From a virus, in IMG/VR virus record IMGVR_UViG_3300010885_013336, positions 1-43,726 of that record: a stretch of DNA of 43,726 nt; one strand, given 5' to 3'. The notes under the pieces were generated by a model that saw only the letters and a program-made list of their open reading frames with translations, did no database searches and was not told the origin of the DNA. Positions within the stretch are counted from its first letter, which is position 1, and each line of letters starts with the position of its first letter. A program made the translations under genes and the position numbers. Of this stretch, positions 1 to 43,726 are shown piece after piece.

Positions 1-1
1 A

Positions 2-319
2 GAGTATAAGATTAAACTTTGGTGCTTTGATACTAAGGTATACAACGAAGCAGATTTTGACGGTACCGGTGGTGACGATATTATGGAATATGAAGTTATC
101 GGCGGAGGTGGCACCGAGTTTGATGCTAACTGGAGTTACATGAAAGAACACGACATTAACCCTAAGAAGTTTATTATGTTCACAGATGGTTATCCTTGGG
201 GTAGCTGGGGTGATGAAAACTACTGTGATACAGTATTCATTATCCACGGTAATAACACTATTGTTCCTCCTTGGGGTAATTACGCATATTATGAGCAAGA
301 CGGTGCAACTAGAAACTGA
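2..319 (+). CDS. VWA-like putative metallopeptidase, C-terminal part (5' end outside window)
   Basis: The reading frame is open from base 2 to a stop at 317-319, so only the last 105 residues are present. They match the C-terminal half of the VWA-like domain found at the end of phage and bacterial putative metallopeptidases (DUF2201 type): a glycine-rich GGGGTEFD segment, where the Thr would be the second metal-site residue of a MIDAS-like site, then the strand FIMFTDGYP with the next acidic residue, then YCDTVFIIHG and a PPWGNYAYYE end. In T4-like phages such proteins usually sit near a MoxR-type AAA ATPase, which would lie upstream of this window. The role is unknown; a chaperone-like partnership with MoxR is the family-level expectation. 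The methyltransferase-like gene starts inside its last 29 bases, which suggests translational coupling. Confidence 0.75.
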   Translation, partial: EYKIKLWCFDTKVYNEADFDGTGGDDIMEYEVIGGGGTEFDANWSYMKEHDINPKKFIMFTDGYPWGSWGDENYCDTVFIIHGNNTIVPPWGNYAYYEQDGATRN

Positions 320-857
320 TGCATTCAGTGCTGGTCAAATCGAAAGTAAGATTTGGGCAGCAGACGAATTAGAAAAAGTAGCGGCTCATACCAATATTCT
401 TAAGATTACTATCTTAGGAGGCTGGTACGGGTTGCTACACTTTATTCTAAAAATTCGCGGCAAACAAAATATTGAATGGTGTCGTAGTTACGATCTTGAT
501 CCTATGGCATGCTCTGTTGCCAATGTTGTCAACAATACTTGGGAATCTAAAGAATGGGCCTTTAAAAGTTTCCCGCAAAATGCAAATACTTTCAAGTACA
601 GCGATGAAACAAACTGTGTGATTAATACGTCAACAGAACACTTTGAAAGCAATATTTGGTTTGAAAATATACCTAAAAATATGTTATGTGTATTTCAGGG
701 TAATAATCTAATCATAGAAGACCACGTACAAAGACCTGAAAATTTAGAACATTTTAAATCAATGTTTCCCTTACAAACTATATTGTTTGAAGGCGAAAAA
801 TATTTTGATTTTAAAGAAAATCCGTATACAAGATATATGATAATTGGGCACAAGTAA
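291..857 (+). CDS. Probable class I SAM-dependent methyltransferase
   Basis: This 188-residue protein begins at the ATG at 291, inside the 3' end of the preceding gene. An in-frame ATG at 186 exists, but its extra hydrophobic residues are only the neighbour's coding sequence read in another frame. A Rossmann-type layout is visible: strand and glycine loop ITILGGWYG (motif I position), then RSYDLDP about 30 residues later (acidic end of strand 2, expected to bind the SAM ribose), then CVINTSTEHF (motif IV-like position) followed by WFENIP, and a late strand ending YTRYMIIGHK. This pattern recurs in a family of phage methyltransferase-like proteins. The substrate cannot be inferred. It is followed by a TAATG overlap with the next gene. 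Confidence 0.6.
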   Translation: MSKTVQLETDAFSAGQIESKIWAADELEKVAAHTNILKITILGGWYGLLHFILKIRGKQNIEWCRSYDLDPMACSVANVVNNTWESKEWAFKSFPQNANTFKYSDETNCVINTSTEHFESNIWFENIPKNMLCVFQGNNLIIEDHVQRPENLEHFKSMFPLQTILFEGEKYFDFKENPYTRYMIIGHK

Positions 858-1138
858 TGGCTATAAAAAACGGTAAACCTAATCCTTTAAACTACTTTGA
901 TCTTAGGAAAGTTAATTTTCCTGCATTCCATTTCCATTTTACATATCTATCAAAGAATTCCCCTACTTATACTAAACAGCTCGATCAATGGATCTATCAC
1001 AATCTTAACGGAAGATATTACGTAGGACAGAGTCTAGATCTTGATCAAACAAATAGTATTGTCTATACTACAAAAGTCGGATTCGAACAAGAAAAAGAAC
1101 TTAGCTTCTTCAGAATTGCCTGTCCGCTTTTGTCTTAA
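857..1138 (+). CDS. Conserved hypothetical phage protein, 93 aa
   Basis: A small soluble protein of 93 residues whose ATG overlaps the preceding TAA (TAATG), a typical coupled junction. It is rich in aromatic residues (FPAFHFHFTYL near residues 21-31; a GRYYVGQ segment near the middle) and ends with the hydrophobic CPLLS. No catalytic motif, membrane segment or known domain is visible. Its place in a run of small conserved T4-like phage genes and the tight spacing support it as a real gene. I cannot assign a function. Confidence 0.6.
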   Translation: MAIKNGKPNPLNYFDLRKVNFPAFHFHFTYLSKNSPTYTKQLDQWIYHNLNGRYYVGQSLDLDQTNSIVYTTKVGFEQEKELSFFRIACPLLS

Positions 1139-1178
1139 TGATAATTAAGTATGTATTTTATTTCTTTAAGGAGAAACT

Positions 1179-1424
1179 ATGTCAGAAGAACTACAAAACG
1201 AAGAGCAGGCTCAGCAGGCACCTGCTAAAGATGATAAAGCCGCTGATCTTAATATCAACGATTTAAATGCTATGCGTCAAATCATTGATGTTGCTAGCTC
1301 AAGAGGGGCATTTAAACCCGGGTCTGAGATGATCGCAGTTGGTCAAGTTTACGAAAAATTATCTAACTTTTTAGATCAAGTCGCTAAACAAGCCGAAGCT
1401 GCTAAAGCAACTCAAGGAGCTTAA
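1179..1424 (+). CDS. Conserved hypothetical phage protein, 81 aa, acidic N-terminus
   Basis: A strong Shine-Dalgarno AAGGAG lies 8 bases before the ATG. The first 25 residues are low in complexity and rich in Glu, Gln and Ala. The rest forms a helical core with the pattern NDLNAMRQIIDVASSRGAFK, then an AVGQVYEKLSNFLDQV helix. Proteins with this core are widespread in T4-like phages of aquatic bacteria and remain of unknown function. The next gene starts two bases after the stop, and its Shine-Dalgarno (AAGGAG) lies in the last codons of this one. Confidence 0.7.
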   Translation: MSEELQNEEQAQQAPAKDDKAADLNINDLNAMRQIIDVASSRGAFKPGSEMIAVGQVYEKLSNFLDQVAKQAEAAKATQGA

Positions 1425-1425
1425 T

Positions 1426-2052
1426 ATGGTGTCCTTGAAGCATGTAGGTAGAATAAAAGCAACCAACAAAAGATGTCTAGTGGCATTTAGAACATTGCCC
1501 GGTGACGCATTTAATTGTTTAATAATTCCAACTGAGAATTTACCAGATAACTATCATGATTCTTTAATCAACTTAGTTAATAGTCCGGCTGGACAAGATG
1601 CAAATGAATTCGCTGATGTGCTTAATCGTAGTACATTTCCTGATGGAAGTACTATGTTACCTGCATTGCATAGTCAAGGACGTCTTGTTAAATTTCCCAC
1701 AGATCAAATTGAAATGATTCCAAGCTCTAATGCTCACATTATTCTTTCAGAATTAAATGCAATTATTGCAGAGCAACGGGGAGTCAGTGTTTCCGATCTG
1801 TCTGTGGGTAATCCTAAAAATCCAAATGTTGAAATACAAGAAGTTGGTTCAGCTAAAGACATTAGTCCCAAAGTAGGTGAAGATGTAACTAAGACAGTGG
1901 CCGAACGACAAGAAGAAGCCGCAGCATTGTTATTGACTCCAGATCAACAAGCCTCTAAATTACGCAGTGAAGCAGATCGTTTATATAAAGAAGCTGCTAA
2001 ACTTAGAAAAGAAGCCGAAGAATTAAGTCCTACAAAGAAAAAAGAAAAGTGA
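1426..2052 (+). CDS. Conserved T4-like phage protein, 208 aa, C-terminal coiled coil
   Basis: This protein has an N-terminal beta-rich domain (VGRIKATNKRCLVAFRTLPGD, residues about 6-26) with a FRTLPGD motif that I recognise as conserved in T4-like cyanophage-type proteins. Then come a helical region around ILSELNAIIAEQRGVSVSDL and a charged C-terminal heptad-like segment of about 40 residues rich in Lys, Glu and Ala (LRSEADRLYKEAAKLRKEAE), probably a coiled coil. There is no enzyme motif. It starts just after the 81-aa gene and its stop overlaps the GTG start of the next. Function is unknown; a scaffolding or structural role is possible but not shown. Confidence 0.65.
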   Translation: MVSLKHVGRIKATNKRCLVAFRTLPGDAFNCLIIPTENLPDNYHDSLINLVNSPAGQDANEFADVLNRSTFPDGSTMLPALHSQGRLVKFPTDQIEMIPSSNAHIILSELNAIIAEQRGVSVSDLSVGNPKNPNVEIQEVGSAKDISPKVGEDVTKTVAERQEEAAALLLTPDQQASKLRSEADRLYKEAAKLRKEAEELSPTKKKEK

Positions 2053-2369
2053 CTCCAAAAGGAAGAAACTTTCCTAAAGACGTTATTGCACATTGGCCAG
2101 AGATATTTGGTGAGATTAATCTCAACGTAGTACCTCTTAAATATTTACACACTATCAATGTGACATTCAAGGACGGCAAGATTTGGGAAATTGATGTTAA
2201 CAAGAATAACAAAAATAGCGATTGGGATCAATTTGAATCTGAGATTCAGGAAATTTTTCACACCTATGAAGACAACATAGAAAACATCGATTTTCAAATC
2301 AACACCGAAAAAGTCAAAAGTGATATCATGCATATCACAAATAAATTCCTAAAGAAAAAGAAATTATGA
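2049..2369 (+). CDS. Conserved hypothetical phage protein, 106 aa (GTG start)
   Basis: The start is GTG at 2049, overlapping the upstream stop (GTGA). No ATG is available upstream, and the sequence from the first residues (TPKGRNFPKDVIAHWPEIF) looks coding and conserved in style. The pattern is an alpha/beta fold with VVPLKYLHTINVTFKDGKIWEIDV, acidic helices, then a lysine-rich C-terminus (NKFLKKKKL). Similar small proteins lie near thyX-type genes in aquatic T4-like phages. Function is unknown. The stop overlaps the thyX ATG (ATGA), so thyX translation is probably coupled to it. Confidence 0.6.
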   Translation: MTPKGRNFPKDVIAHWPEIFGEINLNVVPLKYLHTINVTFKDGKIWEIDVNKNNKNSDWDQFESEIQEIFHTYEDNIENIDFQINTEKVKSDIMHITNKFLKKKKL

Positions 2370-3052
2370 ATGTTCGTTTATTATCGTACTCACAACCTAC
2401 TTCTGAATTTGCAGAGTTGGGTGTAGCAGATGCTCAAGAACTTATTGCGTATTGTGCCCGTGTATCAAATCCGAGCAATCAATTTAACACAGAGACAAGT
2501 GAAAAACTTATTCGATACTTGGTAAAACACCAACATTGGTCACCTCTTGAAATGGTCAGTGCCTGTATTGAGATTACAACTACGCGAGATATTGCTCGAC
2601 AAATTCTTAGACATAGAAGTTTTAGCTTTCAAGAATTTAGTCAACGTTACGCAGACCCAACTAAAGATCTTAACTTTGTTTTTAGAGAAGCAAGATTACA
2701 AGATCCTAAAAATAGACAGAACAGTGTAGAAGTTGTGCTAGACAATCCAGAAGCACGTAATTTAGCCATGGGGTGGGAACGTGCTCAACAACGTGTACTG
2801 CTGGCCGTTAAAGAAGCATACACTTGGGCCATAGAAAATGGCATTGCTAAAGAACAAGCTCGCGCTGTATTACCCGAAGGTATGATGGAAAGCCGTTTAT
2901 ATATGAACGGTACCCTACGTAGTTGGGTACATTTTATCGAACTACGTAGTGCAAATGGCACACAAAAAGAGCATCAAGAAGTAGCCAAGGCCTGTGCCTC
3001 AGTTATTGCGTCTGTGTTTCCAATGGCATCAGAGTTTGTAAGTACTGATTAA
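2366..3052 (+). CDS. thyX: FAD-dependent thymidylate synthase ThyX
   Basis: ThyX makes dTMP from dUMP with methylene-tetrahydrofolate, using FAD and NADPH, and feeds phage DNA replication. The diagnostic RHRx7S motif is present: Arg82-His83-Arg84, then seven residues, then Ser92 (RHRSFSFQEFSQRY). Other conserved parts are HWSPLEM near residue 57-63, the LPEGMMESRLYMNGTLRSW stretch near the C-terminus that binds dUMP in the family, and an ELR. The length of 228 aa is normal and the protein looks complete. The start is the ATG of an ATGA overlap. The gene ends the left + strand operon and overlaps the last glycosyltransferase gene, on the other strand, by 50 bases at its 3' end. Confidence 0.95.
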   Translation: MNVRLLSYSQPTSEFAELGVADAQELIAYCARVSNPSNQFNTETSEKLIRYLVKHQHWSPLEMVSACIEITTTRDIARQILRHRSFSFQEFSQRYADPTKDLNFVFREARLQDPKNRQNSVEVVLDNPEARNLAMGWERAQQRVLLAVKEAYTWAIENGIAKEQARAVLPEGMMESRLYMNGTLRSWVHFIELRSANGTQKEHQEVAKACASVIASVFPMASEFVSTD

Positions 3053-4085
3053 ACTGGCTTTCTAACCAATTCCAGTCGTTAATCATCTTGAGCCCGCTAG
3101 GGTTATCCTTATTATCTAATCCATATCGTCTACCGGCAATCGCACCGGCAATAATATATTGACCATATGTGGTTTTCTTGCCTCTTGTACACCAAGCAGC
3201 CAAGCGTTTGTCTGTTTCTAATTGTACTTGTCTATCAATTACCGAACTGGCTAACTTAGTACATTCTCTAAATGCTGCTCTCCAAGCATCAAACGGACTT
3301 GTGTCAAAATTATTATAATTACTAATCTGTTCCATAACTTTGATATTAGAACCAATACTAGTAGTAATATCAACTTTATTTTTTTCTGCTTGTAACAGTA
3401 GATGTCTTGGAATTAATTTAACTCCGCCGTTGCCGTAGACTAGATCATTTACTTTATTTTTACTTTGCCAGATATGCACTACCTCAAAATCCCAACTTGG
3501 CACTGCATAATCAAAGTTAAAATCTTCTGCAATTTCCGCATCGGCATCTACTACCCAGAAAAAGTCAGTTGAACTGTTGAGTGCGGCAGCATAGTGGGCA
3601 TTAAATATACCCTTGACATCTTTAATTCTACGTGCATGGGGGTATTTTTCAAGTAATTTTTTAAAGTTGTTATCGGCTGTTTTTTCTTTGTAGGATAAAA
3701 AGAATACATCGTACAACTTATTGTAGAATGTTCCAAAATTAATAAATTTTACATTGTTGAAAAAGTTCTTTTCAAACTCGTCGTCTGCAAATTCATGATT
3801 TTTTGGGATTAAAAATAAATTGCTATACCCTATCATTTCGTGATGAACATAACTACTATCCCACTCTGGAATTTTGAATTTATAAATGTCGTTGCTAATA
3901 CCAATGTCAGCTGGAAGAAACCAAAACATTCGTGTATTAATTTTTTTAATTATTCGTTTAGCATAGATAATAAAATTAAAATTTTCGCTAACTTGAATAA
4001 AATGAGCAGCAGGGTATTTTGATTTTAGCCAGTCTAATTTATACTCTGGAAAATCTTGTTTATGATGAAATACTATATCGTACAT
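3003..4085 (-). CDS. Glycosyltransferase-like protein (GT-A fold, DADAE motif), 360 aa
   Basis: The segment from about residue 125 on (DVFFLSYKEK, YPHARRIKDVKG, AHYAAALN, FFWVVDADAEI) matches the GT-A core of a phage glycosyltransferase-like family, with a DxD-type metal and nucleotide-sugar site (DADAE). Downstream lie a VYGNGGVKLIPRHLL acceptor-side motif and a WRAAFRE motif. The protein upstream in the operon carries the same order (VDADN, MYGNGGLKLWPK, WRAGFRE), so the two are paralogs. The first 120 residues look like a second, diverged copy of the same fold (WFLPADIGI in the DxD position). It is last in the cassette, starting at a TAATG overlap, and its 3' end overlaps thyX. Donor and acceptor are unknown. 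Confidence 0.7.
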   Translation of the reverse strand: MYDIVFHHKQDFPEYKLDWLKSKYPAAHFIQVSENFNFIIYAKRIIKKINTRMFWFLPADIGISNDIYKFKIPEWDSSYVHHEMIGYSNLFLIPKNHEFADDEFEKNFFNNVKFINFGTFYNKLYDVFFLSYKEKTADNNFKKLLEKYPHARRIKDVKGIFNAHYAAALNSSTDFFWVVDADAEIAEDFNFDYAVPSWDFEVVHIWQSKNKVNDLVYGNGGVKLIPRHLLLQAEKNKVDITTSIGSNIKVMEQISNYNNFDTSPFDAWRAAFRECTKLASSVIDRQVQLETDKRLAAWCTRGKKTTYGQYIIAGAIAGRRYGLDNKDNPSGLKMINDWNWLESQFNQYLQTLMPLETQTQ

Positions 4086-5005
4086 TATTCTTTATCCAAT
4101 ACTTTAATATCTAACCTAGTATAATCCACGTGTACTTTTTTAAAAAACTCGCTTGCATCTTTATCAAGTATGCTGATAGGTATATGTAATTTGTTTTTTA
4201 ATTCATAGCCGAGATTTTCTGCTAGTTCGAAGATTTCTTCTTCTGTTTTATCTTTTTGTAAATCCCATATAGTTTGTAAATGGTCAAAATCTCTAACATT
4301 AACATAGTCCCAATTTGGATCAAAGTTAGTCATATGGCATCCTTGGCGGGCGCCAAATATTGCCCATATACCGTTTGGAACATCTAATCCTACATTCATC
4401 CAAGTTAGCAATCTATGTAAATTTTTCCAATGTATTTGTTTGACAAAATTATCTGCATCTACAGTGACTCCGCGATCTAAGCTCATTTTTACTCCTTCGC
4501 GAAATCCCGCTCTCCATGCTTGTAAAGGAGTAGCATTATTATGAACATTACTGTAACAGGCATTCATTTGGATATACTCTGCGTCCCAGCAAAAATCAAC
4601 TTGTGCATTAGGGTCGTCGGCGGGTGCGTTTTCATGTGTTTTCATATTAAGCACATATTCTTTTGGCCATAACTTTAAACCACCGTTACCATACATCAAC
4701 CCGTTAATAACATTAAACCCTGCCCAAGATATAACACATTTTGACAAATCTCTGTTTTGTTCAAAATCTAACTCTTGATTAAAAAAATCTTCCCTAACAA
4801 TATTATCTGCATCTACTGTGATAAATCGATCAGTTTCACTTAATCGAGCACAGGCTTTATGTGCGGCATCGCTGCCTTTAACCCCATGCACACGTTTAGC
4901 CCAAGGTGCTTTATTACATAAGTCGGCATAATTCTTTTCAGCATTAGGCTCATCGTAACTTAGATAGATAATGTCAAAATCTATGATTTTAAATTTTTGA
5001 CTCAT
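4085..5005 (-). CDS. Glycosyltransferase-like protein (GT-A fold, DADN motif), 306 aa
   Basis: A single GT-A-like domain of about 230 residues: IIYLSYDEPNAEKNY at the N-terminus (nucleotide-binding strand and loop), WAKRVHGVKGSDAAHKACA, then RFITVDADNIV with the metal-binding Asp pair, then GLMYGNGGLKLWPKEYV and WRAGFREGVKMSL. The C-terminal 70 residues are helical and charged. The same motif order in the downstream neighbour shows a duplication. Start ATG at 5005 has the Shine-Dalgarno AAGGA in a good position and an ATGA-type overlap with the previous gene. It probably acts in the infected cell's cytoplasm on a sugar acceptor; virion fibre protein, DNA base or host glycan are all possible. 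Confidence 0.7.
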   Translation of the reverse strand: MSQKFKIIDFDIIYLSYDEPNAEKNYADLCNKAPWAKRVHGVKGSDAAHKACARLSETDRFITVDADNIVREDFFNQELDFEQNRDLSKCVISWAGFNVINGLMYGNGGLKLWPKEYVLNMKTHENAPADDPNAQVDFCWDAEYIQMNACYSNVHNNATPLQAWRAGFREGVKMSLDRGVTVDADNFVKQIHWKNLHRLLTWMNVGLDVPNGIWAIFGARQGCHMTNFDPNWDYVNVRDFDHLQTIWDLQKDKTEEEIFELAENLGYELKNKLHIPISILDKDASEFFKKVHVDYTRLDIKVLDKE

Positions 5006-5643
5006 TTATTAATCCTTAGCGCATAAGAATCAAAGAATTTAATTGTTAGCAGTCTTAATTGAGAATTTAGTTCTTCAAATACTGATTCATGCGGTATTAT
5101 TTGAACTCCGCTATTAATTAAAGTATCTAAACTAATATCAAGTACTCTATACATAATATTTTTGTTCTGCTGATTTGTTACATAAATCTGCATGGGATAA
5201 CTCAGTGTACTATGTTGTAATCTTTTTCTTTCATCTTGATCCAATATTATTTTCCAACTTTTACTGTTTATATCATTTATAACAGTTAGGATAGCAGGCT
5301 CTGTAGAATACGGTATAGTGGATAGCATTGAAGATTTAGGATCAAGTTTAAAAACTTTTAATACAAGATCAAACTTACTTTCTGCATCCATAACTACTCT
5401 ATAATTTGTGACGTAGTCCAATCCTTTTAAAAACTTTTCAAGTTTTTCATCCGATGCTTCAAACCAAGAATCGTGTTCTGGTAACACATCAGCAGTGATA
5501 CCAAGTATAGTGCCTGTTTCTTTTTCAAAATATACTCTGTACGGAGGTCTGACTAGCAATGCTTCCTGTGCTGCAATCATTTCATCTGTTAGATCGTTTT
5601 CAATTTCATAATCTACAAATTCTTCGTTTATTTCTTCATTCAT
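5002..5643 (-). CDS. Hypothetical protein of the glycosyltransferase cassette, 213 aa
   Basis: I do not recognise this protein. It has a very acidic N-terminus (first 25 residues rich in Glu and Asp), then RPPYRVYFEKETGTILGIT, a beta hairpin typical of structural or scaffold proteins, and mixed alpha/beta sequence to the end. There is no DxD motif, signal peptide or membrane helix. A good Shine-Dalgarno (GGAG) precedes the ATG. It overlaps both flanking glycosyltransferase genes by 8 and 4 bases, so it is expressed with them; an accessory or acceptor role is an inference from context only. Confidence 0.55.
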   Translation of the reverse strand: MNEEINEEFVDYEIENDLTDEMIAAQEALLVRPPYRVYFEKETGTILGITADVLPEHDSWFEASDEKLEKFLKGLDYVTNYRVVMDAESKFDLVLKVFKLDPKSSMLSTIPYSTEPAILTVINDINSKSWKIILDQDERKRLQHSTLSYPMQIYVTNQQNKNIMYRVLDISLDTLINSGVQIIPHESVFEELNSQLRLLTIKFFDSYALRINK

Positions 5644-6472
5644 TGATTTTCTCCAAGAGAGATATTAAATCGTCTGTTAAAAACTTATCTTCTACATAAT
5701 GAAGAACACCTTTTTGCTTATACTGATTAATAAAAATTTCAAAGTTATCATTAAAATAATGATCGGCACTATCTACCCAATCAGCAATAACTGTGGGCCA
5801 ACCTTGTATATTAGTCTTCATATGTGTAAATGTCATATTAAAACTAGGACAAATTGCAATGTCATCTAGGCCTGTAATCTTTAATGCAATTGCCGCACTA
5901 ACATCCATGCTTACCCATCGCTGTTTTGCTTTAGGTGTTAACTTTGAATAAGCGGTTTCCCAGTTGTTTACTATAAATTCTAATGTTTTATAAAACTGGT
6001 ATGCTGCTGGTGTTTTCTTAAAGTAGTGTAGACCAAAATATACATTGGGTAAACTATTACTAACAAACACTTGCCTGTTAGGTTCATTAGATACAACCCT
6101 ACCTCTGTAGTCAGTTACATCTGATACAAAGAATAAATCTTGCTTGGACAATAATTCCCACTTCTTGGACATATCATCAAGTAATAATATGTCAGAATCT
6201 AGCACAATAGTTTCATCGTAGGGTGTAATGTGTATAAATTTCCATCGATTTTCAACTTTCCATGCAGAATCTGCTGCATGATCTTTCCACGGTATTGGAA
6301 TTATGTTATCAAATACGCTGGAATAATGCTCTGGAACCGGATCATTAGTAACAAGACTAATAGATGCATGTTCTGATTGGGTAGCTTTGATAGATAATGC
6401 TAGTGCGTATGCTTGACGAACATAATCAATGCCTTCACTATTTTGAGCTAAAACTAAAAAACCTTTACTCAT
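5636..6472 (-). CDS. Glycosyltransferase (GT8-like GT-A fold, DSD motif), 278 aa
   Basis: The protein opens with GFLVLAQNSEGIDYVRQAYAL, the first nucleotide-binding strand and helix of a GT-A fold. It then shows SISLVTND (second strand) and ITPYDETIVLDSDILLLDD, where DSD is the metal/nucleotide-sugar DxD motif. YFGLHYFKK follows, a position often carrying substrate-binding residues in GT8-like enzymes. The length suits a single-domain cytosolic transferase and there is no membrane segment. The next gene upstream (277 aa) opens with the same MSKG..L.AQN pattern and has ITPYDETLLIDVDYL, so the pair arose by duplication. Specificity is unknown. Confidence 0.7.
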   Translation of the reverse strand: MSKGFLVLAQNSEGIDYVRQAYALALSIKATQSEHASISLVTNDPVPEHYSSVFDNIIPIPWKDHAADSAWKVENRWKFIHITPYDETIVLDSDILLLDDMSKKWELLSKQDLFFVSDVTDYRGRVVSNEPNRQVFVSNSLPNVYFGLHYFKKTPAAYQFYKTLEFIVNNWETAYSKLTPKAKQRWVSMDVSAAIALKITGLDDIAICPSFNMTFTHMKTNIQGWPTVIADWVDSADHYFNDNFEIFINQYKQKGVLHYVEDKFLTDDLISLLEKINE

Positions 6473-7302
6473 ATATTTCTCGCTAGGCTATATTTGTTCA
6501 TAACATGTACATCTAGTTTATTAGTTTGTAATAGGGTGTATTCACCATGATATTTTTCTTTTTCAACTAAAAATGTTAGTGTTGTATCTTTAACTCCGAC
6601 TAGTACATCTTTATCAACTGTATAATATAATTTTCCAGGAAGATTAGAAACTGTACTTCCTGCAGAATTATTGTTTAATAAATGTATAGCAATACTAAAG
6701 GCAAAATCATTCCTAAATGTCTTAGATTCAACAGAATATAACATTCTGTAATAAGACCAATTTTGTCTGATATGTTGTATAATTTTAAAGAATGATTGAG
6801 AGGATGCTGTTTTTTTAAAATAAAATACTGTTGCCCAATAAAAAGGAATACTGTATTGATTAATGTATTGGAAACTTGATACATCTCGCCACTGTGCTAG
6901 ATCATAACTAGATTTGTAAATAGCCATGTCATCTTCAGATCCCCACACTGCATTCAGTACTGTTGAGTTAATTAGATAATCAACATCTATCAGCAATGTT
7001 TCATCATACGGTGTGATATCAAACGCATCTGCTCTGGTAAAATTATTCCATGCTAGGACGTTAGTGGTCATTGATCCATCATAAAAATGTCGTTTCTGTG
7101 ATAGCTTTGTTTTTATATCGATAATATTGTCAAAAATTTCAATTTTATCAGGATACGTTTTTACAAGATAATCTCTATTATCCGTTACTAAGGTAACCGG
7201 TACATCTAAAAATTTATGCACACGTTGGGCCGCGCTGATTGCTAGTTGTAAATAGTCAATCTCAGCGTTATTCTGGGCAAATAATAGTACGCCTTTACTC
7301 AT
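6469..7302 (-). CDS. Glycosyltransferase (GT8-like GT-A fold, DVD motif), 277 aa
   Basis: This is a diverged paralog of the following gene: GVLLFAQNNAEIDYLQLA at the N-terminus, VPVTLVTDN as second strand, ITPYDETLLIDVDYLI as the DxD region (DVD here, DSD in the partner), and YWATVFYFKK matching the partner's FGLHYFKK segment. The C-terminal third differs strongly, which suggests different acceptors. It overlaps its neighbours by 4 bases on each side. The Shine-Dalgarno is weak (GAAGAT), so translation probably depends on coupling. As with its partner, the substrate cannot be read from the sequence. Confidence 0.65.
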   Translation of the reverse strand: MSKGVLLFAQNNAEIDYLQLAISAAQRVHKFLDVPVTLVTDNRDYLVKTYPDKIEIFDNIIDIKTKLSQKRHFYDGSMTTNVLAWNNFTRADAFDITPYDETLLIDVDYLINSTVLNAVWGSEDDMAIYKSSYDLAQWRDVSSFQYINQYSIPFYWATVFYFKKTASSQSFFKIIQHIRQNWSYYRMLYSVESKTFRNDFAFSIAIHLLNNNSAGSTVSNLPGKLYYTVDKDVLVGVKDTTLTFLVEKEKYHGEYTLLQTNKLDVHVMNKYSLARNI

Positions 7303-7646
7303 AGCGCAATAAGATCTTCAATTTTACGTTTAGATTTTAGCTCAGAATATTTTGAATAATACTCGTTTGATGCTTCAAAGTATTGATCAATGATTGCTTG
7401 ATGAAAATTTTGTAAATTTTCGATGTTAACTGGTATTTTGTTATCATCAACTAATACACATGTTGAGTTTCCTGCATCAATAATAGATTTTACAAAACTG
7501 ATTAACTCAATTGTGATTTGAAAACTACTACCATTTACATAATATATCAATGCCTGTTGAAATTCTTCAAAAGCAACATTACGTTGATTTGTAAGGGTAG
7601 CCATATAATTGGCTGTTTGAAATGCTTTTTCTAGCTGTTCGTTCAT
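7299..7646 (-). CDS. Conserved hypothetical protein, first gene of the glycosyltransferase cassette, 115 aa
   Basis: A 115-residue, mainly helical protein. The N-terminus (QTANYMATLTNQRNVAFEEF) is an amphipathic helix, followed by ALIYYVNGSSFQITIELISFV and the turn TCVLVDDNKIPVNI, then a Tyr-, Lys- and Glu-rich helix ending KRKIEDLIAL. The YYVNG and LVDDN patterns look conserved among aquatic T4-like phages, but I know of no function. The ATG follows GGGAG by five bases, and that Shine-Dalgarno lies in the 3' arm of a strong inverted repeat, so its translation may be controlled by RNA folding. Confidence 0.6.
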   Translation of the reverse strand: MNEQLEKAFQTANYMATLTNQRNVAFEEFQQALIYYVNGSSFQITIELISFVKSIIDAGNSTCVLVDDNKIPVNIENLQNFHQAIIDQYFEASNEYYSKYSELKSKRKIEDLIAL

Positions 7647-7649
7647 GAG

Positions 7650-7687
7650 ATCTCCCGCTGTATATACTAATTATACAAACGGGAGAT
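7650..7687 (-). promoter_or_regulatory. Inverted repeat sequestering the RBS of the 115-aa gene
   Basis: ATCTCCCG at 7650-7657 pairs with CGGGAGAT at 7680-7687, and TGTATA (7659-7664) pairs with TATACA (7672-7677), leaving a 7-base loop. Read on the - strand, the 3' arm contains GGGAG, the Shine-Dalgarno of the ATG at 7646. The hairpin could block translation when formed, or act as a boundary between the late fibre gene ending at 7707 and the glycosyltransferase cassette. There is no U-run after it, so a simple intrinsic terminator is less likely. A TATAAT on the - strand (7670-7675) lies in the stem-loop but has no convincing -35. Confidence 0.55.
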
Positions 7688-7706
7688 TGAAAGTATTTAA
7701 TTCTGA

Positions 7707-8723
7707 TTAAACTAATGTACCAGAAACTGCTATGCCAGGAGCTGCTACAATTACGCCGGAATTAGCACGAGCAAGAGTCATAGTGCTGGCTAATGAGCCG
7801 TCGACTGTCTCGTCGACTGCTGGGCCAATGCCCGTTTGAGTACCAAGGTCAAGATCTTGGAATGTTGCTGTAAGAACTAGAACGTTGCTGGCTGTGGTCT
7901 TTCCGTATACTCGAAAATAGTTGGCTGCATATGGAGTAGCAACTGCGGCACTTTGGTATAGTAACTGATCAGTACTAGTTAAATTAGTACCACCTAGAAC
8001 AGATCCTGTACCACTACCTGTAGCTGTGGTTGCAGTACGTCCAATTTTTACAGTACCGCAGGCAGCTAACATATTAGTCCATGAAGTATTTTTATTAGTT
8101 GCTGTACCACCAGTTCTAGTCGCGCTGAATCTCACTTCTCCGCCAGTATTGAAGAAGTATTTAAGTTGGTTAGCATCGGTAAAAGTTAGTGTTACTTGTT
8201 GATAGATTGTACCAGCACTAAGAACTAATGTACCACCAATTGTAGCAGCGGCATTAAGAGCTACGGTGCCCCATGCGGTACTTCTAGTAGATGTAGTAAC
8301 ACTAGTGGTGTCTAGTGCATTAACAACGCCAAGCCGGTCAACGACACAAGCGTCTGCTACGTTTGAATACTGACTTTGGATAGCAGCAGTAATAACTGTG
8401 GCATTTGCAACAATACTGGCCAATGTAGTCCAAGGACTAGCATTGGTGCTACCCGGGCTTATTGTACCTTTTTGGTATCCTCGGGCCTTGGCTAGATCGC
8501 TTCTTAGATTTGACCAGTCAGTGGCTCTGATAACGCCGCCTGTACTTACTTGTCTACTTGCAACGGCTTGGCCGTAATTAAAAGTTCCATCAGTGACAGT
8601 ATATGTAGCACCACCAAAAGTAGACGATACCGTTACACTGCCGCTGTTTATACCATTTGTTCCCACCACTGCTGCTACTTTTTTCTGAATAGCATTAAAG
8701 GCGCTCGCTGAAATATTTGCCAT
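7707..8723 (-). CDS. Probable virion structural / fibre-tip protein, 338 aa
   Basis: This protein is very rich in Thr, Ser, Ala, Gly and Val, with predicted beta structure throughout, few charged residues and no Cys-rich or catalytic site. Residues about 45-85 carry FNYGQAVASRQVSTGG and TDWSNLRSDLAKAR, a motif pair I associate with phage structural proteins that decorate tails. The remainder resembles beta-sandwich adhesin sequence. It follows three fibre genes in the same direction with a Shine-Dalgarno AAGGAA before a run of A and the ATG. A tail fibre, fibre tip or decoration role is likely from composition and place, but not proven. Confidence 0.6.
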   Translation of the reverse strand: MANISASAFNAIQKKVAAVVGTNGINSGSVTVSSTFGGATYTVTDGTFNYGQAVASRQVSTGGVIRATDWSNLRSDLAKARGYQKGTISPGSTNASPWTTLASIVANATVITAAIQSQYSNVADACVVDRLGVVNALDTTSVTTSTRSTAWGTVALNAAATIGGTLVLSAGTIYQQVTLTFTDANQLKYFFNTGGEVRFSATRTGGTATNKNTSWTNMLAACGTVKIGRTATTATGSGTGSVLGGTNLTSTDQLLYQSAAVATPYAANYFRVYGKTTASNVLVLTATFQDLDLGTQTGIGPAVDETVDGSLASTMTLARANSGVIVAAPGIAVSGTLV

Positions 8724-8735
8724 TTTTTTAATTCC

Positions 8736-10304
8736 TTATAAAATAATTGACTCGATCAATTTAACTCCAGTTTCACTACTTGACTCTAATGCAATAGCAA
8801 AAGTATCAGGGAATGTACTGGCTTTAACAGGTTGACCGACTAAAAGTATATGCGCGGCACCTGCACACCCGTTGCTCGAAGCTACTAGTCTATCACCTTT
8901 TGTCACAGGGCCCAGTACCTTAACTGGTACACGACCCTTGAGTGCAACAAAGACGCCGCCTTCAAGATTTTCATTCATCCTAAATGCAGGTTTTTCACTA
9001 ATAACTCCAAATGCTCTTTGACCTCGTTGACATGCAGTCACTTCTGCTTCGCCACCGACGACCATAACTGTTCCAACTTCATATGATTCATCTGGTAAGT
9101 ATTTTTCTGCTAAGTCAGCAAAAATAGCTGAAGTTGCAACTCCTGCAAACACAGTAGCATTAATTTTTCTACCTTCATTATTTGCAGGATCACCAGTGTC
9201 TATATCATTTGGTACCGCAGCTACAATTTCTGGTGAAGTAATTGTTACAGACGGATTATTTGTAGTAATTGCCGAATAATACAGCGTTCCTATTTTTAAT
9301 GTATCTGCTTTGGTTGCAGCACCATTAAATGTTGATGCATAGATAGAATCAAATCTATTACTTGGGCCTCCAAGACTTGCACCAAAATCTGTGATTGGAC
9401 GTAGCGATGTTCTGTTAAGTTCGACTACAGAAGTAGAAACACCGTCTACTTTTGTCTTAAATTGAATTTTTTCGCCAACAAAATTTTCTACAATTGGAAT
9501 ATCAGATACAATACTAATTTTAAATTTAGGAGTAGTACCAACTGTAAAGCCAGGATCATCAAAACTTACTAGGCTAGTAAATCCCGACGGCTCGTCATTT
9601 CTTACAAAACTAGAGCTAGGAACAAACGTCTCAGATACATTTAATCCATCTGCTGAAGTAGCAGTTCCTCGATATCTATAATCTCCGCCGGTGATGCCGT
9701 CAGTAGTTGACCCACTATTTACAGAAGTAATACCTTTATAGATGGTATCAAATCCATCTATAGGATTTCCATCGCCTAGTGTAAATTCATCATTAGATAT
9801 GATAAAAATAACAGTACCATTAGAAATACCTTTAATTATATTATGCTCACCAGCTACTGGCGCTTCGTCGTCAACAACTGTAACACTTTTCATTTCTGTA
9901 GTGTTAGCTCCAGCAATACCTTGGGGGCCTACTAGAGTGTAAGTACCATCCCCATTACTAACGCTTAATTGACTTGTTGTAGTATCCCAGAAAAATTCTC
10001 CTTGGCTTAGACCACTGTCATTATCAATCTCTGCGCCGCTAATAGTCTTAAATCTGCTGATACTGTCGTCATAAACTTTTAATTTTTTACTGCTTGAGTC
10101 AAACCAAAGTTGTCCGGCAGTTTTCTTACTAGGCGGATTCTCGCTTGCAAAATTCTCTAGCAAGTATACAAAATTTTCATTTTGGATTTCACCGTAGCCG
10201 GCATAGTTTTTACCAATAAGTTTAACTGCTAAACTTTGATCAACTGTACCGTCTGCTATTACGCCTACTGGATCTCCATTAAATTTTTTAATGCTGTAAG
10301 GCAT
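8736..10304 (-). CDS. Tail fibre protein with shared N-terminal module, 522 aa
   Basis: The N-terminus (residues about 25-75) has the module IGKNYAGYG, NENFVYLLENFAS, GQLWFDSSSKKLKVYD, shared with the next two proteins upstream, and a second element LSVSNGDGTYTLVGPQG near 115-130. This is probably the common baseplate or fibre attachment part. The centre is beta-rich with a DFGASLGGPSNRFDSIYAS segment near 310-328. The last 100 residues (RGQRAFGVIS, VFVALKGRVPVKVLGPVTKGDRLVAS) resemble the C-terminal domain of many phage fibres, including peptidase-G2-like self-processing ends, though I cannot identify a catalytic residue. A CATAAATA box 18 bases before the ATG may start its late transcript. 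Confidence 0.75.
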   Translation of the reverse strand: MPYSIKKFNGDPVGVIADGTVDQSLAVKLIGKNYAGYGEIQNENFVYLLENFASENPPSKKTAGQLWFDSSSKKLKVYDDSISRFKTISGAEIDNDSGLSQGEFFWDTTTSQLSVSNGDGTYTLVGPQGIAGANTTEMKSVTVVDDEAPVAGEHNIIKGISNGTVIFIISNDEFTLGDGNPIDGFDTIYKGITSVNSGSTTDGITGGDYRYRGTATSADGLNVSETFVPSSSFVRNDEPSGFTSLVSFDDPGFTVGTTPKFKISIVSDIPIVENFVGEKIQFKTKVDGVSTSVVELNRTSLRPITDFGASLGGPSNRFDSIYASTFNGAATKADTLKIGTLYYSAITTNNPSVTITSPEIVAAVPNDIDTGDPANNEGRKINATVFAGVATSAIFADLAEKYLPDESYEVGTVMVVGGEAEVTACQRGQRAFGVISEKPAFRMNENLEGGVFVALKGRVPVKVLGPVTKGDRLVASSNGCAGAAHILLVGQPVKASTFPDTFAIALESSSETGVKLIESIIL

Positions 10305-10322
10305 TGTCTAACCCCTTTTAGT

Positions 10323-10330
10323 TATTTATG
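10323..10330 (-). promoter_or_regulatory. Late-promoter-like box CATAAATA before the 522-aa fibre gene
   Basis: On the - strand the 8-mer CATAAATA differs from the T4 late consensus TATAAATA only in the first base. It ends 18 bases before the ATG at 10304, with Shine-Dalgarno AGGGGT between them. The same spacing (18-21) is seen at three other boxes in this window. It begins right after the stop codon of the preceding gene. Confidence 0.45.
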
Positions 10331-12340
10331 TTAAATTGGTATACTTACTTCATCAGCAAAGTCCCAGAAATTAGGAGAATCTTCTGCTAAAATATAGGTT
10401 CTTAATGTCCTAGTTACCGTGGTTGTTATCGAAATACCGTCATATGTGCTTAGAGTTTTGGTGCAATGTACATAAATTTTTCGTCCAATTGCACTCTCTA
10501 TTACTGGGTAAATTGTAGTTAAAATAGTGGCAACATCACTATCCGACAGGTCGCCGCCTGCATTATTAGTCAATTCTAAGGTAGTATAAATTGGCACGCC
10601 CATCATATAATTTTGCAGGGTTTGCTGACTAATTGCATCGTCCATTTGTGCAAGATTGCTGGGTAAAGGTGGCGAACTATCATTGTAGGCAATAGTTGCT
10701 AGATTTGAAATTCTTGCACTATCTACATCAATATTTCCAGTGCCCGAAGAAACAACATCACCGTTGATATTAATATCATCAACTTGTAATTCAACTAGTG
10801 TCCCAACAGATGTTAAACTTGAATGTACCACCGAAGATCCTAAAGTCGTAAAAGAAAGTACAGACTCTCCATTAATCCTATAGGCTAAATTTAATGGGAT
10901 ACCAGTATCGGGTTTAAGATCTACATAATAATTACTTCTCCATGCTACATCTGGGCTATCATAAAATTTCCATGTAGCTTTAATTGAGCTACCTCTATCA
11001 ATTTCAATACCTGCACTACCCAATGTAATCCCAGAACTAGTTTCTCCATTATTTAAAGTAATGATATTGTCTGTGATAACAGTGTTAGTAGTTGAAACTG
11101 AAGTTGTTGTACCTTGGATAGTTAAATCGCCCTGTACAGTTAAGTCTGATCTAATCAGCGCAGTACCATTTACATCAAGAGTAGCAGCTGGTAAATCTTC
11201 ACGAATACCTAGTCTAGGATCAATTATTTGACTAATATTCCCGGGAAATGTTTGGCTTCCAGTGGCAGCACACAAATAAGATACCTGGGTAGTTGTACAT
11301 GCGGTTACTTCATAAGAACCATTATATTCAGCTGGTAACAGATTATCAACGTTAATGGTACTACCCACAGGAAACGGTGGAATTACCTGTGAGGCAAATG
11401 TCAATGTTACTGTAGTACCAGTTCCCGATGCAACAGTTGTAAAAAGAGAAAATGTCCCAGGATTATAAAGTATAAATCCTTGATTGCCAGTTAGTGTTTT
11501 TACTTTAAATTCAAAATCTTGATTATAATCTGATGATAGCAGTTCAAACTTACTAGCAGTTGCCCTAATTTCAGTGTCCTGTGACTCGCCTAAAATTAAC
11601 GGTATTGAACTTTGAATAGTTAGTGTTCCTTCATTATTCTCATCTAAACTAATACTAGAACTGCCAGCAGTTTTTACAAAATCATTTGGAGTATAATCTA
11701 TGTTATTGTCGTCTCTTAAAGCTGACGCAACACTTACATTGACATTGAATTCTAATCCAGAGTCATTGCCTATATTAAATCCTCTTCTAATAGTTCCAGT
11801 ATATCCAGGAATAGCAGGACTAGGAGTAAATGTATCCTTACTAAAAATTCCAATTAAAAAACTAGAGATATACAATATTCCAATAGTATGCTCTTTTTGT
11901 ACATCATCTAAAATAGTGTTAATTTGAATTCCAGATACACCTTGATCTGCACTATAATCAGGCCCTGCTAAAAATAATGCTGAACCATCATAAAAATAAA
12001 GTTGTTGTCTAGCAGTATCTATCCAAAGATCACCCTGAACTAAATTTGTTGGAGCCGTAGAAGATACTATCGTTCCGCCTGTGACTTTAAATCCTGTTCC
12101 AGTATACACCTTTAATCTGCCATCTGTGGTATCGTACCAAAGTTGACCTATAATCGAATGATTAGGTTCACTGCTACTTGCAAAATTCTCTAGAAGTTTA
12201 ATAAAATTTTCATTAAATGCTTCTCCATAACTAGTTGCATTTTTCCCCACTAATGTGAGATCGGTTGCAACTGTATCAACAGACCCATCGACTATCTCAG
12301 TTAAAACAGACCCGTCAGTTTTGTTTATTGTATAACTCAT
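10331..12340 (-). CDS. Tail fibre protein with shared N-terminal module, 669 aa
   Basis: Residues about 30-85 hold the fibre module (VGKNATSYGEAFNENFIKLL, GQLWYDTTDGRLKVY), and about 100-130 the second element (GDLWIDTARQQLYFYDG, LAGPD). The middle is a long beta-rich shaft with Ser/Thr-rich repeats; near residue 390 there is an AATLDVNGTALIRSDLTVQG segment of the kind seen in many fibres. The C-terminus (SDVATILTTIYPVIESAIG, then RTYILAEDSPNFWDF) is unlike that of its two paralogs and is the candidate host-contact or capping domain. Its ATG overlaps the upstream stop (ATGA), so it is cotranslated with the collar-domain protein. Confidence 0.75.
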   Translation of the reverse strand: MSYTINKTDGSVLTEIVDGSVDTVATDLTLVGKNATSYGEAFNENFIKLLENFASSSEPNHSIIGQLWYDTTDGRLKVYTGTGFKVTGGTIVSSTAPTNLVQGDLWIDTARQQLYFYDGSALFLAGPDYSADQGVSGIQINTILDDVQKEHTIGILYISSFLIGIFSKDTFTPSPAIPGYTGTIRRGFNIGNDSGLEFNVNVSVASALRDDNNIDYTPNDFVKTAGSSSISLDENNEGTLTIQSSIPLILGESQDTEIRATASKFELLSSDYNQDFEFKVKTLTGNQGFILYNPGTFSLFTTVASGTGTTVTLTFASQVIPPFPVGSTINVDNLLPAEYNGSYEVTACTTTQVSYLCAATGSQTFPGNISQIIDPRLGIREDLPAATLDVNGTALIRSDLTVQGDLTIQGTTTSVSTTNTVITDNIITLNNGETSSGITLGSAGIEIDRGSSIKATWKFYDSPDVAWRSNYYVDLKPDTGIPLNLAYRINGESVLSFTTLGSSVVHSSLTSVGTLVELQVDDININGDVVSSGTGNIDVDSARISNLATIAYNDSSPPLPSNLAQMDDAISQQTLQNYMMGVPIYTTLELTNNAGGDLSDSDVATILTTIYPVIESAIGRKIYVHCTKTLSTYDGISITTTVTRTLRTYILAEDSPNFWDFADEVSIPI

Positions 12341-14505
12341 GATATGACACCAGTGTAAATGATATAATTAATTGTTAGATATGGATTCATAATATTAATT
12401 GATTGTCCAACAGTACTTGTTGAAACAATATTGCCACTATTTGGTAATTTTTGTGCGGCAAGTGAGACTGATGGTCCGGAATCTAATGAAGCTCCAACTT
12501 CATTTGGTATCCCTGATGCGTTTCTAAATGCATAATATTGGTTACCTGCATTTCCGTTAGATAATCTACCTTTCATGTCGTGCTGGTGTTGAGGAAGATT
12601 AGTAACATCAAGTGTTCGTGTACTTTCTCCACTGCTTGCACCTAGTAAAGTAGCAGCTGAATCAGAGACTCTATTTGCAAGGCCACCACCTGCATCTACA
12701 TAAACTTCAACAGTAGTACCGTAAGACTCTTGAGTAACAATATCAGGCGCATTGTTATCCATATTATCTTTACCTAGAGTAAATCTTCCTCTTAGATCAG
12801 GTAATTTAAATGTACCAGCACCTTGTAACGATCCATTTTTATAAGTATCAGCAATTACTGAATATAGTAAACTATATTTAGATTTAGAAACTTCGCTGCC
12901 ATCACACAACAAATAACCAGTTGGAACAGTAGATCCTGCAAAAGGCATAATTACGCCAACTGGAACTGTAGCAACACCATCTAAGAATTTTTCTTTTGTA
13001 GTTTTCTTTAACCCTGTTAATGACGGTCGATATATTAAGATTTCATCTGTAGCACTAACAAGAGTACTGCTAGTATTAGGATCAGCTAGAACATCTTTAT
13101 TTTTAATAAGATTTGGACTTATTGTAGTAGTAAATGTAGCAGTGCCATTTTCTGTTTGGCCATTAAAAGTTAGGCCAGGCGATGATATGTCGCCTGTTAT
13201 AATAAATGTTGTAGACGATACTAGTTTATTAGCAGAGCCTGATACAGTATTTCCGGCAAGTGTTCCGCTAAAAGTGCCTGCAAAGTTTCCATAGAAATTG
13301 CTAGCATATACATTTCTAAAAGTAAATGCTTCAGACCCAATGTCGTATAAATTATTTTTAGCAGTAGCTATAATTGATCGACTTGAAGTATCACCGACTG
13401 TTCCTAAATTTAAAGTACCAGTTATATATGAATCAAGTCCAACTCTTAAAGACTTAGTAATAGATACTCCGCCAGTAGTAACTAAACTTGCCGTAGTTAA
13501 ATTTGAAGACTCTGTGGTGCCAGTGATTGAAATATAACCGTTTGTAGTAATATTTCCAGAGACATCTAGTGCTTCAGTAGGATTTAAAGTATTAATACCC
13601 ACATTTGTTGTACTATCTATTCTGAGAACTGTTGCAATACCTTCTTGATTTGTAACTCTAAAGTCAATCGGTGACCCTGAAGATTTATTATAAACTACTG
13701 CACTTGAACCATCAACCCGCAATACATAGGACAAATCAGTACCAATTTGTAATCCGTCATTACTACGAATGTTTATTCGAACATCACTAGTTCCTTCTTT
13801 ATCAGTTCGTAAAAAATTGCTAGACGGTACCGTAGTTCCTGCTACCAATAAGGCATCGGACTGCTGTGAAGTGCCCCAAAATTTAATAGGATTTGAAGTG
13901 TTATTAGAATCTGTAGAGGATAAATTAAATCCCTGATACACTTTTGTAAATCCTGAAATTGTAATCTTAGGAGTAAAAGTATTTTTACTTAATACTGCTA
14001 CTCGTGAGCCGTTTGCCCAAAAAGTTATTACAGGATACACTACATCTAATAAATCTGTTATTGATTCAATTTCAGGTCCGGTTTTAAGACCTTCGCTAAA
14101 TTGAGGACCCACTAAAATCCACGTAGATCCGTTGTACATCTTTAACTGTTGATTTGCTGTATCGGCCCATAGATCTCCAGTTACTGCTCCGGTAGGAATA
14201 GATGCTGTTTTCTTAACACCGCTAGTACTAGACCAGCCAGTGGGAGTGCCGTCAAGGTTAACCATTAATTGATTTCCACTAGTGGAATTATCAAACCAAA
14301 TTTGACCTTGAACGGGATTACTTGGCTTGGTTGGGCTGGCAAAATTTTCTAAAAGGTGTAGAAAATTTTCAGCAATGTAACTTGCGTACCCTGGATAATT
14401 TTTACCAACAAATGTTACACCAGTTTGTTGATTCAATGTTTGATCATCAACTGTTATGTCTGGTTTGCTAGGAGTATTTTCTGTAAATTGTACGTTATAT
14501 GACAT
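12337..14505 (-). CDS. Tail collar domain fibre protein (gp12-like end), 722 aa
   Basis: The N-terminus carries the same attachment module (VGKNYPGYASYIAENFLHLL, GQIWFDNS, then GDLWADTANQQLKMYNGS). After a long beta shaft, residues about 512-570 form a phage tail collar domain (VPVGVIMPFAG, PTGYLLCDGSEVSKSKYSLL, FKLPDLRGRF). The end contains LPQHQHDMKG, whose His-x-His may bind metal as in T4 gp12, and the typical finish IMNPYLTINYIIYTG. It probably forms trimers and makes the short-fibre contact with the host surface. Shine-Dalgarno GGAG precedes the ATG. The shaft also contains a VGINTLNPTEALDVSG segment common to phage fibres. Confidence 0.85.
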   Translation of the reverse strand: MSYNVQFTENTPSKPDITVDDQTLNQQTGVTFVGKNYPGYASYIAENFLHLLENFASPTKPSNPVQGQIWFDNSTSGNQLMVNLDGTPTGWSSTSGVKKTASIPTGAVTGDLWADTANQQLKMYNGSTWILVGPQFSEGLKTGPEIESITDLLDVVYPVITFWANGSRVAVLSKNTFTPKITISGFTKVYQGFNLSSTDSNNTSNPIKFWGTSQQSDALLVAGTTVPSSNFLRTDKEGTSDVRINIRSNDGLQIGTDLSYVLRVDGSSAVVYNKSSGSPIDFRVTNQEGIATVLRIDSTTNVGINTLNPTEALDVSGNITTNGYISITGTTESSNLTTASLVTTGGVSITKSLRVGLDSYITGTLNLGTVGDTSSRSIIATAKNNLYDIGSEAFTFRNVYASNFYGNFAGTFSGTLAGNTVSGSANKLVSSTTFIITGDISSPGLTFNGQTENGTATFTTTISPNLIKNKDVLADPNTSSTLVSATDEILIYRPSLTGLKKTTKEKFLDGVATVPVGVIMPFAGSTVPTGYLLCDGSEVSKSKYSLLYSVIADTYKNGSLQGAGTFKLPDLRGRFTLGKDNMDNNAPDIVTQESYGTTVEVYVDAGGGLANRVSDSAATLLGASSGESTRTLDVTNLPQHQHDMKGRLSNGNAGNQYYAFRNASGIPNEVGASLDSGPSVSLAAQKLPNSGNIVSTSTVGQSINIMNPYLTINYIIYTGVIS

Positions 14506-14508
14506 TTA

Positions 14509-15117
14509 TTATACTCCGGCTAAACCAGTTAATGTTTGAATACGCACAGTATAATCTATTTGAATAAGTCTATTCAAAGATTTTTGCACAGGATGAAAAA
14601 TAACGTGTGTCAATAGTAAACTTTGATTTGTTGAACTGTATGACCGCAATCCTAATTCATCAAAAACGTAAGAAGAATTATTGTCAGTTGTATTATCAAA
14701 TGCTTGTTGATCGCTTGGCTCACCGTAATCAAGTAAACAAGTTACAAATACATCAGTGTAATTAGTGCCTGTTACGTGGCGGGGCTCAACAAAATTTCTA
14801 GTTGGGTCAACATTTGTGCTAGAACGATCGTCAACTACTTTATAATAAGTTCTATTATATAAACTTGAGTTAGTACCTGTTGTATTTGGTGACAAATATG
14901 TAATAATACCTGTAGGGTCTACTGCTGTACCACCGTTTCCAAAATCCATTTGATAAATGAATCCTTGTCCTGCATTGCCAAGGCTCTCTGCTAGGGCAAC
15001 ACTCATGTTTTCGTAATGTATTGCATTACGTTTATTAACATAAACTTCTTTCGTAGCAGGATCCCATATTTTAATATGTCCTTCTACGTGAACTCCGGAA
15101 AAATCCTTATTTTGCAT
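14509..15117 (-). CDS. Baseplate-region structural protein, 202 aa (gp8 position)
   Basis: This 202-residue protein lies between the giant protein and the fibres, where T4 has gp8 and gp9. It shows VEGHIKIWDPATKEVYVNKR near the N-terminus, FIYQMDFGNGGTAVDPTG in the first half, CLLDYGEPSDQQAFDN in the second, and the end FHPVQKSLNRLIQIDYTVRI. I recognise this as a conserved virion protein type of aquatic T4-like phages, but I cannot align it to T4 gp8 by eye. It starts a new late unit: GATAAATA lies 21 bases before the ATG, with AGAGAG as the Shine-Dalgarno. Confidence 0.65.
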   Translation of the reverse strand: MQNKDFSGVHVEGHIKIWDPATKEVYVNKRNAIHYENMSVALAESLGNAGQGFIYQMDFGNGGTAVDPTGIITYLSPNTTGTNSSLYNRTYYKVVDDRSSTNVDPTRNFVEPRHVTGTNYTDVFVTCLLDYGEPSDQQAFDNTTDNNSSYVFDELGLRSYSSTNQSLLLTHVIFHPVQKSLNRLIQIDYTVRIQTLTGLAGV

Positions 15118-15138
15118 GTTAAACTCTCTTTATCTTTA

Positions 15139-15146
15139 TATTTATC
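15139..15146 (-). promoter_or_regulatory. Late-promoter-like box GATAAATA before the 202-aa structural gene
   Basis: GATAAATA on the - strand, one base off the T4 late consensus, lies in the 46-base gap after the giant gene and 21 bases before the ATG at 15117. An identical octamer lies before the gp6-like gene. Confidence 0.5.
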
Positions 15147-15163
15147 TATCCACTTACCAGGGG

Positions 15164-18100
15164 TTATTTGTCTTGTATAAATCTCGAAATTGCATTATTA
15201 GAATGCGCTAACGAAGATCCTGCATCTGCCCATACATGCCCTGTACGCTTAACCAATGTTATTTTAGTCTCAGGACTTAGTGCAGTGGTTAAGCGTACTG
15301 TATTATTAGTTCCATCAACTGAAAAATCAGCTTCAAATTGGGCATCACCTTCAGGACTTTCGCTATGAGTCCGTGTATTATGTACTTTATAAGGAACCTT
15401 ACTTAGTCTGATATTACCTGTGAAAAATTCCCATTTTGTATCATCAAACTCTGTACTGCTAGTATGTGCAGTAGTGCATCGATAACTGTACGTTCCAAAG
15501 AACACAACATCACCTAGTGTATAAGAGACCTTTGCTGTCCATTCTCCAACAATGTTATACCCACCTACAAATATTTCAACGTCGTTTGATTGTCCGTGTG
15601 TTAGTGGAATTCCTGAATATGTAACAAGTTTAACAGTTCCAGATCCAGTAGCCGGGCCAGTGGCATAAAATCTATAACCTACAGTATTAATAGAAGAACC
15701 CGCTTCTGTAAAATCAGAACTTCCAATTTTAGTAATTTCACAATAGTCTCCAGCAGTTATTGCAGATGCAGAAATAGCCGACGATAATGATGTTTTTCTA
15801 TACCAAGTATTGCCCGGAGCGATAGTACTTGACGTGACTGCCGGTGTTACTTGGAAATCATAAGATAAAGATCCGTCACTTGTTTTTTGTTCAGTGTAGA
15901 TAGTATCTTTGTACGGGATTGTTTCACTTCGTCCAATATCTTGTACTACAGTGCCAGTTTCGTAAATTGGTCTTACACCAGTACCCAATGTTCCTCGACG
16001 TAGTTGGCTTAGAGTATTACCTTGCTTTTTGTAATACTCAATACGCTCACCAAAGATTTCAAGAATACCGGGCAATCTTAAATCAGGGTTAGGTTTACTT
16101 AATATTGAACCAGTCTCTACAACTATTGAAGTATCATTCCAGTGTAATGGTTGGGCTAACGCTGTTTGCTTAGTTGTTAATAATCGTTTATAATGAACTC
16201 GGTTTAACATATCTTTAAACTGCATAAACGCAAACTTTTCAATCACAATATTACTACTAAAGGTCATGATTGAAAACTGGTCATTAGTTTCTGGTGCTTG
16301 CTCTAAGTAAACTGATGCTAGATCTAAATTTAATTTATAATCAATATTTGGTTGTAATAATTTTCCATTTTTAGATAACCAAACATAACTGTTATTAATT
16401 ACAGGTCGTGTTAATTTAATATTTTTACCATAGATGCTTCGATAATCAAAATATTCTATAGAATCAGTATCTAAAGAAACACTTGAACTAACTGTACGAG
16501 CTGTTTGATTAATATCTAATACATTATGTTTGTAAAAACTGATAACGCTAATAGTTTGGCCAGCATCCGGTACTTGATCAAATGTAATTGTTCTACCATC
16601 GCAATGATAACTGTTATCTTGTATTACTGTTATCACTAACTGTTTACCAATATTACTGCTATAGACTTTAGAGTTAAGTATGACCGATACACCTGATAAG
16701 TCAACAGTGTAATCAGTAATTCGTTTTTTCTCAACTCCGTCAATGTATACAAAGAGGTTGTTAACAACTACACTATATGGTTGTACCTTATCCTTAGATA
16801 ACGAATATGTCGCCTGCTGTGATACAATAGTAAAATATTCAGTGCGCGGAGGCAAATAAACTGTGCCTGTATCAGACACTACTAACATATTAGATTCTAA
16901 AGGTTGTGCTGTTCCTACGTTGTTAACTAGTAGATACCCAGTGGATTCACCATCTGTTTCAAACGTTTCATTTTGCATCATGCTAAATGATTGGTCTGAC
17001 GAAGATGTGATTACATAATTTAATACGGCACCTTCATCAAGCGGCGTGCCAAATCTTATTCCAACTAGATTTGAAAATTCATAAGTGCTATCTGTATTGA
17101 ATAATACATAATCTAATACTTCTCCGTTTACGTATACTAAAGAAGATAGTGTAGACGACCAAGGAGCCTGTGTTACAAACTCAGAAGTGTTTCCATCTGC
17201 AATAAATGAATCTAAATCTAGTAAATTAGAACCATTGAATCCTGCGCTAATAATTGTGATTGCTTCTCCAACAGGGGGAACAGAATCTAACATAACTGAA
17301 TTATTTTTATAATCAATTGTATAATCTACATTTGGAACTAAAACTCTATCAACGTTAGTATATTTTACTATAATAGCGTTAGGAGAATTAGGGGTTTGCC
17401 CAATAGAGTAAACAGATTTGTCACCGTCTGAAATATAATTTTTAACAATCATGTTAGCGGATCCGTCGGTAGGACGAGTATGAACTTTAATTGCCACAGC
17501 ATCAGATATTTGACCAGGTACGCACTCTTCTGTGCCGCCACTAGTTGTAGGAGAAACAAAGTCGTCACCATCAACTATAATGTCGTCTGCGGCCAGTCCG
17601 GTTGCACTTGTATATGCCAAGTTTCCGCCCAATAACTCTGTATCATAGTCAATGTCTTGAGGTTTAATAGACCCGTCACTCGATTTCTTTCTAAAGATAA
17701 AAGTATCACCTGATAATACATTCAGTGTATTAGGAACATACATTGTATTGGCAACGCCATCACCTAAAAATATCTCCATAACTACATTTGGAGATTCAAC
17801 TAACGGTGTTCCAATATATAACGTATCGTCTAATCTTGTAAATTTCTTATTAGTATAGGTATAATCGTGTCCCAGTACAGTTATAGTTAACGGTGCTGCC
17901 GGTTTGAAATACGCATTAATTTCTTCCCCAATTGTTGGAATATAAGGTAAATCAATAGGATAATTTTTATTTTTAATTGTCATTAACCCAGTATCATCGT
18001 CAACTTCAAATAGAGCATCGCCAAAGATAGTACTCATAGTTATTTGCACCGAAGCTGAGAAAGAAGCTGCTGGTAAAATAATAACTTCAGTTGTTGCGCC

Positions 18101-21100
18101 TGAGCTTGCGTAGGTAAATTGATCACTATCAATTACTGTGACTACTACATCATTATTAATAAAAGTAGGATAATCCTCACCACCATCAATTGAAACAGTA
18201 TTTCCTGTGACTAGTCCATGAGGAACTTGTGTCCTAATTGTAACTGTTGGGTTATCTGCAAATACTAGGCCTGCTGCCTCAATCGTAGTTTCGCTAATGA
18301 TATCAAATACGCCTGGATCATAAGGATAGACTATAGTTACGCTGGTTAAACTTATTAAAGTTCCAATAAATTCACCGTTATAATTGTCATTGCTATTACC
18401 ACTGATTCTAAATTGATAATTAAATTCTGGAGGTAGTATTTGTTCTCTAAATGTAAATGTTACTACCAAGGTAGCTGTTATTGTCTCACTTACAATAAGT
18501 TGTTGTTTGCTGACAATATAAGTTCCCTCTGCACCAGTACCTGTGCCTAAAGAAAGTATGTATGTACCTTCAAGAATATCGTCACCATAGATCAACTGCC
18601 CCACAGCCAATGTTCCGCTAGTAACACTGGTAACATCTAAAATTGTACCGGCAGCTGAGAAGCCGTTGCTAATTGATCCAACAAACTCTGCAGGTCCAAT
18701 TGGTACAGTTGCTCCAGTTATTGTCAAAGAAGGAGTTGTAGATATTACTGCTGCTACATCATCTCCTGGATTTTCATAAGTGAATTCGTACTCACTTTTA
18801 ACTACATAGATAGGAACACTTGCTTGATTAAAATCTGGAATGTTAATACCTGTAATTGTAATCAATTGATCGTTTACATATCCGTGTGGTGTTTCTGTAA
18901 TTACTGCTACGTAGCCATTTTGTCTTCTTACGGACATAATTTTAGTCGAAGCAACTCTTATAACCGAGTAAATTGCCACTGGGTTGATAGGAGTCACTGA
19001 TTGTACATAATAAGAACTATTTGCAGGAATTCCGCCGATTGAAGATCCTGTAAATTCGATAGATCTTCCAACTGAAATATTTGAAATATCACTAATTTCA
19101 ATTATGTTACCATAAGCGTATGTTTGGATTGCAGTGCTAGAAATTATTTTATTACTGGCGCCAACTGTGATAATATAGTCGTCAAAGGTAGGATCTAAAG
19201 CATCCCATGCATCAGAGAACCAAGGTAAACTACCCCAGCCTTGGCTCACACTAAATCCAAAACCGCTAATTTGTACTCCGCCGTAGTCAACTCCTTTCAT
19301 TAGTTGACTTAACTCTTTACCAAATTCGTTGGTGCCCGGATTGTAATACCAATTGATACGATCAGCAGCCGATAGATAATTAAAATCTTTTGTATACGTT
19401 ATTTCAACCACTGCTCCTTTAGCCGGTGCAGTCACAAAAGTTAATACTCCATAACGACTAGTGTACCCTCTACTAGTTGTTTTCTTTGAGCTAAGAGAAT
19501 AGCTGTCCCTTAGTGCTGAAACTCCATCAATTAGTACCGTTGAATCTGTTAGATTAATGCTTGGACTCCATTTTAAATTAAACGAAGTTTGACTCCCAGA
19601 TGCTGAGAATGTTTCTGTGGCCTGTAACTCTGTTACATAATAGCGTCCGCTAGTTCTATCAAATTTAATATTAATATAATTTGACCTAACTAAACTGTTT
19701 CCTATTTGAGCAGACGCAGTTGCAGCCACGCCAGTTTCATCAAGACCCCCTTCAAACACTACTTCCGGAGGTTCAAAATATCCACTTCCTTTAGTTACCA
19801 AAGAAACTCTGTTTACATACCCATTGGTAATATATGCTTTAGCCACAGCGCCCGAGCCGCTAGTACCTCGAATAGTCACGGTCGGCGATGACAAATAATC
19901 CGAGCCGCCGTCTGTTATAACAATATCTATAACTTGAAATCCTACATTGTCATACCAATTTTTCCAAGGATCTTGTTCAACTATTGACAACTCACTGGTC
20001 ATTTTTCCGTCAACTACTTGTGTAGGAATTGTAGTTATTGCACCGTTTAAGTATACTGGCGATAAATCAAAATCTGTTACCACTGATCTAGCAGTGTCAA
20101 CTTTAGAATATGAACTTACAAATTCTCGAATTTTAGTCCTATAAGGCTTAACTTCAGATATGTATTGTTCAAAATCTGATAAATTATCGTTATTATAAGT
20201 TACTGTTTCTTTTAGCTCGCCAACATTGTGTTGTGCTCTAATAAAACTTGTTTTAAATGCCCAATCAACATACTGCTGTTCATTATGAACGTAGCGTAGG
20301 CTAGCAAAGAATAAATCTAGATATTCTTGTTTTAAATTATCTATTAAAATTTTATCTCTAACAGTTTCTAAAATAACACGCAGTTCTTTTACAGCAACAT
20401 TGTCAAATGCATCGCCATCATAAGAAGGACCGTCATAGCCTAAACCTGTATTTCTAAATTTATATAAAGTGCTCGAGAATTGAATTGTACCCTTTTCTCT
20501 GCCAACAACATTATAAGATTGTGTATAATCAACAGAGGTACTATCAGCATACTTCTCAAGTAGTAACCAGCCGCCAGAGCCAACTGTATTAATTTTTACA
20601 ACTTGTCCAATTTCAACACTAATAGATGATAGTTCATATAAAGCAGTTAGTGAAAAATTCACCGGAGTAAATTCTGTATATCCAGTTTGATACCAATCAG
20701 CATAATTCCAATATTTGCTAACATCGAAACTTTGGCTTTTAACTCTACTCCAAGTTTCTGTGGTTAGATCATAGGCGTGTATACTCCACTTGTCAAAGGC
20801 AGTAGAATCAAAATGTACTAATGCAGAGAATGGTCTAATTGATAATGTTGTATTACTAATATCATAACCTTCTCCAACATTTTCTATAATAACAGAACTA
20901 ACCCCGCCAACAATGCTCAACACTGTTTTAATTTTAGCATCAATACCCGAACCTGATATTATTAGGTAAGGGGCATTTACATACCCAGCACCGGTCTCAA
21001 TAATAGTAACATCAACAATTTTTCCATCTTCAATAACAGGAACTAACGAAGGAGTTCTTATAGAAGCAGTGCCCACTAATCTTAATTCGCTGTCGGTATC

Positions 21101-24100
21101 TTTGACAACATCATATTCTCCGTTAAGTTTAGCTGGTTCTTCTTCATAACTAGTCAAGTCAGTTAAGTCACACTCTTCAACAATAATATGTTTCATTAAA
21201 ATATCATTGACTCTTTCAATATATTGTTTTAATGCTTCGTATCTATTAATAAACATCCCTTGTCGAGGACGATTTTCAATACCGTAGCGCAGTTTAGGCG
21301 GCAACGATATATCAGGTATTACCCTATCATAAGAGTCTTTACCACACAGACTGTCAATCCATTTATTTTCAATTGATGCAGGTAAAGAAGTATTAATATC
21401 GTCACTGATTAGTTTCCATTGGTGATGACTATTGATTGTATAATCATCAATCAACCAATATTCAATGTATAAATTTATGTCAGTGCCTTTTAATAAATCT
21501 CTAACATTAACAAGACTAAAACTGTTTTTTCCGGTAAATGCAATATACTTATAACCAAACCCTTTTGGATTTTCAATTAAATTAGCAACATCTCTTGCTG
21601 AAATTGTACGGTCTTCTATGTTAGGTACTACTGTTTTATTTTTAACCCAGAAATAATATGTATTTTTAATTGTTTGAGCAATATTATCATAGGTCTGTTT
21701 AACACTATACGCAGAGTTACCATATAAACTTGTACCACTTATATTGTTGGCTAACCCTTCTTGAGTGTCGGCTATAGCATCCCAGTCTTCAGGCAACAAT
21801 GTTGATGCTACCCACTCATATACATCGATGCTTCCGCTAGTATACAATGTATTCCAAGTAGAATTTTGATAAACTATATCGCCATTATAACTATCTAAGA
21901 ATTTTGCATTGGTTAAATTCCACCATAACATACCAACATTTTTTGTAGTCCACGATTGTCCGTCGTCCACATTTAATTCTTCAGTTCCGATAGAATAAAT
22001 TGCAGGGTCATAGTAAGTTTTAAATTTAATTTCTTGATCGGCAATTCCAGCAATCTTACCTTGAACTGGATCAATAATATCTAAGTATTCTACTAATTCC
22101 TTAGTTTTCTTGTTGTATAAAAATACTTGTTTAATTTTTTCTAAATTAACAGTATCTATTTCTGTTCGATCGACTGCCCAAGATTTTTTACCTGATGCTT
22201 TAGTATAATCATAGACTGCGCCCGATACTAGCTCAGTATTAATAGCATACGGTGCAGATACAAGGATGTGATTATTATGTGCTTCAAATCCTGTACCATA
22301 TCTAGAAGCAGATGTGTTATATGCAGGTAAACTTTCTGAGAATATCCATTTTGTTGCATATCTATCATAAATGTCTACTCGTCCAGAATCCTCATCAAGA
22401 TCTATAATGGTCAACGCACCGTTATCAAATACCGTAGTGCTATCATCGAATGAGTAAGCAGTTCTATTATCACCATTAATGCTAAAGATTACTAGAGTAT
22501 CGCTGTCATTCATGAAGGATATCTTAGTACCAAACTTTTCGCCTTGTTCGGGATATGGTCTAATTATTGTTTGGAAAACCGTATACTCATCATCTATTTT
22601 TTTGTATATAGTTACCTTGCCTTGATCGATTAGCATATTATCTGCAAAGTTACTACTCACACCAATGTAAGTTCCATCATCACTAACAGTTACACTAGAG
22701 CCAAAGTGTTCGTGTGAGTTCGCTATTCCACTTAATGTGTCTAAGAGTGTTAAATTCTTATAGATGTATACTGCGCCGTCATTCTCATTAACACCAGGGG
22801 CTGAGATCAATAATGTACTGTTATCAGTTGATACTTCTAAACTTCTAGCAAGTACTGCGCCGCCAATGGTGCCATTAGAAGCCCAGTCTGTTGAGTCGTA
22901 ATCGAATCGATAAACTTTTCCTGAGTTATCAGATTGAGGAGCAGTTATTAATAACTTGTCATCATCAATAAATTTTAACACAGATCCAAAATATTCATTC
23001 TCACCTGATACTGGGGATATAAAAGTTTTATAGTAATTGTACTGGCCGTTAGTTTGTTTCTGATATAAAGTAACCATACCTTGGTTAGCGTAGGTACTGG
23101 TTCGTGCTTTAAAGGACAAAATGTTAGTGCCGTAGGCATGGTAGTTACCATCAAGCGGAGTTATATCTCCTACACTACCTGGCCTAGTTACTGAGAATAC
23201 ACTGTTAGTCACTGCTGTCATTGACCCAGAACTGGTTGCTACTTCAAATTTTGCGCCGCCAAATGTTTCGCTAATTGTAATTTGTGTATTGCTAAAAATT
23301 GAGTGGATATAATACCTAAAACCTGGAATAATTCCACCAAACCCTCGGCCGGTGAATACAATTTTCATGCCTACAACCATGCCTACTGTTGTGGCAACTG
23401 TGATTCGGAATACATCAACAGCGTTCACAGACGCAGTAGTCTTTGTAGTAGATGTATTAAGATTACCTATAGTTGCTGTTAATGCTCCACTAACTGTTGG
23501 GGTAATCAGTGTGCCAAGACTATTTTTAATGTTAATGCCGCCGGACACTATTTCTTTAACATAATAAGTTAAATCCCCAGGTACTAAAGGATCACCTCCT
23601 CTAATATTTAAATTGCCAAGATTAATTGTGTTAGTAGTAGTAGCATTAAAAACTACAGTCATTCCTACGTAAATTCCAACAGTGCTAGGAAGAGAAATTT
23701 TAGCAGTTGCCGCTGTAATTGTTGCTGTTGTTTGTAAATGTGCAGCAGATTGATAATAGTACGTAGCATCTGTTTGTATAACTTTAACATATTGAGAATC
23801 TTTAACAGATGCAGATGTACTCCATGTCACTGCTGTTTTAGTTATTTCTACAGGAACAACATCAAGTTCTGCCGGAAACTCTGTTTTTAATACTTTAGAT
23901 GCGTCCGGTGTGCCAACTGCCAACCATTCACTAGTACTAGAAAATGCCAGTGATGCACCAAACTCTCCTAGGGTAGTAGTTGAGATGTTAAAAGGTAATT
24001 CAAGAACTTGTCTAATTTGCCAAGGTGAGTTGTAACCAACTCTGTTGTAGACATGCACTTCATTTTTAGAATTAGAAACTGCAGAGTTTGATGCTGTTAG

Positions 24101-27100
24101 ATCAAGAGCAATCGATTTTCCAAACTGTAGACCGTTTTGAGGTCTTGAATAGCTAATTGTATCAACTGCATAGACAGAGGTATGCTTATACACTGACCAC
24201 TTTCCAGTGCCATTGTCATCGACCCATAACAATTCATTTGTCTTAATAACTTTTGGCATCCTAGGATTAGCATCATCAATAGACGATATACGTTGAGAAT
24301 CAAAATAGAATAATATTATTTGTGTGTAATCAACTGAGTCTGGATAGTCTGGTAATTCTTGTGATATTGTTATTACATTTAAACTAACTGAGGAAATTTT
24401 ATAAAACCCCTGAACTCCAATTGCATTTATAATTCCAATTACGTTGCCTTTGACTAGATTAATATCAGTGTTTACAGTTAGGGTCAAAACTGAATTAGTG
24501 TAACTGATATCTATTAATTTAAAATTAGTTTTTGTTAATCTATAAACATTCCAGTCTCGACCTTCAAATCCCGCCCATACATAATCACCTTCATTAAAGA
24601 GTGTGATGTCTCTTGTTAACATCTCATCAAGCGTTCCAACATTATCAGATACTTCATCGATCTTTACATAGCCCGGAGTTCTTAAATATGGTTGAGCATT
24701 AGCTTGTGTCGGCCAAGGATTAGAATTATAGCCTAGTGGTTTTAAATATATATCGTTGGGCGTCTGTCTAATAACAAAATCAAACAATGTATTATCAACT
24801 GTAGTAACTAACTCAACTGCTTGAGGATTACTTTTAAACAATGACTCATCTAATTCAAATTCAATTTCATCAAAAGCGTTAACTGATCCGTATTGTCCCA
24901 CTCGGACTGCCCACTCTTCAAAGAACTTAAGGCTTTCTAAATTATCAGCACTCAGTACATCAAACAATTTATTAAGTACATTTTGCGTACCTTTTTCGAT
25001 AATCATGCCTTGATAAAATTTATATTCTGAGATATCATCTTTAATAATATTTTCAAGGTACTGACGCTTCTGATATCCAATTAAATGTTGTGCAACTTTT
25101 TGTTGGCCGGCATCAAAGTTATCACTATCTAAACTGTAAAAATCTGTAAACTGTTCTGCTTTATAACTCCAATTAGGCAATAATTTAGATGTTGGTTTCT
25201 TATCTAATTTAATCCACAGAGTGCTGTCGAACTCAACTGCGCCGGAGATAAATGAACTTGCGCTGTAATAAAATTCTTTATACTTAACAGTATCGCCTAG
25301 GTTATAATCAGTCCATTCATTCCATGTTGAAATATTTGCTTGGTCATATATGAATCCTGGAATGTCAAAACCGCCATACCATCCAGTAGATGCATAACTT
25401 AATAGTTTAATTTTTTCTTGACGATATCCAGTAGTTGGTTGATAAATTGTATCATTAAATAATGTAGAATTATCTAATAATGCTATGTGCTCTTTTTGTA
25501 CAAAGTAAAAAGCAGCACCGTATATGCTGTCATTTCTTGGAGAATATTGTGTTTGATTTTCATCTCTGTATGAATTAATAAAATCTGGGTCAAGTTTAGT
25601 ACCGTCAACTTTAAAGAATTCATATACATTAAATTGATCCGTTATATCTTCTATCACAGAAAGATTACTGTTAATAGTTAATCCTTCAGCTGAAGGACTT
25701 AGTGCAAGTACGCTGGCACCCACTGTTGATAATTCTTCAAGTTTTCTGTAGTACCGTGCTTCAATATCAAAAAAGTCTCCAACAGTAACATCAATTAATA
25801 TTTCATAATAGTCGCCATTATATTGAACTATTTCTCCTGCACGGTACGATGTTTCTGGAGACCAGTCAGCCCACTTATCTTCACCGTTAGACCAATTTTG
25901 TGTAGTCCAGAATAAAAATTCTTTAGCACTGGTTATCCAATTAGTTACTTCTTCAAGATTAGTATTAAATGTATCAAATACAAAACCTTGATCTTTTAAG
26001 TATTCACCGTAGCCTACTAAGAAATCAACTACTTCTTGAATTGTTCTAAATTTTGTTCCGTAGGCAACTGTAACAGGCTCTGTACGATCCCATGACGTTC
26101 TAATCATTGCATCCTTGCCGCCAGTAATAGGTAATGCTGATAAAGGTTGATAATATCTAGAATCAAAAGAAGATCCGGTTGTGTGGGTTGTAGATGATCT
26201 ATAATAGGCGTTATTGTATTGAACAATTTTTCCGCCGAGGTATTGTTGATCAGAGGTCCAGATAGAATACGACTCACTTATTCCGCCGATGTTAATTTTA
26301 TATCCTGGATTTATCCAAGGGTAATAATAAAAGTACGGATTAGATTTACTGTATCCTTTTACTTCATAGCCAGTAGATAGCTTAGTAATGATCACTCCGC
26401 TGTACACAATCTTCTTGATAGGGCTTGAGCTGTTTAAAAAGATAGAAAAGTTTTCTTGAGGAACATATACTCCGCCAACAGCCGTTGGATTTTTAGAATC
26501 CAATAACAAATTAAATTTCTCTTTTTCTGTAAATCCCGAGACTCTGTAGGCCAGTTGAATAGTACTATTAACTAGATCGTACTTGTATTGTGTTAAAGAT
26601 CTTTGATTATCGCTTTGTATATAATCAATAATATAATTAACAAGGCCTGCGGTTTGTACTCGGATGCTGTCTGTATAAACGCTGGGTGTTACTATATCTT
26701 TTAATTGTAATCTTAAACTAGTGTCTTTATAAACAAGTTGTCCAGATTGATCGCGAATAATTCGCGAGCGATCAAATAATACACCCATTACTCTTGCAGG
26801 GTATGTCAATAAAAGTGCAGATATAACACTGAACGGATAGTAAGAACTACGGCGCCATGCAGCTTCTATTGGGCTGTTGTCGCCAAAGATAAAATCGTTA
26901 CTACTAGTATATTCTACTGCTCCACTAATTAAATTTGTATCAATTGGCGATTTTAATTCGCCATACTCGTTAACTGGGATATAATCCATTAGATAGGGCT
27001 TGGCATAACCCTCGGCTCGAGCTTCAGGCATCCCGGGTACTTTAATTTTACTTTCTGATATATCTTGCCACATAACTGTATTATCAGATGTATAAGGCGC

Positions 27101-30100
27101 TTGACCATACAGAGTTTCCCACCAATCAGGCATTATTGAAAATCCCAACATTTCCCAAGGACATAGGTGAGGTCTATCAGTATCGTAGACCCATTTATAT
27201 AATCCTCTCCAATAACCCGGAGAAGGTCTGCCATCTGGAGCAGTTACAGACGAATAATTAAAGGTAAAAGGACTAGCTTTATCATACGACAACGGTTTAG
27301 TAAAATCTCTACCTATGAAACTTGTCCATTGATAAAAATTAGGTGCTAATACTTTATTGAATTCTGCTAGTGTATAATCATTAGTTACAGCGTATCTAGG
27401 AATTAAATCATCAACGTTAAAAATAGTTGGATCATATTTAATTTTAATATTATTAAAGATACGTTTTTCTAACTCTAATAATAAATCATCTCGATAATCA
27501 CCATAGGCTAAAATAATACTACCATCATGTCCTTGTATTACTTCACGAGGAGTAATCAAAGTTGTATCTAAAAATTTCATCGGCTCGTACTTTGGCCACA
27601 TACCAAGTTTAGTGGGAGTAGATGGCACAAAACTGCCATCAGTACTATCATACTCAACTATAGTAATTACATCTTTATTTTCAATCTGCGGTCTGCTGGT
27701 TAATACTATAAATCCTTCTGAATTAAATGTATAATCTAATTCATATAATAGTTGTTCATTGTTTAGATAAACTAGTACAGCTTTTGTACTTAGAGTATCA
27801 AGGGTAAAAGTAGCTGATAGCGGATATGTTTTAATTCTATAATCAACTACTGTAATATTAGTGGTAATGGCAGCACCAAATGCTACCATATCGCTAAAAT
27901 AATATGATGCTGTTTTAGGTTTATTTTTATTAAGTTCGTTTAAAATTAAATCAACAAATTGAACTGGTGCAGTATCAATGCCTAAATTTTCTGATACACT
28001 GATAAAACTACGCTTAAATGCGCCATAGTCATTTTTAGATTGTTCTAGCGCCTTTATAATGTTATTTGATTTATTAGTAATGTGGTATAATGCCAATGGC
28101 AATGGGCCAGCATGTTGTACAAATCTTGTTCCATAAGGGCTTACATTTCCTAGATCTCTAAGATTACTTGATCCGAGATATACTCCTTCAAACGTATATA
28201 AGTTATCAATAATTGTATCAACGTGATCGATTACTTCGCCAAGAGTAAATTCAATGACAGAGTCATTCATTGGATTATTTTGTAAATTAATAGGTACTTC
28301 ATAATACCCATTACTGTTCTTTGCTTGTACTGCAAAAGTTTTTAAAGTAATAACATCAACTGAAGAATACGATATCTCATCTGCTAACATTAGATCGATA
28401 TCTAAATGAACATATTTAAATTTGGTTCCGTTTTTAACTTCCCAATACTTTTTATCTAATCGTTTTCCGTTTAAGTATACCCTAACTTCTAGATCTAATA
28501 GATCAGTAATGTTATCGTAGACATCAATATTAAAATCATTTGTCTGATTAATGTCTCTATAAATTCTAACAACAGGTTGATATCGATCAACCTTGCTAAT
28601 TTCCCAACCAGATACAAGAGAAAGATTATCCACGCCTGATGCTTTAATTAACTTGCCAAGAGCAACCGAACGAGTTTCTACGGTAGTTGCACTTTTAAAA
28701 ATAAAAGTATCACTTAGAATATTAAAATTAAAAACTATATCTCCAATGTTATTAATATTTTTATAAGATAACGGAAATCCTAGTTTACTATCATCAACGC
28801 CTGAACCAACTTTGTAGGAAAATAATTTTGTACCTATGAATGTTGACGATCCATAAACGGTAATATTACCGTAACTTGTGCCATCTTGATCAACTATATC
28901 AAATAACGGAGCTTGATTAACCCCTGTCTTGTTTTGTGCTAACACCCAGCTAGACTGATCATACCAATACATTAACCCTTGATTTTTTAAACCATACTTA
29001 ACTAACACTGTTGCAAAATTAAATGGAGTAGTCTCTTCTACTAGATGTATTTGGCGGCGAATTGGTTCGCCAGGTGGCGTGACATTTATAAAATCAACTC
29101 GATATATTTTATTTTTTACCAGTATATCAGTATCAGCAACAAACAATATACGCTGATTTTGTATTAGTCTAACACCGTCAATTGCATAGCCTAGTTGGCC
29201 TTCAATTGTTGAAAACACATCTGCTGTAACAGTGTCTATTAAATCAACATCAAGTGTTGCTTCAATTCCAAAATTGTATAATTTTAGACCTGCTTGGAAT
29301 TCAATAATAGGACGTATTGCCCTAACATCTTGATCTAAAGAAGCAATCTGTCCGTTGATTTTTGCGCTAGTTTTGATCACATCTTGGTGGAACCATCGAT
29401 TGTATCTTGACCAAGGATTCTTATCTGTGCTGGCCCTGTTGATAGTGAGATAATCTTTTGATGTACCGTATGAGGTTGCTACATCAAACGAATATTGGTC
29501 AAACGGTGTATCATCAAAAGGTACTGAGAAACTATCAGAAAAACTAGTTATAATCTCTAAGTCTCTTTCATTTATTAGAGTAATACTAGTACCTACGCCT
29601 TCTACATAAAACAATCCTTGGGCATATTTTTCAGGAGTTATTTGACCTCTAAATTTTAATTTCATCCCGTTACTAAGAGGTGTGCCGTCGGGTAATTTAT
29701 AAGTTCTTTTGCCGATTAATTGATTTTCAACATCAATTTCAGTGTTATCTTTAATGTCATATATTTTAAAAACTCCACCTAGGTCAGCATTATTTTCACT
29801 TACGTAGTAAAGAATTTTAGGAGCATTTAACGGAATAGTTATAGAGATTGTACCTTTTTCTATTGCAAAGGTTGTTAGATCGCCCCAATCATAACGGTCT
29901 TGGTCACCGAGTGATTTTTCAGTTTTAATACTAAATGGCTCCCCTGGGCTAACAATCTCAAAATTGTAAGTTTGTCCCCTGTATAATTTTAATGCGGGAT
30001 TTCGAGTTAGTCCGTTAGGAGTAAACAAATACTCCTTGTAACCCATCGCATCATCTACTTGTACAGTATATGTACTGTCAATTTTACGTTGATTTCCATA

Positions 30101-30574
30101 AACCTCAACAACACTGGGTCCGTAGGGCAACCAATAATATTGTTGGAAATTTACAAATTTATCCCAATCAATGTGCGGATTCCATGAATATAATTCTTGT
30201 CGATTTAGGCGTTCATGATTAGACACGTCAGCGCCAAGTACACTTAGTTGATTAATATAATCAATATAGTCTTTATAAAACTCAACATTATCCAGTGTGT
30301 CTTTTACAACCATTCCCGGTTCTAATTGATAATTCTTTCGTTGGCTGTCAACTGCGCTTACAAAGATATCTGATGTTGTAGATGACTTAGCATTTTGTCT
30401 ACCAATAAATCCCGTAACTTTTTTTACTGCGCCGGGTTGTGTAAGTTGATCAAGCGTTGCTTGAATAAACTTTTTATTAGTATCCGTTCTATAATATCGA
30501 GGAATCAGTTCAGAATTTTTTCTTTTTTGATTTCCAGATATTGGAACTGGATTTTCAGATTGATTGTTGCTCAT
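15164..30574 (-). CDS. Giant modular tail/baseplate structural protein, 5136 aa (gp7 position)
   Basis: One uninterrupted frame of 15.4 kb fills over a third of the window. Residues 1-150 (RYYRTDTNKKFIQATLDQL, FIGRQNAK, YKDYIDYINQL, FVNFQQYYWLPYGP) form a conserved head I associate with large virion proteins in the gp7 position of aquatic T4-like phages. Further in lie three carbohydrate-binding-like modules near 1436-1480, 1566-1615 and 1750-1795, and an FG-GAP-like propeller at about 2150-2790 split by a Thr/Val-rich insert (2237-2475). There are GxGY repeats near 3190 and 3554-3610, a YISEVKPYRTKIREFV motif near 3475, and beta repeats of the VYVNGEV...DY type at about 4275-4900. A fourth binding-like module lies at 5009-5055, and the C-terminus is TGHVWADAGSSLAHS. 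It is probably baseplate-attached and exposed. Shine-Dalgarno GGAG lies before the ATG, 11 bases after gp6. Confidence 0.8.
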   Translation of the reverse strand: MSNNQSENPVPISGNQKRKNSELIPRYYRTDTNKKFIQATLDQLTQPGAVKKVTGFIGRQNAKSSTTSDIFVSAVDSQRKNYQLEPGMVVKDTLDNVEFYKDYIDYINQLSVLGADVSNHERLNRQELYSWNPHIDWDKFVNFQQYYWLPYGPSVVEVYGNQRKIDSTYTVQVDDAMGYKEYLFTPNGLTRNPALKLYRGQTYNFEIVSPGEPFSIKTEKSLGDQDRYDWGDLTTFAIEKGTISITIPLNAPKILYYVSENNADLGGVFKIYDIKDNTEIDVENQLIGKRTYKLPDGTPLSNGMKLKFRGQITPEKYAQGLFYVEGVGTSITLINERDLEIITSFSDSFSVPFDDTPFDQYSFDVATSYGTSKDYLTINRASTDKNPWSRYNRWFHQDVIKTSAKINGQIASLDQDVRAIRPIIEFQAGLKLYNFGIEATLDVDLIDTVTADVFSTIEGQLGYAIDGVRLIQNQRILFVADTDILVKNKIYRVDFINVTPPGEPIRRQIHLVEETTPFNFATVLVKYGLKNQGLMYWYDQSSWVLAQNKTGVNQAPLFDIVDQDGTSYGNITVYGSSTFIGTKLFSYKVGSGVDDSKLGFPLSYKNINNIGDIVFNFNILSDTFIFKSATTVETRSVALGKLIKASGVDNLSLVSGWEISKVDRYQPVVRIYRDINQTNDFNIDVYDNITDLLDLEVRVYLNGKRLDKKYWEVKNGTKFKYVHLDIDLMLADEISYSSVDVITLKTFAVQAKNSNGYYEVPINLQNNPMNDSVIEFTLGEVIDHVDTIIDNLYTFEGVYLGSSNLRDLGNVSPYGTRFVQHAGPLPLALYHITNKSNNIIKALEQSKNDYGAFKRSFISVSENLGIDTAPVQFVDLILNELNKNKPKTASYYFSDMVAFGAAITTNITVVDYRIKTYPLSATFTLDTLSTKAVLVYLNNEQLLYELDYTFNSEGFIVLTSRPQIENKDVITIVEYDSTDGSFVPSTPTKLGMWPKYEPMKFLDTTLITPREVIQGHDGSIILAYGDYRDDLLLELEKRIFNNIKIKYDPTIFNVDDLIPRYAVTNDYTLAEFNKVLAPNFYQWTSFIGRDFTKPLSYDKASPFTFNYSSVTAPDGRPSPGYWRGLYKWVYDTDRPHLCPWEMLGFSIMPDWWETLYGQAPYTSDNTVMWQDISESKIKVPGMPEARAEGYAKPYLMDYIPVNEYGELKSPIDTNLISGAVEYTSSNDFIFGDNSPIEAAWRRSSYYPFSVISALLLTYPARVMGVLFDRSRIIRDQSGQLVYKDTSLRLQLKDIVTPSVYTDSIRVQTAGLVNYIIDYIQSDNQRSLTQYKYDLVNSTIQLAYRVSGFTEKEKFNLLLDSKNPTAVGGVYVPQENFSIFLNSSSPIKKIVYSGVIITKLSTGYEVKGYSKSNPYFYYYPWINPGYKINIGGISESYSIWTSDQQYLGGKIVQYNNAYYRSSTTHTTGSSFDSRYYQPLSALPITGGKDAMIRTSWDRTEPVTVAYGTKFRTIQEVVDFLVGYGEYLKDQGFVFDTFNTNLEEVTNWITSAKEFLFWTTQNWSNGEDKWADWSPETSYRAGEIVQYNGDYYEILIDVTVGDFFDIEARYYRKLEELSTVGASVLALSPSAEGLTINSNLSVIEDITDQFNVYEFFKVDGTKLDPDFINSYRDENQTQYSPRNDSIYGAAFYFVQKEHIALLDNSTLFNDTIYQPTTGYRQEKIKLLSYASTGWYGGFDIPGFIYDQANISTWNEWTDYNLGDTVKYKEFYYSASSFISGAVEFDSTLWIKLDKKPTSKLLPNWSYKAEQFTDFYSLDSDNFDAGQQKVAQHLIGYQKRQYLENIIKDDISEYKFYQGMIIEKGTQNVLNKLFDVLSADNLESLKFFEEWAVRVGQYGSVNAFDEIEFELDESLFKSNPQAVELVTTVDNTLFDFVIRQTPNDIYLKPLGYNSNPWPTQANAQPYLRTPGYVKIDEVSDNVGTLDEMLTRDITLFNEGDYVWAGFEGRDWNVYRLTKTNFKLIDISYTNSVLTLTVNTDINLVKGNVIGIINAIGVQGFYKISSVSLNVITISQELPDYPDSVDYTQIILFYFDSQRISSIDDANPRMPKVIKTNELLWVDDNGTGKWSVYKHTSVYAVDTISYSRPQNGLQFGKSIALDLTASNSAVSNSKNEVHVYNRVGYNSPWQIRQVLELPFNISTTTLGEFGASLAFSSTSEWLAVGTPDASKVLKTEFPAELDVVPVEITKTAVTWSTSASVKDSQYVKVIQTDATYYYQSAAHLQTTATITAATAKISLPSTVGIYVGMTVVFNATTTNTINLGNLNIRGGDPLVPGDLTYYVKEIVSGGINIKNSLGTLITPTVSGALTATIGNLNTSTTKTTASVNAVDVFRITVATTVGMVVGMKIVFTGRGFGGIIPGFRYYIHSIFSNTQITISETFGGAKFEVATSSGSMTAVTNSVFSVTRPGSVGDITPLDGNYHAYGTNILSFKARTSTYANQGMVTLYQKQTNGQYNYYKTFISPVSGENEYFGSVLKFIDDDKLLITAPQSDNSGKVYRFDYDSTDWASNGTIGGAVLARSLEVSTDNSTLLISAPGVNENDGAVYIYKNLTLLDTLSGIANSHEHFGSSVTVSDDGTYIGVSSNFADNMLIDQGKVTIYKKIDDEYTVFQTIIRPYPEQGEKFGTKISFMNDSDTLVIFSINGDNRTAYSFDDSTTVFDNGALTIIDLDEDSGRVDIYDRYATKWIFSESLPAYNTSASRYGTGFEAHNNHILVSAPYAINTELVSGAVYDYTKASGKKSWAVDRTEIDTVNLEKIKQVFLYNKKTKELVEYLDIIDPVQGKIAGIADQEIKFKTYYDPAIYSIGTEELNVDDGQSWTTKNVGMLWWNLTNAKFLDSYNGDIVYQNSTWNTLYTSGSIDVYEWVASTLLPEDWDAIADTQEGLANNISGTSLYGNSAYSVKQTYDNIAQTIKNTYYFWVKNKTVVPNIEDRTISARDVANLIENPKGFGYKYIAFTGKNSFSLVNVRDLLKGTDINLYIEYWLIDDYTINSHHQWKLISDDINTSLPASIENKWIDSLCGKDSYDRVIPDISLPPKLRYGIENRPRQGMFINRYEALKQYIERVNDILMKHIIVEECDLTDLTSYEEEPAKLNGEYDVVKDTDSELRLVGTASIRTPSLVPVIEDGKIVDVTIIETGAGYVNAPYLIISGSGIDAKIKTVLSIVGGVSSVIIENVGEGYDISNTTLSIRPFSALVHFDSTAFDKWSIHAYDLTTETWSRVKSQSFDVSKYWNYADWYQTGYTEFTPVNFSLTALYELSSISVEIGQVVKINTVGSGGWLLLEKYADSTSVDYTQSYNVVGREKGTIQFSSTLYKFRNTGLGYDGPSYDGDAFDNVAVKELRVILETVRDKILIDNLKQEYLDLFFASLRYVHNEQQYVDWAFKTSFIRAQHNVGELKETVTYNNDNLSDFEQYISEVKPYRTKIREFVSSYSKVDTARSVVTDFDLSPVYLNGAITTIPTQVVDGKMTSELSIVEQDPWKNWYDNVGFQVIDIVITDGGSDYLSSPTVTIRGTSGSGAVAKAYITNGYVNRVSLVTKGSGYFEPPEVVFEGGLDETGVAATASAQIGNSLVRSNYINIKFDRTSGRYYVTELQATETFSASGSQTSFNLKWSPSINLTDSTVLIDGVSALRDSYSLSSKKTTSRGYTSRYGVLTFVTAPAKGAVVEITYTKDFNYLSAADRINWYYNPGTNEFGKELSQLMKGVDYGGVQISGFGFSVSQGWGSLPWFSDAWDALDPTFDDYIITVGASNKIISSTAIQTYAYGNIIEISDISNISVGRSIEFTGSSIGGIPANSSYYVQSVTPINPVAIYSVIRVASTKIMSVRRQNGYVAVITETPHGYVNDQLITITGINIPDFNQASVPIYVVKSEYEFTYENPGDDVAAVISTTPSLTITGATVPIGPAEFVGSISNGFSAAGTILDVTSVTSGTLAVGQLIYGDDILEGTYILSLGTGTGAEGTYIVSKQQLIVSETITATLVVTFTFREQILPPEFNYQFRISGNSNDNYNGEFIGTLISLTSVTIVYPYDPGVFDIISETTIEAAGLVFADNPTVTIRTQVPHGLVTGNTVSIDGGEDYPTFINNDVVVTVIDSDQFTYASSGATTEVIILPAASFSASVQITMSTIFGDALFEVDDDTGLMTIKNKNYPIDLPYIPTIGEEINAYFKPAAPLTITVLGHDYTYTNKKFTRLDDTLYIGTPLVESPNVVMEIFLGDGVANTMYVPNTLNVLSGDTFIFRKKSSDGSIKPQDIDYDTELLGGNLAYTSATGLAADDIIVDGDDFVSPTTSGGTEECVPGQISDAVAIKVHTRPTDGSANMIVKNYISDGDKSVYSIGQTPNSPNAIIVKYTNVDRVLVPNVDYTIDYKNNSVMLDSVPPVGEAITIISAGFNGSNLLDLDSFIADGNTSEFVTQAPWSSTLSSLVYVNGEVLDYVLFNTDSTYEFSNLVGIRFGTPLDEGAVLNYVITSSSDQSFSMMQNETFETDGESTGYLLVNNVGTAQPLESNMLVVSDTGTVYLPPRTEYFTIVSQQATYSLSKDKVQPYSVVVNNLFVYIDGVEKKRITDYTVDLSGVSVILNSKVYSSNIGKQLVITVIQDNSYHCDGRTITFDQVPDAGQTISVISFYKHNVLDINQTARTVSSSVSLDTDSIEYFDYRSIYGKNIKLTRPVINNSYVWLSKNGKLLQPNIDYKLNLDLASVYLEQAPETNDQFSIMTFSSNIVIEKFAFMQFKDMLNRVHYKRLLTTKQTALAQPLHWNDTSIVVETGSILSKPNPDLRLPGILEIFGERIEYYKKQGNTLSQLRRGTLGTGVRPIYETGTVVQDIGRSETIPYKDTIYTEQKTSDGSLSYDFQVTPAVTSSTIAPGNTWYRKTSLSSAISASAITAGDYCEITKIGSSDFTEAGSSINTVGYRFYATGPATGSGTVKLVTYSGIPLTHGQSNDVEIFVGGYNIVGEWTAKVSYTLGDVVFFGTYSYRCTTAHTSSTEFDDTKWEFFTGNIRLSKVPYKVHNTRTHSESPEGDAQFEADFSVDGTNNTVRLTTALSPETKITLVKRTGHVWADAGSSLAHSNNAISRFIQDK
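26747..26775. repeat. Nested palindrome inside the giant gene
   Basis: TTGATCGC (26747-26754) and GCGATCAA (26768-26775) are perfect inverted arms. Inside and overlapping them, TCGCGAAT (26751-26758) and ATTCGCGA (26760-26767) form a second, nearly loopless hairpin. It lies in coding sequence (residues near 1270) and is GC-rich compared with its surroundings. No function can be assigned. Confidence 0.5.
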
Positions 30575-30585
30575 TTATTCTCCGC

Positions 30586-33500
30586 TTATGCGCTGGTAAT
30601 ATTTTGTTGTGTTAATGAAGTGGGTGATATTGTAGTATCGCCCGAAGCTTTTATAGTAGTTGCTGTGATATTTGTAACAATTTCAATGTTGTCAACGGTA
30701 GCTCCATTGATAAACAACTGATCCGACTCTGCTGTTATTTCAAATAAGCTACCAAAGGTAAGACCGCTGGCCTTAGGAACTATTACAAAATTAGTTAGTA
30801 AAGGGGCAAGTCGATTCATAACATACGTTGACAACTCTGTAAAGTAAAACTTATCTCCAAAGTCCCAATTTTCTAAAGCAAAAAATTCGTTTATTGCTGA
30901 AAGAACATTTGCTTTAATCTCGTTGTCGCTAGAAACTTGAGCTGTATTTTTTATCACCTTAAATGTTGCTTGTAGATCTAAGGCAGCATCTGGGCCAAAC
31001 AATACTTTATATTTTACCGGGTGATATATAATTTCATCGCTTATAGATTTAATTAAATTTAATGACGGTGCTAGAGTTTGATACAGTGTATCTGAACTAG
31101 GAGCCAATGGTTCGTACTCTAAACTACCATTTAGCCACTGTCTAAATTGTACATCGTAAGTCTTAGTTAAGACAAAAATATCTATAATGTTGCTCATACC
31201 TGGATCAATTCTTGATTCGTAATCAGCATTATGCACATATTGAAACTTGATGTTATCTCGTCCTTGATAAACCCTATAATCTAAAGATGCCACTAGTCTA
31301 CCCAGTGTCTTATTCAATTTTTTAACAACTGCTGTTGTTGTAAAATAAAAATATTGGCCGTCAACATATTGCGCTGTACTTCCGATAGCAGTTTCAGTTT
31401 CAAATATCAGCACAGTCTCAGCTGCATTAGACACATATCGATAATCCTCTTGTCCTTGCTCTATTGTATATTTTTCTAAAGTAATATACTTTGTCAATGG
31501 ATTAACTGTGGGCTGAACTAGCTGAGTAAATAACTCAGGATTATCTACAATGCCATCGTCATTTGAATCTGCAAATGTGATTTCAATTTTCTTACTATCT
31601 TTATAACCATCGAGCCCTTTAAATTCGTTACTAATTTCCCATGCTAAATTAGTGGTAAAAGGACTAGTACTGCCGCCCGGTTGTGTATTAATGTTTAGTA
31701 CGTTAATTTCATCTCTAACTATTAAATTAGTTGTACTATCATAAACTTTGTTAGTTTTATCAAAGTAAAAACGAAGTTGTTTATCGCTTTCAAAGACATA
31801 TCGCAACAGTCGACTAGTAACTGTATATTGCTCTTTGTTTGTTGTAAACAGTAACAACCAACTAGCATTTTTTTGTTGGTTAGTGTTATCGTTTTCTTTA
31901 TCTAAGCTAAAAGGAGACTTAGCATCTAAGTTTGTTTCAAAAATTATCTCCCAAGATTTAGTATCAGTACTATATCTTAGTCCAAAAGATTTATTGGCAA
32001 ATATTAGATCAATCATCGTAGCAATAGTGCTAGCATCTAAAGTAGTTCGCCATTTTGGTATAACTTGAGTTATTGTAGGACGGGTAATACTTGTTGGGGA
32101 AATATAGATATTAGGAATCACTGTATTCAATACTACCGGACCAAGGCCTGTTGATAATGTGCCTGTGCCTCCCGCAGTACCGTCACCCGAAACTGAAACT
32201 ACCGTGGCCCATATTTCATTAGCCGAGTTTAAAGAGGTAGCGGTACCTTGTATTAATTCATTATTTTTATCGGTTTGAAAATAGTAACCAGTTGGTGCTT
32301 TAAATTTAATTAACGATCCTACTTCAACGTATTTTAAATTAGTGGTTGTGTAACTTCCTACTTTAAATTTAGCAGAATCTATTACCGATGATTCAAAGTA
32401 TCCTGTACTTTCACTAGTATCGCTGGTTACATTTCTCCATTTAATTTCTAATGTTTCAACGTTAATATTTTTAAATTTTCCATAGTAAAAATTTCTTAAG
32501 TTGTTATCTTTAAGGGCATCTAGTACATTATTGTAGATGACGCTTTCAACATCAGTCTGAGATACAAATGTAAAATTAAAAAAATCTGTGTACTCTTGCT
32601 TGTAAAGAATGCCGTCAGTGGCAAAAATATTTGTTGACGAATATTTTCCTGTAGGATCTTTCAAGTCAAAATATCTACTAATGCCGCTACTAGCTCTGTT
32701 TACACTTTTTATTTTTGCCACGTCTTGATTAACAGACAAGGGACTAATATTATAGTCTTCGCCGGTGATCATTCTATTTTGTGTATAGTAAGTTGCAGGT
32801 GCGTTAGCTTTAATATTAGTATTAGATTCTGTAGGAACACTGTTACTAACGCTGGTCTGTAAATTTAAACTAATTGATAACGTTTCTCTCTGGCCAACAT
32901 TTGAGATGTAGGGAATATCAATTGCCACGCTCTTTAAATCTTTAGGATTAATTGTGTAAGTTAAACCGTTGCTAGTTCTATAATAAGTTCTAAATGTGCC
33001 TAACGGTAAATTACCAAATGTGCCATCGCTGAATGCTAGGCTAACTCGATCGCCAACTCGACTAACAACGCCATAGATGTTCTTGATATTTTTCTTTAGG
33101 CTGTTATAGATAACATTGTTGCCTTCAAAGCTAGGAACTTTTGCCCATTCTTCTGTTTCTAATCCGTTCTTATCTAAACGATGTAACCATACATCTGAGT
33201 CATTAATGTTAATAGCATCAATATCAATTGACTCGTTATTGTTGGGTTGTGTAATAGAAAACGACCCTTGATTTAGGGTACCTTGACGGAAATGTAGGAA
33301 GAATCCCGTATTAACACTGGCTGCTCCTCGGCCGTCATCTCGATATAAAAATGCTAGATGATTACCAATGCGAGGAGTTTCTTCATAGATATAGTCTTGC
33401 CCGCTAATTGATGTAGACACAATTTCAAAGCTCATTGTTCTACCGTCAATTGATTTATTAAACGCATACACAGGAACATCAGTATTAATACCCTGTATTC

Positions 33501-34062
33501 TATATTGTTCTGTGGGAATTCCATAGATTGTATTTTTATCCTCTGGGCTTCCGTACTGATTAGACTGTGATAAAGATGCGTTGATAATTTTAATAAATTG
33601 GTCGTACCAATTTGCATTAGCAGGGTCATTCCATACAACTAATTGTCCTGAAAGATTTCGGCTGTTTGAATCTAGTACATTTTGAGTTGTTCTTACGCTG
33701 CCAAACTTTAATAGTCCGTTTGCTGTTTGATTACGTTTAGCATTATAGCTTAGTAAACGTGCTAGACGTAGCACACTTTCGCGACGCTCTGCTAGTTCTA
33801 AGAAGTTTTCACGGGCATTTAAATCAACACGGAAAGCTATGCTTTGGCCCAAAAATGCAATAAGGTCAATTAGGGCAAGGTATTCTGATGATTCAATGTA
33901 GTCGTTGTAATCTTCTGGGTAATTTTGACGAATGTAGGAGATCATTGTCCTACGTAGATTTTCAAAGTCGTAGCTCTGGAAGTCAGCATTACGGAAAGAC
34001 TGGTATACTTTTTTCCAGTCCTCTGCTACTAATAATCTATTTTGTCTATCGGTTGATGACAT
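30586..34062 (-). CDS. gp6: Baseplate wedge protein gp6-like, 1158 aa
   Basis: This gene lies directly after gp25, as in T4, and encodes the wedge protein that links neighbouring wedges into the baseplate ring. The N-terminus is typical of the gp6/J family in aquatic T4-like phages: WKKVYQSFRNADFQSYDFENL, then YIRQNYPEDYNDYIESSEY, LIAFLGQSIAFRVDLNAREN and RRESVLRLARLLSYN. The gpJ-like part follows with ITGEDYNISPL and IKSVNRASSG around residues 425-465. At 1158 aa it is longer than T4 gp6 (660 aa). The end is a helical and beta region (NEFFALENWDFGDKFYFTEL) also seen in gp6/J-type proteins. GATAAATA lies 18 bases upstream. Confidence 0.85.
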   Translation of the reverse strand: MSSTDRQNRLLVAEDWKKVYQSFRNADFQSYDFENLRRTMISYIRQNYPEDYNDYIESSEYLALIDLIAFLGQSIAFRVDLNARENFLELAERRESVLRLARLLSYNAKRNQTANGLLKFGSVRTTQNVLDSNSRNLSGQLVVWNDPANANWYDQFIKIINASLSQSNQYGSPEDKNTIYGIPTEQYRIQGINTDVPVYAFNKSIDGRTMSFEIVSTSISGQDYIYEETPRIGNHLAFLYRDDGRGAASVNTGFFLHFRQGTLNQGSFSITQPNNNESIDIDAININDSDVWLHRLDKNGLETEEWAKVPSFEGNNVIYNSLKKNIKNIYGVVSRVGDRVSLAFSDGTFGNLPLGTFRTYYRTSNGLTYTINPKDLKSVAIDIPYISNVGQRETLSISLNLQTSVSNSVPTESNTNIKANAPATYYTQNRMITGEDYNISPLSVNQDVAKIKSVNRASSGISRYFDLKDPTGKYSSTNIFATDGILYKQEYTDFFNFTFVSQTDVESVIYNNVLDALKDNNLRNFYYGKFKNINVETLEIKWRNVTSDTSESTGYFESSVIDSAKFKVGSYTTTNLKYVEVGSLIKFKAPTGYYFQTDKNNELIQGTATSLNSANEIWATVVSVSGDGTAGGTGTLSTGLGPVVLNTVIPNIYISPTSITRPTITQVIPKWRTTLDASTIATMIDLIFANKSFGLRYSTDTKSWEIIFETNLDAKSPFSLDKENDNTNQQKNASWLLLFTTNKEQYTVTSRLLRYVFESDKQLRFYFDKTNKVYDSTTNLIVRDEINVLNINTQPGGSTSPFTTNLAWEISNEFKGLDGYKDSKKIEITFADSNDDGIVDNPELFTQLVQPTVNPLTKYITLEKYTIEQGQEDYRYVSNAAETVLIFETETAIGSTAQYVDGQYFYFTTTAVVKKLNKTLGRLVASLDYRVYQGRDNIKFQYVHNADYESRIDPGMSNIIDIFVLTKTYDVQFRQWLNGSLEYEPLAPSSDTLYQTLAPSLNLIKSISDEIIYHPVKYKVLFGPDAALDLQATFKVIKNTAQVSSDNEIKANVLSAINEFFALENWDFGDKFYFTELSTYVMNRLAPLLTNFVIVPKASGLTFGSLFEITAESDQLFINGATVDNIEIVTNITATTIKASGDTTISPTSLTQQNITSA

Positions 34063-34080
34063 AGTTGTTCCTGTTTTTAA

Positions 34081-34088
34081 TATTTATC
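34081..34088 (-). promoter_or_regulatory. Late-promoter-like box GATAAATA before gp6
   Basis: GATAAATA on the - strand lies in the 47-base gap between gp25 and gp6, 18 bases before the gp6 ATG. Shine-Dalgarno-like AGGAAC falls between the predicted start of transcription and the ATG, giving a short leader of about 13 bases. Confidence 0.5.
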
Positions 34089-34109
34089 GGATCTAAATAA
34101 CTGCGTATT

Positions 34110-34556
34110 TTACTCTGCTAATAATCCGTTGCTTTGATCAAATGATATACGCATACTCTGACTGATATTATAGGGCAAATAGGTTAGAATACATTCTATT
34201 TGTATGCCACTTTCGTAGGCTGTAACAATAACCTGATCAGCTTTAACACGGGGATCATAGTTAATAATGTCTGTAACATTCTTAGTCACAACCTGTTTAA
34301 GATCTTCGGTTAATGGTTCAAAAAGTATATCCCAAATGATAGTACCAAATGTAGGATTCATTAGGCGCTCGCCTTGTCGAACATGAAAGTGATTTAATAT
34401 ATCTTGTTTGATTAATTCTAAATCAAATAATGAAGAGTTCTCACTGGCAGAGCTAACTGTGCTAAATCCCTTATACGCTTGAGTCCCCGGAAGTTCTGTA
34501 GCTTGGTAGGGCGGTTTTAATACAATTTTTTCATATAGATTAGCATTAGTACTCAT
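34110..34556 (-). CDS. gp25: Baseplate wedge protein gp25-like (GPW/gp25 family), 148 aa
   Basis: This has the fold and motifs of the GPW/gp25 family, a wedge component that touches the sheath base and helps start sheath polymerisation. After an N-terminal extension (first 45 residues) come LELIKQDILNHFHVRQGERLM, NPTFGTIIWDILFEPL (the conserved P.FG...W..LFEP motif), VTKNVTDIINYDPRV, and the C-terminal beta strands VIVTAYESGIQIECILTYL. The length is close to T4 gp25 (132 aa). It lies between gp5 and gp6, as expected for a wedge gene cluster, and starts two bases after the gp5 stop. Confidence 0.92.
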   Translation of the reverse strand: MSTNANLYEKIVLKPPYQATELPGTQAYKGFSTVSSASENSSLFDLELIKQDILNHFHVRQGERLMNPTFGTIIWDILFEPLTEDLKQVVTKNVTDIINYDPRVKADQVIVTAYESGIQIECILTYLPYNISQSMRISFDQSNGLLAE

Positions 34557-34558
34557 TA

Positions 34559-36058
34559 TTATCTTCCTCTTCTGTTGCCAAACGGACTAGCATTGCCCGC
34601 TGGCTGGGTTGTTTCTGGCGGCTTAACTTTTTCAAACGGGTCAACAACTGTAGAATATTTTTTCCAGTATTTAGGAATCGTTGCTGTTGTTCTTCCTACT
34701 TCTCTGTCGGTTTTATCAGAGGTAAACATTGTTGGATCTAAATTTTCATGATAGGGCCAAGGTTCGTGAGTTGGTATCCGCATCATAATACTTTTAAATG
34801 CGCTACCAGATGCATCGGGATTTGGAAACGTGCTTAATTCACTAGCAGTGGCCGCGCTTGGACCGTTCATATGAATTTGTGTTGCAGTTTCTATATGATT
34901 TCCACCTGCGCTAATATTACTAGTACCGCCCACTGTAATTTTACCATCCTGTGCTGCAATTAAATGATAGTCTGTGCCAGCTTCTGCGTGAAATATAGTA
35001 GCAGCTTTGATGTTTACATTCCGTCCAGCTTCTAAATTAATATCACGGTCAGCATAAAAATTCATATCTTGCCCAGTATGAATACTAATGCTATCTTCAG
35101 CAAATATATCAATCTTACCGTTACTGGTCAATTCAATCCAAGTTGTACCTTTGGCGTTACCAATGTAGATTAAATCTTCACTATTGTGTAAAAGAATTTG
35201 ATGACCAGTACGAGTACGAATTCTTACTAGCTCGTTATGCGGTATGTCTGGCTGGCCGTCTGTTTCTCCGTTGGCTACACTGGTATAGTCTGGAGGACTT
35301 TCGCTTGCAGAATTTTTACGAAGAAACTTATCATCTCCGTCATCCATAACAAAGGTTGTTCCGCCTAATCTACTAATAAATTTATTAACTTGATTATTTA
35401 ATTTTCCAACTCTTCCCTTGGGAGCAGTTGATCTTTTATCTATTGGGCCCGGGGTACTAATACCAAATACCGAACTGGGAGTTTCTCTACGGGCACTACT
35501 AGTTGTAATTCCCCGTATATCATCATTAATTAATCCTTGAGACGATAGTTTATCTGTTAGAGGGTGCTGGGGCTTTTTAATTTTAGTTGAATCTAATTCC
35601 GATGCTCCTGCAAGCTTCTTATTGTATTCGGCAACGGGTGCCCTAGTATACTGTCCTTCAACATTATACTTTGTTGCAGCAACTCCTGGCACCATAAAGT
35701 TTTGATCATTGTCAGCAACACAGCCTATCCAAAAGCCACGCTTGGGATCTCCGTCAATAAAGATTACTACAACTGTAGATCCTACATCTGGAGGTACTGC
35801 CCACCATCCGTAAGATTTTTGTGTTCCGTTATAGTCATTATTTTGATTTATAAAGTCAACACTAGTTTGTCCAGCAAAAGGGCTCATGTATTTTACTTGA
35901 ATAAGATTTCCCTCTGCACCACTTTCGTTGCCAACAGGTCTTAAAAGTTCAACTTGTAGACCTCCCATGTAATTAGGATCAAGATGGCTAATTACTTTGG
36001 CCAGGAATGGTCCCGGTTGTGGTGTAGGTTGTTGTGATGATCTAATTTCTTCTGACAT
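34559..36058 (-). CDS. gp5: Baseplate hub spike protein gp5-like (no lysozyme domain), 499 aa
   Basis: The N-terminal OB fold (GPFLAKVISHLDPNYMGGLQVEL, then WWAVPPDVGSTVVVIFIDGD, FWIGCVAD; residues about 17-132) is the gp5/VgrG type. The C-terminal half is a repeat-rich beta-helix spike: RIRTRTGHQILLHN, then repeating strands such as GKIDIFAEDSISIHTGQDM, DRDINLEAGRNVNIKAA, followed by HIETATQIHMNG. The middle (residues about 133-265) is a low-complexity linker and has none of the T4 gp5 lysozyme motifs. A Pro-rich tail of about 90 residues follows the spike. It punctures the outer membrane at the tip of the tail tube. It follows the hub gene with its ATG touching that gene's stop. Confidence 0.88.
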   Translation of the reverse strand: MSEEIRSSQQPTPQPGPFLAKVISHLDPNYMGGLQVELLRPVGNESGAEGNLIQVKYMSPFAGQTSVDFINQNNDYNGTQKSYGWWAVPPDVGSTVVVIFIDGDPKRGFWIGCVADNDQNFMVPGVAATKYNVEGQYTRAPVAEYNKKLAGASELDSTKIKKPQHPLTDKLSSQGLINDDIRGITTSSARRETPSSVFGISTPGPIDKRSTAPKGRVGKLNNQVNKFISRLGGTTFVMDDGDDKFLRKNSASESPPDYTSVANGETDGQPDIPHNELVRIRTRTGHQILLHNSEDLIYIGNAKGTTWIELTSNGKIDIFAEDSISIHTGQDMNFYADRDINLEAGRNVNIKAATIFHAEAGTDYHLIAAQDGKITVGGTSNISAGGNHIETATQIHMNGPSAATASELSTFPNPDASGSAFKSIMMRIPTHEPWPYHENLDPTMFTSDKTDREVGRTTATIPKYWKKYSTVVDPFEKVKPPETTQPAGNASPFGNRRGR

Positions 36059-37740
36059 TATAGTCTTGCCCCGCTGGGAACGCCTTGATAAGCTCTATTT
36101 GTACTATTATTATTTCCAGTTATTGCACCTAGTATGCTAGTATTGGTTGCATTAACTGCCTGTTGCCCTTCGTTAGGAGGTGCGGTACTAGGAGGAACCG
36201 ATGTTGAATTAGTTGTTTCAGGATCGGCTTGTACTTCAGCTCCAGGAAACTTAGTTGCATAATTAGCAGCATTTTGTTTAGCAGCTTCTTGCATTCCTCT
36301 TCTATTAAGATGCAATACTTGAGTAAATTGGCCTCGACTAAAAGTATTTGTAACAGTGTTAACTTTAAATAATCCAGAATAATTTAATAGTATTTTTGAA
36401 TCTGCAAAATCATACATTCCAGTGCTTTGATTAATATCAATCGGAGTTCTAAAATTAACTACTATATCAACTTCACCAGTTTGATAATCTACCGAGCCAT
36501 TATCATTCATATTTGTTAGACCGGTAGTAGTAGGAGCAGAATAATTTCCTAGGCCACTATCACCAATATAATATGGATCACCAATTATCTTTAAATCAAC
36601 AGTTAACATGTCAGCACCTTCAGTAACTGCTTCATAAAATTGTCTTGCTACTCGAGTTTCAACTGTTTCTGAGCCTCCGCCACCATGTCTATCTGAACTT
36701 GTTATAGTTCCTACCGGTAATGTTTTAGTTCCAGTAGATCCAGTTACAGGATTTTTTTGTCCTTCTAGCGGTGGTGTTTCAACATTGGCCCCATCTACAT
36801 TACTGTTATTAGCCTGTTCTTTAACGTCTTGAGATTGACTGTTATTTCCAGCTGTGAACTTTGTAAAGAATCCGGCCTTAATATCAATGCTAAAATCTAT
36901 AACATCTAAATTTTTACCAGTGTATATATAATTGTATTCTTTAATTGCTTGCTTTTTTAAATTATCAAATCCCGGAGCAGGTGTATTTGCCGGCATAAAC
37001 TTTCCAGAATGTACACGATAAGGAACAACCCTATAGACTATCAGTCTAGGCTTAGTTCCAGTCTTGGTATAGTTTGCTTCACTGGATATTTGATAAAATT
37101 CAGTGTCAATTCGCCACCAAGGTATCATACCATTACTGTCGATCTGTTCTTTTTTCAGTGCTTGTCTAGCATAATCGCTTTGAATAATAACTTGATTAAT
37201 TGCATTGACTATATCACTACTTTGTTTAAACTGTAGGTTACCTACGCTGACGTCGGGCGTGATAGGAAGCCAAGTACTAGTTTTTTCATCGTATGCTTGT
37301 TCTTCTTTAGCATAAGGAGTATCACCTTTTTTCACAGTACTATATCCCATACTCGATGCGCCAATAGCATTACAATTAGTAGTTTCTTGAACCAAATTAG
37401 TCACTGAACCGATGTTTGTTTCAACGACTCCTAACTTTTGAAATAATGTATTTTCGTTTGCGCTAACACTAGGGTTTGCTGTGGCTGTTGACGAACTTTC
37501 TTTCTGATTTGATCCAGAATTAGAAGTCGAAGAAGAACTGGCAATATCTGTTGGAAACAAAATAACTATTTGATCTGCAACATTTACCGAACCATCTTTT
37601 ACCTGCAATTGTTGGTAATCGTTTAATACTTTTTGAAGACTATTTTCGCCTGTTTGTAAAACTTCTTGGACGGTTTTTCCTTTAATGCCAACATCAGATT
37701 TAAGTTTAGTATATCTATCTGAGTGCGCCCATCGTTCCAT
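36058..37740 (-). CDS. Baseplate hub protein, C-terminal fragment (downstream of a frameshift), 560 aa
   Basis: This frame continues the preceding gene after an apparent single-base frame change. From its start, WAHSDRYTKLKSDVGIKGKT and VQEVLQTGENSLQKVLNDYQ look like the direct continuation of the N-terminal fragment, while that fragment's own last 36 residues look like noise. Later parts include a domain with IIGDPYYIGDSG near residue 390 and VDIVVNFRTPIDINQSTGMY followed by FKVNTVTNTFSRGQFTQVLHL near 430-480, typical of hub proteins of the gp27/gpD type. The end is Asn-, Thr- and Ser-rich. The nominal ATG at 37740 has no Shine-Dalgarno and lies 15 bases after an in-frame TAG. Joined, the protein would be about 819 residues. 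Confidence 0.7.
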   Translation of the reverse strand: MERWAHSDRYTKLKSDVGIKGKTVQEVLQTGENSLQKVLNDYQQLQVKDGSVNVADQIVILFPTDIASSSSTSNSGSNQKESSSTATANPSVSANENTLFQKLGVVETNIGSVTNLVQETTNCNAIGASSMGYSTVKKGDTPYAKEEQAYDEKTSTWLPITPDVSVGNLQFKQSSDIVNAINQVIIQSDYARQALKKEQIDSNGMIPWWRIDTEFYQISSEANYTKTGTKPRLIVYRVVPYRVHSGKFMPANTPAPGFDNLKKQAIKEYNYIYTGKNLDVIDFSIDIKAGFFTKFTAGNNSQSQDVKEQANNSNVDGANVETPPLEGQKNPVTGSTGTKTLPVGTITSSDRHGGGGSETVETRVARQFYEAVTEGADMLTVDLKIIGDPYYIGDSGLGNYSAPTTTGLTNMNDNGSVDYQTGEVDIVVNFRTPIDINQSTGMYDFADSKILLNYSGLFKVNTVTNTFSRGQFTQVLHLNRRGMQEAAKQNAANYATKFPGAEVQADPETTNSTSVPPSTAPPNEGQQAVNATNTSILGAITGNNNSTNRAYQGVPSGARL

Positions 37741-37752
37741 GCTATGGCACTA
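37623..37752 (-). other. Frameshift window in the baseplate hub gene
   Basis: The upstream frame can only be left between an in-frame TAG of the downstream frame (37750-37752) and the TAA of the upstream frame (37623-37625). Protein continuity places the change near codon 261 (TGG AAC GAT GGG), where one extra base would give WN then RWAHSD. No canonical X_XXY_YYZ slippery heptamer is present in the right phase; the closest, C-AAA-AAG near 37630, is too far downstream. A one-base deletion, real or from sequencing, is the simplest reading. Confidence 0.6.
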
Positions 37753-38516
37753 ATTTTATAAGTAGCGCCTTTACCGGTTACGTGCATTTCAATAGTCTGT
37801 AATTTAATAGGTATGTATTTTTTCAGTTGAGGTAAATCTATTACTTCATTTTGTTCAGTGAACCCTTTAAATTCAATTGTGAATAAAAACGGAGTTTCTA
37901 TATATCCATTATGGCCAGCACGTTCAGACGTAACTGCAAGCGATTGCATGAACATCCCCATTGAATACGGTTCAGTTATTTCAAAATCCATGGTAGTAGC
38001 ACTGGTATTCTGCGTAGTCTTATCCCACCCCATGATACTATTCATGGTAAAATTATCAATGAAAAAATCAAACTGTCCGTATTCTGTTTGCACTCTGTTA
38101 AAAGGATCGCCGTTACCACTTTTACAAATAATAGTTTTAGGACCAGTGGCTCTATAAGTAGTATCGGGAAAATTTATTTCTTGATCACTTAGTGCGGCCA
38201 GTGTAAAAATGTAATTATAGCTGGCGAACACACCGAGCACATTTGGATATGGCGGCTGTGTATCTATCGACGTTGTTGCTGCTCGCATCGAAGGTGCTTT
38301 TAACAACTGGCCAATATCAATATTAAAAGCGCCAAGCGGGTCTTTTATTAGATTAGAAACTTGTCCCACTACTTTATTTGCTGCTACCTGTAGTTGACTA
38401 GCTGTCTGGGGTATAGAAGCAGCTAAATCTTTTGCTAACCCTGTATTACTAAGTTTGTTAGTGACTGCTGTAACTGCATTAGTGGCAGTTTCTTTTACAT
38501 CAAAACTATATGCCAT
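37623..38516 (-). CDS. Baseplate hub / tube initiator type protein, N-terminal fragment, 297 aa
   Basis: After a helical Ala- and Thr-rich N-terminus (residues 1-65) comes a conserved domain: NVLGVFASYNYIFTLAALSD, KTIICKSGNGDPFNRVQTEY, FDFFIDNFTMNSIMGW, FEITEPYSMGMFMQSLAV, and TPFLFTIEFKGFTE, then KGATYKISAIAWN at 249-261. From residue 262 the reading turns low in complexity and Lys-rich to a stop at 37623, while the overlapping -1 frame carries family-like sequence. So residues 1-261 are probably the true N-terminal third of one long hub protein. It is placed between gp53 and gp5, where T4-like phages carry hub and tube-initiator genes. A T4 gp54-like identity for this half is possible. Confidence 0.7.
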   Translation of the reverse strand: MAYSFDVKETATNAVTAVTNKLSNTGLAKDLAASIPQTASQLQVAANKVVGQVSNLIKDPLGAFNIDIGQLLKAPSMRAATTSIDTQPPYPNVLGVFASYNYIFTLAALSDQEINFPDTTYRATGPKTIICKSGNGDPFNRVQTEYGQFDFFIDNFTMNSIMGWDKTTQNTSATTMDFEITEPYSMGMFMQSLAVTSERAGHNGYIETPFLFTIEFKGFTEQNEVIDLPQLKKYIPIKLQTIEMHVTGKGATYKISAIAWNDGRTQIDILNLNLMLALKEKPSKKFYKQAKIVFKKY

Positions 38517-38517
38517 A

Positions 38518-38817
38518 TTATAATCCTAGAATTGTTTTCAAACTATTTCCTTTAGGAATATAAATTTGTGTACCGGGTATAAAATCAAATACAGGATCTT
38601 GTATAACATCTAAATTTCTCTGTGTAAATACCCACCACAAGGCGGCATCACCGTACAAGTCGTGTGCCAATAAATCTGGTCTATATGTATACTGAGGTTC
38701 TATCGTATAAAGAAAATCATCAGATTCTGCTGATACAGTACGAATAGATAAGACATCTAAGTAGTCATCTTTAATTGTAGTAGAGAACCACGGACTTTTT
38801 GCTGTGTATTTTGCCAT
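38518..38817 (-). CDS. gp53: Baseplate wedge protein gp53-like, 99 aa
   Basis: This small protein has the gp53 pattern: SPWFSTTIKDDYLDVLSIR at the N-terminus, then DDFLYTIEPQYTYRPDLLAHDLYGDAALWWVF, with the strongly conserved Y..RPDLLA.DLYG...LWWVF core. QRNLDVIQDPVFDFIPGTQI follows, then YIPKGNSL, a LysM-like ending as in T4 gp53. gp53 completes the wedge and promotes joining of wedges round the hub. T4 gp53 is about twice this length; the short form is usual in aquatic relatives. Its start overlaps the gp48 stop as TAATG. Confidence 0.88.
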   Translation of the reverse strand: MAKYTAKSPWFSTTIKDDYLDVLSIRTVSAESDDFLYTIEPQYTYRPDLLAHDLYGDAALWWVFTQRNLDVIQDPVFDFIPGTQIYIPKGNSLKTILGL

Positions 38818-39803
38818 TATACGTATCCTGCGCCCGAACTTGTCATGTAATCACCGTTGACAAATTTTTGTAAGCTGAATGTTCTAACACTTTCTCTACT
38901 ATAAGCAGTCTGTAGGCCAATAGTAAAACTACTCTTAGTTGGTACATGACTGCCGCCAGTTGCGCCACCTGTGGAAGACTGTGCCGCAGTTAACAGAGAT
39001 GATCCTGCACCAAGTATTGCCCCCAATGCTTGACCGCCGGGTATTTGGTTGGCCAGCCCAGCTGCTGCGCCTAAAACACCTCCTGCGCCACCAGCAGCCG
39101 AGGTTGTTGAAATATAATCTGAAACTGCATCTAAACTAACACTAAAATTTGTAACTACTACAGGTACATTTTTAAAAACATATTCTCCATAGCCATTTAA
39201 ACTAAGAATAGGAGGAGGATTTCCTGCTGGGCTAGAGTCTCCGCTAAACATCTTTGTTGCAGCTCTTAAAAAATGCACTGCTGCTATCCAATACTGTGCC
39301 TGTACTGCATCTTCAACAAAGAACGGAGCAGTAATTGTTATTGCATCAGGTGCACTGTTCTGATATGTGTGGAATGGATAGTTATTATGCACAGGATCTA
39401 TTGTGCTATACTTGGCACTAGAACCAATATTAATAGAAGGTGTATAAGGGAATACTAAGCCTCCGGCAGATTTTAATGGTGCAAATATACTGCTAGAATC
39501 AAATATTGTACCCCCGGGTATGCTTAATCTTACACGCCAGTCTGAGTTGGCATCAGATCCACCGAATTGTGCAGCAGAGTTTAATAAATTTCCAATCATA
39601 TTACCGCCAGCAGGAAGATTAACACTTCGAATCTTACTGAGTAGATTAGCAGGGTTGGCTAAATTATTAAGTGCTGAGCTTAGTTGCATACCCATGCTCG
39701 ATGATGAACCTAGTTGTCCGAATGATGCAACAGCATCTGATCCAGCTGATTGGGCCTTACTTACTATTGTACCTACACTTGCTCCTACGTCAAAAGCTGC
39801 CAT
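38817..39803 (-). CDS. gp48: Baseplate tail-tube cap protein gp48-like, 328 aa
   Basis: The middle of this protein matches the gp48 type: DWRVRLSIPGG, LVFPYTPSINIGSSAKYSTI, NNYPFHTYQNSAPDAITITA, AQYWIAAVHFLRAATKMFSG, PPPILSLNGYGEYVFKNVPV and a DYISTT turn. A Gly- and Ala-rich segment (residues about 235-285) and SRESVRTFSLQKFVNGDYMT close it. gp48 sits on the hub and nucleates the tail tube. The N-terminus is Ala- and Ser-rich and probably helical. It is first in the late structural block; AGGAGA lies seven bases before the ATG and an AATAAATA late box 19 bases upstream. Confidence 0.85.
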   Translation of the reverse strand: MAAFDVGASVGTIVSKAQSAGSDAVASFGQLGSSSSMGMQLSSALNNLANPANLLSKIRSVNLPAGGNMIGNLLNSAAQFGGSDANSDWRVRLSIPGGTIFDSSSIFAPLKSAGGLVFPYTPSINIGSSAKYSTIDPVHNNYPFHTYQNSAPDAITITAPFFVEDAVQAQYWIAAVHFLRAATKMFSGDSSPAGNPPPILSLNGYGEYVFKNVPVVVTNFSVSLDAVSDYISTTSAAGGAGGVLGAAAGLANQIPGGQALGAILGAGSSLLTAAQSSTGGATGGSHVPTKSSFTIGLQTAYSRESVRTFSLQKFVNGDYMTSSGAGYV

Positions 39804-39822
39804 TTGAGTATCTCCTATACTC

Positions 39823-39830
39823 TATTTATT
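39823..39830 (-). promoter_or_regulatory. Late-promoter-like box AATAAATA before gp48
   Basis: AATAAATA on the - strand lies 19 bases before the gp48 ATG; a T4-type start six bases downstream would place AGGAGA at the very beginning of the transcript. It shares base 39830 with the -35 element of the divergent gp55 promoter. Confidence 0.55.
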
Positions 39831-39858
39831 TGACAAAATTATCTGAGTAGTTTATAAT
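39830..39858 (+). promoter_or_regulatory. Consensus sigma70 promoter of the gp55-gp47-gp46 operon
   Basis: TTGACA at 39830-39835 and TATAAT at 39853-39858 are both perfect, with the ideal 17-base spacer. Transcription should start near 39865, just before GAGGA and the ATG at 39880. This fits early reading by unmodified host polymerase carrying the housekeeping sigma factor. Confidence 0.85.
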
Positions 39859-39879
39859 ACTACATGAGGATCGCATAGA

Positions 39880-40704
39880 ATGACAAAAGTCAATTACCTA
39901 AATAATAAAGATATATTAGAAGAAATACATCGTTCAAAAAATAGCTATTCAACCTATTTAAAACCCGAGTATAGCCGTTATGATTTAATTTTGCCCAGCG
40001 TAGATAAGATCAATATACGCACAATAGCAGAAGCTAAACGGGCAAGGGCTAAACGACTTGGACACCAAGAGTATGACCGGCGCAAAACTGCCGGAGAAAA
40101 GGTCAAGCAAGCAGACTGCGAAGTTGATTATAAGAAAATTGCTAAAACTGAGGTAGTTTTTCGAATTATGACCTTTGAGCACATCCCGTTAAACACTGTT
40201 AGAAAGCGTAATCCAAAGACTATAGCTGACGGAAGAGATAAAGTTAACTTCCCCCCGTATCAACATTGGAAATTTAACGATGAAGATCAACTAGTCTGTG
40301 TGGGCAAAAGCCATTGGAAGGGTGATTTAGACACCGGTGCCTTTAATAAAGATCACGGGCAGATAACAAATACTCTGGCCCGTATGTTTATTAAACTATG
40401 CGAACGCTATGCTACCCGCGGAAATGTTAGAGGATACACATATAATGACGAAATGCGGGGACAAGCTATTTTACAACTAACACAAATTGGTCTACAATTT
40501 GATGAATCAAAGTCTGATAATCCGTTTGCCTATTATACTGCCGCTGTCACTAACAGTTTCGTAAGAATTATTAACATAGAAAAACGTAATCAAAGTATTA
40601 GAGATGATATTTTAGAAATTAATGGTATGAATCCCAGCTACTCTAGAACCAACAGTGGAGAGTATGCAGCTGGATTGAATAGATTTAACGAAGGTACTGA
40701 ATGA
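39880..40704 (+). CDS. gp55: Late-transcription sigma factor gp55-like, 274 aa
   Basis: gp55 replaces the host sigma factor on RNA polymerase and directs it to TATAAATA-type late promoters. The C-terminal half matches the phage late sigma family: VGKSHWKGDLDTG, HGQITNTLARMFIKLCERYA, then RGYTYNDEMRGQAILQLTQI, GLQFDESKSDNPFAYYTAAV and FVRIINIEKRNQSIRDDIL (residues about 145-250), equivalent to the sigma region 2 helices. The first 85 residues are basic and form an extension not found in the 185-aa T4 protein. Near residue 93, VVFRIMTFEHIPLNTVRKR is typical of aquatic T4-like versions. Shine-Dalgarno GAGGA precedes the ATG; the stop overlaps gp47 (ATGA). Confidence 0.85.
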   Translation: MTKVNYLNNKDILEEIHRSKNSYSTYLKPEYSRYDLILPSVDKINIRTIAEAKRARAKRLGHQEYDRRKTAGEKVKQADCEVDYKKIAKTEVVFRIMTFEHIPLNTVRKRNPKTIADGRDKVNFPPYQHWKFNDEDQLVCVGKSHWKGDLDTGAFNKDHGQITNTLARMFIKLCERYATRGNVRGYTYNDEMRGQAILQLTQIGLQFDESKSDNPFAYYTAAVTNSFVRIINIEKRNQSIRDDILEINGMNPSYSRTNSGEYAAGLNRFNEGTE

Positions 40705-41711
40705 GTTTATTCAAAAAAATTGCCTGTTTCACAGACATACACTTTGGTCTTAAGAGTAACAGTCATACACACAATCAAGATTGTTTAGATTTTGTAGATT
40801 GGTATATTGCCAAGGCCAAAGAGCAAGGCTGTGATACTGGAATCTTTATGGGAGACTGGCATCATAATCGTAATAGTCTTAATATTACTACCATGGATTA
40901 CAGTCTAAGGGCGTTAGAAAGGCTGGGTCAAGCGTTTGATCAGTTTTATTTCTTTCCAGGCAACCATGATTTGTATTATAAAGACAAACGAGACATTCAT
41001 TCTGTAGAGTTTGGCAAGTATATTCCAGGCGTTACTGTTGTTCATGAACCTACAACCGTAGGTGATGTATTACTTTGCCCGTGGTTAGTTGGTGATGAGT
41101 GGCGTAAAGTAGAAAAGTCAAAGGCAAGATATTGTTTTGGGCACTTTGAATTGCCCCTGTTCTACATGAATGCCATGGTGCAAATGCCAGATCACGGTGA
41201 GATACAACTTAAACATTTTAAAAACTTTGAACTAGGCTTTAGCGGACACTTCCATAAACGCCAGCAAAGAGAAAATGTTGTCTACATTGGTAATGCTTTC
41301 CCCCACAACTATGCAGATGCATGGGATGACGAGCGGGGCATGATGGTATTAGAATGGGGCAGTAAGCCTGAATACTTCACTTGGGACGATCAACCTAAGT
41401 TTAGAACTATTAAACTTAGCGAACTAATTGATGGTGCAGATACTATAATTAAATCTAAAATGCACTTCCGTGTAACATTAGATATTGATATTAGCTATGA
41501 AGAGGCAAGTTTTATCAAAGAAACTTTTATGAAAGACTATGATATCCGTGAGCTAACCCTAGTTCCCGAGAAGAAAGATGTTGAAGTTAACACTAATATT
41601 GATATCCAAGCCTTTGAAAGTGTTGATGAGATCGTTAGTAAACAGATTATCAACATACAAAGTGAACAATTTAAAGCCAATACACTATTGGCCATTTACA
41701 ATAGCCTATGA
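40701..41711 (+). CDS. gp47: Recombination nuclease subunit gp47 (SbcD/Mre11-like), 336 aa
   Basis: This is a calcineurin-like phosphoesterase of the Mre11/SbcD type that resects DNA ends together with gp46. The metal-binding motifs are in order: TDIHFG (Asp12, His14), GDWHHN (Asp52, His54), GNHD (87-90), GHFELP, and GHFHKR (the last His pair). The length equals T4 gp47 (about 339 aa). Both ends overlap neighbours as ATGA, so gp55, gp47 and gp46 are translationally coupled. The complex drives recombination-dependent replication and repair in T4-like phages. Confidence 0.95.
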   Translation: MSLFKKIACFTDIHFGLKSNSHTHNQDCLDFVDWYIAKAKEQGCDTGIFMGDWHHNRNSLNITTMDYSLRALERLGQAFDQFYFFPGNHDLYYKDKRDIHSVEFGKYIPGVTVVHEPTTVGDVLLCPWLVGDEWRKVEKSKARYCFGHFELPLFYMNAMVQMPDHGEIQLKHFKNFELGFSGHFHKRQQRENVVYIGNAFPHNYADAWDDERGMMVLEWGSKPEYFTWDDQPKFRTIKLSELIDGADTIIKSKMHFRVTLDIDISYEEASFIKETFMKDYDIRELTLVPEKKDVEVNTNIDIQAFESVDEIVSKQIINIQSEQFKANTLLAIYNSL

Positions 41712-43492
41712 TTCGTATTAAAGATTTAACCGTAAAGAACTTTATGAGTGTGGGTAACCAGACTCAAGCAGTGAACTTTTGTCGAGAACAACTAACTCTT
41801 GTCTTAGGTGAGAACTTAGATCAAGGAGGAGACGACAGTGGAAGCCGTAACGGTACAGGTAAGACTACAATTATCAACGCACTGAGCTTTGCACTCTTTG
41901 GTCAAGCACTGACTAACATTAAAAAAGACAATTTGATCAATAAGATCAATGTTAAAAACATGTTGGTCACGCTGACATTTGAAAAAGACGGGCAAGAATA
42001 TCGAATTGAACGTGGTCGTAAACCTAATATTTTAAGATTCTTTGTTAACGATCAAGAGCAGGCCAACGAAGAAACAGACGATGCACAAGGCGACATGCGT
42101 GAAACGCAGAAAGACTTAGATGATATCCTGGGCATGAGCCACGATATGTTTAAACATATTGTTGCGCTTAACACCTATACTGAGCCGTTTTTATCCATGA
42201 AGGCAGGCGAGCAGCGTGAAATTATTGAGCAGTTGCTGGGCATTACCTTGCTATCTGAGAAAGCAGAATCTCTTAAAGAACTTATTAAGACTACTAAAGA
42301 TGATATTATACAAGAAACTGCACAGATAGAAGCTACAAAAAAAGCAAATGAAAAAATTGAAGAAGGTATAGCAGGTTTAAAACGCAGACAAGACCTATGG
42401 TTGAGGAAGCGTCAGGAAGATATTGAATCGTTAGCCCTACAATGGTCTGAATTAAATCAATTAGATATAATAACAGAATTACAGGCACACAAAGATCTAA
42501 CTGCTTACAATCAAAAGCGTAAAACAATTGACGATCTTAACAAACTTATTGCTCGATGTGTTGCAGATGAAGCAAAAGAAACTAAACAATGTGAAAAACT
42601 TAAAAAAGAAATTGCCGACTTAGAAGATCATAAGTGTTATGCCTGTGGGCAAGAGCTCCACGACAGCAAACATGAAGAAGTTTTAGATTCTAAAAAGAAA
42701 GCACTGCAAGAAGCAGCACTACAGGCATTGTCTACTAACACTCAGTACATAGAAAATACTGATGCACTTACGGCGTTGGGCGAGCTTGGTCTTCAACCTA
42801 CAGTATTTTATAGTCGAGAAGAAGATGCTATCAATCATAGAAATACAATTCAAAATCTTGAACAGCAGATAACTGCTAGAGAATCTGACGAGGATCCGTA
42901 TCAAGAACAAATTGACGAACTAAGTGAGACTGCCCTACAAGAAATTCTTTGGGACAAAGTAAATGACTTGAATAATCTTAAAGAGCATCAAGAATTTCTA
43001 CTAAAGTTGCTGACCAGTAAAGATAGTTTTATTCGTAAAAAGATTATTGATCAAAATTTGGCCTATCTAAACAACCGGCTAACATTCTATCTTGACAAGA
43101 TGGGTTTGCCACATAGTGTAACATTCTTGAATGATCTCACTGTGGAAATTACACAGCTTGGACAAGATTTAGACTTTGATAACTTGTCCAGAGGTGAACG
43201 CAACAGACTTATCCTAGGATTAAGCTGGAGTTTCCGTGATGTATGGGAAAGTCTATATCAAAATATTAACCTGCTGTTCATCGACGAACTTATAGACAAC
43301 GGTTTAGATGCCAGCGGAGTTGAAAGTGCCCTGGCAGTCTTAAAGAAAATGGCACGTGAACGCAACAAAAACATATATTTGATCAGTCACAAGGATGAAC
43401 TGATTGGCAGAGTAAACAATGTTCTTAAAGTAATTAAAGAAAATGGATTTACCAGCTACGAGCATGATCTTGAAGTAACAGATGAGCAGTAA
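41708..43492 (+). CDS. gp46: Recombination nuclease subunit gp46 (SbcC/Rad50-like), 594 aa
   Basis: This is the ATPase partner of gp47. The Walker A motif GSRNGTGKT is at 45-53, the zinc hook CYAC (Cys310, Cys313) with GQEL lies in the middle of the coiled-coil part, the ABC signature LSRGE is at 493-497, and Walker B LLFIDE is at 522-527 followed by NGLD. The D-loop and switch histidine region LISHKDEL complete the set. The length is close to T4 gp46 (560 aa). The coiled coil is about 350 residues, shorter than in cellular Rad50. All key residues look intact. Confidence 0.95.
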   Translation: MIRIKDLTVKNFMSVGNQTQAVNFCREQLTLVLGENLDQGGDDSGSRNGTGKTTIINALSFALFGQALTNIKKDNLINKINVKNMLVTLTFEKDGQEYRIERGRKPNILRFFVNDQEQANEETDDAQGDMRETQKDLDDILGMSHDMFKHIVALNTYTEPFLSMKAGEQREIIEQLLGITLLSEKAESLKELIKTTKDDIIQETAQIEATKKANEKIEEGIAGLKRRQDLWLRKRQEDIESLALQWSELNQLDIITELQAHKDLTAYNQKRKTIDDLNKLIARCVADEAKETKQCEKLKKEIADLEDHKCYACGQELHDSKHEEVLDSKKKALQEAALQALSTNTQYIENTDALTALGELGLQPTVFYSREEDAINHRNTIQNLEQQITARESDEDPYQEQIDELSETALQEILWDKVNDLNNLKEHQEFLLKLLTSKDSFIRKKIIDQNLAYLNNRLTFYLDKMGLPHSVTFLNDLTVEITQLGQDLDFDNLSRGERNRLILGLSWSFRDVWESLYQNINLLFIDELIDNGLDASGVESALAVLKKMARERNKNIYLISHKDELIGRVNNVLKVIKENGFTSYEHDLEVTDEQ

Positions 43493-43726
43493 GCATGACG
43501 ACATCATGAGTGCGTTTCGAACATACTTCGAGGCAAACCAAAAGTGGGAAGTAGAAAGGACCAAGCGGTCTTCTATACAACTACGACAAAGTCTCAGCAG
43601 GATTAGAGAATTATGTTCAGATCAACGTGTAATTGTACGTGAATGGGCAAGGATTAAAGAGGCAGAACTAGCAGAAAGAGAAGCAAATCGGCAAGCTCAG
43701 AAGAGACAGCAAGCAGAGGACAGTGA
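43482..43726 (+). CDS. Partial basic hypothetical protein after gp46 (3' end outside window)
   Basis: An open frame begins at the ATG at 43482, overlapping the gp46 stop by 11 bases, and is still open at the end of the window (81 codons seen). The sequence is highly charged and helical: WEVERTKRSSIQLRQSLSRI, then VREWARIKEAELAEREANR. Short charged helical proteins at this place after gp46 occur in aquatic T4-like phages and are unnamed. A later in-frame ATG at 43506 is an alternative start; neither has a strong Shine-Dalgarno. Nucleic acid binding is possible from the charge but not shown. Confidence 0.55.
   Translation, partial: MSSKHDDIMSAFRTYFEANQKWEVERTKRSSIQLRQSLSRIRELCSDQRVIVREWARIKEAELAEREANRQAQKRQQAEDS

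Follow-up and report, generated by a model that had tools for sequence, protein, structure and literature searches.

A giant modular structural protein encoded directly after gp6 and its candidacy for the gp7 role

Introduction

In contractile tails, one gp7-type chain and two gp6 chains make up the core bundle (PMC10457771). No representative of the third chain of this clamp has been recognised among the jumbo phages searched, which were RaK2-like, PA5oct-like and Atu_ph07-like. Here, we analysed a 43,726-nucleotide virus record from IMG/VR, hereafter the window, in which the gene lying directly after gp6 encodes a protein of 5136 residues. The question was whether this giant takes the place of gp7. 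A sequence-only reading had put it in the gp7 position, with a gp7-like fold in residues 1-1200 named as the support to look for, and had regarded the resulting merger of wedge anchor and adhesin as unusual.

Frame, family and conservation of the giant protein

The minus strand at positions 15164-30574 contains a single open frame of 5136 codons plus stop, without internal stop, which confirms the unbroken 15.4-kb frame reported earlier with no strand given, and the product is indeed five times longer than T4 gp7 (1032 aa). The two remaining frames of the same strand have 382 and 730 stops, and a plus-strand reading was discarded as it is full of stops. Among 80 relatives fetched from IMG/VR, the complete ones range from about 4074 to 5193 aa and others reach at least about 5197 aa. 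The occurrence of relatives of such size indicated that the length of the giant is no assembly accident.

When submitted as four overlapping segments, the giant matched PHROG 10938 ("virion structural protein") with E values of 6.9e-144 (residues 1-1200), 4.2e-122 (residues 1001-2200), 2.2e-58 and 3.3e-37, the matches extending from the N-terminus to about residue 3540. As judged from this profile, which runs over the conserved blocks, and from the position of the gene directly downstream of gp25-gp6, the giant is a new member of a widespread and largely uncharacterised family, and it is ordinary for its clade. Named relatives are 121Q gp582 (3323 aa), RaK2 ORF070 (3326 aa, with no mention in the main text of the RaK2 paper), CBB_236 (3340 aa), the Cassandra protein (3857 aa; 3.9 kaa for PA5oct/Cassandra), Atu_ph07 gp180 (4449 aa) and the Phosso protein (4555 aa), together with phAPEC6 gp245 and SCTP-2 gp140. 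RAS14 contributes a divergent member (3138 aa, E 1e-45), and a scan of IMG/VR returned 392 relatives. Relatives on record already number in the hundreds, and cyanophages have counterparts that are larger still, so the giant is no novelty by size.

The window protein and its named relatives have in common two conserved blocks, residues 1-2050 and 2780-3540 (the latter at 19955-22237), both retained even in RaK2-like phages, as well as the place after gp25-gp6. It differs from them by its larger size (5136 versus 3323-4555 aa), by extra copies of the CBM5/12 module and by a long clade-specific C-terminus. Residues 2250-2500 and 3850-4200 are variable, and residues 4250-4900 are conserved only within the close clade. 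Thus, of the conserved head and tail proposed from the letters, the head holds well, but the tail end does so only among close relatives.

Two relatives have been detected in purified virions by mass spectrometry, CBB_236 with 21 unique peptides (PMC5259590) and phAPEC6 gp245 (381.88 kDa) with 17 peptides (PMC7247149). Absence from virions had been named as an observation that would speak against the proposal; the reverse is the case for these two proteins, which are relatives and not the product of this phage. These detections support the notion of a large modular structural protein encoded after gp25-gp6 and endowed with carbohydrate-binding-type modules.

Gene order around the giant protein

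Read 5' to 3' on the minus strand, the genes are those of a virion structural protein (38817-39803), a small baseplate wedge subunit (38518-38817), a virion structural gene broken into two pieces (36058-38516), a gp5-like hub protein (34559-36058), gp25 (baseplate wedge subunit/sheath initiator, 34110-34556; PHROG 261 and PHROG 43), gp6 (baseplate wedge subunit, 30586-34062; PHROG 10646, E 1.9e-294, and PHROG 219), the giant, a conserved 202-aa protein (14509-15117; PHROG 11259, of unknown function) and three fibre-like proteins. The gp6 protein is 1158 aa long, versus 660 in T4. Its gene was found directly upstream of the giant in all 92 IMG/VR relatives with upstream sequence (median gap, 14 bp), and also in 121Q, CBB, Cassandra, Atu_ph07 and Phosso.

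The 202-aa protein follows the giant in 18 of 29 relatives; it showed neither gp8 similarity nor a Pfam match, and none of the other ORFs scanned in the window matched gp8 either. Hence, the T4 order gp25-gp6-gp7-gp8 that had been read into the locus is borne out by PHROG matches for its upstream part, gp25 and gp6, but not at the gp8 position, where the 202-aa protein stands.

Modular organization of the giant protein

The N-terminal segment (residues 1-150; 30125-30574) is present in all named relatives. It is followed by a cupredoxin-like insert (residues ~160-290; 29705-30097), brought out by AlphaFold2 with Foldseek matches to rusticyanin and CueO, and by tblastn. This insert is absent from RaK2-like relatives, and tblastn showed it to be common to cyanophage gp9 and tail-fibre proteins. 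The copper ligand motif appeared in 1 of 63 rows, that is, the ligands have been lost in the clade of the window protein. Unlike this clade, Syn19 gp9 has kept the C..H motif of the domain.

Four CBM5/12-like modules were located, beginning at residues 1439, 1568, 1751 and 5012. Pfam recognised three stretches within residues 1001-2200 (9.1e-12), and Foldseek matched the fold to the binding domains of chitinases and deacetylases with TMt up to 0.77. The first module (residues ~1437-1469; 26168-26266) has the same position in Phosso, Atu_ph07 and Cassandra. The second (residues 1568-1615; 25730-25873; Pfam PF02839, Foldseek chitin-binding domains) and the third (residues 1751-1800; 25175-25324) lie between the two candidate halves of a gp7-like core described below. 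The fourth (residues 5012-5050; 15425-15541) is located near the C-terminus, where the Pfam match at residues 5011-5041 was near the cutoff (8.7e-6, just under it). No CBM5/12 was detectable in 121Q, indicating that the binding modules are not universal in the family.

Further downstream, FG-GAP-type repeats (residues ~2145-2780; 22235-24142), found by Pfam (FG-GAP_2, 8.7e-5) and by motif scan and interrupted by a variable insert at ~2250-2500, probably form a beta-propeller. The second conserved block then includes a short GxGY-type module (residues ~3165-3245; 20840-21082) found repeatedly in cyanophage giants. A related module of GxGYxxPPxV type (residues ~3547-3630; 19685-19936) occurs in cyanophage giants as well as in a neck protein and a component of the baseplate wedge. 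Modules of this GxGY type also recur in further virion proteins of cyanophages. The remainder is a clade-variable C-terminal region (residues ~3840-5136; 15167-19057). The description of the centre as a string of repeats and binding-like modules therefore stands for the binding-like modules (CBM5/12, FG-GAP) but not for strict repeats: self-BLAST gave none at E<=0.1, and TRF none within the gene. Other searches added little: phmmer and profile searches of PDB sequences yielded weak chitin-binding domains only, NCBIfam provided no useful match, and a fold search of BFVD returned mainly family members and CBM proteins.

Search for a gp7 fold and a gp7 core

The model of residues 1-960 (AlphaFold2, 63 sequences, pLDDT 82, pTM 0.72) matched cupredoxins in the PDB, and by position and alignment the domain responsible was that at ~160-290. 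The model of residues 960-2050 (pLDDT 77) matched chitin-binding domains and fibre proteins. In both cases, gp7 was absent among the 50 Foldseek matches listed. A gp7-like fold within residues 1-1200 was thus not found, and an N-terminal gp7 core, unsupported by profile or fold, was rejected.

Direct sequence searches pointed in the same direction. A Pfam scan of the giant at E<=1 did not bring up Baseplate_wedge (PF23786), and gp7 core HMMs run directly on the giant were not significant. The gp7 core profile gave nothing at E<=1 in ten whole genomes of relatives; the positive controls of this search were T4, P-SSM2, Syn19 and S-SCSM2R, three of which had contributed to the model. No other ORF of the window emerged as gp7. 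RAS14, considered as a bridging sequence, proved to be a family member without a clear gp7 core.

In T4-type phages, the gp7 core consists of a helix-turn-helix (HTH) followed by an FYxxKGTxxSxxxLF segment. Aligned undivided with the 1450-2040 block of the giant by hhalign, it reached a probability of only 1.4%. The family has a long insertion there, and a signal emerged once the core was divided. Each half was taken through a profile-profile comparison with 53 windows of the giant's family; in positive controls, T4-evens versus the rest gave 99.3% and 82.7%. The HTH half scored best of the 53 windows at ~1512-1535 (P 0.003, probability ~10%) and the KGT half at ~1859-1880 (P 8.7e-5, probability 60-62%, over a match of only 22 columns), both P values coming after several alignments and windows had been tried. 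With the full-family alignment, the KGT half scored 25.2, whereas 200 column-shuffled controls did not exceed 19.3 and the reversed control gave 9.0.

The first candidate half is a helix-turn-helix at residues 1505-1564 (25883-26062), with modelled helices at 1512-1529 and 1546-1564. The second is a helical segment at residues 1840-1905 (24860-25057), whose motif FYxGxIxxKG[TS] recurs in all 74 long members, RAS14 and 121Q among them; the helices at 1802-1876 were modelled mostly at pLDDT < 50. Thus, a weak gp7-like signal seems to be present in two collinear pieces, ~1512-1564 and ~1853-1880. Because only 22 columns matched and the direct HMM searches were not significant, we take it as a lead, not as proof.

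T4 gp7 (PF23786) and the giant have in common the genomic slot after gp6 and, as far as the candidate segments are concerned, the order of an HTH followed by an FY..KGT-type segment. They are set apart by the lack of a significant direct sequence or fold match and by the lack of a gp8 found downstream of the giant. Since no gp7 core turned up elsewhere in the ten genomes and the adjacency to gp6 is strict, we infer by elimination that the giant is a positional candidate for gp7. The search for gp7 is thereby narrowed to one giant protein and two short segments. We did not file the giant as gp7, because several tests that define gp7 came out negative.

Comparison with the giant gp7 proteins of cyanophages

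Giants at the gp7 position are on record. The gp7 of P-SSM2 (5195 aa, annotated "baseplate wedge initiator") lies between gp6 and gp8, and Syn19_088 (6483 aa) and S-SCSM2R_104 (5172 aa) both directly follow gp6. The view that an anchor-plus-adhesin of this size would be unusual was therefore overstated. Syn19 matched the gp7 core HMM at 1.2e-38 and a second model, in the whole-genome search, at 5.2e-22, being part of neither model. S-SCSM2R and P-SSM2 also matched, but both had been part of the models. PF23786 picked up S-SCSM2R at 1.6e-5 and P-SSM2 at 0.0099, in neither case reaching the cutoff set by Pfam. Syn19_088 belongs to the cluster T4-GC969, which has been found in S-SM1 virions (PMC3037559). 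According to a published view, cyanophages and pelagimyophages have VrlC in place of gp7 (PMC7029224). This misfits the clear gp7 core that we observed at the start of the Syn19 (10655-30106) and P-SSM2 (3006-18593) giants (coordinates of the examined loci).

Like the window giant, the cyanophage giants are modular, are encoded directly after gp25-gp6 and contain the short GxGYxxPPxV module. They have a clear gp7 core that begins N-terminally, whereas the window giant has only the weak core-like signal mid-protein. Homology over the whole length was rejected, as only short modules are in common. Collectively, T4-superfamily phages, cyanophages and jumbo phages alike, share a habit of placing very large strings of modules on the protein after gp6.

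The two halves of the gp7 core are separated by ~85 aa in P-SSM2 and S-SCSM2R and by ~550 aa in Syn19. If the core of the window giant does lie at 1512-1880, the insert with the CBM modules would occupy the insertion point of cyanophage gp7 and would be exposed at the baseplate periphery. XM1 gp17 (242 aa) is a minimal gp7 ortholog in which a loop of the core domain, residues 80-106, binds the tail spikes (PMC10457771). That loop has ~27 residues, as against ~290 with CBM5/12 modules in the candidate core of the giant. Desulfovibrio phage 7757 was also noticed to encode a short protein of gp7-like type: its unannotated 586-aa product (8971-10728 of the examined locus), directly after a gp6-like ORF, has the core N-terminally.

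Possible role of the giant protein

We favour the view that the giant is a wedge structural protein of a T4-superfamily jumbo phage, that it fills the gp7 role and that it carries its own surface-binding modules. It probably works in gp7's place, and an anchor-plus-adhesin role is plausible as an extension of the known trend. Together with two gp6 chains, the mid-protein helical core (~1512-1564 plus ~1853-1880) would form a (gp6)2-gp7-type bundle clamping the baseplate. The outer face of the baseplate would then present the insert between the core halves with its two CBM5/12 modules, as well as the propeller and the C-terminal half, all of which may contact a cell-surface glycan or hold fibres. 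In this picture the clamp itself would bear surface-binding modules, and specificity would come from the fibres encoded just downstream. A bolder version, which we hold to be improbable, is that the wedge organiser is itself the primary surface sensor: glycan-binding modules in the gp7 core loop and on outer arms would strain the (gp6)2-gp7 clamp and trigger contraction without separate fibres.

Another possibility was that the giant is a baseplate-peripheral adhesin or fibre-network protein whose gene merely adjoins that of gp6, the gp7 role being taken by an unrecognised small protein, such as the 202-aa neighbour, or by the enlarged gp6. We consider this unlikely, yet it has several points in its favour: the various binding-type domains of the giant, a cupredoxin-like domain common to cyanophage fibres and gp9, the lack of a significant direct gp7 match and of gp7 among the Foldseek matches listed, and a gp6 of 1158 aa as compared with 660 in T4. 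It fits poorly with the adjacency of the giant to gp6 in every relative examined, with the fact that the strongly conserved helical segments are those matching the gp7 core pieces, and with the failure to find another gp7 core in the ten whole genomes of relatives.

A giant scaffold without homology to gp7 might also have replaced gp7, and perhaps gp8/gp10, outright, the weak motif match then reflecting convergence of a short helical pattern. The shortness of the gp7 signals (22 columns, at profile level only) and the lack of a gp8 found in the window would agree with such a replacement. Against it stand the matches of both halves in the proper order and an insertion point matching that of cyanophage gp7. 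We give this explanation a small chance only.

Other features of the window

The virion structural gene at 36058-38516 consists of two overlapping ORFs of 297 and 560 aa, which form one continuous frame in the listed relatives holding both parts. The frame change, near 37.6-37.7 kb, probably stems from faulty assembly or sequencing, or else from a real mutation. It shows that base errors are possible on this contig, but the idea that the contig is a chimera yielding a falsely long giant frame has virtually no chance and is already refuted by the relatives, since collinear proteins of similar length and 45-75% identity are encoded on independent contigs.

Directly beyond the 202-aa gene, three consecutive fibre-like genes (722, 669 and 522 aa; 8736-14505, minus strand) encode proteins with homologous N-terminal regions of ~170 residues (32-39% identity) that diverge afterwards. 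One of the three has a tail collar and a Gp10_C-like end. This arrangement suggests one attachment module with different tips. Further along the minus strand, at 3003-7302, a run of five ORFs (360, 306, 213, 278 and 277 aa) was noticed; two of them were tested and gave no Pfam match, and several of the five look glycosyltransferase-like by eye.
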